Source: Arenicola marina (Eukaryota > Annelida > Polychaeta > Arenicolidae). From it: a DNA stretch of 64,000 bases. Of this stretch, positions 1 to 64,000 are shown piece after piece. Each line of letters begins with the position of its first letter. Within the stretch, counting starts at the first letter, position 1. Position numbers and translations under genes: made by a program. The notes below the pieces were generated by a model. It did not search any database and was not told the origin of the DNA. It worked only from the letters and a program-made list of their open reading frames with translations. The stretch lies in assembly GCA_964019135.1 (NCBI GenBank), contig OZ025248.1:18917574-18981573 (forward strand). The letters are read 5' to 3'.

Positions 1-3000
1 TCACGGCATCACCCACCACAGCATGATCGCCCTCACGTCTTCACCCACCACCGCATGATCGCTCTCACGACATCACCCACCACAGCATGATCGCCCTCAC
101 GTCATCACCCACCACAGCATGATCGCCCTCACGTCATCACCCACCACAGCATGATCGCCCTCACGTCATCACCCACCACCGCATGATCGCCCTCACGTCA
201 TCACCCACCACAGCATGATCGCTCTCACGTCACCACCCACCACAGCATGATCGCCCTCACGCCATCACCCACCACCGCATGATCGCCCTGACGGCATCAC
301 CCACCACAGCATGATCGCCCTCACGGCATCACCCACCACAGCATGATCGCCCTCACGTCATCACCCACCACAGCATGATCGCCCTCACGGCATCACCCAC
401 CACAGCATGATCGCCCTCACGTCATCACCCACCACAGCATGATCGCCCTCACGTCATCACCCACCACAGCATGATCGCCCTCACGTCATCACCCACCACA
501 GCATGATCGCCCTCACGTCATCACCCACCACAGCATGATCGCCTTCACGTCATCACCCACCACAGCATGATCGCCCTCACGTCATCACCCACCACAGCAT
601 GATCGCCCTCACGTCATCACCCACCACAGCATGATCGCCCTCACGTCATCACCCACCACAGCATGATGGCCTTCACGTCATCACCCACCACAGCATGATC
701 GCCCTCACGTCATCACCCACCACAGCATGGTCGCCTTCACGTCATCACCCACCACAGCATGATCGCCCTCACGTCATCACCCACCACCGCATGATCGCCC
801 TCACGTCATCACCCACCACAGCATGATCGCCCTCACGTCATCACCCACCACAGCATGATCGCCCTCACGTCATCACCCACCACAGCATGATCGCCCTCAC
901 GTCATCACCCACCACAGCATGATCGCCCTCACGTCATCACCCACCACAGCATGATCCCCCTCACGTCATCACCCACCACAGCATGATCGCCCTCACGTCA
1001 TCACCCACCACAGCATGATCGCCCTCACGTCATCACCCACCACAGCATGATCGCCTTCACGTCATCACCCACCACAGCATGATCGCCCTCACGTCATCAC
1101 CCACCAAAGCATGGTCGCCTTCACGTCATCACCCACCACAGCATGATCGCCCTCACGTCATCACCCACCACCGCATGATCGCCCTCACGCCATCACCCAC
1201 CACAGCATGATCGCCCTCACGTCATCACCCACCACAGCATGATCGCCCTCACGTCATCACCCACCACAGCATGATCGCCCTCACGTCATCACCCACCACA
1301 GCATGATCGCCCTCACGTCATCACCCACCACCGCATGATCGCCCTCACGTCATCACCCACCACAGCATGATCGCTCTCACGTCACCACCCACCACAGCAT
1401 GATCGCCCTCACGCCATCACCCACCACCGCATGATCGCCCTGACGGCATCACCCACCACAGCATGATCGCCCTCACGGCATCACCCACCACAGCATGATC
1501 GCCCTCACGTCATCACCCACCACAGCATGATCGCCATCACGGCATCACCCACCACAGCATGATCGCCCTCACGTCATCACCCACCACAGCATGATCGCCC
1601 TCACGTCATCACCCACCACAGCATGATCGCCCTCACCTCATCACCCACCACAGCATGATCGCCCTCACGTCATCACCCACCACAGCATGATCGCCCTCAC
1701 GTCATCACCCACCACAGCATGATCGCCCTCACGTCATCACCCACCACAGCATGATCGCCCTCGCGTCATCACCCACCACAGCATGATCGCCCTCACGTCA
1801 TCACCCACCACAGCATGATCGCCCTCACGGCATCACCCACCACAGCATGATCGCCCTCGCGTCATCACCCACCACAGCATGATCGCCCTCACGTCATCAC
1901 CCACCACCGCATGATCGCCCTCACGGCATCACCCACCCCAGCATGATCGTCCTCACGTCATCACCCACCACAGCATGATCGCCCTCACGTCATCACCCAC
2001 CACAGCATGATCGCCCTCACGTCATCACCCACCACAGCGTGATCGCCCTCACGTCATCACCCACCACAGCATGATCGCCCTCACGTCATCACCCACCACA
2101 GCATGATCGCCCTCACGTCATCACCCACCACAGCATGATCGCCCTCACGTCATCACCCACCACCGCATGATCGCCCTCACGGCATCACCCACCACAGCAT
2201 GATCGCCCTCACGTCATCACCCACCACAGCATGATCGCCCTCACGTCATCACCCACCACAGCATGATCGCCCTCACCTCATCACCCACCACAGCATGATC
2301 GCCCTCACGTCATCACCCACCACAGCATGATCGCCCTCACGTCATCACCCATCACCGCATGATCGCCCTCACGGCATCACCCACCACAGCATGAGTGCCC
2401 TCACGTCACCACCCACCCACACCAACACTACCTTCACGTCACAACCCACCCACACCATCACCACCTTCACGTCACCACCCACCCACACCATCACCACCCG
2501 CCCGCACCATCACCGCCCACCCGCACCATCACCACCTTCACGTCATCACCCACCCTGACTATCACCACCCACCCACACCATCACCACCCACCTACACCAT
2601 CACCACCCACCTACACCATCACCACCTTCACATCACCACCCACCTACACCATCACCACCTTGACGTCACCACCCACCACAGCATGATCGCCCTCACGTCA
2701 TCACCCACCACAGCATGATCGCCTTCACGTCATCACCCACCACAGCATGATCGCCCTCACGTCATCACCCACCACAGCATGGTCGCCCTCACGTCATCAC
2801 CCACCACAGCATGTTCGCCCTCGCGTCATCACCCACCACAGCATGATCGCCCTCGCGTCATCACCCACCACAGCATGATCGCCCTCACGGCATCACCCAC
2901 CACAGCTTGATCGCCCTCACGTCATCACCCACCACAGCATGATCGCCCTCACGTCATCACCCACCACAGCATGATCGCCCTCGCGTCATCACCTACCACA

Positions 3001-5340
3001 GCATGATCGCCCTCACGCCATCACCCACCACCGCATGATCGCCCTGACGGCATCACCCACCACAGCATGATCGCCCTCACGGCATCACCCACCACAGCAT
3101 GATCGCCCTCACGTCATCACCCACCACCGCATGATCGCCCTCACGGCATCACCCACCACAGCATGATCGCCCTCACGTCATCACCCACCACAGCATGATC
3201 GCCCTCACGTCATCACCCACCACAGCATGGTCGCCCTCACGTCATCACCCACCACAGCATGATCGCCCTCACGTCATCACCCACCACAGCATGATCGCCC
3301 TCACGTCATCACCCACCACAGCATGATCGCCCTCACGTCATCACCCACCACAGCATGATCGCCCTCACGTCATCACCCACCACAGCATGATCGCCCTTAC
3401 GTCATCACCCACCACAGCATGATCGCCCTCACGTCATCACCCACCACAGCATGATCGCCCTCACGTCATCACCCACCACAGCATGATCGCCCTTACGTCA
3501 TCACCCACCACAGCATGATCGCCCTCACGTCATCACCCACCACAGCATGATCGCCCTCACGCCATCACCCACCACAGCATGATCGCCCTCGCGTCATCAC
3601 CCACCACAGCATGATCGCCCTCACGTCATCACCCACCACAGCATGATCGCCCTCACGTCATCACCCACCACAGCATGATCGCCCTCGCGTCATCACCCAC
3701 CACAGCATGATCGCCCTCACGGCATCACCCACCACAGCATGATCGCCCTCACGTCATCACCCACCACAGCATGATCGCCCTCACGTCATCACCCACCACA
3801 GCATGATCGCCCTCACGCCATCACCCACCACAGCATGATCGCCCTCGCGTCATCACCCACCACAGCATGATCGCCCTCACGTCATCACCCACCACAGCAT
3901 GATCGCCCTCGCGTCATCACCCACCACAGCATGATCGCCCTCACGTCATCACCCACCACAGCATGATCGCCCTCACGTCATCACCCACCACAGCATGATC
4001 GCCCTCGCGTCATCACCCACCACAGCATGATCGCTCTCACGTCATCACCCACCACCGCATGATCGCCCTCACGTCATCACCCACCACAGCATGATCGCCC
4101 TCACGTCATCACCCACCACAGCATGATCGCCCTCACGGCATCACCCACCACAGCATGATCGCCCTCACGGCATCACCCACCACAGCATGATCGCCCTCAC
4201 GTCATCACCCACCACAGCATGATCGCCCTCACGTCATCACCCACCACAGCATGATCGCCCTCACGTCATCACCCACCACAGCATGATCGCCCTCACGTCA
4301 TCACCCACCACAGCATGATCGCCCTCACGTCATCACCCACCATAGCATGATCGCCCTCACGTCATCACCCACCACAGCATGATCGCCCTCACGTCATCAC
4401 CCACCACAGCATGATCGCCCTCACGTCATCACCCACCACAGCATGATCGCCCTCGCGTCATCACCCACCACAGCATGATCGCCCTCACGTCATCACCCAC
4501 CACCGCATGACCGCCCTCACGGCATCACCCACCACAGCATGATCGCCCTCACGTCATCACCCACCACAGCATGATCGCCCTCACGTCATCACCCACCACA
4601 ACATGATCGCCCTCACGGCATCACCCACCACAGCATGATCGCCCTCACGGCATCACCCACCACAGCATGATCGCCCTCGGGTCATCACCCACCACAGCAT
4701 GATCGCCCTCACGTCATCACCCACCACAGCATGATCGCCCTCACGTCATCACCCACCACAGCATGATCACCCTCACGTCATCACCCACCACAGCGTGATC
4801 GCCCTCACGTCATCACCCACCACAGCATGATCGCCTTCACGTCATCACCCACCACAGCATGATCGCCCTCACGTCATCACCCACCACCGCATGATCGCCC
4901 TCACGGCATCACCCACCACAGCATGATCGCCCTCACGTCATCACCCACCACAGCATGATCGCCCTCACGTCATCACCCACCACAGCATGATCGCCCTCAC
5001 CCACCACAGCTTGATCGCCCTCACGTCATCACCCACCACAGCATGATCGCCCTCACGTCATCACCCACCACAGCATGATCGCCCTCACGTCATCACCCAC
5101 CACAGCATGATCGCCCTCACCCACCACAGCTTGATCGCCCTCACGTCATCACCCACCACAGCATGATCGCCCTCACGTCATCACCCACCACAGCATGATC
5201 GCCCTCACGTCATCACCCACCACAGCATGATCGCCCTCACGGCATCACCCACCACAGCATGATCGCCCTCACGTCATCACCCACCACAGCATGATCGCCC
5301 TCACGTCATCACCCACCACAGCATGATCGCCCTCACGTTA
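1..5340. repeat. 32-bp satellite array, about 165 units
   Basis: The whole stretch is a head-to-tail array with a strict 32-bp period; the unit core reads CATCACCCACCACAGCATGA followed by a short variable part (CGTC, CGGC, CGCC or GCGTC variants). Because 32 is not a multiple of three, reading frames rotate and no long coding frame exists. A block of about seven units near 175-400 recurs almost unchanged at 1327-1552, exactly 1152 bp (36 units) later, which indicates block duplication by unequal exchange. A 120-bp block with a shortened unit is repeated at 4981 and 5101. The left end lies outside the window; the right end is sharp at about 5340. Confidence 0.98.
2397..2670. repeat. Diverged interruption inside the satellite
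   Basis: Here the 32-bp register is lost and replaced by irregular units rich in CACCCACCYACACCATCACC, after which the normal 32-bp units resume. It looks like an older or independently amplified sub-array, because it shares the CACGTCACCACCCACC core with the flanking units. The reading frame across it is low-complexity His/Pro/Thr-rich and is not considered a gene. Confidence 0.85.
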
Positions 5341-5495
5341 TCACCCACCCACACCATTTCTTTTGATGTGGTATAGAACGCATATACTGAAATCTATGAA
5401 GTCGCTATACCTTGATCCATGATGACGCCTTGATTCGTAATGATTATCAATTATTACATTATTAATAGTGATTGTTATCGCAGTTATCTGGCATT

Positions 5496-5695
5496 NNNNN
5501 NNNNNNNNNNNNNNNNNNNNNNNNNNNNNNNNNNNNNNNNNNNNNNNNNNNNNNNNNNNNNNNNNNNNNNNNNNNNNNNNNNNNNNNNNNNNNNNNNNNN
5601 NNNNNNNNNNNNNNNNNNNNNNNNNNNNNNNNNNNNNNNNNNNNNNNNNNNNNNNNNNNNNNNNNNNNNNNNNNNNNNNNNNNNNNNNNNNNNNN
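5496..5695. other. Assembly gap (200 N)
   Basis: Exactly 200 undetermined bases just after the satellite edge. A round number of N usually marks a gap of unknown size, so distances across it should not be trusted. Confidence 0.99.
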
Positions 5696-5914
5696 AGCCA
5701 TAATGAGGACATGGAATGTGTTCTCTTCCAAATTCAATTCTTGTTTATAGCGCAGCTTAACGAATTGGTGAACGGTAGGAGGGAGCAGCTTGTGAAACGG
5801 GTGTTTGTTACTAAGCGTCACGTGTACATAAATTAGCCCCATTATCACCATAGTTATTGTCGGCCAACGTTGACTTTTAATACCGACGGTAAATGAAGAT
5901 TCATCTTATCTTCT

Positions 5915-6004
5915 TGGGCATATACGCACCGTTAGGCAAGTACGCACTTTTGGGCAAGTACGCACAATGAGGCATGTACGCACCAGTGGGCAAGTACGCA
6001 CCAT
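5915..6004. repeat. Short tandem repeat, 17-19 bp unit x5
   Basis: Five imperfect copies of a unit of the form GGGCAAGTACGCAC plus 3-5 variable bases lie head to tail. Nothing indicates function. Confidence 0.85.
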
Positions 6005-8190
6005 TCGCTATACACTATTCTGCAAAAGTACTCCAGGCCTGTAATACAGTCAAATTTCGCAATGTGCTCCACAATTTGTTTGTTAATTCAAGGTCATATG
6101 TCTTACGAAGTGTGTCCTCCCAAGAAATGAGCTTTGCTTGCGGGCTGTTGGAATCAGATTTGTCCATCTCTCTGATGTAGTTCGACTTCAGCCTTTATTG
6201 GATGAAGGAATGTGTCGTGTGGTTTACCTTTGATGTCAATATGAAGGTCATTTAGACATCAGGGAACAGGGAACAGGGAAATATTGATGTTGCATTACCG
6301 AAAATAAATTGGTGTTATGTAAACGCTGAGGCACACCGACGTCCATGGGCTGGCTGCAGCAATGGACCAATATCTTGGAGGATTTGGTAAAGTATTTACG
6401 AACACACAAATAATTCTCAATGGTGTGTGTCTGTAGGCTGGAGTGCCCTTGGCCTTGACCTTGGAGTAAGTGAGCGTCTCACAGTGTGACTTTGGTGTGA
6501 GACTCATGTCACAATAAGAGAATAGGGAGCGACACACAGGAGTGGGACTAAAGAAAAGACATTACAATGCCCGTGGAGTGCAACTAAGTACCAGTAACAT
6601 TGCAATGAAAAGTTTCTCGGGTTTTAGCAAGCATCCTTCAATACATTGGATGTTATCTCTGTTAAGTCAATTGGAACGTCTTTAGCCGGCTCTCTGTTCC
6701 AACCTAACCCGTGGACGAGACCCTGAAATGACGCCACTTTTTCTGATTGACGCCACAAATCAACAAGTGACCGTTTGGGGGCGCCGCCTGCCGGAGAGTG
6801 GTTGCCCCCTCCACTTTCGCGCCGCCAAGTGACTGACCCGGGGGCTTTTAGTGGCGCCCTCCAGCGGGCGCAGTAACGGCTGGGCAACAGATGCAGCGAC
6901 GTCCATTTAGCGAGAACCCGGCTGTAGAGAGGGTCCGAGTGGCTGCCGGTCCCCCTACGTCACCCCCGTGTTGTCATGGACACTCTGCCCTCTCAGGACG
7001 TCCGAGAGGGACATCGCCCACTGACCGGGGGAATCTGGGTGGGAGAGGGTGGGGGGGGGGTGGGGCTTGTAGAGTGTGGGTTTGAAAGGTAGAGGTCGGG
7101 GGCGGCGGGGAGGTGGGTGGTAGAGGTGGGTGGTGGAGGTGGGTGGTGGGGTGGGTGGTGGAAGTGAGTGGTGGAGGTGGGTGATATCGGAGATACCTGG
7201 GGTGGACTAAGTCGGTTAAAATGTCCTTATATGGGCAGAGTAGGGATGTGGTGGAGGGTGGTGATAGTGACCGCGCAGCTGGTACAGAGGTATAAGACCG
7301 GGTTTGGCGGGGAGAGAGGAGAAGCGGGAGTGGGGGGGGGGGGGGGCGGGGAGGGGGGAGGGGAGGTGGAAACCGGCCAGGATATGCCAAACAAGGGGTA
7401 TGACCGGTGGTGGGGTGTGACCGGCGGAGGGGGTATGGTGGACGGTCACTGATCACCCTAGTCACAAGGGGTAGGGTAGATTGAGGCCCACGCCACCACG
7501 ATGCACCAAACCAGATGTGTATTTGGGAACAAAGAGCAAGCGAGGCGACAAAATATAGGGCGGGGAGAGATGGCGTGGGGAGCGGTGGGAGGGGTGGGGG
7601 GTGGGGGGGGGTCAGATGCGATAACAGAGCTGCTGTGATCTGCAGTGGTCTGCAATGGTCTGCAGTTCCTTGGTCAGTTCCAGTACTGTCGTCGCATTGC
7701 GACTTTTGAACGCGATTGAGTTAAGATCTGTCACTCTGACTGAACTGAGCCCCAATCAGGGGTCCATGCCCCTGGGGGTTCAAACCCCCGACTCGGCTAC
7801 TGGCAATGCTCCAATTCTAGACTAAACCGGCAGGGTGGGCAGTGGATGATGCTTAAATCGTACGAGAAGGGCAATGCTACAGTCGCGGCAAAAGGGGGAG
7901 GGGGGGGGGGGGGGCGGGGTCAGATGTCTACTATTCTGCAGCTCTAATAAAAAACACGACCAGAGCCAATCCAGTTTGATGGCGGAGCTGAAATCCTCCT
8001 TGGATACATTTGTTAAGTGAGCCCCATAGAACATCAACCTGCTTAGTCACTCTTACGCACCTGCTGCCCGATTTGGAGTAGCAGAAAATAAGTTCATTAC
8101 GCACAGCATTAAAGTAAAATTAAAGGGGGTATGAATGTAAGGACTATTTGTGTTAAGGATGGTGCACCGAAGATTGTCTGTGTTGTCAAA
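6005..8190. other. No gene seen; GC-rich and G-run low complexity
   Basis: This stretch has no credible exon. Its middle (about 7020-7460 and 7560-7615) is strongly G-rich on the plus strand, with GGTGGGTGGTGGAGGT-type repeats and runs of up to ten or more G, which give spurious Pro- or Gly-rich frames on both strands. A segment near 6780-6890 is GC-rich with many GCGCC words. Confidence 0.7.
7750..7800 (+). other. tRNA T-arm-like remnant
   Basis: The sequence GGGGGTTCAAACCCCCG forms a five-base-pair stem around the seven-base loop TTCAAAC, the form of a tRNA T arm and pol III B box. No matching acceptor strand, D arm or clear A box was found at the right distance, so it is more likely a decayed tRNA-derived repeat than a tRNA gene. 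Confidence 0.3.
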
Positions 8191-8194
8191 CTAT

Positions 8195-8565
8195 TGTGTG
8201 TAGGGATGCGCGCCCGTGTTTTACAAAGGGTCGTTTCTGATCATCAGGACAAGAAGGCAGTACAGTTCTCGCGGGTTCTATTTCCAACAAAAAAATCACG
8301 TGCTTTTAGAACAAGTGCGCATCACGCTGGTTCCTTGCTACAGCGGTGTGCGGGACACTCATTGTAGTCAACCTTTAAATATTGGGAACCGACTGGCTGC
8401 GCGGTTTGTGCGTGAGGAATCATAATATAGTTAAAGAAAGGACATTTATCTCTCCATAATGCATGTGGTCCGTTCGACGATAAGACTGTTGGAAGCCTTA
8501 TATTTTCAGGCAAATCGTAGATGTTTACATTTCTGCGACAAACTGAGCCCCATTGTCTCCCCTGC
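8195..8565 (+). mobile_element. Dispersed repeat copy, partner of 46750-47117
   Basis: This segment matches the reverse complement of 46750-47117 along its length. Shared words in order include CAGTTCTCGCGGGTT, GTGCGCATCACGCTGGTTCC, a GGCTGCGCGRTTTGYGCG stretch, ATAATATAGYTAAAGA and GATGTTTACATTTCTGCGAC. The word CAGTTCTCGCG also occurs near the ends of the longer elements at 30.3 and 38.9 kb, so these probably belong to one family of non-autonomous DNA elements. No coding capacity and no target duplication could be defined. Confidence 0.7.
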
Positions 8566-8679
8566 TCAGTCCATACAAGGAGTGTTGTTGTTAAATGGGG
8601 GGGGGGGGGGCGCCTTTGAAAAAAATGACCCTTCATAGAGTGGGTTTGCCGGAAAAGAGAATAAGCCGAGCCGGTCTGC

Positions 8680-8780
8680 AGGGAGCGGCGACTTCCGAAC
8701 GGATTTCAGAAGTCAGGTACCCCTTCCGAGAGGACTTTAGAAGTGAAATACCCACCCCGAGCGGATTTTGGCGGTAGGGG
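8680..8780. repeat. Degenerate ~35-bp tandem repeat x3
   Basis: Three diverged copies of a unit resembling CCGARCGGATTTYRGAAGTSA followed by ATACCC lie head to tail. The stretch 8780-9389 has no recognisable feature. Confidence 0.55.
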
Positions 8781-9389
8781 GGGGAGGGCTTTTCCGCGGA
8801 ATCCAAATTCAGTATTATATTATATACCCCCTACTGCCCGGGGATCGTTGGTGCAGCTTTCACCCCTGCACTCTCCGCACACTCCAACCCCAGCTTTCTG
8901 CATGCACACCTTCTTGAAGTGCAGTTACTTTTGCCCTTATTACCCTCAGGAGGGCGTCCGGAGCACGGTCAACTTCGTAGCTTGAGGTTCCAGCTGAACC
9001 TAGCTGCACACTAGTAGTACACTCTAGCGCTGTGATGGCGGGCAGCTGCTGCTGTGGGTGGGAGTGTGAGCATTGAACTGCGCGTGGAAACCTCATCCCA
9101 GAAACTTCGCGGACAAAATGTGTACAAGCCCTCGCATTGTTTACCATTGGAAATTGTAAATAGATCAGATACAATGTCAATGGCCTTATGTCTTTATTGA
9201 AGCATAGCAGAACCAGTAGTTCAGTGTCTTCTGAAATCTACGTGCTTGGATCTTCAGTCGCACACACTACGAATGTCTGGATGAGAGTATTGGCGTCACA
9301 TTCTGCATATGCAGTTTGGCATTCGTTGTTCGCAACTTTTGAGTCAGTATGGCGACAAAGCTCTGTTTTTTGCTTTTGTTAGTCAGGAA

Positions 9390-9600
9390 ATGCTCATCCT
9401 TGGACATAATAGGGCATGTCAGTTCTCGCAGGTTCTACTTCCGGCCTGGCATTTTGGGGACAAACAAACGAACAGGTGTTTTTGTTCAGTGCGCAGTCTG
9501 ACTCATCCCCTGCGTAAAAATGGATACCGCGCGCAGCGGGCAGTCATACTAGTTACGACATAAGGCGCAGAACCAGGCAAGCTACGCGGCCGGCACGGTG
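9390..9600 (+). mobile_element. Fragment of the GGGGACAAACAAAC repeat family
   Basis: The segment contains ATAGGGC, CAGTTCTCGCAGGTTCTACT and TTTTGGGGACAAACAAAC in the same order as the ends of the longer elements at 30256-31150 and 38901-39860. It is read as a truncated copy of the same family. From 9600 to the LINE tail at 10232 no gene or repeat is recognised. Confidence 0.6.
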
Positions 9601-10232
9601 AGCAGGGGGTGGGTCGCAATTCGTATTTCGTGACACTTTGAACATGTCATTTTTCATAATACTGGCCACGTTCAGCAAACTAGGCGCACCACAGGTAGAT
9701 GATTTCCCAAGGTTTACACTGGTCTGGAGTGATCGGGTGACAGGTATGGACAGCCTTTGCCGTCAAAATTACAGTTTTTTCAATCCTGAATGCAACTACC
9801 ATTCAAATAGGCAAATTTCAACAACGTTGTAAATTTACTGTGCTAACATTCTCCTTCTAACTTGCTTCGGTTCTGTTACAATTATAGTTGTGATCGGTAT
9901 TTTGCCAAAAAGTTTCACGAAATAGACCAGTGCTTTTCCATTTCCACTGAGTGAGCCAGCTTATATGTACTTATCGGCTTACCGGCATAATGCTTTGGAT
10001 CAAATAGCTTGTGGAGAATTTCTCAGTTAAACTGGTGCGGCAAACTTACTATCCAAAAAGTATATACATGTATGCAGTTGACTACAGTCATACCTTAGTT
10101 TAACGGGTCCTTTCACATATGATAGCAAAAATAGATAATCTATGCTTCCTCTATATGGGAATGGTGGAATTAAGCCTTAATTTATAAAACAAAAAGGTTT
10201 TAGATTTTTATAGGTGGACACTTGTGTGGATA

Positions 10233-13200
10233 ATTTTTTTTTTAATTTTTTTTTTATTTCCATAATCGTACAGCAAGTTGTGACATCAGGCAGACAGAAT
10301 ATATGTTATATTGTTAAGAATATACAACTGTGCAAGAGAGGGATCATGCTAGAAGAGGGATGACCGGTTTCCATTTTCTTAGAAATATTGTCTCGCTACG
10401 GTATCGTTCTGTTATTCCAAATTTTTCTATATCGTAATAATATTTAATATAATTTATCAAGCCACAGAGAACAGGGGTAACCTGAGCCCATTTACACTGA
10501 TAGATATATTTTTTTCCAATGATAATTATATGGTTAAGCAGGCGAGAAAACGGCGCGGTTGTCACTCCTAACATCACAGTCTGAGCCGAAATGAATGTGC
10601 CAATGTCTTCTTCAGTGAGATTTCTAAACAAAGCTATAAATTCTGACCATAATGACCACTGGTTGACAATAATAAAATAGATGTTCTATCGTCTCACACT
10701 CGTTACCGCAAAAGCCACACATATCAGAGTTAACTATTTTACTCATGTATAAGAACTTATTCGTTACGGTTGTTCTGTGTAAAATCATAAACTGAAAACT
10801 TCTCGTTCTCTCATCCGTAGTGGCGTTCACCGGTAATTTATATAATGTTTTCCATGTATCCCTTTCTATTTGTACACCTAAAATATCTGACCATTTACGC
10901 TCATTATTCCGCCCGTATGTCAGTGATTTAACTAATGTTTTATAAGTTTCGTTGCACACACGCTTCATCTGCTTTATATGATTCGTAAATTTACAAACAA
11001 CTGATTTTAGCTTTATACCTCCTCTTAACATTTCATATTTCCATTCTCTGGGAATAGAATGGATCAGCCCGTAGAAATCCGCAAAATTTATGCGGATATC
11101 AAACTTTATGCAAAAATCATTCCAGCCCATGAACTCCCCTTGTTCGTTAATAACATCATTAGCAAAAACTATACCTTTCTTGATAAATTCGGTCTTTCTA
11201 CATGTAACATTTTCATTAGTCATAAAATAAGTATTCCACAAAGGATACTCCAACACATTACGGGTAATCTCAATATCCTTGCTCACTTGCCGGTAGCAGT
11301 ACCAGGAATTAAAAACATCAGCCCAAAATGGGTTTTCTACCTTAATAAAATTTCTTAATGAATGCAAATCTAATTCCCAACAATGTACTTTTTCACCACA
11401 AATAGTATCACAGAACAAATCTTGCCATGCTCCATCTTGCCGGATAAGTTTTTGAATCCAAGTCAATTTCAAAGCTTGCAACATGGATTTTGTATGCGTA
11501 AGGTTAACGCCCCCCTCTTCTATTGACTGGGCCATTCTATTTAAAGAGAGCTTAGGTTTTTTCTTGTTCCAAACAAAATTTCGAATGGCACCGTCAATTT
11601 TGTCTAGATAACGCTTTTCCGGCATAGGTAGAGCAGACATCACATGTATCAATTTCGGCAAGGCAAAAGTTTTTACTACTGTGACCCGACCACGGAGCGA
11701 AAGCCTTCGTTTACTGTATGCATTCAATATCTTTTCAAATTCGGCAATTTTGGACTCATAATTTATCATTACCATCTTTTTTAAGTCAACATGAAAACTT
11801 ATTCCTAACAACCGAAACTCCTTTACCCAAGTCAATGGCAAATCTGGACATATGTTCTGTTTTTCTTGTTCAAACTTCCCAAGCCATATAGCATTAGTTT
11901 TGTCAACATTAATTTTCAGTCCAGAGCAGTAATGGAAGGCCTTCAGTTTCCGTAAAGCATTTCTAACGGATGACTCACTACCATCTAATAAAAGAAACGT
12001 ATCATCCGCGTACTGTCCAATCTTATATTCTTTCTTTCCAACAATTATGCCCTTAATATTATTATCTTGCTTAATAGCCATTGCCAAAGGCTCAATGGAC
12101 AAAATAAATAAATATGGCGATAATGGGTCGCCCTGTCTACAGCCTCTTCCGAGAGCAAAAAACTGTGAAAAATTCCCATTATTAATGACACAACTCTCAG
12201 GACATCCATATAAAATATTGAACCACCTCATAAAAGATTCTCCGAAGCCATATGACCGTAATACTTGACGTATATAACTCCAACTTAACGTATCGAACGC
12301 TTTTTCAAAATCTATAAGCAGAAGCATACCAGATTTTCTATTCTGAATTAAATAGTGCATGATATCATAGATCAATCTAGTGTTTTCTCCTATAAATCTA
12401 TTTTGAATAAAACCTTTCTGATCCGAACTGATTATTTCCGGGAGCACATTTTTTAATCTGTGAGCGAAAATACCTGATAATATTTTATAATCAGCGTTAA
12501 GAAGAGAGATAGGGCGCCAATTCTTTAAATATTCTCGCGGCTTATCGCCCTTGGGCAAACAAGTTATAATCCCTTGTCGTTGAGTAATCGACAGAGAACC
12601 TGTTACATATGCATATCGAAGACTTCTAACCAAATAGACACCTATATCGGTCCAGAAAAATTTATAAAAATCAATAGGGAACCCATCACTTCCTGGCGAC
12701 TTGTTATTTTTCATGTTTTTAACTACTTGAAGTATTTCTCTGCTTTCGATATCGACATCACATAACTCCTTTAATGTATCATCGAGACATTTAATATTTT
12801 TATCGTTAAAAAAACCCGGCATTTGTTCCGATGCCTGGGCATAGTCACAGTTCGCATATAACTTCTCGTAATAACCCTTTTGTTCTTGAATTATTCTCTC
12901 CTGATCCAATATCAATTCTTTGCCAACAACTAGTTTATTTATAAGCTTGTTAACATAGTTACGCTTTTCAAGATTACAAAAATATTTGCTCGGCTTTTCT
13001 CCTTCTTCATAAAACTGTGACCTTGCCCTCAAAATGATTCCCTTGATTTTTGGCAGTCTCAATTTCTCTAGCTTCGCTTTTAGAATTTCCAACTCACTAT
13101 AGTCACCGGTACTAGATTCTTCAAGCTGCTGAATTCTCAGCTCCAGCGACTTTTCTTCTTTTAATTCAATCTTCTTCTTATAACTGGAATAGCTGATTGT

Positions 13201-13742
13201 ACTACCTCGTATCTCCATTTTTAACATTTCGAAAAACATTTGGTCATTAATAGTAAGGTTAACAATTTCCCGTTTTGAACAGTCACCGGAGCTACTATAC
13301 ATATCAACAGTTTTCGCGATACATGCCTTCACCAGCTTTACATAGTCAACGTCTCGCAATAAAGATGTATTAAATTTCCAGAAGCCTTTACCCCTCTCCG
13401 CTAAATAAAAATCTAAATCAATTGTAACCAAAGAGTGATCTGTTCTATATCCTGGCTTTATGTCGGCGCCTTTCATCATTGCATGAATATCCGCAGTTAC
13501 TAAATAAAAATCTAATCTAGCGCGTTGTGATTTGCGCTGCGAGTTGGTCCAAGTGAAGCGTCTCATGTTCGGGTGATTCACACGCCAGCAATCTAACAAT
13601 TCTAACCTTTCTATTAAATTCAATACAGTTCTCTTCGCTTTAACGTTATTTTCTCTGACATAACCCCGCGTATCACATTTATAGTCCAGCACCAAGTTCC
13701 AATCTCCACATATGATAATGCTCGTATTCTCAAGTTTGTCTA
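10233..13742 (-). mobile_element. L1/Tx1-type LINE, 5'-truncated
   Basis: The element is read on the minus strand and ends in an A-rich tail (plus-strand T runs at 10233-10255) directly after an AATAAA-like signal. It keeps the C-terminal part of the APE-type endonuclease, the full reverse transcriptase and the C-terminal cysteine region, but the 5'UTR, ORF1 and the N-terminal endonuclease are missing; homology to the neighbouring LINE stops near 13742. The main frame is open for over 1000 codons, which suggests a fairly recent insertion. No convincing target duplication could be found. Confidence 0.93.
10344..13736 (-). pseudogene. LINE ORF2: endonuclease C-part and reverse transcriptase
   Basis: The long frame 13695-10624 carries, in order: endonuclease end (ICGDWNLVLDY just upstream of it; YRTDHSLV about residue 87), RT motifs NNKSPGSDGFP, NWRPISLLNADYKI, DQKGFIQNRFIGENTR, LLIDFEKAFDTLSW, GCRQGDPLSPYLF and the catalytic GQYADDTFLLL, then a thumb region and a terminal CGFCGNECETIEHLFYYC cysteine/histidine motif. 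Such proteins nick target DNA and reverse-transcribe the element's RNA at the nick. The first conserved residues lie upstream of any ATG, as expected from 5' truncation. Near 10660-10675 a one-base frameshift separates the frame from its natural C-terminus (about WSEFIALFRN onward, ending at 10344). RT catalytic residues are intact. Confidence 0.92.
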
Positions 13743-13887
13743 TTTTCTATATAAAAATTATAAATTTTATAGCTTTTTTTATAATTTTTTTTTTTTTTAT
13801 ATTTTATTTCCCAAACGGTACATGAGTCACATTCAAAGTCATTTAATAGTATGTTTTATACACAATAATCTTACATACATTATATAA

Positions 13888-16800
13888 TCACCTGCTTGAC
13901 AGAGCAAGCTCTCGGGGTTTCCATTTTCCCTCTACTTGCACTTTTAATCTTGGCGATAGATGTTTTTCAAGCTCGTATGTGAATTTAATACAGGCGATGG
14001 CTTCAGAGAAACTTGGCATGGTATCGCGATATTTCACACTTTGATCTCCCAGTAAAACTGATTTTTTAGACAAATTTAATCGTACACATTCCGTACTGCG
14101 GCTTAACCATCTATCTATTGCGATCCACAGCGATCTCACACTCTCGCAGTCATAAAATAAATGTTCTAGTGTTTCGCATGACATTTTACAAAAAGTACAC
14201 AGAACTGTTTCGCTAAGTTTACACATGAATAAGAATTTATTGGTGGGTAGTATTCTATGCAATATTTTAAATTGAAAACTTCTACTTCTCTCATTTGTAG
14301 TTATTTTATAAGGTAGGGTGTAATACTTGTCCATTCTTCTGCATCAATTGTAGTGCTGAGCTGCTCTGACCATTTCGTTTCATTATTTCTATTGTAGCTC
14401 AGCGACTCAGCAAAAATTCTATAAACCCTTTTAAAAAGTATTGGAGACTCATACAATATTTTCATACAAACACTTGTAACTTTTGGCATATGCGGGTCCC
14501 ATTCTTTGATATTGCGTCTCCATTCGCGTGGAATACAATGAATTAAGCTGTAGAAGTCGGCAAAAGATAATATTCAGACTATACTTCAAAATAAAATCTT
14601 GGAAACGCATAAAATTGCCATCTTCATTAGTTAAGTCTATTACACGCGTAACACCTTTCTCTGTGAACTCCTTCTCCCTGCAAGTTAAGTTGGAATTTGT
14701 TAAGAAATATGTATGCCATATAGGTCGATACAGAACACAATCATCTTTCAGACAGCCGGTCTGTTTTTCTAAATTCTTGCCATGAGGCTACAACATCTAT
14801 CCAGAAACGGTTATAGGTGGGCGCGAAGGCCTCACTTGATTTCGAATCAAGCTCCCAGCAGGACTTATAGGTAAAACATATAGTATCTCTAAATAAACTC
14901 TGCCAAGCACCCTCCTGCGTAATCAATCTCTTTATCCATGTTATATTTATAGCCTTTAAAAAAGAAGTAAAGTGAGTCAGTTTGACACCACCGCAGTTAA
15001 AGTCCTGAGCCATCCGATTTAACGTTACCTTGGGCCTTTTTCCACCTCAGATAAAAGTGCGAACAGCTTTGTTTATACGCTCGATATACGGGCGGTCAGA
15101 GTTGGGTAGAACTGATGCAACATGGATCAGCTTAGGCAAAGCCAACGTCTTAACTACCGTGACCCTACCCGTCAGAGACAACTGGCGTTTACTGTATATT
15201 CTTAAAGTATTTTCAAATTCAGCGATTTTCTGCCAATAATTTACTGTGATCATTTTATCTAGGTCGGTGTCAAAGTAAATAGCTAACAATATAAAATTGC
15301 TGACCCAAGATAACTTCATTTCGTCGTGGCTTTCTCGATACCCCGTGGGCGAGGGGCTCAATAGCTAAAATGAACAGGTACGGGGAAAGAGGATCTCCCT
15401 GTCGACAGCCTCGTCTAATGCTAAAACAGTCGGACAAAAAAACGTTATTAATGACACGGCTGGTTGGGTCATTGTATAACACTTCGTACCATTTAATAAA
15501 AGTCTCGCCGAAATTATATTCACGTAGTACCCTTGCGATATATGTCCCGCTGAGCGTATCGAACGCTTTCTCGAAGTCGATCAGAAGGATTGCCCCCGAT
15601 TTTTTATTAAATATTAAGTATTGCATGATGTCGAAAACCAGCCGTGTATTTTCACCGATATATCTTCCCTTCAAGAAACCTTTTTGATCTGGTCTTATTA
15701 TATCTACCAATATATGTTTCATACGTTTTGCTAGTATACCAGAAAACAGTTTTAGGTCTGCGTTTAATAGCGAAATTGGGGGCCAATTGCTTAAAAACTC
15801 TCTAGGTTTGTCCCCCTTTGGCAAACACGTAATAATTCCTTGCTTCTGCACAGTCGATAAAGAGCCAGTATGAAGGGCATATTGTATACTTTTATACATA
15901 TACATACCAATATCTTTCCAGAAGAATTTGTAGATTTCTGCTGGGAAACCGTCGCTGCCTGGAGATTTATTGTTTTTCATCGATTGTAGGACTTCTGCTG
16001 TCTTATTCATACTCATATCCTTGTCACATAACTGTCGTTGCTCTGCTGAGAGCCGTTTAATATTACGATTGGTCAAAAAATTGTCCATACATTCCCCCTG
16101 TTTAATATAGTTCGCGCTGGAGTAGAGGTTCTCATAAAATCGTTTTGGCTCTTTTAATACCTCTTCTGGTCTCACGATATCCTTCCCCTCGACATTAACC
16201 CTAGTTACCAGTTTATTTACATAATTTCTTTTCTCCAGACTGCAAAAAAATGTACTGGGTTTCTCACCATCTTCGTAGAACTGAGCTTTGGATCTTAAAA
16301 AAATACCCCTAGCTTTAGGAAGCCTAAGTGTCTCGAGCTGTACTTTCAAGTCGTCGATTTCATTATCTATGTTACATGAGACAGTGCTTTGAGCTCTGTC
16401 TCTACTCTCTTCTAATGTAGCGATGTCATTTTCTAACCTTCTTTCAAGCCCATCGCGCATTTTCTTTTTATAACTGCAGTATGATATTGTTCGCCCCCGA
16501 ATTTCTAATTTAATCATCTCAAACAACAGTTGATCATTAATACTGAAAGCTATGTTATTGCTGTCCGACGGGTTAATTTTTTATTGTTCTACGACCGTGC
16601 TTATAGACTGTCTCACCACCTGAGCATATTCCAGGTCTCCGAGTAAAGAGGTGTTAAATTTCCATACTCCCTTACCGCGCTCTGCCGCATATACATCAAT
16701 TTCAACACACACCAGTGAGTGATCCGTCCTGTAGCCGGGTTTGATATCGGCTTTGCTTAACATTGCATTTACATCAGTCGAAGTTAAGAAAAAATCCAGT

Positions 16801-17392
16801 CGTGCGCGTTGACCTTTGCACTGCTGATTTGTCCATGTATATCTACGAGTTTTTGGATGTCCAATTCTCCAACAATCTAATAGGTCCAGATTAACAGTAA
16901 ACTCTGAGACTTGTCTCTTAGCTCTGACATTGTTCTCCCGTTTTAGCCTATGCAGTCCAGTTTGAAATCTTAAACCATGTTCCAGTCACCGCACATGATG
17001 ATACTAGCATTATCTAATTTATTTACTCTATCATATATATCTATATAGAACTGTGGGGAGTCGATATTCGGTCCGTAGACATTTACAAGTGTAAATCGAT
17101 ACCCGTTTATGCTAATATCTAAAATAAGCAAGTTGCCAATTTTAACTTTTTCAACGGCATGTACGCAGTGGTCAACAGTATTTTTTATAACGGTGGCCAC
17201 TCCGCGTGCTTGTGAAGAGGGTGAATTGACATAGCACAAACCACCGCACTGGTCATTCAGTGCTTCCTGGGACAGATTACCGAAATGGACATCTTGGAGA
17301 CACCAAATAGACATATTTTTCACTTTGAGCCACTCTGCAACATCCGTGCGCTTAACGGAGGAACCAAGGCCTCTAACATTCATACAACACAT
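13888..17392 (-). pseudogene. Decayed LINE ORF2 (APE endonuclease, RT)
   Basis: Pieces in different frames follow the order of an L1-type ORF2. The endonuclease N-part (17392-16970) shows NVRGL, LQDVHFGN, VNVYGPN and CGDWN. The next piece (16763-16581) has GYRTDHSLV. The RT part (16526-15345) has NNKSPGSDGFP, QKGFLKGRYIGENTR, LLIDFEKAFDTLSG and GCRQGDPLSPYLF. The thumb and C-terminal parts follow at 15361-15047, 15013-14741 and 14489-13888, with CTFCKMSCETLEHLFYDC. At least six frame breaks are present. Compared with the neighbouring LINE, about 85 codons are deleted near 15345, and this deletion removes the YADD catalytic box. Confidence 0.9.
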
Positions 17393-18011
17393 AGATATAC
17401 TCGTGGTGGAAATGTAGTGAGCAATAGACAGACAACTTTGACATGTGCGTCTTTTATGACATGTACCGATATGGGGTTTGCGGAGTGTTTGTGGGGTCCA
17501 GACAGCATAGCAGTTCCATGAACGAATAGGGATTAATACAGAACTATATTAATAATAGATAGGGAATCAAAACACAGTAGAGGAAGGAGGGTAAAAGGAA
17601 GCAACACAAAATAAAAGGTGGCAAACACAAAGTAGCACAAGAGCCGCTACCAGCGGTTGAGAGATCCCTCGTTAAAATTTACATTTACAACCTTCCTTTT
17701 CTTTCACGAAGAAAACGGCCGCGAACATATGCATAATGCCTGGAGAAACTATGCATATAAACAAACACAGGCGACCATGGTTTGATTTCAACGATTGTAT
17801 AGTTTCATTTACACGTCATTAAGATTCAATACCGTCTGTATTGACGGCACACACGGAGATGCGGAACAGTTTGAAACCGGTACAACATGAAAGTGAGTCA
17901 CACGCAGCGCTTGAACTCATTGCTGAACTCAAATGTCATTGGGGCCATCTCAAAAACCACGTATTCCCCTGTGGTCATTGCAGCGGAGATACGCCATTGG
18001 TACACTACGTC

Positions 18012-18920
18012 TCAATTGTTGGTGCTCTTGTTAGCTGCAACTTTAAAAGACTCCAGCCAACTCTCTGGCAATTCGTGTACTGTATGAACATAGTATGTCT
18101 TGCTGTTTACAATCAGTCGGTTACCTGATATTGTGGCTTTTGCACTGCTTGCCATTGCCGCCTTCATCACGGGGATAAGTCTCCTCTTCTCATCTTGGAT
18201 GTGTTTGGGGAAGTCTTCTTCAATAAATATTGAAGTCCCTCGCAGATGTTTCTTGTGGTTCCAGACCTTCTGCCTGTCGTCGAAGTAAACGAAACGCACG
18301 ATGATGGGCCGCGGCTTTCGGTGAGGCGCCCCCGTCGTCGGCTTCTGACCCAGACGATGACAGCGTTGCAGACGTATGTCGCCAGGGTTCTCGATTCCGA
18401 GCTTGGCTTTGATGGTTTCCTTGACGACCGCAGCACTATCTTCTTTATCCCACGCCGACTCTGCGATCCCATGGATGACAAGGTTCTCCCTCCTGCCGTA
18501 TGCCTCAAGGGCTGTCATTTTGTTCTTTAAATCTTCGTTTTCAAATTTGAGGCTTTCCAGAGTCTGGACTGGATATTGCCGTTCGAATTCTGTCAGTTTT
18601 TGTTTCAAGGTCTCGTTTTCTTTTTCAAGCTTATCCACCCTGTCACTGGTTAAGTGGGCGAGGTCCTTTATGGACTGTAGTTCTTCTTTCATAATACGGA
18701 TATCTTCCTGCATCTGGGGCAGGCAAGACACCTTCTGCAGAATTTCGGCCAGCATGGGTTGTTGGTTTTCGGCGGTCGCCATCTCTTCTGATGCGTTAAT
18801 CTTAGTACTAGTATCCACTGATGTCGTCTCAGTCCAGGTTAGCAGAGTTCTTTGTTTCTTGTCCTCCGGTTTATCCTGTTTCGCACCGCTACTGTTTCGC
18901 CGTTTCTTAGATTTCCCCAT
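18012..18920 (-). CDS. LINE ORF1 protein, L1 ORF1p-like
   Basis: An intact frame of 302 codons from the ATG at 18920 (MGKSKKRRNSS) to 18012; the open frame extends upstream of that ATG but offers no better start. It has a basic N-terminus, a coiled coil of about 75 residues rich in heptad Leu/Lys/Glu (starting around LAEILQKVSCLPQMQEDIR), then the RRM-like segment beginning RRENLVIHGIAES, and a C-terminal domain with PRPIIVRFVYFDDRQKVW and FIEEDFPKHI. This is the layout of L1 ORF1p (Transposase_22 family), an RNA-binding, trimer-forming chaperone that packages LINE RNA. It lies about 0.6 kb upstream of the ORF2 remnant, as in other L1 elements. Being open while ORF2 is decayed is unusual and may reflect chance or later decay of ORF2. 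Confidence 0.92.
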   Translation of the reverse strand: MGKSKKRRNSSGAKQDKPEDKKQRTLLTWTETTSVDTSTKINASEEMATAENQQPMLAEILQKVSCLPQMQEDIRIMKEELQSIKDLAHLTSDRVDKLEKENETLKQKLTEFERQYPVQTLESLKFENEDLKNKMTALEAYGRRENLVIHGIAESAWDKEDSAAVVKETIKAKLGIENPGDIRLQRCHRLGQKPTTGAPHRKPRPIIVRFVYFDDRQKVWNHKKHLRGTSIFIEEDFPKHIQDEKRRLIPVMKAAMASSAKATISGNRLIVNSKTYYVHTVHELPESWLESFKVAANKSTNN

Positions 18921-19164
18921 GATCCATTTTGAGACAGGCCCCGCAAGAGCCGGTGAATTCAAGCGACTTCGGTTGTCCCGACTTTAAACGTTGAAGTTTC
19001 CTCGGAGTATATTGCTTTATACCAGCGGTACTCCCTTGAAACTTTACATGTGGAATCTCTAGTACTTCATGTTAATCCTCGGCAAGCATCAGTCTCAACA
19101 TATCGATCTAAGTGTCTCTAACCTTCGAGGGATCTCCACGTTGGTGGATCACGTCCACCTCGCA

Positions 19165-19176
19165 GCGGCCATCTTG
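19165..19176 (-). promoter_or_regulatory. YY1-like site at the LINE 5' end
   Basis: On the minus strand, CAAGATGGCCGC begins five bases after the inferred first base of the full-length LINE. This matches the YY1 core (AAGATGGC) and lies where YY1 sits in the human L1 5'UTR. The boundary is supported by the abrupt change to AT-rich DNA and by the flanking direct repeat. Function here is inference. Confidence 0.5.
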
Positions 19177-19196
19177 AGCTATTAATTTGTATAGCT

Positions 19197-21400
19197 GATG
19201 TGTATACGTTCAGCTTACTGTAAGATTTAGCTCTGCATAAATCTTTAATTGTGACATTTACTTTTCATTTTGAATAATTAAATTACACTTTCTTTTGCTA
19301 CTTTTGACATAAACACGCAAAGAAACAAAAGTTATTTTAAAATTGTGGCATCTTTAAATATATGGAGATTTTCATCAAGAATCTGCAATGTAAAACATAC
19401 AGAATCAATAATAATTCAGTGTATAACCTTCATGATTCACTACTTTTTTGCACATACATTGTATAAGCATGATGATAATAAATCCAAGTTTCTATTTGTC
19501 TCTTGCATTGGATTTGCTTCTATCATATCAGTTTAATTGGGTTGAAAACATATGGTATAAAATAAAATCTGCAGGTATTTCAAATGTAGCAGATACAAAA
19601 ACTAAGTTAAGGTACAAAAAATGAGACACCTTATATATATAGGTATATCTTTTTCATACTTCATCAAATTCATAACATTTCCCTTTAAGGTTGTTCAATT
19701 AATTTTGGCTAAGTTACACCTTTCATAGCTATTTTTGTCCTGATGTCTAAGATGAAACATAATAAAGAAACAAGAAAAAGACAAACTATAATAATAATAT
19801 GAGCAATTAACCCATAAGGAATTCAGTAACAAATTGTGGCTGGTTTATATATAGAGACATTTTTATTTAACCAGCATAGACATAAAAAATCCTAATAAAG
19901 GGATCATCAATATATATTTTACATTTTGTTAGGTCAATTTCATCTCTTAATTCTATTGCATTTAACTACAGTAATGACAATGGCACATTCCTTGGTTAAT
20001 AATCCTGTGTACCGTAATAAATATAACATATACGTATTTTCAAACCTCTCAGTTGCTACCGGTTTTTGTATTAGATCATGTTCCATTGTTAGAGCTGTCT
20101 AGAGGTGTATTTTGAGGTGTTATAAGCTACAACAGGAGTAGTACGGCCGACGAAAACCATGTTAAATCGCTCCGAAAAAGTATAAAAAGGGAACGAATTA
20201 AATTCTTTTTTTTAAACTCCCCCCCCCCCCTCCACAAAGATATCTTTAGATTTTTTTTCGTTGTACTGGCACATGGGTAGATACTATTCCCCCCAAAATA
20301 AATTATATTGTAATTATTTCCAGGTCCACCCCATGTGGTGGTAGAATGACCGGACTATACGTGCACTAAAACACGAAATCGGTGGTTAACAGTGTGAAGA
20401 TATGCCAAATTTTCAAATAAAACTGTTCCTCTACCTAGATTTCTTTATACTGTTTTTCTGTTGTACTAGGTTATGTGTAGATATTAACCCCACAAAAAGA
20501 AATTCTGTTGCAATTTGTTCCTGGTCCAATGCACAAAATGGAGATCAGTACGTTGAACAGCACTGATGCTGGCACCCAGGAATTGGCTCGTCGCGGAAGT
20601 GTGTCACAGCGTGATTCATTGGTTAAAACATGAACCAATCATCGTCATCCACTAATATTTTGTGTATGGGGAGCACGTGAGAAAGCACTAACGCAAAGGA
20701 ATCTGGAATTGGGCAAGAGGCTGCTTTGTATATATTCTCACCCACCTACATCAAAAAGAACCTCGAAGGACCGATTTGCCCATCAGTCGTTTTGCTGATT
20801 CCCCATAGTTATGACCCCCTCCATCCACGTTCTTACTCAGCGCAAATAGCCACAAAAAGGGCGATTGGATAGCGGACATGGCGGCGAAGTCTTCCTGTTG
20901 CAGTGTAGGTCCGTGTTTTAAGCCGCCTTTGTGAATACATAAGCTATAATTTAAATCGCACTTTCATTTTGAATTAAAACACATCCCTTTGTGTGTGCGT
21001 GCGTAAATTTGCCTTATTACTGAATATTCGACATTAGTATATTTGCCACGTTTGAAATAAATCGTCTGAAGTGCATGTTTTTCAGTAACTTCGCAGAAAG
21101 AATGACCATGTAACATTAAAACATTTCTATGACGTCATTCTGTTGTTAAAAGTGTTGATTCAACACTTTTATCAGTCTGCTTTGTTCCACCCGATGCTGG
21201 GTGCCAAATGTTGCTTATTACATGAGTAGAAAAGTACTTCTCCGTCAGAATTCTTCTCGATCACCAAGGTGTATCATTAAAGCCACGGCAAATAGGAAAT
21301 AGAATTAGACTACTGTTATGACGTCATCCTATTGTCTTAACTGTACATTATTATTATTCATAAATGGACTTTTTTAGCGAGCTGAGAAATTGAGATTGAT
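19197..21400. other. AT-rich intergenic DNA, no gene seen
   Basis: No coding exon is evident. Two diverged ~80-bp copies (about 20249-20330 and 20451-20527), each with TTGTACT, GTAGATA, CCCC, AAATTVTRTTG and CCWGGTCCA in order, show an old local duplication. A short palindrome, AAAAGTGTTGA / TCAACACTTTT with a one-base spacer, lies near 21149-21171. Confidence 0.6.
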
Positions 21401-21669
21401 TCAATGCGGCCAAGCTATATGTATCACTCCGTAACCCATTGGCTCCCCGTAAGCAACACACTTACCATAAGGCGCAATGCAATGAGCTGAAATTGACATC
21501 GCGTACAATTCGGGGCCAAAAAACAATGAAGCTTGAAGAGAAGCGGAGCGCTTGAAATATGGAAAGCCGTTAAAGCATAAAATACAGAAAAACCTTAATA
21601 ACCAAAAACGATCATACAAACCCCTTTTCATATTATTAAATGCTTAGCATATCGCGGTCAGTTCTTATA

Positions 21670-22460
21670 AAGAGAGGAAAAAACATGTAGCTTTCCGTAA
21701 GCAAAACATTTCCGGTAAGCAACACATTTCCCGTAAACAACACATTTTTTTTTCTGTGATATAACAAAGCAGTATATATTTTTATTCTACTCTCTATGAG
21801 GGATGAAAATAACTATAGGATATATCAGGGCTCGTGCCTGTATAGAGAGGCAGAACATGTTGCTTCCCGTAAGCAACACATTTCCTGTAAACAACATTCT
21901 GTTTCATATTGATAGAGCTTTTCCACTTCCTCCGCACTGTTTTAAAAGGGATCTCTTTTGGGGTAATATCAGAAGAAAGGGGCTCGGTATTCTATAGGGG
22001 TAAAAGAAAAAGACTCCGTACTGTGAGCAACATATTTCCCGTATACAACACATTCCTTTTTAAATAATAATGATTTGTTTCCAATGTCTATAAGGTAGAG
22101 AAATAACCGTTTATTACATCTGGGCTGGATCTTATATAAGACAGTGAAAACCTGTAGCTTCCCGTAAGCCACACATTTCCCGTAAACAAATAGTTTTTTC
22201 TTTTTAATAAAGGTTTTCCACAGCCTTCGCGCTGTCTGAAAGGTATCTCTTTTGGGGTTATATCAGAAGAAAGGGGCTTGGTATTCTATAGGGGTTACAA
22301 TAATAGGACGCCGTACTGTAAGCAACACATTCCTTTTTCTGTCATATAACAAAGTATTCTTTTCTTCTTTTCCATAATCTAAAAGAAGCGAAATAACCGT
22401 TTAGTATATGAGGGCTAGTTACAGAGAGGAAAAACATTTTGCTTGTCGTAAGCAACACAT
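21670..22460. repeat. Degenerate ~290-bp tandem repeat (GTAAGCAACACATTT family)
   Basis: Successive blocks contain CTTCCCGTAAGCAACACATT, TCCCGTAAACAACACAT, a TTTTCCAC…CTTC/TCGC segment and GGGGTWATATCAGAAGAAAG followed by GGTATTCTATAGGGG. The last element occurs at about 21958 and 22252, giving a ~294-bp period. A diverged copy lies outside the array at 23640-23970. No coding potential was seen. Confidence 0.7.
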
Positions 22461-22479
22461 TTGCAAATTTTGGACAAGG

Positions 22480-22605
22480 GAACCAGCGGTTTGGTAAGAA
22501 GTAGAACGATCGGACGATTACTCGGCAGGGGGTGTATGGGAGAGATTGGGTTGTACACAGCCGCCAGGACAGGAAAAAAGAAGTCGCAAGTTCGGTATTT
22601 AAAAG
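22480..22605 (+). repeat. Dispersed repeat shared with 63845-63965
   Basis: The segment aligns with the right end of the window: both contain GAAGTAGAAC, ACTCGGCAGGGGG, GAGATTGGGT and CCGCCAGG in the same order and spacing. Ends and family are unknown. Confidence 0.65.
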
Positions 22606-22934
22606 ATTTACAGGCTTCGAGTATTTATCGCCAGTATATTCATGAATAGTTGATGTATCTTTTTATGCAAGTTGTTTAGCAAGATTCCCCAGTAGATTGA
22701 AGGAAAACGATGAGCATTTTGGCCCTATTTTTTAGTGTATAAATACAGTTGCTTTCATCATCGCTCATTGGTCAATTGGTGTATGCCGACTTTGACCACT
22801 TAGGGGATAGTGTCACTGGAGTTAGCGTCCCTGGGATGGGTGTATTAAAAGGCCTGCATCACAGCCAGAACGTCAGTTGGAGTGGGGGTGGACAGTGCAG
22901 TGCCAACGCACCTCCCACTCTCTCTCACCGCGCA

Positions 22935-23030
22935 GCATCCACGCACCTCTTTACCCTCTCCTTTTAGCACAGCACCGCGCACCTCTTTACCTTCTCCTCT
23001 TATCGCAGCATAAGCGGCACCTCTTTACTG
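22935..23030. repeat. ~33-bp tandem repeat x3
   Basis: Three imperfect copies of a unit containing GCACCTCTTTACCYTCTCCT and a following CTTT/ATYRCAGCA segment. Confidence 0.6.
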
Positions 23031-23544
23031 TTTTCCTTGAGTCTTTGCTATTTTAATTTATAAGTATTTATGTAGTATCAGATAAGTAAAATGAGGGAAT
23101 AAAGTTGTCTTGGAGGTCTAGGTCAGAGAGCTGTATATTAGAGGTATATTGAGAGGAATCAGCAGTGTAATATAAAGAATTAGCTTGGGGATAAGAGAAA
23201 TACTGTGAGAGATTGATGCGACCATCAGTTAGGCAACAAGAGGATATATTGAATGTGAAGAAAGAGTTTATGCAGCATATATAGGAATAATTTCAGTTTG
23301 TGACTATGGTGGTTCTTTGAGATATAGTTATCAGTATATTTACCGAGAGGCTGATGCCATGTATATATTATAGTTATATTGACAGATTGATCATACATTT
23401 GTATATGGTAGCAGCGATTGTTTGAGTTAACCCGTAATAAATCACTTGAATTGTAGCTACTTTCTTGTTACCTAATTTTTTGGAATGCTTTGTTATATCG
23501 CGGCTTAAAACGCCCTCTTCCTGACATAACATCAAAGATATACA

Positions 23545-23660
23545 CCTTCGGCACGCTACAGTTTTGGTGGCAGAGGTGGGATTCTGCCACATATACCCTC
23601 GGCATGCTACAGGTTTGGTGGGATTTTTCCCACATACACCCTTGGCACGCTGCACTATGA
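23545..23660. repeat. ~50-bp tandem repeat x2-3
   Basis: Copies contain ACCYTCGGCAYGCTACAG, TTTGGTGG and a CCACATA element. Around it, 23030-23545 is AT-rich with no feature recognised. Confidence 0.6.
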
Positions 23661-23970
23661 ACAACACAACTTTCATTTGTATAGAACTTTTTCATTTCTT
23701 GCGCATTGTCTTCAAAGTGATCTCATTTGGGGTTATATCAGAAGAAAGAGGGTTGGTATTCTACAGGGATTAAAAAAAAGGACACACTTCTGATATTGGA
23801 TCATAGAGCATTTAGATTATATTCTAATTGTCCAAACAGCACGCTTTGGCAGTTTATGACCTCGAGATCAGTTTTTGAACAAAGAACTACAGATTGCTTC
23901 CCATAAACAACACATTACTCACAGACCACATATTCATTTTCATAATAAAATAGCCTATCCTCTTCCTTCG
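23640..23970 (+). repeat. Outlying copy of the GTAAGCAACACATTT repeat
   Basis: It contains GGGGTTATATCAGAAGAAAG, GGTATTCTACAGGGATTAA and CAGATTGCTTCCCATAAACA in the order seen in the 21.7-22.5 kb array. Between here and 24436 nothing further is recognised. Confidence 0.6.
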
Positions 23971-24440
23971 CACTGACTTAGGTTTGGCGGTGAACTGTGC
24001 AAATATTACATGACTAATATAAAATAAGTGATCAATACTTACTGTATGTTATCGGGAGCGAAGCATGTGGCGACGATGCTGTTCTAACAGTTGAAACACG
24101 GCTCAGGTCAAAATATATCGCTGATTAAAATCCAGGCATGTTATTGGTCACACATCCTTATAATAGTGTATTATAATATCCAAACGCTTGGTGTTCCGGT
24201 TTCGACTGTATGTGGCCTAAAACTTGATTGCAACATGATTGCAACCACCATAATCGTTGAATTGCCTGTGCGTAGTTGATCCTTTTGGTATCTCTGTGTG
24301 ACCAGTGTTGCGCGTTTAACTTGATGGTGCAGCTTTCATAATCCCATGACACAGTTTTGTAACAATTAAGTGCAGATATGCACTCATATGCATATACACT
24401 ATATCCGTCGGGGCACCACACATGTATCCTATTTCTTTAA

Positions 24441-25028
24441 GGTCGAGAGCGGGTGGCGCCTGGCGGATTTTTTCAGAACTAAATTCAATCTTTTTTTTTG
24501 AATTTTTAGGATTAAATGGCAACCAATATCAATCTATGTCACATCAAATAATGTTTCCTCCACCAAATTTGCATGTATTTGATGTATTAGAAGCAAATAC
24601 CAAGATATTTAGTGATTGCACATATGTGCCGAAAGGCACAATTGTGACAATTCGTCATTTTTGGCCTATTTTATAGCCTATTTTGGTTACAAAAGAGCTT
24701 ATAGAACAAAAGTTAGTTCAGTAACATCGTTTTTTTGTTATTTTTGTATTCACTATGACGCTAGGCTTCAACCGGCAGTTTTTTGTGGAAGTCTGTCGAC
24801 CAGTTTTTATAGGGGATTTAAAAACATGGAGAAAGAAACACATTTATAGGATTTTCCCATTGACCGCCATGTTAAAGCCAATTTGACAAAAATGCCCAAA
24901 ACTTTTTTTTAGTGAAGTGACATATATTTTTTATTACATTTTCAGGTAGATCCATACATGATACTTATCTAGAGAGAAAAAAAAAATCTGTCGACGAATT
25001 TTTTTTGACCCCCCACCCGCTCTCGACT
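24441..25028. mobile_element. TTAA-flanked MITE, 588 bp
   Basis: The element is flanked by TTAA on both sides (24437-24440 and 25029-25032). Its ends are inverted repeats: RGTCGAGAGCGGGTGG reading inward from each side. The interior has no transposase. TTAA target duplications are typical of piggyBac and Kolobok families; the end sequence, beginning RGTC rather than CCC, argues against classic piggyBac. It is read as a non-autonomous element moved in trans. Confidence 0.75.
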
Positions 25029-25059
25029 TTAAGAACGTAGAAGATGGTTGTTGGTTGTA

Positions 25060-25290
25060 TATTCAGGACGCTTTAACCACTTGTGGTCATATCGGGTCAA
25101 TGGGAGAAGATAGGGAAGAGCGAAGCCATGTCCCAGGGGTATCCCCCTACTCTTTGCAAAATAAGATGCAGTATCTGTATCCTGCGACCACACAGACATA
25201 ACAGCGGAGCTTGAACTACCAATCCACTGTGGTTAGGCTTTTAGGTGGTCAGAGCGAGCACTCGAACCCACTGAGCTATCGGGCGGCCCC
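25060..25290 (-). mobile_element. tRNA-derived SINE-like element
   Basis: Read on the minus strand, it starts GGGGCCGCCCGATAGCTCAG, which carries a good pol III A box (TAGCTCAGTGGG, plus 25268-25279). About 48 bases later is a B-box-like AGTTCAAGCTCC (plus 25206-25220). The spacing suits an internal pol III promoter. The downstream body is unrelated to tRNA, as in a SINE. The 3' end was not defined. Confidence 0.6.
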
Positions 25291-25868
25291 AATAACGTAG
25301 GAGTCTAGATCCAAGAAATTATACTCAAAGGCATCCAGTAACATTGACAGGTATCCTGGTTGTTTTAGTGTGCCAACAGCAGCTTGGCAAGGTATTTTCT
25401 TTCCTGTTAGCTGTATGGGTCAACAAAATACCCCATGAAGCAGGTGTATGCCTGGTTGCTGCTCTAGTGACCTAAAAGAATATTTTTTACAATTATATTA
25501 TATTAATTATGAACCAGATAATTAAAATATTAGTAAGTAAGTTTATTCGTACATAGAAGGCTTAAGGCCTATTGTAAAACAATGTAAACTAATTTAAATA
25601 TCCGTGCCAGTGTCCTTCATAATGAAAAATATAGCTTTGACGCTGTAGTACAAAGAATTCCCAGGCTTGAACATATCAAGGTAATGAAGAATTTGTGTTA
25701 ATGGTAACATATCAGTCTTTCGTAAGAACTTTAATTGCTGTACTTAAAAATAGAAAGTCTTACTATCAATGCAAATTTAAAGATCGACCCCACCCCTTGG
25801 CTTTGGCTCTTTTATCCACATCTAATCATTGAAATGAAAGAAGAAGACCGGATCCTCAGTATTAAAAC

Positions 25869-26310
25869 AGCATGCCTTTAGCCACAGAATATTAATCCAC
25901 TGGAATTCCCTTACAGAAGACATAATCATAGCTCCCTAGTTAACTTCCAGCATGCCTTTAGACACAGAATATTAATCCACTGGAATTCTCTCACAGAAGA
26001 CATAGTCACAGCTCCCTAGTTAACTTCCAGCATGCCTTTAGCCACAGAATATTAATCCACTGGAATTCTCTCACAGAAGACATACTCACAGCTCCCTAGT
26101 TAAATTCCAGCATGCCTTTAGCCACAGAATATTAATCCACTGGAATTCTCTCACAGAAGACATAGTCACAGCTCCCTAGTTAACTTCATTTAAATCCAGA
26201 CTAGATGCCTTTTTGAAGAATCATCCACTAAAATTCGAACGGGACACCCCGGATGATATCATAGCTCACCACAAGTGCAACAAACCAGTTAAACTAAGCT
26301 TATATATTTA
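25869..26310 (+). pseudogene. LINE reverse transcriptase C-terminal tail, segment repeated x4
   Basis: The last part translates as FSHRILIHWNSLTEDIVTAP, then SFKSRLDAFLKNHP and a stop at 26308-26310. This is the familiar ending of many invertebrate LINE reverse transcriptases (R.I..WNSLP..VV.AP....FK.RLD). The ~80-bp piece encoding the first motif is present four times head to tail (25869-26185) with few differences, while the tail after it is single. An in-frame stop (CCC TAG) occurs in every unit, so it is a dead fragment amplified after decay. Confidence 0.75.
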
Positions 26311-27279
26311 ATCCAGACGTAGGCCAATGATCTGGTGAAAGAGCCATCCAGCCTGCGACCAGAAATTCCTAAGCTATCCTAAGCGTAATTTAAGGTAAAA
26401 GGCACATTTGAGCAAGTCTGTACGAGCATTATGCTTTACAAAACATAAAATACAAAGCCCGATTATATCATGAACTACCTACATCTATTTCTTTGAACAA
26501 TTTTTTCTGATGGTTTTACCTGATCCTGACATTAGGCTACAATGGACATGCTGGACGGCATAATTGGAACACAGTTGAATTGGCCATAGGCCCTGCCTAA
26601 TATAAAACGCCATAACAGGAATTTGCAAGAAATGTGCACAACTTAAAGATCCCTGCATGCATACATACGGCATTCAAAGCTATATTTCTGAAAATCATTG
26701 CATAGACATAGATAGTTACTGATTGATGATGTTAGAAAACAAAACGTTTACCGTCATGAACACAACACAAAGAAAAGTTGACGATACATATATAACAGTT
26801 GTTATTGCAGGTGGCGCTTTTTTCCCACTCACCAGGTGGGGCAGTTCATAAGCGGCCGGAATATGGGCCCCGAAATCGTAACCAATATTTTCTCCAAGTT
26901 TTTATTGGAAAAGGGAAATTTGCTATACGTTTATTGCTTTTTCATAAGAAAGACCAAGACAATTTTAGTCATAATAGCGAATGATCAGTAACTACCCCCT
27001 CTCCCGTCTACAACCCACTCATACACACGTACATTGAGAGTTTAAATCATAAATAGCAAAGCCACGATATTCTACTCACCCAAAGGACTCGTTCAGCGTA
27101 CAACGCTCTTTGGTCTCTTCCCGTCGTGTCACAGAAAAAGTCGAAACTGGCTTGTTCATAGAGTTCATTGTGAAACTCGAGCCAAGATTTTCTGGAGCGG
27201 TGAGTTTAATGCAGACGAAATCGAGTAAGGGGGAGGGTGGGGGGCAAAGGGTATTTGCGTTCGTGATTGGGCTTTTCAT
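26311..27279. other. No gene seen
   Basis: AT-rich sequence without recognisable exons or repeats. Confidence 0.5.
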
Positions 27280-27525
27280 TTCGTCGTGAATAGGGAATGA
27301 GGAAAATAATTCTTCGTGAACTGGGAATGGGGTATTAGCCGACAGCCGTGACCAAGGATTTTCATTAATCGCGAACTGGGAATTTTAATATTAAATAACC
27401 GTGAATCGGGAAATCGTCAATTTAGTATCGTGTATCCGCCCTTCCATTACATGCGGAGAGTTATGCTTTTAATTTATCGTGACCTGGGAATAAAGAAATT
27501 AATTCTTCGTGAGCTGAGAACACGA
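27280..27525. repeat. Degenerate CGTGAACTGGGAAT repeats
   Basis: At least six spaced copies of TCGTGAAYTGGGAAT-like words separated by short variable AT-rich pieces. Related words (ATTCTTCGTGAACTGCG on the minus strand) occur near 45085-45115. They could be subterminal repeats of a DNA element. Confidence 0.45.
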
Positions 27526-27739
27526 CCCCCCCCCCCTTGCCCCCCCCCCCCCCAGTAAATGGACCTTTCCAACTGAGCTGGCATCCCATTGTACGCTCGT
27601 TTCTTTTTGTCATTACACATGTCAGTGATCATCTCCTTCTATCCTATCCCACATCACCATGGCAAATTCTTGCATATAGACGCTTATGACGTGATAAAGA
27701 GCACACTGTTAAAGTAACATGTTCTGTACTTGTTATATT

Positions 27740-27795
27740 ACCAACCTCTTCTCCATGTCAAAGAAAATTATTCGGTCTTGAAGTTAAAGCCCATG
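27740..27795 (+). repeat. Short dispersed repeat, partner at 30054-30108
   Basis: Both places share TACCAACCTCTTCTYCATGT, then TCAAA and a TTCKGTCTTGAA segment. No larger element was defined. Confidence 0.55.
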
Positions 27796-28059
27796 GGCTA
27801 TCCGGAGAGAAGCAAATTTGTTCACTGGAGCAAAAGTTTCTGGCCGGCTTTATATCCCTTCGCCCCTTTTCGCTGTTCGGTATTCTGTGTGATGTCGACT
27901 GCGACTCGCTAGGACGTCAGCGTGCGATAAACTAGTCAGCGCAGTTTTATGTTGAAACTGTTCTTTTACAAACTCAACGAGATATCAAATATATATCCAT
28001 CATAATTTTGAGATTCTTTTAGACTTTATTCTAAAATGTGAACAAATCTAAGATGGCGC

Positions 28060-28335
28060 ACACATCTAACGCCTAACACATCTAACTCCTAACACATCTA
28101 ACTCTTAACACATCTAACTCCTAACACATCTAACTCCTAACACATCTAACTCCTAACACATCTAACTCCTAACACATATAACTCCTAACACATCTTAACT
28201 CCTATCACATCTAACAGCGAACATTTCTAACACATCTAACATCTAACGATCTAACATCTATCACATCTTATATCTAACAAATCTACCATATAAGAACTCA
28301 CACATATATCAGGTAACATATTTAACATCTAACCG
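28060..28335. repeat. Minisatellite CACATCTAACTCCTAA, ~16 bp
   Basis: Regular copies of a ~16-bp unit (28075-28200) decay into shorter ACATCTAAC words up to 28335. Confidence 0.9.
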
Positions 28336-29552
28336 ATCACATAATCACATAGTGTTTACACGCCAATAACCTAGCAAAAGTGACAAAATGTGACAACCGC
28401 TTTTCTACCACCATGTAAACCCACCAATTCTCCCCACTTGTGTGCTATTCACATTATTTCACATTAATTTTAAATTTTAATCTTTTTAGTATTACAGTTT
28501 ATGGTGGAGAGTAACCGATACTTGAAAAAATTGAAAAACCGACGCTGCAATCGTGACTTTAAATGCCATACAATATGAAGTCCTCCTACATGAGCCGTCT
28601 CCAGAACAGTGGAGCAGACCTATGTCACACGGCTCGGCAATGCTTGACTCCTGACTTGAAGCATGGGTACCGTGTACGTACAACCTGTCCTTACATCTAC
28701 GGTGGCCCGACCCTATTTTTATTTTATTTCCACAAAAATAGCGGTCATCCCGCCCAATTTGGCGCCTTCGATATGACTTCCCCGTGCCCGATCTGCTCGC
28801 AGACGGCTTAATAGCTGCTGTTTTGGTGTCACCATGGGCACGTGTCCCTCCCGGTGGCTGTCAGGGAGGGGACAGGCGGCAGGGGGGCGTCAGGGTCAGT
28901 CACGGGGTCCCCGCCGTCATAACGACAGACCCACGACTTGGGGAAAGGCGCTTTCTGATTGGCTGGCAGCTAGGCTTGCACTCACACATATGTCAGTACG
29001 ACGACCACGTGTCGAAGGTGAAAGGTCAGAGGTCGTAGCGAGCGTGGCGGGCTCTTAGTGGCTCTTAGCGTGTGACAGAATTCGACGAACATTAAAAAAC
29101 CACTGGCAGAGGGCATGAAAACGGTCGCCTGTAAAGGTATGCTGGACTGTGTTACAGCTGTCCCAGTTGGAACATATGCAAAATGTCACACGTTCTAGAA
29201 ATCGTGCCGTTAAAATGAATTTTTATTGCCAAGCCTTAATCAGGATTATTTATTATGCCAATGTTGTTCCTTTTCAAAAAACATCAGATAAGCAATGTAA
29301 ATACAAATAAAGATAATAGTCTTTGATGAAGTGTATTCCTTCTTCCAGCAAAAATAACTTGCTGACTTCTGGATTTAGACCATTTGATTCTAGAGCCCCG
29401 GTCGCAGCCGTCAAAGGCGAGTTGTTGCTGATGGTTGAGGTCGTGAACAATGTGCTGTGACCATAGGTATTACGTACATAGTCACCTCAGTGGCGGGCAA
29501 CTTTTAACGCAAGCATTGCTAACTCTATGATATTTAGTAGAATTGGCAAACA
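28336..29552. other. No gene seen
   Basis: No supported exon or repeat. A GC-rich patch at 28780-29060 has several short open frames on both strands but no family match and no convincing splice sites. Confidence 0.5.
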
Positions 29553-29745
29553 AATGGAATGACGAAGTTAATCCGTTAACATTATACTTGAGTTCACCAT
29601 CCATTAAGTCAGTCGAGAGGCATCGATACCTTGGGTTGCTCCTCCACAACAGGTTGTCATGGGTTGACCACGTGACTATAGTCTAAGCCAAAAGGTGTCT
29701 TTTAAAGCTGGAATTGATGCCTAAAACGATCTACCGTAAAGTAGC
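29553..29745 (+). pseudogene. LINE reverse transcriptase fragment
   Basis: The frame reads IKSVERHRYLGLLLHNRLSW, then VDHV and, after a stop, AKRCLLKLELMP. This matches the RT segment after the catalytic box in jockey/CR1-like LINEs (I..V...KYLGV.LD..LSW..H). It is a short broken fragment, in the same strand as the fragment at 25.9 kb but not shown to be the same copy. Confidence 0.6.
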
Positions 29746-30113
29746 GTTTTTTTGCATCCGTCTCCGCACCCGCGTGCGTCGTCCGTTGTCCGTCGTTTGC
29801 GAACACACGTGTTCGTCTTCTGCCCCACTTTTCTATGTGAAAGCTGTTTTTCCAGGTCAGTCCATGCTAGTAAGCCCATAGATTCTGGCCGACTCAAACT
29901 ACAGAGCGTCATGTCATTATATATTATCACGGAGTATACTGACACTGATTCCATTGGGCAACGTAATTATAATGACAGCAAAAACGACTTGGAGGAAATT
30001 CAGTTAATTATTACATAATATTGCTTAAAGAAATATATTCTCTAATGTTTTGTGTTACCAACCTCTTCTTCATGTCAAATAAGTATATTCTGTCTTGAAT
30101 TTAATTCAAGAGG

Positions 30114-30152
30114 AACCTTCGTCCCCAGCCATTCTGGCTGGGGACGAAGGTT
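30114..30152. repeat. Perfect 18-bp hairpin with 3-base loop
   Basis: AACCTTCGTCCCCAGCCA (30114-30131) is followed by TTC and its exact reverse complement (30135-30152). It lies directly after the short repeat at 30054-30108. Confidence 0.9.
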
Positions 30153-30255
30153 TCTCTCCATTGTTGGCGGTTATGTCGCATCAACAGAAGCGAAGATGAC
30201 GCGGGCAGTCAGGACCAAGTGTCCATTCCTGCATGACAATCGACACTTTAGACAA

Positions 30256-31150
30256 TAGGGCTATAAAGTCTCGTCTGCCAAGAATTCCGGTTTACTTATT
30301 TTGGGGACAAACAAACGAAGTACGTGTTCGGAACGAGTTCTCTGCACACACTGGTATCCTCACTATCGGTGACGTAGTCCTGACGTATATGTTACGCAAA
30401 GAGAGAGACAGGGAACGAGACTACCTGCGCAAGAGCCGGGCGCCGAGGGGTGGGTCCATTGCGGAAGGCCTAGCGATATGTTTAAGAATATTTAGGAAAT
30501 ATAGCTGCACAAAACAGATAGACGACACATTTTTCATTCATTTGCGCCATCACAATGACGAATATTTGTTACGACGGGACAACACGGCTGAGAAACTAAC
30601 GTTTTTTGCATCTTCTACAAAATCTCCCCGGTAACAACGTTGACGCAGGGCTTCAAACAGAAAAGTTACGAAGAATGAAGAAACTTTGTCTTTTCGTCAT
30701 CCAAAATGATACAAAAACATCCAACTGGTCTTATTTTACCTTTACCATGTGGTTTAATGACGCATCAGTGTATTGTTACTCCATGCATTGCACATTTTGA
30801 CAGCAGAATGGTTAAGTTGATCACTTGCTTTCGCCATTTTTGTTGCCGCGGAGGCACGTGAAACTCTGTGACGTCACACGCTGTTTAGGGAACTCGCGAA
30901 AGCGCGGGTGCAGGGCTAAATTTAAAACGTTATATTTAGCTTTCGAGTGTTTTGAAGACGGATTTTTCCTCGCATATTCCCAAAGTTCTGCGCTTCATCG
31001 ACTCTAAGTATTTTAACGTACACCTTCCATAGCCATGTTTAGTGAAATGGTACTCATAGTCTTTAGAATAAACCTGGAACGAAATTGATTTGTAGCGGCC
31101 TATACTTCAACATGGAGCACGTGTGTTTGTTTGTCCGCAAAACTGAAGAG
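30256..31150 (+). mobile_element. ~0.9-kb non-autonomous element, copy A
   Basis: The sequence matches the reverse complement of 38901-39860 almost end to end. The left end reads AGGGCTATAAAGTCTCGT and has TTTTGGGGACAAACAAACGA shortly inside; the right end has the same GGACAAACAAAC motif inverted, so the element has subterminal inverted repeats. The interior has GTGACGTCAC and GCGAAAGC words but no transposase. The last ~30 bases of the right end differ from copy B, so this copy is slightly truncated there. Superfamily unknown. Confidence 0.8.
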
Positions 31151-31245
31151 CGCGTTTGTTTATTCTCAACCTGTTGAAGGTTTACGGTTTACGTTTACCT
31201 TTGTTGAACACTCTTCAACATAAACTTGTTGAGGATAAACAAACG
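31151..31245. repeat. Imperfect inverted repeat, ~20-bp arms
   Basis: CGCGTTTGTTTATTCTCAAC near 31151 pairs with GTTGAGGATAAACAAACGCG ending near 31245 with one mismatch. It immediately follows the right edge of copy A. Confidence 0.7.
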
Positions 31246-32129
31246 CGTTTCTAGTTTTGTTGAGGTTTCTGTTGAATGTTAAGGTGCTTGGGGCACAGAT
31301 CTACCGAGGTAAGTTAATGCTGATGATTAATGGATAACATGCATGAAGACAATAAAGATTCCATTTAGACCCTATAAGGCTAAGCAAAACAAGGCCATGT
31401 TTTCAGAATCATCTGATCTTAATGGTGGCTGTCAGCCTGAGTAAATCAGGAGAAACAGGTTAGTAACTTAAACCTAATATACTACAATGAACACTAAGTA
31501 GGGGCCTATATCTAAGACTTATTTGTTAAACTTATAAAGCTACGGTAACCATAGATTTATAATATGCCTACCGGTTAAAACACTGCAGATCAAAAAGACT
31601 GCCTGGACTTGTTTTGGTTTTATTTTGGCGGAACCCATATGACGGAACAGGAAATACCTTATATCGTTCCAGCAACATTCATTCTTATTGGAGGATATGT
31701 ATGTATCTAAGAAAGATTAATTATAGTCGATAACTCTTCATCATAATGCAACCATGTGTAATTTAACCTCAAGTGCTCAAGGCAGTAAATGGAACGTATT
31801 AAGCTTATACCTAGAAGTTGGACCAGTGATTGCACACTTCCTTGAATTGTTCGAATTTGTATCCAAACTTTTACCCGACAGATGCCTTCATGTATGACAT
31901 CTACCTTGACACCTATTTTGTAATATTATATGCAATATGCACCATCTTTCGCTCGGTGCGCAATTACTGGTACCTGCGCAATCACTGGTCGGATAACTAT
32001 CTATTTAGAGGCGAAAGCTCATCATGTGGATTGCCGACATCGGTTCTACCTCTACATATATGAGATTTAGGCTACTTGATATTAATTGCAACACTGTATT
32101 GTAGCAACAATGAAGTAATATATTATTGC
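31246..32129. other. No gene seen
   Basis: AT-rich sequence without a recognisable exon, except a possible 5' splice site (GAGGTAAGT near 31305) without coding context. Confidence 0.45.
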
Positions 32130-33660
32130 TTTTGCAGAACATGGATCTTTCCCGCACCAAGGATGTTATTTCACACCACTTAATACAAGCTATCGTGGCA
32201 ACTGTGCAAAGAGAATTTGATGCTGTGAGATATGAACCGAGAGGGAACATTTGCAAATAGAAGAAGAAGACGATGCTCTTATGGTAACCAAAATAGCACA
32301 AAAATATATCATGCATATATAAACATTGCATAAGTTTTTATGTAAAATGTGTTATGTGGTGCTATAGAAACCCAATAATAATAATAAATAATAATAAATA
32401 ACCGTGACCTAGATTAAACTCGAAATGAGCAATTTAGTACACATGTAATATAGTTCTACACATAGACATTTCCTCTTTAGGAAGCAGCAGCGCTACTGTA
32501 GGGTGGCTGAGAAGACGGAAAGAGAGATGCGGCCAAAGGTAGAAAATATTTAGAATAGGAATATGAAGCATTGGTGACGGACCATACTGACACACAGTAC
32601 AGGAGCCATTTCAGGTGAGCCCCGCCCAAGTGAAAATAGTTAGAATATTAGTCACTGATATGTATATGGTGCGGGCCGGGCCCTTGGAGTATTAAAAACC
32701 CCACCTGTTACATATATATATATATTATAACAACCACCATACATGCATGTTTTACAGATGGACTTGAGCTCATTAGATTACAAATATTCATCCAACATAA
32801 AATAAAATATACATATATATATAGAATCTAGTAAGTTTATACCTATGTTACTTATTACTTTAGGATGTCACTGGCAAGCGTCGAGGCGGTTGTGCCTTGT
32901 TGGTCGCCGACGAGCAGCCCATAAGGCACGGACGTCCGGCTGTCGGCATAGAAAAGGCTTTCCACATTTTTCTTTGGTTTATGGCCAATGGTGCAGAGAC
33001 ATCTAGGTAAGTAGCACAGTCAAATGTCTTGTCCCTCGTCAGTTGTTGCTAATGAATAATGCAGTAAGACAACGAGGTAAAACCAAATACTTAAAGCAGA
33101 TTACCCCAAATTAAGTTAGTCAGACATTTAAACACTGTTTTTCGGCATTGAAGATGAACAGTTTTGTATTTCCACTATTTATGTCTTTTTTATTTGCTTG
33201 ACAAGACCCGGGAAAAAGAAGTGCGCAAGTCGAACACTGTTTACGACAATTAAAATAGCATTATTGAAGTTAGGTTTGTACCAGTCCTGTCCGTTATTAT
33301 CAGGTTTGCAATCAGTGGTCTATATTTACAAAATTGTTGTCGTTTTTATTTTTCAGACAAATTGGAGACCGAATATAGTCAAAGCAATGCCACTATTTAT
33401 AAAGTTATCACCGACATGGCAGCTAAAGTAACTGCTTTAGCCCCCCAGATTATACGTTGGCCAAGGGGGGAAGCCATAGGTGAAACCGTAGTTGGTTTTC
33501 GGGAAATGGGTGTTGTGGACGGGGTGATCGGCTGCGTCGATGGTACGCACATTCCTATTTCCAGCCCAAACGACCATCCGGAAATGTACATTAATAGAAA
33601 ACGTACATCAATAATTAACATATGCACATAAGGGACAATTACCTCAATGAAAGAAACGCC
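32130..33660 (+). pseudogene. Harbinger/HARBI1-type transposase remnant
   Basis: Exon-like pieces follow the HARBI1 family order. 32560-32615 encodes YEALVTDHTDTQYRSHFR and ends at a GTGAGC donor. 32874-33006 encodes GRPAVGIEKAFHIFLWFMAN and ends at GTAAGT. 33358-33631 encodes SQSNATIYKVITDMAAKV, a WPRGEA segment and GVIGCVDGTHIPISSP with YINRKR. This is the start of the DDE nuclease, with the first catalytic Asp in CVDGTHI. Two frame changes occur (within the second piece and at the start of the third), and the second and third acidic residues are missing after the stop at 33631. An upstream MDLSRTKDVISHHL frame at 32142 may be an N-terminal exon. HARBI1-type proteins are transposases or their domesticated relatives; this copy is broken. 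Confidence 0.75.
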
Positions 33661-34017
33661 CATTACAGGTAGAGTACTGGTATTATCTATATGAAATATT
33701 ATATATGAACATTTTTACCTGTTCGGCATATCGGCCGAAATATCAAAGTATATTAGTTCTTTCCTTTTTGCATATTTAAGTTTTTAGGATTTATTGACAG
33801 TTCTTGGTAGCCTATCAGCAGTTACCATTAAATATCATAAAGATGTTTCCTGAAATGTTCTGAGAAGTAATCATGCCAGGGCATCTGAACACTTTTGGCT
33901 TTGCGATATGTTCGTCAGGATGCATGTGTGATATTTTAGGAAGTAGGGTCTTTACTGACTTCTTTAATTTTACTTCTCGTTGTGTTGTTCTAATATTTCT
34001 AAACTTAATTTCGACAA
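33661..34017. other. No feature seen
   Basis: AT-rich spacer between the Harbinger remnant and the next element. Confidence 0.5.
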
Positions 34018-34027
34018 CCCCAACTGG

Positions 34028-35866
34028 TAGTTCCGTCTCCGAAACCTAGTGTCTCCGCACGCTCCGCCAACAAGGTTTCGTACGGGAAGCTCATTTTCTC
34101 GGTACAAGATTCGGCCGTGAAATCGGGGCGGAAACTTGGGAGTCCACAAAGTCACCTTTTTGACCTTCCTAACTTAGCTTTATCTCACTCTATGCAGAGG
34201 TGATCCAATCACTTGTCAATTTCTATAATTCACAAGCCGGTATACGCTTGAACAACTGACTTTCAGGCAGTTTATTGCACAGACCATCTTCAGTAATCGG
34301 CAACCGCACGCCAGAAAACTTGTTTATACTGAGTTATGTCATGTGATAATTCAGTTTCAGTTCGCGATCTTTGATTCATGGGATACAGGTGTTATTTTAA
34401 TATCGTTATTATCCGTATTCTTTACGCGACTGTTAATATATAGCTGTGAGGACGTGTGCTTGGACGACGTTAGTCCCACGAGACAGTTGTTGCTCCACAC
34501 AGCAATCTCATATGCCTCAAATCCGCAGTCAAGAAAGAGAGTGGAAGATTTGTTTGCGTGAGCGACTAAGTGTTTTTCACGGTACGATCCATCAAACCAT
34601 TGTCATTTTGTACTAAATGATATTTGTACTTCATATTTGCCGTAAAACCGGCATGCATATGAACCAAGAAAGTGATCGATTTCTTATCAAGTCAGTTGAG
34701 ATTTGAATTTCGTGTCATTCATCGCGCCATTTTGTATTTGGTCATTCTTCACCCGCGGCTTCACTCTCTGCCTTCGACTCACTCCGCTAGGGCTCCATTA
34801 TATCTTTGTTGTCGCCTACGTCCTGAATGCATTTTCACACTCGCTCGCCAGGGCGGCGCTGCGCAGATTGATAGGAAAAATGCGTCGCGCATTTCTACAA
34901 ATTAGTGTTGGGAACCAGCCTAAGCCTAATAACGCCTGAAATCAGGTGATGAAGAGAAAGAGTTCTGTCACAATTATAACTTTTTCGAAAGGTTACAAGA
35001 TGTGTTTTGCTGTATTAATAAAACAAAGCTCGTTATTTTTAGGTTTGATTGTTGAAAACTATAACGTTGCAGAAAATTACAAGGGATTTGACCGTTTTTC
35101 AAGAATCTTGAAATTTGCCCCCGGCCGACAGCAGCGGTAAAAGCAGAGCTTGCGTAGCGCCACCGTGCGGGGAGCTTGCCGCGGCTTGCGCCAGGTGGCG
35201 TTTGGCTTATTGCGCGTGAATGGCTGGGTTTACGGAGCGCCACCAAGCGAATGGTGTTGTTTTGACGATTGTGCGCATGCGCAAATTCTCCACTGGGTGG
35301 GAAAGATGGCGGTGGGGACAGGGCTGTCTGCAGGCTCCACAATACAACAAATGATACCGTTGTAATACCAGAGACTTTAACCAAAATTACAACGTAAATT
35401 GTAAGATACATACTTCCAGAAACTATTGCTATACTCAAAATGTAAATAATCGGCGAGATATATGAATTTCTAAATGCCAGGTCGATTGCGCAGTAAGATG
35501 AATGAGCCTCAATCACGTTTCAGTTTGTAGAGATATTCCGTATTTTCGACGCCACCACAGTCACGTGACCGAACACGGTAGACGGCGGAGGCCGCAAGCG
35601 CTAATTTTGAAACGTTTCGCTAGAAAAGGGGTGATAGCAGGGTTATTTAACAATGTATGGAACTAATCAGTATTCTAACTGAAAGGCCATACTTTCTCCA
35701 ATGCCCAAATGTCAATAAAAATTCTCAGATGTGGCTGATATTATTACAAAAGGTAAATAAATTCGACGACTTTTTTCGTTCGATTTTCGTACCGAGAAAA
35801 TGAGCTTCCCGTACGAAACCTTGTTGGCGGAGCGTGCGGAGACACTAGGTTTCGGAGACGGAACTA
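34028..35866. mobile_element. Young DNA element: 78-bp perfect TIRs, 10-bp target duplication
   Basis: The terminal inverted repeats 34028-34105 and 35789-35866 (starting TAGTTCCGTCTCCGAAACCT) are identical over 78 bp. They are flanked by the same ten bases, CCCCAACTGG, at 34018-34027 and 35867-35876. Ten-base duplications and long TIRs fit Mutator-like or related groups, but no transposase is encoded, so the superfamily is unassigned. Perfect TIRs suggest recent movement. The interior contains another dispersed repeat (34760-35185). Confidence 0.9.
34760..35185 (+). repeat. Dispersed repeat inside the TIR element, partner at 57133-57540
   Basis: The segment matches 57133-57540 in inverse orientation. 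Both carry TTCGACTCACTCCGCTA, GTCGCCTACGTCCT, GCCAGGGCGGCGCTGCGCA, GGAAAAATGCGTCGCGCATT, CAATTATAACTTTTTCGAAA, TTTGCCCCCGGCCGACAGCA and CACCGTGCGGGGAGCTTGCC in order. Whether it is a nested insertion or part of the host element cannot be told. It has no convincing protein. Confidence 0.8.
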
Positions 35867-35877
35867 CCCCAACTGGG

Positions 35878-36270
35878 TGTTCGTTCCGAGTTCGGTCTTA
35901 CGTTAACACGTGGTGGCGAAGGCACTGAGGCGAAACGAAGTGGTTAAGTTTCAATGATTTATTTAAACACCCTTAAACCCAAATAAACCACAAGTCACGA
36001 ACTCCGTTATCGGTGTCACTTACCTGGCAGCAGTTGGTGAAACTGCTGCCAGCCCCTTGCGCCGCAGGGCGGTGAATCCAACTGAAATCCCTCCTAGCTG
36101 GCTAGCTAAACCCCGTCCTCCCGCAACGCCGCTGACTGACTAACTAACTTCAAACTCAACCCAAGCGGTGACATCACCGCTGTGGTTACTATAGTAACTC
36201 ACGCGCGCAAACTACAGTATGGCGCAAAAGTATTGGACCTGGGATACCACACTCCCCCTCCCTTTAAAAC
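35878..36270 (-). mobile_element. LTR retrotransposon fossil: LTR plus polypurine tract
   Basis: On the minus strand an A/G-rich tract (plus 36252-36270) is followed by TGTGGTATCCC, and the block ends in GAACA at 35878. This gives a ~374-bp LTR with TG...CA ends (35878-36251) that contains an AATAAA signal. The arrangement is that of a 3' LTR. No partner LTR and no recognisable gag or pol was found to the right, so it is a partial, broken copy. Its family cannot be named from the LTR, and its age cannot be estimated without the second LTR. Confidence 0.5.
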
Positions 36271-38900
36271 GTTCGCCCTCGAACGACCAAACCCAAATCA
36301 CTAATATTATGATAGCGAAGTTGAACCATTGTAAACCCAAAGTTAACATGTTGTCATATAACCTGAAAATTACCAGCAATGACCACACATCAAACAAATT
36401 GCTATATCAGCGTTGAGAGCAAAACAAAAAGTCACACAATAGCCGTTTCCGGCAAAGTCTGTATCGTTCAAGGCCGAAGAGAGGTCACCGGGTCACCGAT
36501 GTGGCCGACCGCGATGTGAGTCCGTGCTGGCGCCCGGGCAAGTTCGGCCGATGAAGCCGCGGTCACCTATGATACCGGTGACGCCGCCGATGCTGGTGCC
36601 TGGGCCGCCGCTCGTGCGGAGGGGGCCGAAGCTGCCGTTAGTTCGGCCGATGATGCCGCGGTCACCGCTGATGCCGCTCTTGTGTCGGGCGCCGAGGCTG
36701 CCGTAAGATCAGCAAGAAGTAGCGCCCTTCTGGCTCTCTGTGTTGTCCCGCCAAGCACTTCAGCAAGCATCCGTTAAATGAATGAGGTCATCCAGTCCAT
36801 TGGTACACACTTCCTCACCGACACAAGCACTATAGGTATTGGTGGTCATCAACCGCACACTCTGACACATGACACACAGGTCCGCAGGTGTTACACCTTT
36901 AACTCCAAGCGACTTAATCAACAGGTCATAATTTCTAACCCATGTTACTCCGTAAGCATAGTTTAAACTAAGTTAATACTCCCTAAAATGCTGAAAAAGC
37001 CCACAAATTGACTATAGCAGCTACAACAAAGGATCTAAAGATATCCCAATGAACCACACATATAATCACTGGTAACTCGTATCAGACAGAAATTCACCAA
37101 AATCCGCCCCCTGCGAGACCTTGATACAAACACACACTGTGGACGTAACTCCCCTGCCAGCCCAAAACTCCTGCTTGGCAGCCCATTGTCTTGGTTTCCA
37201 GCCCGTACCAGGCCAACTACCCTGTGAGGACACACCGTGGTCGGCGACTCTCAAGATGGCTAAAAAAACGGAATATTCTATCACGCCAGGCGCAACAGGC
37301 TCATGAAGACCTGAGGCAACCTGGCTGTGACGTAAACCACCCTCTACTTCACAGGTGGGGATTGATGCTGGACTGCGTCACCGAAGTGATCTACATGGAT
37401 CCAGCATGTCACCCAGTGCTTCAGAACAGCCACTTGATAAAAAAAAACATCCACCGCTTATATACCTGCGTGGGAAACCATGGCACCGAATCCGTGCCCC
37501 GCCAAACCACCTAACCTAATCCTGTGCCCCACTACACCGCCTGAACCATAAATTCCCAAGACCCTTAATCAACCGAGTACGATCCCATCCAGTGTCACAC
37601 TACATATCAACATGTATCCGAAACCGGGGCCACATCTTCCAAAGAATTACCGCCCAAAACCAGTTTTGGCGCGAACGCGCACCCCTCGGCCAATCAGAGA
37701 CCGGCATTCCGACCACGTGACGGCCTCACCCTGTCGAACATTCTAGAACTTTGAAAGGCCCGCCATCTTTGCAAAAAAATACAAATCACGGATCTCTGCC
37801 AACTCTAGTTTCGTTAACACTGGTTAAAGTCTTAAAAGTTATCCCAAATGAGTCTTTGTTTAATCCCCCATCCTGACAAAATCTGGTCTAAACTTTCAAG
37901 TCCTTCACCTGTTCAGTGCCAACCCGGTGAATAAATTTCATCACCACTCAAACACCATGCCGCATGCGGCAGTGCGCTCGCCATTTTGCCACCTGTTGGT
38001 TGGGTTGGGTGCAGACTCCGCTAAGCGAGAGTGATGCAGTTGCCCCTGATGGGGGTTGCCAGCGAACGGCACAGCGCCTGGGGGCCCATAACCCACCCCT
38101 TCTGGCCTGTAACCATCCCATCTAACGCTTTGAGTTCGGTTGCTGACACCCTGAGGTGTTGTCACATCAGCAGTAACATTGGGAAAACCCGGGGCAGCCT
38201 GCTCACCGAACACGGTGTCATGGGCGCGGCCATCTTGCATTCCCCTTATAACACCAACCCGCTGAGAATCCCGCGCAAACTCGCTTTTGGCGAGACGCGC
38301 ACTCCTGAGCCAATCAGGGGCCGGCATTTCGGTCACGTGATCGCCTGGCCGATTTGGGGAAGAAGGCCGAGCCGCCATCTTAGAATTGTGCAACAAAATT
38401 GGAGGCGCACCCCTAGCTGAGCTGTCCTCGCCTACCTGAGCCTCGACAGGTCCCAAATCATATTCCTTCCTGCTTCCTTGTTGTTGTCGCCATTTTGCAA
38501 TCGTCGTTTCACATGTCTCATGTATTCTTGCGCGGCCGCGTTTTGCATATTTTCCGTGACGTCTCTGGCCCAATCTCTACATGGCGCTGTTTCAGGGCAG
38601 CGCCATCTGGCGAGTGTCGCTATGATGGGTACAGAGCAGACGCCATATTTCTTGAAATGGACGCGCAACAGCTTATCTTAAACGTTTTTAAAGTTTTTGA
38701 ACGTGAGAAGAGCGAGGGCGGTTTGATAATTTCGTTGAACTGACTGAGTGAGAGGACCTGCACCGCCTTGGGTATTACAACAGGCCAACTGCGACATGCA
38801 CGTCTCAAGGATCATAACGTGAACGGTAAGTTCAAGATTTCGCACCCATATTCTAGACGTTATGATCTTCTGTTTAGGTCAAGAAATTGTAATAGGCCTA
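36271..38900. other. Unassigned GC-rich repeat-like region
   Basis: No confirmed gene. A ~100-bp segment near 37665-37770 recurs at about 38280-38385: both have GCGCACYCCT, GGCCAATCAG or GAGCCAATCAG, CCGGCATT, CACGTGA and CCGCCATCTT in the same order. 36540-36770 is GC-rich, with Ala-rich frames on both strands and GCCGATGMTGCCGCGGTCAC repeated. A 210-codon minus-strand frame (38573-37941) crosses one of the duplicated segments and resembles no family known to me. It may include internal sequence of the adjacent LTR fossil, but nothing proves it. Confidence 0.45.
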
Positions 38901-39860
38901 TAGGGCTATACAGTTCTCGCGATCGAGCCGCGAGACTTCAGTTTTGGGGACAAACAAACACACGTGCTCCATGTGGAAGTATAGGCAGCTATAAGTCAAT
39001 TTCTTTCCAGGTTTATTCTAAAGACTATGAGTCCCATTTCACTAAACATGGCTATGGGAGATATACGTTAAAATATTTCGAGGTGATGAAGCGCAAAACT
39101 TTGGGAATATACAAGGAAAAATCCGTCTTCAAAACACTCGAAAGCTAAAAATAACGTTCTAAATTTAGCCCTGCACCCGGGCTTTCGCAAGTTCCTCAAA
39201 CAGCGAGTGACGTCACAGACGTTCGCGTGCCTCCGCGGTAACAAAAATGGCGAGAGCAAGGGATCGACTTAACCATTCCGCTGTCAAGATGTGCAGTACA
39301 TGGAGTAATAGCACACGGATGCGTCATTAAACCACATGGTAAAGATACAATAAGACCAGTTGGATGTTTTCGTATCACTTTTGGATCACAAAAAGACCAA
39401 GTATCTTCATTTTTGTAAGTTTTCTGTTTGAAGCGTAGCGCCAACGTTGTCACCGGGGAGAATCCGCGTAACGTCATAATGCCTCGTTTTCGCAAGAAAT
39501 GCAAAAAAACTTTAATTTCTCTGTCGTACCCGTCGTAACAAATATTTGCCATTGTGATGGCGCAAACGAATAAAAAATATGTCGTCTATCCGTCTTGTGA
39601 AGCTATATTTCTTAAATATTCTTAATCATATCGCTAGGCCTTCCGCAATGGACCCACCCCTCGGCGCCTGGCTTTTGCGCAGGTAGTCTGGTCCCCAGTC
39701 TCTCTCTTTGCTTAACATACACGTCACACCTACGTCACAGATAGTGAGGATACCAGTGTGCGCAGAGATTCTAAACTCGTTCCGAGCACGTGCTTCGTTT
39801 GTTTGTCCCCAAAATGACTAAACCAGAAGTCTAAGCGAACGAGACTTTATAGCCCTATAC
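38901..39860 (-). mobile_element. ~0.96-kb non-autonomous element, copy B
   Basis: This copy is inverted relative to 30256-31150. Its two ends are inverted repeats: TAGGGCTATACAGTTCTCGC at the left, and on the other strand at the right TATAGGGCTATAAAGTCTCG. Each end is followed within ~45 bp by GGGGACAAACAAAC. No transposase is encoded. Identity to copy A appears to be around 85% by eye. A ~60-codon frame is kept in both copies but starts with TTG rather than ATG, so it is probably conserved only because the DNA is similar. Confidence 0.85.
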
Positions 39861-40480
39861 GCTTACTTTCGTGAAAACGTGGCCAAGAGCGGGAGTAGAT
39901 GAGGGTGGGTGGGGGGTACTACATATATTTATGTATGTATATATGTGCCATCCAAGTTGCACATTTTCGCCTCTTTTTGTCAATCCCGGAGCAGAAATCT
40001 GCAATGTCTCTCAATATGCCCTTCTGAGAAGTGTTTTCAAGAAAATTTCAGCTCTGGACTACATATTTCAATTGATATCGAAAGTGTTAAACTTATTAGG
40101 CGCCATATAGTTTTCTATCTATCCCTATTGTTTATTTTGATATTTATCTGTCAGTGACCATAAAATCTTGCCCTTTTCTGTCGTTCTCCATACGCCCCCT
40201 ATGGCATGGGCGGCACATGCACCCCCTCTACCGTAGTAATATAGTGCCCCCTCTACCCCCGAGTGGCAGGATAACGGGTATTCAAAGTATTGGAGGGATT
40301 GTGGGGGTGTGTGCGTCAAATCCCACCATCCATCAGTAACTTTTACTTTGAAACCCCAATAGGCTACCGCCCCTCTGCCTTGTGCTTTGACAATCGTACA
40401 ACAGGGATTAACATGATTATGAGAGGCAGACGACACCCAATGGTGTGCCCTATCAATCCTGACAAAAAATATTTTTTCAG
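39861..40480. other. Putative 5' region of the transposase-PHD gene; no exon identified
   Basis: The first exon(s) of the gene that starts at 40481 should lie here or further upstream, ending in a single phase base. None could be recognised. Confidence 0.4.
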
Positions 40481-43400
40481 ATGCCACCGCAGTTGCTCAA
40501 AAGCAAGGCAGACCATCCACGGTTGACGAGTTTGATTTAGAAGTGATTCGCCGGGAAAAATAATTAACAGGCTGCAGCGCGGAGAAATAGTGCAACTGTC
40601 CGGTTTGCGTGCCCAGCTGAGGCAGCACGATATGGACCTGTCCATATCCACCTTACGGCGAAGTTTAGACAGAATAGGATTGAAGTGAGTTTCCATGGTT
40701 GTTAATTTGTAGTTATGCCCCGACATAAAGCACATTATAATTTTGCATTAATGTATAAGATGTTTGAGAATATAAGAAGACATTATGGTGGTACATTATG
40801 ATGGTAACCCGAATGATAGATGCAAAGAGCAAAATTGTGGATTGTGCACAAACTCTTTGAGTATTTGCATGTCTCGAGTTATTTTTTGAGAAAGTACCTA
40901 CGCTAAAAGTAGTAGTTAATATATATCTAAATCTTAGGACTTTAAATTTTATACTTGTAATAGAATACTGTTCATATGGAAGAGAGCCGAGTTGCACAAT
41001 TTGATAAAAACATGGAGGGGTTGGGATGGGGACCACAGGGAGGATGTCCCATTAAAAAAGAACTTGCGAGGCATTATTCTGTGTTTTGATTCTGCTGATA
41101 TCTTCCTTGTATATGTCATTCAATAGTTGCAATGTGCGTTGAACTGTTTTACAGGTACCAGGGTGTCCAGGCTGGCGCCGACAAAGAGGTGCGGGAACGA
41201 GAGGATATCGTGGTGTGGCGTCGCCGCTACATGCGCCAGGTTGCCCAGTACCGGGAGCAGGGCCGACCCCTGGTTTACACAGATGAAACATGGGTGAACG
41301 CGGGCCACGCCCCAACAAAGGAGTGGTGTGCACCAGGGGTTGTGCGGAAAAAGAAGCGCGTCAGCGGCAAGGGCGGAAGGTATGTTAATTATGACATCAG
41401 CCACAACCGATTATTTAAACGAATGCGACAAGCACAGAGTATACGACAAACGCAGACAGGAGGACGGTAGGGGTGGGGGGATGAGAGAGAGACCTACAAC
41501 TACTAATAATAATGCACTGCCCCCCCCCCCCCCCCTTGGCTGTCCTCCATTCTGTGTATAAACAATATAAACAAACTGCTACCTACCATTCAGTACCTAA
41601 AACACATTGCGCTTCGTAACAACCCACACTAAATGGCATTACAGGATTACGTGGCATTCTCTCCCTCAGGTGGATTGTCACTGATGCCGGCGGCGAGGCT
41701 GGGTTTATCGAAGGTGCCACCTTGATAGTCAGGTAACGGAAATTTATACGTTCGTTGCAAATAAGTTTCGTATTATTCTATGATTTGGCATAGTCTGTGA
41801 TACCAGACCAGCAAACCTCGAATACTGAACAGATTATTTTAAAAAAATGGGGCTCATATTAATTAATTCGAACATATTTAACGGCATGAAATCCTGTATG
41901 AAGCATACTTTACTCTGGCATTGCACTGGTCCGTTGCTACAGAGCTCAAAGCGGTACCGGGGACTACCATTGCGAAATGGACGGTCCCCGGTACGAGGCC
42001 TGGTTTAAGGACCAACTCCTTCCTGCACTACCACCAGCAAGCGGTGTGGTGCTGGATAACGCACCCTACCACAACGTACAGACCGAAGAATCTAAGTCGC
42101 CTTCATCCGGGTCCCGAAAAGAGGACATCCGTACTTGGCTTGAGACAAAAGGTTAGCAATTAAGAGAATCCAAAATGGTTTGGTCTTGAACTCTGCAAGG
42201 TAATACCAGAACTGCTAGCTCACTTTGGATTTGTAAGATTGAATTTGAACAGTTATCAATTTGTTCATTACTAAGGTAATACACTTGATCGTCTTTTATG
42301 TAAATTAATTAGCGCGCACTTACGTTGAGAAGGCACGTTTATATTTGAGATGAACCCTCTCCCTGTTTGTTTCATCATGCATCCGTATAAATAAGGTGAT
42401 GTCTCATATTTGTATAAGAATAGATTACCATGGCAAAGTGACGAGGAAGCCTATTTATTATCTTAATATAACTGTTAAATTGGCATATGTTTACATATTG
42501 ATTGCTTTGTTTTTTGCGATGAGTTCGAACTTTAATTGTCTGGTTATTTCGTAGGGGTGGCGTTCAGCGACGACATGCTCAAAGCGGAGCTGTTGCAGCT
42601 GGTCGCCCAACACCGCCCGGCAAAGAAGTTCCGGGTGGACGTGCTTGCCGAGGAGGCCGGCCACGCGGTCCTTCGTCTGCCGCCCTACCACTGCGAGTTC
42701 AACCCCATCGAGATGGTGTGGGCGGTGGAGAAGGGCCACGTGGCATCCCTTAACGTCACACAGACGATGGCGGACGTGCGGGCCCTGTTCCTCGCTGGAA
42801 GGGAGAAGGTGGCCGACCGCAACATGTGGCCAGCCTTTGTACGGCATTGTCGTAAAATTGAGGACCGGTAAGGGTGTCAAAGAGCAAGAATATATCGAAT
42901 ATTATGTAATTGCTTTTTATGAGTTCAAGAAAAACAGTAAATGAAAAAACGTTCATTTATTAAATATTTTTAGTTTCCCAGCTTACTTTTAAGTTTTTTA
43001 CTTGTACATCTTTATGTCTTACTTTGAATGAGAGTGAAAGTCTGAGCCATACATGCGGTCTCATTATTCGAATCCTATCCAATCAAAATTTCACACCAAC
43101 CCCGGGAGTGGAGGGGGGGGCACTGTTATACAAATCTGGCGGGGGGGGGGGGGGTTCTTCGGGTGCCCATTAATGCCTGAGTGAGCGGACATTTATCATT
43201 TACGATGAAAAAGATACCCCTACAGAGCTGATATTTTAAAACTTGCAACCGAAGGGAGGGTGGGGGGTGGGGAACTTAGAAAATTGTGTGTGTGCACAGA
43301 GCGTTAACCGAGCGGGTATGCGTGGAACGGCGACATACCAAAATATTATCATTTTATTATGGCCATTTGTCTTGTTCTCAGTTACTGGAACTTGGACGGT

Positions 43401-44497
43401 ATCCGAGATGCCGAGGGCGTAGCCCCCGTGGGCGTTGACCTCTCGCAAGAGATGGAGGTGGAGGAAGCGGCCGTGGATGGAGGGGAGGTGGCGCTCGGTG
43501 GTGAGGGGGACGAGGCGGACGTGGTGACAGATGCCGGTGACGACGAGCCGCGTTACCTATGCGCGGCGTGTGGTGGGATCTGGGGGAACCAGGGGGCAGA
43601 GACTTGGTTCGGATGTGACACATGCGACTCCTGGTGGCACGAGCAGTGTCTGGACAGGTATTCAATAATGTTTGCAGAACAAAATAATCTTTTACATGAA
43701 ACCAGTGGTAACACTGAAAAGTATAAGAATTTAACGCTGCTATTGTACACATGTGTAGAAGGGAGGTTATAACTATAAAGCACTGGTGCTGCAGAAATCC
43801 TATAGAATGTGTCCTGTAGAGAAAATGTTAAAAACACTTTAAATGTAAAAAGGATATTATAATTTAAACCTGCAATTTTTAGACAACGGTAAAAGCTTTA
43901 TATATATTCTATATTTTCTATAGAGACGCCATTTACATGTCCAAACAAATCCTATAGAACAGTACGTGTTCTACAACAATTCTGTAGAAAAGTGTGCTAT
44001 AGAAATTCTGTAAAATGTTTGTGTCCTATAGAGACGCTATACTGATATGCACCTATAGAAATACTATAGAACACTACACGCTACATAGAAATTCTACAGA
44101 ATGGTTGTGTCCTATAGAGACACCGTAAAGACACCTATAGAATGATCATAGAACACGGTATGCTCTATAGATTTTCTTTCTCATTATAAGTTATGTGAGA
44201 CATGTTAGCAGGGATATGTAGCTGTGGGTCTACAATGTTTATTTCTAATTTTCATTTCACATACGCAAATACTTTATCCACCACCATTGCGTGTTTGTAA
44301 CGTGGCATTAAAGAATTTGCACTTATGAGCTATTGACGAAAATTTTCTTGCGTCGTTTCGGTCTTTCATTGGACCGGGTACATGCATCGCTCGCCGAAGG
44401 CAACCAGGATTGGTTGTGCGAGCTGTGTTTGGTGCGGCGCCTCCAGGCCGGCGACACATCCGTGCTGCCAGAGATATTGAACCGCCCGGAAGAATAG
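40481..44497 (+). CDS. Multi-exon DDE transposase-like protein with C-terminal PHD finger
   Basis: Exons read from GT/AG, phase and family similarity: 40481-40684, 41155-41379, 41670-41732, 41943-42151, 42555-42867, 43382-43657, and a last one ending at 44497. The first encodes a helix-turn-helix-like region (QGRPSTVDEFDLEVIRREK, then STLRRSLDRIGLKY). The DDE domain has LVYTDETWVNAGH, GVVLDNAPYHN and PPYHCEFNPIEMVWAVEK, which supply the three acidic residues. About 83-84 residues separate the second D from the E, far more than the usual 34-39 of Tc1/mariner. An acidic linker leads to a PHD finger. All junction phases agree from exon 2 to exon 6, and exons are GC-rich while introns are AT-rich. 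One A is missing in an A tract near 40560 (frameshift), and the last acceptor is uncertain. The N-terminal exon was not found. It is either an intron-bearing transposon or, more likely in my view, a domesticated host gene; function unknown. Confidence 0.78.
43382..43657 (+). CDS. Exon with acidic linker and PHD finger (first six zinc ligands)
   Basis: The exon joins IEDR to YWNLDGIRDAEG, runs through an Asp/Glu/Gly-rich linker of about 55 residues, and then gives YLCAACGGIWGN and WFGCDTCDSWWHEQCLDR. These supply Cys-x2-Cys, Cys-x2-Cys and His-x2-Cys. The last pair, WLCELC, is encoded in the final exon (around 44420), completing a C4HC3 PHD finger. PHD fingers read histone H3 tails, so the protein may bind chromatin. 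The exon ends at AG|GTATTC. Confidence 0.82.
43880..44175. repeat. Intronic degenerate CCTATAGAGAC repeats
   Basis: Irregular copies of CTATAGAAATTCTRTA and TGTGTCCTATAGAGAC alternate in the last intron of the transposase-PHD gene. Confidence 0.65.
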
Positions 44498-45527
44498 TCA
44501 CCCCTTTATTTATACCATTTACACTGATATTTTTGACTTATTCTATTCATTGATTATTTATATTAAGCTGTCTTTGCCGTTTATGGTAGTCAACTTTTAC
44601 AATATTCAATAAATGCCTTATACCGTTGATGTTAATGCCACTTGTTATTCACCAGCCAATAACTCCACGGGCACACACAGCCAAGGGACGGAGAGGAGCT
44701 CAGTTCATATATACAGTATATATAGCGACCGCGTGTCAAAACAGGTTTCTCTGGATTCAACATGCGTCATGAAGATAATTACTTATAAAGAATTAGCGTG
44801 ACTTAAGACATGTCGCCCTGCGTACTGAATATGCTCATTTAATAGTGGACCTGTAGTTTTGCGTTATGATTCTATATGATCCTTGCTTAACGATATGACG
44901 TTATGATGCACCCATATTCACATTATTTGCGGCAGCAAACTGGCGGATTCACTTGTTCCGGATAATTCGCTTGGGGAATTTCTGATACAATCTAGATTTA
45001 TATGTAAAACAAATATTTTAAAAAAATGTGAAAACAAAAATATTTTTGGCATTTAAGTGGGGGGGGGGGGGGCTTGTTCTTCGCAGTTCACGAAGAGCTA
45101 AAAATAATGAATTCCCGGTTTCACTAATAATTGAGTGACGGAATATGAAGGGTTGCATGATTTGGCCACGGCGTTTTGCCGCAGTACCTGCGCATATTAT
45201 GATCTAAAGTAAGTATATTTAAGAAGATAAACTATTTGTGATGTTGGAAACGGAGACGTAGGGTGGGATAATGCCATTTTCGCTTGCCGAGGGACTTGGA
45301 AGTTGAGGCGGTATTGGCAGCGCCGGCTTTTTGTTGCATACTCTTTGTTATAAGTATAGACTGAGAGGTGGGGCTTAGTGCAGATGACCGCGTGTGGACT
45401 AGGCCTAATAATGAACGAAGAAGTTAAGCGCTCGTGGGCGCAAGATGCTAAAACACCCCTGCCGATCATCAAAACAACGTGCTTTTGTTTACTCTTTTCC
45501 TTTGTTTATATGAATATCTAGCGTCAT
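44498..45527. other. No gene seen
   Basis: The first part may be 3'UTR of the transposase-PHD gene (AATAAA near 44609). The rest is AT-rich without a feature. Confidence 0.45.
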
Positions 45528-45680
45528 ACCGTGGTCGTCCTTTTGTAATAACGTTGTCGTCCTTTTATCACACCGTGGTCGTCCTTTCGTCACACCGTGG
45601 TCGCCCTTTTGTAATAACGGGGTCGTCCTTCCGTCATAACGTGATCGTCCCGCCTCATAATGTGGTCGTCCTTCGCTCCT
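45528..45680. repeat. ~24-bp tandem repeat x6-7
   Basis: Imperfect copies of CGTGGTCGTCCTTTYGTMAYA lie head to tail; open frames on both strands follow from the 24-bp period. Confidence 0.85.
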
Positions 45681-46749
45681 AAGCTGTAAGTTAAACTTCA
45701 CCACCCGCTAGTGCTACGGAATCCAAAGAGGGATTGAGAGATGCAAAACTAATTGGTCAATGTTTCCGGGATTTCGGGAAGGCTGAACGAAGAAACATCG
45801 AGCCATGAGGCTGACAATTGGTTTTCTTACAACTCTTTGGAAGACAACATTTAAACATTAGGGCGAGCTAGCGGGGGGTCAGTTGATAACACATCTAATG
45901 CCCCGCAAACTCGCGCCAGTACTACTATTACCAGCTTCATTAAAATTTAAGTGTAGCTCACATATATGCTGAGCGTAAGCATACGGCCTTGCTTCTTTGG
46001 TTTTAGGTTGCGAAGTGGAATATTTACAATGGTCCGCAATCGCAAACTTGCTAAGTCTTGTGAGCCAATCGCCGGATACTGCATATACTCTTTATAGACT
46101 CGTAGGGGGGGGGGAGGGGGGGCTTTATATCGTGAATTGTGATCTTGAGTGTACATCCAATGTGAACCTATAACATAGTGTCAGTCTTTCACACCCGGGA
46201 TGTCAGAGTCACAGTGTTTGTATCTTACGCTCTTTTGCTTAGTTGGTTTAGCCGCCTTCAGATCTAACGCATTGTACGAAAAGACAAACTCCCGTCGAAT
46301 AAATTCCGTCGAATTTTCGGCGATCTCTTTAAAAGCACCGCTCTATTTTCAGTCACTGCTTTGGGATTTACGTATGTCGCTCAAGCTTTAGCCAATTTCC
46401 AGCGAGAGAAGGCCAACAACCACCGGAAGGCATCACAGGCCGCTGATGCAATGACATTGACGTAGAGCATAAGTATCCCTTAGTGATTGTGGAGCCATAT
46501 AGACCTGTACTGTCATATCGGCTAAAGCTGTCTTGGATGCACAACTAACCACTGAATTTGCGTATATCAGAATTATAACCATCAAAGTAGGTTTATCTAA
46601 TATATGTCCGTGAGCGGTTAGACAATTGATAAACCAGAATGCCGCAGTTTCATGAGTGACTGTTGGTGTCAGCGACCTAATGTGTTGTGTGGGGTTTCCT
46701 CTGCCGTATGACCTAATAACCATCATGAGTTACATGTCTGTGCGCGGTA
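45681..46749. other. No supported gene
   Basis: One short frame at 46200-46391 (+) starts with ATG and has a hydrophobic N-terminal stretch (LYLTLFCLVGLAAF) resembling a signal peptide, but it has no family match or clear splice signals. It is recorded only as a possibility. Confidence 0.35.
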
Positions 46750-47117
46750 GCTATGGTTACGTAAAAAGGCTGCGTTTGTCGCAGAAATGTAAACATCGAT
46801 GATTTGCCTCAAATTACAACACTTCTGGACCAAATGCATTTTGGAGAGATCCATTTCTTATCTTTAGCTATATTATGATTTTATGGTTATGAATGTCTGT
46901 ACCAAACCTGAATATTTGTTTCACACCCACTCGATTGCCTACGCGCAAATCGCGCAGCCGGCCGGTTTCCGGCACTCAAACGTTGACAATCAGTGCGCGT
47001 CCCGCAGCTGTAGCAAGGAACCAACGTGATGCGCACTCTTTCTAAGTGCACGCGTGTCCTTGTTGGTCCCCAAAGGACCAATATCGGAAATATAACCCGC
47101 AAGAACTGTGGCGCCCT
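46750..47117 (-). mobile_element. Dispersed repeat copy, partner of 8195-8565
   Basis: Inverted relative to the 8.2-kb copy and matching it over about 360 bp. It includes GGTCCCCAAAGGACC, near the position of the GGGGACAAACAAAC motif in the related long elements. No coding capacity. Confidence 0.7.
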
Positions 47118-47121
47118 ATTA

Positions 47122-47262
47122 GCAGCAGGCGCTCTGTCGCAAACATACTAAAAACATGATCATGAAATGGTCTTGTTGCCATGGCGTGCGCATGACCTAA
47201 ACAATACGCCGTCTATCGTTTCGTGAGATCTTTTAATACGTTTGCGACAGAGCGTCTGCTGC
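47122..47262. mobile_element. 141-bp MITE with 23-bp TIRs
   Basis: The ends 47122-47144 (GCAGCAGGCGCTCTGTCGCA and on) and 47240-47262 are reverse complements with one mismatch in 23. It abuts the end of the repeat at 46750-47117. No target duplication could be recognised, so it could also be part of the larger neighbouring element. Confidence 0.75.
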
Positions 47263-49130
47263 CAATGGTGCTTTAGCACAAAGAAACATTGCTTGTCTCA
47301 TAAAGGATAATTTTTCAGTACAAACCTAAGTTCCTAGCATTACAATTGCACAGTGGGGTTGGATCTTCACGATTGATTGCGGCAATTACTGGGAAATGTG
47401 GGTAGAATCGTGACTCCACGGCATTTTTTGGACCTACTTGTAGTCAACACGATGCGAACTCGTAAAAATGTTCATTTCCCTTTAGAATGTCACTGGCGGA
47501 TGTTAAGTCAACGACAGAATTACAACAACCACTTCCAGATAACTTCTTAATTTTTGTCTCTTGTAAACTTGAAGATGAACCTGAGTGTTTTTTTTGCAGC
47601 TTGTATTGTGTGAAGAGCCAAAATGAAGGGAAGCCATTAATGAAAACTCAGGTGTGTGTTTATTTTGCTTTCTTTATTGACGGCAGCAAAAATTTACAAA
47701 CAGTCAGTGAATACTTCGACTTTGCGTCTTAAACTTTTATATAAATTTTAATAGTTATCATTCCTAGAGCACAAAATTATACAGCACGAGACAAACATTG
47801 AGCAGTTGACCTAGGCTACTCATCTCGCGGTGACAAACCACTTGGCATTTACTGTAAGACGACAAACGTGGTACGGCTACGACCTCCCGGATTCCCGGAT
47901 AACTGTAGATGAAGGATATTCCGCATCTAAATCTAAATATTAAATTCAAAGAAATTACGCTATGGCGAGAGGGACATTTATACTTGTTAACATAGTTCTG
48001 GAAGGAAGTGGAAGTTGCGTTGACGTGTTGACATTGCAGATCAACATCATGGTGATGCATAAGATACGGACCTTAACCGGTTGATGCCAAAGATAAGACA
48101 AAGTGGCTAGATGAGTCAACCAGGAAGATATTTTTAAGGAAAGTTTGTAAAAAATGACTCGTATACGTCATAAATAAAATACAATGACAAAATGTACTTA
48201 CATGGCGTGTAAAAACAACATACACACAAACGGGCGTTTGTTTATGGCTATCGAACTCACTGATAAATCAATAAATAAGACAAGGAACGGTTACTAATTG
48301 TGACGTCATTTGGGAGTCTTGCGTGGCGACTGGACACCCACTGCACACTTGGCACGCAACGCATGAACTACGGCTCGGGGTATAATACAGTTACATAATT
48401 GTGATGAACCCCGAACATGAACTACGGCTAGGGATATAATACACAGTTATACAGTTGTGATACCCGAACATGAACTTGATTTTTAAGAGACTGAATTTAA
48501 ACTTCAGTGAACTGCAAAGTCCAATGTCAGGTAAAATGTTGAATCCCGCTGACTTATGCAATTCAATGCAAGTTCGCAATTACAAGAATCTCTTTTACAG
48601 TTTAGCAACAGAACTGTTTGTCATAAATAAAAGTTGAACAACAGTTGATATATATATATATATACATCCACAGAACAATAAAAAGTGATATTTACTGTCA
48701 TTAGAGTGAGCAAATGTATGAATTACTATGTTCCCCGTCTTCTTGAACTGCGCAAATAGCCTTTGTTACGAAGGTAGTCGGATGTTTTTTGCGTATCGAT
48801 TTCATAACAAACGTAAAACGATACTATTGTTGGTTAGCCGCGCTGTGAACTTTTGCAAACTGGGTGAAGGTCCACGCCACCTCCGATGGTGTTCATCCTA
48901 AAAAAAAGGGGGGGGGGGGGGGGGAGTCCACGCCTCAGATGGCCCCAAATGTCGCATCGAAAAACGGCGTCCAAACCCCATACCTCCACCCCCCTAGATT
49001 TGCGCGTCTTCAGATTATGTTGTCCAAATTACGTTGTCTAATTATGTGTCATTATCGGATAAAAATGCTCTTACAGCAAAGTTCAATTCCCCAAAGATCT
49101 TGATACACTAGTCAGCCGTGTACTTGGTTT
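47263..49130. other. No supported gene
   Basis: A possible exon at 47487-47732 (+, ATG preceded by a CCTTTAG acceptor-like site) encodes no recognised domain. A (TA)n run lies at 48648-48664. The rest is AT-rich. Confidence 0.4.
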
Positions 49131-49240
49131 GTGACGTCAGGTGATGTGACGTCAGATAATGGGACGTCAGCCAATGTGACGTCAGTCAATGTGACGTCAG
49201 CCAATGTGACGTCAGCCAATGTGACCAATGTGTGCCAATG
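49131..49240. repeat. 15-bp tandem repeat carrying CRE and CCAAT motifs
   Basis: The palindromic cAMP-response element TGACGTCA occurs exactly at 49132, 49147, 49177, 49192 and 49207, with one GGACGTCA variant at 49162: six sites at 15-bp spacing. CCAAT follows at 49171, 49201, 49216, 49225 and 49235, in register with the units. No promoter or exon is recognised next to it. Confidence 0.85.
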
Positions 49241-50125
49241 TTTAGCCTTGTTCATGACCAACAATCGCATACAATCGACTTGCCAAATGTCATGTCCATT
49301 GTTTCAAGATACTTCCTGTGCTCTTTTAGCTTGTAAATAGTCATTTTATTTCAATAAATAGATACGAATATGATTCAGCGTGGTCGTTATATCCAGTGTC
49401 GTGCGATGTGGCCTATTAAAACATGATAAATAATAGGAAATAATCGATTGTTATCTCCAGGCAGCGTGGACGTGGCATGATTTGTGACCGTCTTAATATT
49501 CGTTATGGGTATATATATCCCAGGTTAAAGCAGAAAAGCACAAATCTCCAATCGCATGCACTGTAACGTGTCATATTATTCTTTCGTGCATCGCATGTTG
49601 GTTGTTTTGGATATTCAAGAATAAAGACCTGCATATACAAATGTTTCTCATTGGAATTTATGAGTGTATGAGCAGCTTTAAATGTGAAATAACAAATCTC
49701 ACTCGTGCGACATGACACGTGACAATATAAAGTACGACGTTTAGACGTCCAATCGTGTGCCTTAGTTACAGCGTAATAACGTGCAGCACAGCTTGACACG
49801 CGCATCACCATGGTTACGTGTCACAAACTCCATGTTGTATCTAGTGCGCAGTTGTTTGCTCATGTGTGCATTATGTACACCGAGTTGCTTATAGATAGTG
49901 CGACCAGTTCCGGGTCATCATAATTAACTGGAAGGAAACATGAACGCTTTCCCAACGAACGGTAATTACTGAATGACTAGGGCTTTGCAATTAGTAGGAG
50001 TAATAAAAGTACTCCAGACCTACCGTAATTGGCAAAAATAATTGTACAATAACAAAATGTAGAAAGCAAAGTGCAAAAAGGGAGGACGTCGACAATCGGG
50101 TCGGCGATCGTCGACTGTTGGGTCA
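49241..50125. other. Probable 3'-flanking DNA of the 50.1-kb gene
   Basis: AT-rich. No exon is recognised; any 3'UTR of the minus-strand gene ending at 50126 would lie here. Confidence 0.4.
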
Positions 50126-50880
50126 TCAGACGTTGGTTTCCGGTTCCGAGTTCTCCGCTCCCGAGCTGTCGAGATCTTTCATTGACTCTGCTTTGTCTGA
50201 TTCCTGTGCACTGGAGCTCTGGCAGCCGCCACCTCCGCCCTCCCCACCACTCTCGGGGGCTTTAGGCTTCCCCTGTGCGATCAACAGCGCCAGCCCGGCT
50301 GCAAGGGGAGGAAAGAAAGCATATGTGTTAATAATAAGCATAAACACTAGATACCTAATTATGCAAAGGACGTTATTTCTGGGCGAACGCTACGGGATAA
50401 CGAAGGGCCGGATATTTCAGATATAGTGCAGAAAGCTATGGAAACGGCGTTCCAGGAAATACACTGTTTATATCAAGGCTACCCAGGCTGTCGCCGATGT
50501 AGAGAGCATGTAGATAATGACCCGGATGTAAGACGGTGGAGTCCGCCCTCTGGTGAGACCACGCCCATGGCTTCGTCACCAGGGAGAAACTTCCGGTCAA
50601 AGACACATGAGTCACTCAGGAAACTACTTTGTATTGAGGTGTCATCTTTGATTAGTAGATATAGAGGTGTACAATCAGTCTGTAAGAGCCAGTTTGGCAA
50701 TGACGTCACACTGACCAAAGTGAATACCGAAACATACAGAAACTAGATCTAAATGCACTAATAATAATAAATAGAAAGACACTTACCAAAAAGGTGTAAG
50801 CATCTACTCTGCCACCAATACGGTCCAAGGCCAAAGTAATCTAATCCAAAGAAACCTCTCAAACATCCAGTGAAGAAATC
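50126..50880 (-). CDS. Last two exons of an unrecognised (membrane?) protein
   Basis: Exon 50880-50787 has acceptor TTTACATTAG and donor TTTG|GTAAGT. It encodes DFFTGCLRGFFGLDYFGLG, then PYWWQSRCLHLF. It joins in phase to 50298-50126 (acceptor CTCCCCTTGCAG), which encodes AGLALLIAQGKPK, then a hydrophilic Gly/Ser/Glu-rich tail ending SEPETNV and a TGA. The aromatic/hydrophobic first part followed by an acidic tail suggests the end of a polytopic membrane protein. The last residues T-N-V fit a class I PDZ ligand. Earlier exons, at higher coordinates, were not found. I do not recognise the family; the main support is the matched splice phase. Confidence 0.5.
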
Positions 50881-51781
50881 CTAATGTAAAATAAAGACTG
50901 ACGTGTCCAAAGATATTCACCACATCAATGAACTGCTAGTTTCGACAGGTATTCCACGGCGCTCAATCTGTGGGTGTCATTGATGCAGCTGAATGGCTGT
51001 AGCTTTCTACTCGTAGCTAAATAGCATAGTGCGGACTGCAGGTGAAGAGCAGGAGCTGAGCTAGGTGTTGTCAGCGAGGACGGCTGGTGTCACCAAACAC
51101 GTATTGGACAGCGGGCAAGCAGAGAGAGGCAGAGCACGCGGCACCAGTAGGGAGTGGGGACAACACCAAATAACAAGACATCATATCAGGCACGGTGCCA
51201 ATACCATACGCTGTGGCTTTTCTATTGCACACCGACAATGATATTATATGAAGTAGATACTTCTAGGAAGAACGATCGTAACTTTAATATGTTTTCGGTT
51301 CCTACCTAAAATATGTGGCCTAGTGACCCATATGTAATGTAAACGTTGATCCGTAGGTTGGCCTGAAGGGGGTTGCGCAGCAGTAGGCTATTGCTATGTC
51401 ACTTAGCTTTAACCACCTATCTATCCTGCTTTTGGACTCACATTTGTAATAACGGAACTCCTTCACGATACCATCTCAATTGAAAGACTTTTTAAATGTG
51501 ATATTCGGCAAAGTTTATTATAGGCCACATGCACCGAGTTTAGTTAACTAACATGTGATAATACGTTTCTGGAGTATAATATAATATAATATAATGAGCA
51601 ATCCACGATGCCCTACCAGCACTACGCCCATCGTAATCTGATTGCCAGTGAGTATGTTTTATCTGTTTGTATATGGCTCGGATGTATCAGCCCCGTATAA
51701 TCTTCTCACCATAGACACGACGGTTCGTCACTAAAGCACACTTGGGCTAATTTTACATTTCGATTTAAAAGTTCACACTCA
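50881..51781. other. No further exon securely identified
   Basis: Upstream exons of the minus-strand gene may be here but none is recognised. A short plus-strand frame, ATG at 51608 (MPYQHYAHRNLIA) running into GTGAGT at 51648, could be a small first exon but has no other support. Confidence 0.35.
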
Positions 51782-51789
51782 CACCTCAA

Positions 51790-51948
51790 AGGCGGATCTA
51801 GGGGAGGGCCGAGCCGGCCAAGGCCCCCCTTTAAGGGCCGAAATTTATACCATTTAACATGAAAACCGACTGAAAACCGAAACCGGCATATCTGGATCCG
51901 ACCCTGAAACCGGCCCCCCCTTATCCCGATTTTCTGGATCCGCCCCTG
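51790..51948. mobile_element. hAT-type MITE, 159 bp, 8-bp target duplication
   Basis: The direct repeat CACCTCAA flanks it at 51782-51789 and 51949-51956. The right end, inverted, reads CAGGGGCGGATCCAG; the left reads AGGCGGATCTAG with small deletions. Eight-base duplications and CAGGGGCGGATC-like ends are typical of hAT elements. It has no coding capacity. Confidence 0.85.
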
Positions 51949-51956
51949 CACCTCAA

Positions 51957-52257
51957 AACAGATATGTTGCCTAACACGATGTTAAGCTGCCTTTCTCCAT
52001 GCTTACACCACCCGAGTAACAAACCAGAGTCACGATACAATAGAGTATGCAGACAAAGCATAGTAAAAAAACATATACAAAATACAATACTTAATTACCA
52101 CGAAGGTCAAACAAATTCAGTGTGACATAGTAACCCAGGCAGACATAAAGGGAAACGAAGCACAAGGAAAGCCAACCATGCGTTGTATTAAGAGTCCGTA
52201 ATTATTAAGACGAACGGCTAGAGAAAGAGGAAGTGGGATATGTAAGCGACCACAGCT
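51957..52257. other. Probable 3'UTR and flank of the receptor gene
   Basis: AT-rich sequence downstream of the receptor stop codon at 52258, without another feature. Confidence 0.45.
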
Positions 52258-55200
52258 TTAGTCCTGACTAGTGGCGTGAAGCTCAATCTCCTCGTCAGTC
52301 CTAGCGACTTCCGGTAAGGTTTCGGACAGGTTATTTCGAGGGACAAAACTGTATTGGTCGCCACCGCTCTGGTGGCTGCCGTTGGTTGTGACGTCACGAC
52401 CGGTCTGATGGCCGCCATTAGTCGTGACGTCACTAGCACCAGTGGACGAGCGGCCCACGTGACCAGTTTCCTGCTCGCGCGAGGTCGACAAGGGCGTCGT
52501 GCACGTGACCTCGTCCTGGAGGTCACCGCACTCGTGTGCGGAAGTCATCAGGGTCATATCGGTTTCAAAATTACTTGGTGAGGTGATGTCCCCGTTCATG
52601 GCGGCCAGGGACGTGAAGCGACCGCTCTGTCGACCGAAGAACGGCCGCGGGCCCGTCCCCTTGGCCCCCTGGCGGACGTTTTTGTGGGGCTGGAAGAGGA
52701 CGATGTAGACCTTGGGGACGAAGAGGCAGCCGAGGATGACGGTGGCGCTGATACTGACGCACATGCACAGCGTCGTGATCTGTATCTGTGGAGGAAGGTA
52801 AACACGGCAGCGAGATTAGGGACCACGTGGCCATGTCATCCGGTCATAACCACAAATGATAAAGCAACATATATTTGTCTTTTCCGTTTTTCTGCAGAAA
52901 TATTTGGAATGCAGTGCCGTGTTTTAATGAGCAGGACGTAACTATCAGACTGGTTGTGTCTTATTCGTAAATGCTTCATACAAAATAACGATCCATAGTA
53001 ATTGCAGTTATTTTATCCCCCACAAATGGCTGTATGAAGAGGACACCCTATCACTAGTGCCGAAGCGGATGGGAATCAGTGCCAGCCAGACGATACTCAC
53101 CTTAAAATCACTCATGTTAGTGCCGAAGTAGGTGGGAATCAGTGCCAGCCAGACGATACTTACCCTAAAATCACTCATGTTAGTGCGGAAGTAGATGAGA
53201 ATCAGTACCAGCCAGACAATACTTACCCTAAAATCACTCATGTTAGTGCGGAAGTCGATGGGAATCAGTACCAGCCAGACGATACTTACCCTAAAATCAC
53301 TCATGTTAATGCGGAAGTAGATGGGAATCAGTACCAGCCAGACGATAATTACCCTAAAATCACTCATGTTAGTGCCGAAGTAGATGGGAATCAGTGCCAG
53401 CCAGACGGTACTTACCCTAAAATCACTCATGTTAATGCGGAAGTAGATGGGAATCAGTACTAGCCAGACGATACTTACCCTAAAATCACTCATGTTAGTG
53501 CCGAAGTAGATGGAAATCAGTGCCAGCCAGACGGTACTTACCCTAAAATCACTCATGTTAGTGCAAAAGTAGATGGGAATCAGTGCCAGCCAGACAATAC
53601 TTACCCTAAAATCACTCATGTTAGTGCCGAAGCAGATGGGAATCAGTACTAGCCAGACGATACTTACCCTAAAATCACTCATGTTAGTGCTGAAGTAGAT
53701 GGGAATCAGTGCCAGCCAGACGATACTTACCCTAAAATCACTCATGTTAATGCCGAAGTAGATGGGAATCAGTACCAGCCAGACGGTACTTACCCTAAAA
53801 TCACTCATGTTAGTGCAAAAGTAGATGGGAATCAGTGCCAGCCAGACGATACTTACCCTAAAATCACTCATGTTAGTGCCGAAGTAGATGGGAATCAGTA
53901 CTAGCCAGACGATACTTACCCTAAAATCACTCATGTTAGTGCTGAAGTAGATGGGAATCAGTGCCAGCCAGACGATACTTACCCTAAAATCACTCATGTT
54001 AATGCCGAAGTAGATGGGAATCAGTGCCAGCCAGACGGTACTTACCCTAAAATCACTCATGTTAGTGCAAAAGTAGATGGGAATCAGTGCCAGCCAGACG
54101 ATACTTACCCTAAAATCACTCATGTTAGTGCCGAAGTAGATGGGAATCAGTACTAGCCAGACGATACTTACCCTAAAATCACTCATGTTAGTGCTGAAGT
54201 AGATGGGAATCAGTGCCAGCCAGACGATACTTACCCTAAAATCACTCATGTTAGTGCCGAAATAGATAGGAATCAGTGCCAGCCAGACGATGCAGGTGGA
54301 GTACATGGTGAATGCTATGTATTTGGCCTCGTTAAAGTTCTCCGGGATCTTGCGAGTCTTGAAGGCGTACACTGTACACATGATGATGAGCACCATGTTG
54401 TAGAGCAGGGAGACGACCACCGCCACGTTGGTGCTCTTGCACCGCAGCACCACCGTCCGGGGGTCCGGGTAGACCAGCGCCACGTCCGGCAGGTCCATGC
54501 CCACCCACGTGATCGCTCCGATGATCTGCACGGACACGAGGCAGAAGCAGATGACGAGCTGGGAGCGCGGACTGGTGTAGCTCGGCCGCTTCACCATGGC
54601 CTTCACCCCGCGGTTGAAGATTCGCGATATCCGGTTAGTCTTGGTGAACATGGAGGCGAAGCAGATGGAGAGGGAGAGACCCAGGCCGATCCGCATGAAG
54701 CAGCAGGACACGAAGCTGGGCCTGGCGACCATGATGAAGGTCATGGTGTAGGACATGAGGAGGCCGCCCATGAGGACGAAGCAGAGCTCGCGGCCCGAGG
54801 CCATGATGACCGGGGTCCGGTTGTACTTGAGGAACACGGCGAAGATGAAGAGCGTCAGCAGGATGCCGACCGACGCGAAGACGACGGGCACGATGGCCCA
54901 GGGACTGTCCATCGTCAGGTACTGGATGGGCAGGTCGTGGCAGTGGGTCTTGTTGGGGTTGGGGAAGGTGCCGTTCCTGCAGGCCTCGCACGTGTTCTCG
55001 TCCTTGAGGATCTCGTGGGGCTGGCACTGGATGCAGACCCAGCAGCAGCTGTCCAGTGCCTCGTTCTTCTGCATGATGTGGCCTGACGCGCAGGGCTCGC
55101 TGCACACGGACCGCGGCATGGCCAGCGAGTTGTTCTTCCACCGGGTCATCGTCAGGTTGATGAAGAAGCTGCGAAGAACACAGCACCGCAAGGGTTTGAT

Positions 55201-58200
55201 AAGACACACCGAAGGGAGCATTTCACGCAAAACCAACATCAGATGTCCAGTCGTTGTCTACAGCAATAGCGATAGCAATAATGTGGTCCACCGCAGCTCT
55301 ATCAGAGTATCATTGATGTAATGTTACCAGTAGGTCTGAATTACATATAGCCGTAAACTTGAGGATTATCAATTGCGGTGGACAACATGTAATACAAAGA
55401 AAACCAGGTAACCCGGTAGTCAGCACATCTAGCTGTCAGTCTGGTAATTCATTTCGGTAGACATGTTCCAATGTAATTCGGTAGACATGTCCCTCTGTCA
55501 GGAGGTTGGACTGACCTGTCTGACCAGGTTCCCATGGGGACTGACCTGTCTGACCAGGTTTATATGGGGACTGACCTGTCTGACCAGGTTTATATGGGGA
55601 CTGACCTGTCTGACCAGGTTCCCATGGGGACTGACCTGTCTGACCAGGTTTATATGGGGACTTACCTGTCTCACCAGGTTTATATGGGGACTGACCTGTC
55701 TGGCCAGGTTCCTATGGGGACTGACCTGTCTGACCAGGTTTATATGGGGACTGACCTGTCTGACCAGGTTTATATGGGGACTGACCTGTCTGACCAGGTT
55801 TATATGGGGACTGACCTGTCTGACCAGGTTTCTATAGAGACTGACCTGTCTGACCAGGTTTCTATGGAGACTGACCTGTCTGACCAGGTTTCTATGGAGA
55901 CTGACCTGTCTGACCAGGTTACTATGGGGACTGACCTGTCTGACCAGGTTCCTATGGGGACATAGTCGTAGGATCCGTCGTCATCCTTCTGGTACTGGTA
56001 GATGGTGTAGCGCCCCATGGCGTCACCATCCTCATTGAACTTGACGGTGTGACCGGCCGCTCCTGTCGGGTAACCATAGATACTGCATAAACATACATCC
56101 ATTCACGACAGTGAAACGACACAGACAACATGCAAATCATTATAATCAAGTTGACGACACGGATTTCGATCGATCATCATCTGTTTTGCATATTATTTAG
56201 ACTGGCAATGAAGTTTTATATGCATTAAACTTAAGATGCATAATATATTTTACATATACACGTGACGTGACACAAGATCGAATCCACTATTTACGAAACC
56301 AAATGACCTTCTTGTATTATACGTGGTAAAGAAGAACCACTTGCATACATTATTGAGTGCATGGCTGGAAATGGGCCACGTCTCAAATTATACATCTTTC
56401 TGCTTCCTATGTCAATATGAATCAAACGGTCAGAATACACATGCAGACATGCAGGGGAAGCCGGGGAATTACACGCCGATCATCATAAGATACTTCCTCA
56501 ACATGGTTTGAGACGCTCCAGGACGAGGCTTCATATCCGCCCCGAAGACACGGTATGGTACTTAGCGTTGAGGAACTGCCTTATTATTTTATATTTTACA
56601 TAATATTGATGTGATGACGTATATCAATGGACGTAAACTTGGTGTTTTGACGGAAGAGGCCCCTGTACCACTAGGAGATGCCATTATCTTCAGGCGGCAG
56701 GACTGCGGCACTCAGCGTCCAATGCATCCCTTGCCGCGATGGACCGCAGTTCACGTGGTCACCCCTAGATACGGATTGTACAGTGTGGTGTACCCCATGG
56801 TCGGCTGCAGCACGTGTCCGACCTTCGGGGCAAAGATCATTATTCATCCGCAGCGTCCTGGTTTTATCGCTGATGAAAACTTTGAAGCGCCTAATGGCCA
56901 CATCAGCTGTGCAACACACGCACTCGGGACAAACCTTCTTCTATCGCCCGTGGATTCGGCTTCGGGACATGAGATAACGAAGTGACAAACAATTTTTGTC
57001 GGTGCAAATTTGTCTTGATTTTTGGAAGGGACTGAGGGGAGAGAGAGGGAGGGCGACAGAGGAGAAAATGAAAGAGAATGAGAGAAACGGGAAAGGAGTG
57101 CGGGAAAGAAACATACAGAGAGAGAGATAGAGAGGCAAGCTCCCCGCACGGTGGCGCTAGGCAAGCTAGCTTTTACCGCTGCTGTCGGCCGGGGGCAAAT
57201 TTCAAGAATCTTGAAAAATTGTCAAATCAGCTGTAATTTCGTAAAAACATTATACTTTTGAAGAATAAAACATAAAAATAACGAGCTCTGTGTATTTACA
57301 GCAAAAAACATCTTGTACCCTTTCGAAAAAGTTATAATTGTGGCAGAACTCACCCGATTTCATGTGTTGTTAGGCTTAGACTAGGTCCCAGCACTAACTT
57401 GCACAAATGCGCGACGCATTTTTCCTATCAGTTTGCGCAGCGCCGCCCTGGCGAGCGGATGTGAAAACGCATTGAGGACGTAGGCGACAACAGAGATATA
57501 ATGGAGCTGTAGCGGAGTGAGTCGAAGGTAGAGAGTGATAGAGAGGGTGGAGTGGGAACGCGCATGCGTGGTTTACCACCTCCATGGCCTTGTTGTTCTC
57601 TGCACAACCTAATGAGGTGTTGTGATCTTTTTTCGGGTGTTGCATCGAAGACCAGGAACCACTTGTGGTCACTTCATGTACAAGGAATCTTCGAAGACGG
57701 AGAATATGGCGACGCACTAACAGCTACCGCCTATCTACTGTAACGTTATCACAGCTAATGAACGTATTATTTGGGGCAAGAGACAAATACAAATTTTCTG
57801 GAACCAAAATGTGGCTCGATACTCAACCAAAGACCGTAGTGATCGACGCACTGCCGAGATCCACACGAGGCCATGTCTCCCTTGATCCACACGAGATCAT
57901 GTCTCCCTTGATCCACACGAGGCCATGTCTCCCTTGATCTACAGGCCATGTCTCCCTTGATCCACGAGGTCATGTATCCCTTGATCTACAGGCCATGTCT
58001 CCCTTGATCCACGAGGCCATGTATCCCTTGATCTACAAGAGGCCATGTCCCCTTGATCAACACGAGGTCATGTCTCCCTTGATCCACACGAGGCCATGTC
58101 TCCCTTGATCCACACGAGGCCATGTCCCTCTTGATCCACACGAGGTCATGTCTCCCTTGATCTACCCGAGGCCATGTCTTCCTTGATCCCCACCAGGCCA

Positions 58201-61200
58201 TGTCTCCCTTGATACCCACCAGGCCATGCCTCCCTTGATCCACATGAGGCCATGTCCCCCTTGATCCACACGAGGCCATGCCTCCCTTGATCCTCACGAG
58301 GTCATGTCTCCCTTGATCTACCCGAGGCCATGTCTTCCTTGATCCCCACCAGGCCATGTCTCCCTTGATACCCACCAGGCCATGTCTCCCTTGATCCACA
58401 TGAGGCCATGTCCCCCTTGATCCACACGAGGCCATGCCTCCCTTGATCCTCACGAGGCCATGTCTCCCATAATCAACACGAGGTCATGTCTCCCTTGATC
58501 CCCACGAGGCCATGTCTCCCTTGATCCACACGAGGCCATGTCTCCCTTGATCCACATGAGGCCATGTCCCCCTTGATCCCCACGAGGCCATGCCTCCCTT
58601 GATCCAGACGAGGCCATGTCTCCCTTGATCCACATGAGGCCATGTTCCCCTTGATCCACATGAGGCCATGTCTCCCTTGATCCAGATAAGGCCATGTCTC
58701 CCTTGATCCAGATGTGTCCAATCTTGATGCCGTTCAGGTCATGACGGCCTTAACCAACTTGCGGCAATCCTAGCCTCGCCCCCGGTGATGTGATCAGAAC
58801 CGTGACTCCCTTGCGGTCAGCCCAGACCTTGCCAAGATTAAGTCCCACGTATAAATAATCTACGGTGTGCAGAAATGAGGGATAGGTAACCACAATGATC
58901 GTTTAGACTACGTATCGCATGATTTAGATTCCACTGCTTCAGAAAAATCAAACACGCACAAGAAGCTGGGATCTAATATTCACTATTTTACAATAATGTC
59001 AAATTACGGTACATAACAGTTCTAACTACATGGTATTATTCTATGGAACGCCTACATTTGATAGAAAGCCGTAAATGTGGGATCACGAGACTTGAGAAAT
59101 TATCATTGGGGAAGACATCTGTAGACTAGTATAGTGAGTTAAGGGTTGAAGCTGGTTAATTGGGTAGAGGGGGCGGGGCGGGGGAGTGGGTGTTAGAGTG
59201 GGTAAGAGAATAACGAAAACACGGGTCTCCCCGACCACGTGGCTCTCTCACGACACACTAACCAGTGAAGGTGACCTTGCGGATTTGGCGTAGGAGGTCG
59301 GGACCCGCGACCGGGAGCATGTTTGGGCAGACCCCGCCGGGCGGGGGGCTGCCCGGGGGGTCACCACACTTCTCCCGGTGTAGCTGTTCGATGGCGTGTG
59401 CCAGGGCGAACACCGCATCGACGACGAATGGAACCAGCCCTTCTTGTTTGTAGCCTGACTGGGGCCCCACGAGCTCATGGCCTGATGGCGGGGGTAGAAG
59501 GTGGGAAGGGGGGAGGGGGTGAGTGCGACGGAGGGGCAGGGGCGGTAAAAACCATGGAAACGTGAGGACGAGGTTAGATTGGTGTTTGCGCGAGCGATAA
59601 TGAGTGAAGTTGAGGGGCTTCATGGGCGTGGCAGCAGGAGACGTGGAACAACATGTCGTGGCAGGTGCGGCGCCAACATGGACAGGATTGCACATAAATA
59701 AACAAGTGATGTATAGCACCTCAGGTTTGACATAAACTGTTAAATTGTCTTTTGTCCTGTGTCAGTTCTTCAGCTCTTCTTAACTGTTAACTGTTTTAAC
59801 TGGATGCGCTCAAAGCATTTTCAAAATAAAACAAAAATATCAATTTTGTAATTAATACACGTGAATACCTTATTATGACTGCACTCCCGTTGTGATGATG
59901 AATCAATTTCTAATTTCCACAGGGAAGGTGCCCCCCCTCGTCTACTATCCATGTCAAACCTTGTGCATACATACAGTGCTGTTTATAGCCAGTCAGAGCC
60001 GCAGTAGGGGACCACCAATGTCAGAGTCATGGGCTCGGTCCGACTGGGCTCAACAGCGCTGTGACTCAACAGCCACGCATTTGCTTTTCATTTGAGACAA
60101 TAGACTACCGTTCACCGTTCACCGTTCTGATGAATGTATTCCAATAGTGGGCCGACTTGAGCAGTCGGTTGCTTTGTGGTAAGGTTATTATTATTATCAA
60201 AATAAAATTATCGACCGAAAGGAGAATTTGGTACTGCCAGTGTGGCGTCATTTACGTTAGTATTGTTTCAACAAATGAAGCAGCAAATGCGGCTGAGCAC
60301 ACATGTAAACACAGCGATTGAACCGCCACTCTGAAGACAACGAAAATACATGCGAAATGACCTTAAATGTAACGTTACATGGCATAGGAATACGCCATAT
60401 ACACAGGTAACGTAACATGGGCTGCAGCACCTCCGTTGTTACAGCGGCACAGCCATGTTAACAAACCTACCATAGTGAAAATATACAACGATTCATGCAT
60501 TGGAAAATGCGGTACAAGAGCTGGAAGAAAAGAGAAAGTCCCGAGGTTTGTGGAGTGTAGCGTGGTCAGTGCAACACATTACCAGCGGCACTGAATGAAC
60601 AACAGCGATCTCAGGCTGTCGGAATATTTCAACAGATCGTCCCTGAAGCACTAATCTCAAAATCATGTTCATTTGCAATTGTGTTTAGTTATTTAGTGTT
60701 ATTGAATAAGATTAATTATTAGAACGAGCCGAAATATAATTTCCGACATGGAATTTCGTTTCCGTTGATCATGTTGCGATGTTCTACCCATAGGCGGCGC
60801 TAATGCATGCCTTACGGCTATCTTAAGTTATTTATAGATCAGATGACGATCTCTTGAAACACCAGCCCAGGATCGATAAGAAACAACAAACACAAACTTC
60901 AGATCCAGGAAAATCCCGTCAGTCGACATGCATCCAGACAGAAAACCAACCGACCGACGGGATTTTCAAGGATCGTTACATTGAGGTGAAGCGGTGAGAA
61001 CAGATCCCGGCTGATCCAGAGCCGTCAGGACGCCGGGACGCGCCGCTCCGCGCTCGCCACTAACCAGTAAACGAGACGTTTCGGATGTACTGCAGGAGCA
61101 GGGGTCCGGCGGGGGGGTTAGCGCTGGGGCACAGGCGACCGTCGCGACACTCAGCGGCGATGAGATTGTGAAGCGCATGCGCCATGGCGTACACTGCATC

Positions 61201-62315
61201 CACCACGAAGGGGACGACACCCTCCTGTTGGTACTTGGGCTTCGTGACTCGCTCCCTGCCTTCAGGGGGTAAAGGGTCACACGGACAAGCCATTATTCGG
61301 GGAACGTTTTAATATGAGGTGCGGGGAAAAAATGAATGAATAAATAAAATGAGGAATTTCTAAGTGAAGTTTCCGCTGAAGACTGGGTGCAAAGGAGTGT
61401 ATAGGGGGCGGAGAGGGGGTGGGGGGGGGGGGTGCTCATATCTTAGTAGACACAGGACCTGAAATTTCGCTTTGAATCAAACAAGCTGCGCGGCGTCTTA
61501 TGAAGGAGGCCTTTAAAGGAAGGTTGTTTATAAGGCTAAAGGTTAGGTCAATGAAAGGATCCCTACAACTTAGGGCACCTGCCCGGGGCACCCTCAGGGA
61601 CGCTGGGGAGGGGGGAGGCGGCGGGCTGGAGGGGATGGGAGGGGGGGGGAGGTGGCGGGGTGCATGGCTGAAGGGTGGGGGTATGATGGTGCTATACGAG
61701 GCGCGCATAAATGAAGCTAAATGTGAGGGCGGCACCTTTCACTGTGGAGCGAAGACTACTAATGGGCACGTCACATCATTCACATTGCAAGGGGAGAAGG
61801 AATGGCTGAAGAAGGCACAGTCGGCGTCTCCCAATAGAGGGCGCGGCCTTGTTAGGTCCATCCCTCAGGACTAGATGGGCAGCGCCCTCTTCTTGCCGAT
61901 GGGTAACCATGGTAACAGGGCAAAGACGGCTCGCACAGCGCAAGACAGGCTTGTAACCACGATAACATTAATTAACGATTGATATAAACCATGAAATAAA
62001 TATCTTCACTGCTACGAGTCTAATTCAAGTGAGTTGGAATTGCAGAATATTTTTATTAAAGATACCAACGGACTAAATCGTTTAGTAAATATTTGTCATT
62101 CTGTGTATAGTATCGTGACATATATATATATATATATCACAGTTATGAGTATACATTGACTGTTTTCTGTACCATGAGTGACAACTTACCTGTGCAGATG
62201 GGCTTGTGACCGCCCGTGTCGAAGGAACAGTCGAAGTGACTCTCCCAGAACTCTCGGAACCAGGGATTTCGCTCGTTGTTTCCCGGATTGAGACTCATGA
62301 AGTAATCGTCAAAGT
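52258..62315 (-). CDS. Class C GPCR, metabotropic glutamate receptor-like (3' part of gene)
   Basis: Exons in transcript order: 62315-62190, 61259-61065 (A), 59454-59263 (B), 56062-55936, 55168-54235, 52785-52258 (TGA). All junction phases agree (1, 1, 1, 2, 0). The first exons encode the end of the Venus-flytrap domain (DFDDYFMSLNP, VDAVYAMAHAL, GRYTIYQYQKDDDG). Exon 55168-54235 holds a nine-cysteine domain (VCSEPC, SCCWVC, TCEACR), then TM1-TM6 with SGRELCFVLMGG, FTKTNRISRIF, FKTRKIPENFNEAKYIAFTM. The last exon has TM7 (CLFVPKVYIVLFQPHKNVR) and a ~130-residue tail. Such receptors are dimers that sense amino acids and signal through G proteins at the cell surface. Subgroup is uncertain: IYQYQ and TKTNRI are group III-like, SDFRIQITTLC is group II-like. 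5' exons lie beyond the window. Two exon-end minisatellites and a duplicated exon are described separately. Confidence 0.93.
53040..54234 (-). repeat. 63-bp minisatellite made of exon end plus 5' splice site
   Basis: Starting at the exon end 54235, a 63-bp unit is repeated with perfect register. Each unit is six intron bases (GTAAGT) followed by a copy of the last 57 exon bases, ending again in TTTTAGG|GTAAGT. Donors sit every 63 bp from 54234 to 53100: 19 in all, of which 17 read GTAAGT, one GTAATT and one GTGAGT. Each unit is 21 codons without a stop (VSIVWLALIPIYFGTNMSDF plus R), so the frame runs through the array and stops only at 53008. The intron continues to the acceptor at 52786. Confidence 0.95.
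55508..55935 (-). repeat. 30-bp minisatellite made of exon end plus 5' splice site
   Basis: From the exon end at 55936 a 30-bp unit recurs 15 times. Each copy has six intron bases (GTCAGT) followed by a copy of the last 24 exon bases, ending ACCTGGTCAGACAG|GTCAGT. Donors lie every 30 bp from 55935 down to 55515; one unit (55661) has GTAAGT instead. In the exon's frame the nearest copies are open (VTWSDRSVSI-type decapeptides), but units with ATATAA add a stop further in. Confidence 0.95.
56063..57132. other. Receptor intron, no exon seen
   Basis: AT-rich intron sequence with a few open frames (for example near 56611-56985 on the plus strand) that match no family known to me. A purine-rich GAGAGA stretch lies at 57037-57132. 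Confidence 0.5.
57133..57540 (-). repeat. Dispersed repeat copy, partner of 34760-35185
   Basis: Inverted relative to the 34.8-kb copy and clearly homologous over about 400 bp. It is inserted in the receptor intron. No target duplication or coding capacity could be defined. Confidence 0.8.
57855..58712. repeat. 26-bp intronic minisatellite, ~33 units
   Basis: The unit is CATGTCTCCCTTGATCCACACGAGGC-like (26 bp, core CCTTGATCCACACGAGGCCA), with variants TCTACAGG and CCCACCAGG. It lies in the intron between exon B and exon 56062-55936 but does not contain either exon's splice junction. Long open frames on the minus strand follow from the repeat and are not genes. Confidence 0.9.
58713..59262. 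other. Receptor intron, no feature
   Basis: No repeat or exon recognised between the 26-bp array and exon B apart from a G-rich run near 59165. Confidence 0.5.
59263..59454 (-). CDS. Receptor alternative exon B (192 bp)
   Basis: Acceptor CCCCAGTCAG|GC and donor TTCACTG|GTTAGT, phase 1 at both ends, identical in phase to exon A. It encodes GYKQEGLVPFVVDAVFALAH, a Pro/Gly-rich cysteine loop longer than in exon A, and LLRQIRKVTFTG. The same slot of the ligand domain is thus encoded twice. Mutually exclusive use is likely, because including both would duplicate ~64 residues in the folded domain, although the frame would stay open. Confidence 0.85.
59455..61064. other. Intron between alternative exons A and B
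   Basis: No additional exon copy is recognised. It contains a G-rich stretch (59485-59545) just upstream of exon B in transcript direction, which on the transcript is C-rich and adjoins the exon B acceptor. Confidence 0.5.
61065..61259 (-). CDS. Receptor alternative exon A (195 bp)
   Basis: Acceptor CCCCCTGAAG|GCAGG and donor TTTACTG|GTTAGT, phase 1 at both ends. It encodes QEGVVPFVVDAVYAMAHALH, a cysteine-containing loop (CRDGRLCP) and LLLQYIRNVSFTG of the ligand-binding domain. It is homologous to exon B at 59263-59454. Splicing to the next exon gives the continuous family sequence ...VSFTG-AAGHTVKFNEDGD. Confidence 0.85.
61260..62189. other. Receptor intron with G-rich low complexity
   Basis: No exon. 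G runs at 61400-61435 and 61600-61680; (TA)n at 62118-62136. Confidence 0.5.
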
Positions 62316-63569
62316 CTGCAAAAAGAACACGCACGAGAATGACAATATAGGGGGCAGGGTAATGAGGTATCTGTGTTAGTCCAGGAAGGGTCACTCGCAG
62401 ACACACCCACTGAATCCCAAAGTGGGAGAGGGGCTGGAGGGGGCGGGGGGGTGTATTGAAATACGAGAGGACAAAGCGGTGAGTGAGTACGCTACTGGTT
62501 CAGCCGCCGAGACAGTCCTTTCAATGAGCTGCCACTGAAGACCTTGATGGGCAACACCTGAGATAAGTCCCTCTTAGCCACAGCGGATGTCTACAGAGAG
62601 TCTGTACGCTTACATGTCTTGGCTTTTCCCTGTGCAGTTAACCGGAAAGATAATAAGGGCGCATAAATCTAGATACATCTTTTGCCATCATAAAAAGTCG
62701 CATTGCGCTGTGGCTCAAGCGTATATCCCACCGCTACCAAAAATCAAGGCGGAATAAAAGCGATTTATTGCAAATTCCGACACATTTGCCCATCAAGTCG
62801 ACCTACTTCACCCGCAGAAGCGTTGCGACATGGTTGCCAAGGCGTGAGGGATCATAAAATAGAACACAATAAAAAGTGCAAATAATGCGAGAGGCTCTAT
62901 TCCGGCGCGTCTCCGCTTCCTACTGATTCCCTAGTAACGCCGCTCGCAACCGTCGGGCTGGCGTCCGCCCCCCCCCCCTCCCACACCCACCCACCATCTA
63001 CCTCCCCGTGAAGTGTGAAGTTGGCATATTATCCGGGGCGGGACACCCAAAGCCCCCGTTCTCCGCAGCCGTTATGGATGACACCTTTTAGAGGGCTGAC
63101 TGGGATGTCTGGGGGGACGATAAACCAGAGCAGTGGTCCCACATCTACCAAACACACTTTCCAGGGAGAGGACGTGTGGTCCATGGAAGACTGAGAGGCA
63201 AGGAAGTACCAAGGCTTTTTTATTGTTATGACGGCGCTCAGCCGTGATCTATGGCTGCCGACACCGCAATCGATAGCCTTCAGGCATAAAACCGGAAACC
63301 ACTGGTGGGGTATAGGGACGCAGCCACATTCGCTATGTATGAGCGGTAGGTTTACCGTATTTCGTCTTCATGTTTGGCATTCGCGATGGTGCTATACGCT
63401 GGATTGGCTTAGCTAGCCTGTGACCATACGTTTACCCCATGGCTATGCAGGTTATTCTCTATATCTAGGCACGTTACCAAAGTGGCTATGAAGTCTCTCC
63501 CTACGGCTAGGCAGTGTACTCGCATAGATATTTAGTTGGCCCAAAGGTAGGGCCCCTGAGGGGGGGTAG
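62316..63569. other. Upstream receptor intron, no exon seen
   Basis: The exon at 62315 begins inside a codon (phase 1), so earlier exons must exist, but none is recognised before the window ends. Confidence 0.5.
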
Positions 63570-63730
63570 CCATGTCGCGTGTCGATTTTAAGAAAAGGTC
63601 CATGTCGCGTGTCGATTTTAAGAAAAGTTGCATGTCGCGTGTCGCTAAGTCTTATGTCGCATGTCGATTCTAAGACAACCCCAATGTCGCGTTGTCGATT
63701 TTAAAAATCGCCGTGTCGCCGTGTCGAACA
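63570..63730. repeat. ~27-30-bp tandem repeat x5-6 (ATGTCGCGTGTCGATTTTAAG)
   Basis: Imperfect copies of a CATGTCGCGTGTCGATTTTA unit followed by AGAAAAG-like spacers, decaying to the right into GTGTCGCCGTGTCG. Confidence 0.85.
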
Positions 63731-63844
63731 AGCCCCTATGGGGCCCTAAAGGTTATGGAATTAACCCCTAAGACTATAGTATATATGTTCAAGTCATTGT
63801 AGGGACAAAGGCACTGTCACGGTACTGTCCCGGTACTATGTTGG

Positions 63845-63965
63845 AATAGGGGAACTAGCGGAATGGTAAGGTGAAGTAGAACAGTAACTCGGCAGGGGGC
63901 ACATGGGTGAGATTGGGTGGTAAATATCCGCCAGGGGAGGAAAACGAAGGGAGGCGAAAATCATT
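63845..63965 (+). repeat. Dispersed repeat shared with 22480-22605
   Basis: Same order of words as the 22.5-kb copy (GAACTAGCGGAATGGTAAG, GAAGTAGAAC, ACTCGGCAGGGGG, GAGATTGGGTGGTA, CCGCCAGGGGAGG). It runs close to the window end, so its full length is unknown. Confidence 0.65.
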
Positions 63966-64000
63966 AGGGAAGTCAGAGAAGCGGTAGATTAACCACTTTC

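What the first reader, a model, noticed from the sequence alone, without database searches (positions are those of the whole stretch)
53040..54290. Ladder of 19 in-phase 5' splice sites: exon end plus GTAAGT multiplied at a receptor TM6 exon
Seen: after the exon end at 54235 a 63-bp unit (57 exon bases + 6 intron bases) is repeated so that a consensus donor recurs every 63 bp, always in phase 0, with no stop in any unit. Known (from memory): minisatellites containing exon-intron junctions were described at amphioxus Adh. Inference: any donor in the ladder could join the TM7 exon, each step adding 21 residues that repeat the end of TM6 and its loop. Either the cell strictly uses the first donor, or a length-variable receptor family exists.
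Basis: partly seen in the sequence, partly recalled or inferred. Interest (0 to 1): 0.88.

Follow-up and report, generated by a model that had tools for sequence, protein, structure and literature searches.

The report
Repeated splice sites in glutamate receptor
The end of a receptor exon with its splice signal is copied many times into the intron behind it, most likely a harmless DNA stutter of a kind already described in lancelets, and the same gene carries a second one.

Summary
On the minus strand a 63-bp unit (57 exon + 6 intron bases) runs from 54291 to 53032: the real exon end, 18 full copies, one decayed copy. Nineteen GT donors stand in one phase (17 GTAAGT, one GTAATT, one GTGAGT), with no stop. 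The gene is a metabotropic glutamate receptor. New here: the upstream exon ends in a second ladder, a 30-bp unit (55959-55510) with 15 donors, also in phase, but 7 of 14 copies carry an in-frame stop. The first-donor product aligns to solved mGluRs with no gap of a unit's size. Copies vary like unconstrained DNA: 3 silent to 12 replacing changes, and donor columns change about as often as the rest. The real exon differs from the array consensus by two silent changes only. This matches the "mirage" minisatellites reported at amphioxus Adh3, globin and PGBD5 genes, said not to disturb splicing. No transcript was seen. A length-variable receptor family is not excluded but has no support. Value: a natural test of how cells choose among identical donors, and of whether frame decides which ladders survive.

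The parts
54235..55168 (-). Exon C: nine-cysteine domain and TM1-TM6 of a metabotropic glutamate receptor; authentic exon end at 54235, phase 0
   Evidence: Pfam 7tm_3 E 3.8e-63 and NCD3G E 2e-12; exon bounds; PDB mGluR match
54229..54291 (-). Unit 0: 57 authentic exon bases plus GTAAGT of the intron
53095..54228 (-). Units 1-18: complete 63-bp copies, each with a GT donor in phase 0 (unit 14 GTAATT, unit 18 GTGAGT, the rest GTAAGT); four-unit higher-order repeat in units 1-12
53032..53094 (-). Unit 19: degenerate last copy, about 9 bases lost, donor decayed (GTGTCC)
   Evidence: donor score
52786..54234 (-). Intron of 1449 bases between exon C and exon D; most of it is the array
52258..52785 (-). 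Exon D: TM7 and C-terminal tail (end taken from the open frame), acceptor CCTCCACAG|ATACAG
   Evidence: PDB alignment
55936..56062 (-). Exon B: end of the ligand-binding domain (GAAGHTVKFNEDGDAMGRY...YVPIGTWSD), donor at 55936|55935, phase 2
   Evidence: alignment to mGluR7
55930..55959 (-). Unit 0 of the second ladder: 24 exon bases plus GTCAGT
55510..55929 (-). Units 1-14 of the second ladder (30 bp each): 13 CAG|GTCAGT and one CAG|GTAAGT; in-frame TAA in 7 of 14 copies (units 5,6,7,9,10,12,13)

Best explanation
Both ladders are mirage-type minisatellites. A tandem duplication carried the exon tail together with a complete donor, and it grew by slippage or unequal exchange. Because the unit carries an intact donor, the first copy still ends the exon correctly, so everything behind it became intron and now evolves as passenger DNA. 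The cell most likely splices mainly at the first donor of each ladder (54235 and 55936). Shown: the arrays, their register, phase and unconstrained-looking variation, and the fit of the first-donor product to the family. Inferred: the founding mechanism, actual donor use, and why the first donor wins (upstream exon context, or being transcribed first).
For: Array anatomy. The first-donor product aligns to mGluR7 through both ladder junctions and to mGluR2 through the TM6 one with no gap of a unit's size (products of other donors were not aligned). Among 15 distinct exon-part variants in units 1-18, 3 are silent and 12 replacing; the silent fraction expected with no constraint is 0.22-0.28. The authentic exon differs from the array consensus at 2 sites, both silent. 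The donor 9-mer columns hold 3 of 17 distinct variants (9 of 63 columns, about 2.4 expected) in the 63-bp array and 1 of 9 (9 of 30 columns, 2.7 expected) in the 30-bp one (counted by hand), so there is no sign that selection holds the donors. The four-unit higher-order repeat (shuffled-order p 0.0006; units 1, 5, 9 identical) and the decayed last unit fit recent expansion. In-frame stops have spread through 7 of 14 copies of the sister array. Published mirages are said to leave splicing regular (PMC3087553, section 16 read; PMC3902484, passages).
Against: No transcript could be examined. Predicted RNA accessibility of the donor is alike in all 19 units (0.001-0.039, first donor 0.007), and downstream donors are mostly equal and in unit 18 stronger, so nothing local singles out the first donor. 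In units 1-17 a run of 23 columns (39-61) is invariant (permutation p 0.038, uncorrected), a weak hint of constraint that fades with unit 18 included (17 columns, p 0.088). The two silent differences of the real exon are only suggestive (p 0.05-0.08). The RT-PCR result in PMC3087553 for BflGb6 concerns copies on the acceptor side; the donor-side evidence is the Adh3 paper, which I could not read.
Confidence: 0.85

Rival explanations
1. The ladder is a working device: downstream donors are used often enough to make receptors with one or more extra 21-residue TM6-loop repeats.
For: Each of the five donor choices translated (0, 1, 2, 5 and 18 added units) gives an open frame through TM7 to the same C-terminus; all 19 positions keep GT and 17 the same 9-mer.
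Against: Changes inside the copies show no protein constraint; donor columns are not specially conserved; each step would add half a membrane helix plus a loop to a conserved bundle (inference); the sister ladder truncates the product from its sixth donor on.
Confidence: 0.06
2. The unit number is wrong: the array is real but expanded, collapsed or mis-assembled.
For: The window holds 200 N, and PMC3087553 says that one mirage was wrongly assembled in a genome draft (passages). A four-unit higher-order repeat could be an assembly doubling.
Against: Units 10, 12, 14, 16, 17 and 18 carry private variants, and a second, different ladder exists in the same gene.
Confidence: 0.06
3. Each unit works as a 62-nt mini-intron (donor GTAAGT, branch-like ACTAAC, acceptor TTTTAG), and the array is removed by recursive steps.
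For: Of units 1-18, 14 hold ACTAAC and 17 hold TTTTAGG, and 18 of 18 hold a GT donor. In units 1-17 the least variable stretch (columns 39-61) runs from inside ACTAAC into the donor.
Against: Each step would leave one extra G and shift the frame (from the sequence); the C of ACTAAC (column 38) varies; the U run is short; no acceptor score was computed.
Confidence: 0.02
4. The ladder is kept as a dense set of U1 docking sites that strengthens exon definition or guards against early polyadenylation.
For: 18 strong donor-like sites in 1.26 kb.
Against: Donor columns vary about as much as other columns; no test of the function was possible.
Confidence: 0.02

Closest known systems
Mirage minisatellites of amphioxus (Adh3, globins BflGb6 and BflGb9; PMC3087553, passages and section 16 read)
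   Same: Tandem repeats that span an exon-intron boundary and copy the splice signal; inner units homogenised, edge units divergent; the authentic boundary gives the normal product.
   Different: Here 19 and 15 donors, all in phase with units of 63 and 30 bp, at two successive exons of one gene. The globin units described are 150-160 bp, 3 or 6 units at BflGb6 (acceptor side) and a duplicate at BflGb9. Transcripts and polymorphism are not tested here, and the species is not identified. The Adh3 paper itself was not held.
Lancelet PGBD5 tandem repeats (60 bp and 108 bp; PMC3902484, passages read)
   Same: Repeats at splice sites of two exons of one gene, units that are multiples of three.
   Different: Imperfect and fewer copies, 2 or 7 and 3 or 6 in two versions of the genome sequence; some were annotated as an extra exon; a different gene family.
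Human variable internal tandem repeats, some at exon-intron boundaries (PMC2812944, passages read)
   Same: Minisatellite expansion at a boundary that can change which bases are exon or intron.
   Different: In genes of primate segmental duplications, about half in coding sequence; ladders of many identical donors were not among the passages that I saw.

Membership tests
Mirage minisatellite (as described in PMC3087553) | Tandem repeat spanning an exon-intron boundary | tested here: met
   both arrays begin in the exon tail and include the donor; exon bounds rest on homology and splice signals, not on transcripts
Mirage minisatellite (as described in PMC3087553) | Many units carry AG/GT splice signals | tested here: met
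   19 of 20 units (63 bp) have a donor-like GT, one of them the weak GTAATT; 15 of 15 units (30 bp) have CAG|GT
Mirage minisatellite (as described in PMC3087553) | Unit length within the reported 10-160 bp | tested here: met
   63 bp and 30 bp
Mirage minisatellite (as described in PMC3087553) | Concerted evolution of inner units, edge units excluded | tested here: met
   63-bp array: four-unit higher-order repeat; unit 18 least like the rest (56-59 of 63) and unit 19 decayed
Mirage minisatellite (as described in PMC3087553) | Regular splicing at the authentic boundary shown by RT-PCR | not testable with these tools
   only indirect: first-donor product fits the family
Mirage minisatellite (as described in PMC3087553) | Germline length polymorphism and somatic instability | not testable with these tools
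   one sequence only; exact-pattern scans of viral and prokaryote collections found no other copy, which says little
Mirage minisatellite (as described in PMC3087553) | Occurs in a cephalochordate | not testable with these tools
   no genome is held for the window; amphioxus is an inference from the phenomenon
Metabotropic glutamate receptor | Class C seven-helix domain with nine-cysteine domain and ligand-binding domain | tested here: met
   Pfam 7tm_3 and NCD3G, ANF_receptor on two exon pieces, positions 272-327 of 353 only; PDB mGluR7 465.6 bits, mGluR2 442.3 bits. The rest of the ligand-binding domain was not sought with profiles and may lie outside the window

The most novel reading that the evidence does not exclude
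In-phase donor ladders are a selected subset of mirages. Splicing leaks to downstream donors, so ladders whose unit is a multiple of three survive best, and the receptor is made as a minor ladder of length variants (+21 residues per step at TM6, +10 residues per step at the end of the ligand-binding domain up to the fifth donor), whose mix changes with the animal's own unit number.
Probability: 0.1. Interest if true: 0.82.

Novelty: new member of a known kind. Interest (0 to 1): 0.5.

Why it matters
Two ladders of near-identical donors (19 and 15) in successive introns of one receptor gene form a natural experiment on 5' splice-site choice. Models in which the first-transcribed donor wins, and models in which simultaneous U1 occupancy favours the donor nearest the acceptor (both recalled, not read), predict opposite products here. 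Both units are multiples of three, like the 60- and 108-bp lancelet PGBD5 repeats (PMC3902484, passages), which suggests a genome-wide count: are boundary minisatellites enriched for 3n units? If so, downstream donors are probably used at a low level and filtered by frame. It also warns annotators, since gene callers may place such copies in exons, as happened at PGBD5.

Tried and rejected
Selection on the copies: tested by silent against replacing changes and by donor-column variability; no sign of constraint apart from the weak invariant run. Local RNA structure hiding downstream donors: not supported, accessibility is alike in all 19 units. Freedom from stops as a sign of function: rejected, and the sister array has stops. 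Other minisatellites as mirages: of the 12 arrays examined (TRF lists 34 overlapping rows), the 63-bp and 30-bp arrays are the only two that repeat a donor-like 9-mer scoring 8.5 or more in nearly every unit. The two 32-bp arrays at 1-2491 and 2600-5357 repeat a moderate one (GTGGTGGGT, score 6.9, above the A1/A2 donor) 72 and 82 times on the minus strand, and the 13-bp array at 7109-7183 has GAGGTGGGT (9.0) 4 times in 5.8 copies on the plus strand; no exon was sought at these, so they are not excluded. Other copies of the unit: none by exact pattern in viral contigs or genome contigs, which are not collections of animal genomes, so this says little. Literature: 11 searches sent, 9 ran, two failed on term syntax. 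The library lacks the Adh3 paper (PMC117041), PMC1783408 and the two U1-selection papers (PMC102138, PMC413636), so these are known only through citing papers or recall. One search found no paper with amphioxus, metabotropic glutamate, exon and tandem repeat together.

Full report
What is there. On the minus strand the exon that encodes the nine-cysteine domain and TM1-TM6 of a metabotropic glutamate receptor runs from 55168 to 54235 (Pfam 7tm_3 and NCD3G). Its last 57 bases plus the first six intron bases form a 63-bp unit that is repeated through most of the 1449-base intron. Unit 0 is the authentic exon end, units 1-18 are complete copies, and unit 19 is decayed. Nineteen GT donors stand in one phase: 17 AGG|GTAAGT, one AGG|GTAATT (unit 14), one AAG|GTGAGT (unit 18).

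Is it more than chance. The minus strand of the window holds 26 sites scoring at least as high as AGG|GTAAGT, of which 18 lie in the 1.26-kb array (approximate recalled weights). The in-phase property alone is weak evidence: a random unit is a multiple of three about one time in three, the exon part is open by definition, and random changes seldom make a stop in this unit.

A second ladder. The exon just upstream (exon B, 56062-55936) ends in its own array: 24 exon bases plus GTCAGT, 30 bp, 15 units from 55959 to 55510, each with CAG|GT (14 GTCAGT, one GTAAGT), again in one phase. The exon where the unit starts and the intron that follows the last unit share GTCC, a four-base direct repeat that could have seeded slippage (read by eye). 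For the 63-bp array the bases just before unit 0 do not match the unit's end, and the original intron start is obscured by the decayed unit 19. In the 30-bp ladder 7 of 14 copies carry an in-frame TAA; translated products are open for donors 0-4 and stop early for donors 5-14. Of the four donors that I located in this gene (exons A1, A2, B, C), two lie in a ladder.

Which donor is used. The product joined from the first donor of both ladders (with exon A2) aligns to mGluR7 over query residues 2-467 (465.6 bits), with no gap at the B-C junction and two extra residues in mGluR7 near the TM6-TM7 junction. Near the latter mGluR2 has SDYR-VQTTT where this receptor has SDFR-IQITT, with one residue fewer just before it. 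These differ far less than the 21 residues of a unit. This is indirect: only the first-donor product was aligned, and no transcript was seen. The best solved relative is mGluR2 for the C-terminal part and mGluR7 with part of the ligand-binding domain added, so I call it group II/III-like and go no further.

How the copies evolve. Units 1, 5 and 9 are identical, and so are 2 and 6, and 3 and 7; identity peaks at a lag of four units (matrix; shuffled-order p 0.0006 for the best lag of 2-7 in units 1-18), a higher-order repeat that points to recent segmental expansion. Among 15 distinct exon-part variants in units 1-18, 3 are silent and 12 replacing, as expected with no protein constraint (expected silent fraction 0.22-0.28). 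The authentic exon differs from the array consensus only at two silent sites (chance 0.05-0.08 under no constraint). Donor columns hold 3 of 17 distinct variants in the 63-bp array and 1 of 9 in the 30-bp array, against about 2.4 and 2.7 expected. Against this, 23 adjacent columns (39-61) are invariant in units 1-17 (p 0.038, uncorrected; 17 columns and p 0.088 with unit 18). That stretch begins inside a branch-site-like ACTAAC, which 14 of units 1-18 keep, and runs into the donor. Predicted accessibility does not single out the first donor, and unit 18, the last full unit, has the strongest donor of the ladder.

Reading. The simplest account is a mirage minisatellite: tandem duplication of an exon tail together with a whole donor. 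Such a duplication is tolerated because the first copy keeps the exon's normal end, and the rest becomes intron. The literature describes this at amphioxus Adh3 and globin genes and calls it mirage, with regular splicing retained, length instability, and homogenised inner units (PMC3087553, section 16 read in full). Its BflGb6 example copies an acceptor-side boundary; the donor-side case is Adh3, whose paper was not available. Lancelet PGBD5 has 60- and 108-bp repeats at splice sites of two exons (PMC3902484, passages). The window's species is not known to me; amphioxus is an inference from the phenomenon.

What remains open. Why the first of 19 mostly identical donors should win is not explained by local sequence. 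Upstream exon context or order of transcription are the likely answers (inference). Both units here are multiples of three, as are the two PGBD5 repeats, while BflGb9's 157 bp is not. A frame filter, implying low-level use of downstream donors, is therefore a testable idea, not a result. A length-variable receptor family is possible in principle, since the donors translated at the TM6 ladder (0, 1, 2, 5 and 18 added units) all give open frames, but nothing supports it.

Noticed in passing
55510-55959 (minus strand): A second donor ladder (30-bp unit, 15 donors) at the end of the upstream exon of the same gene, with in-frame stops in 7 of 14 copies.
   Followed up: yes
61065-61259 and 59263-59481 (minus strand): Two versions of the same ligand-binding-domain exon (195 and 219 nt, same phase, both ending CTG|GTTAGT; both match ANF_receptor positions about 272-327); 72% identical over 54 nt at the donor end. 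Candidate duplicated, perhaps mutually exclusive, exons. The acceptor chosen for the first (GAAG) is a guess from the phase.
   Followed up: partly
57858-58710: A 26-bp minisatellite of 33 copies in the intron between exons A2 and B; no donor-like 9-mer recurs in a third of its units on the gene's strand.
   Followed up: partly
1-5357: Very long 32-bp minisatellites (about 78 and 86 copies) that repeat a moderate donor-like GTGGTGGGT on the minus strand 72 and 82 times; no exon was sought there.
   Followed up: no
10624-13746 and 15270-16580 (minus strand): Two frames with reverse transcriptase domains (RVT_1), probably LINE-like elements; the first is open over 1040 aa.
   Followed up: no
43308-43772 (plus strand): An open frame with a PHD-finger match just above Pfam's cut-off (25.8 bits against 24).
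   Followed up: no
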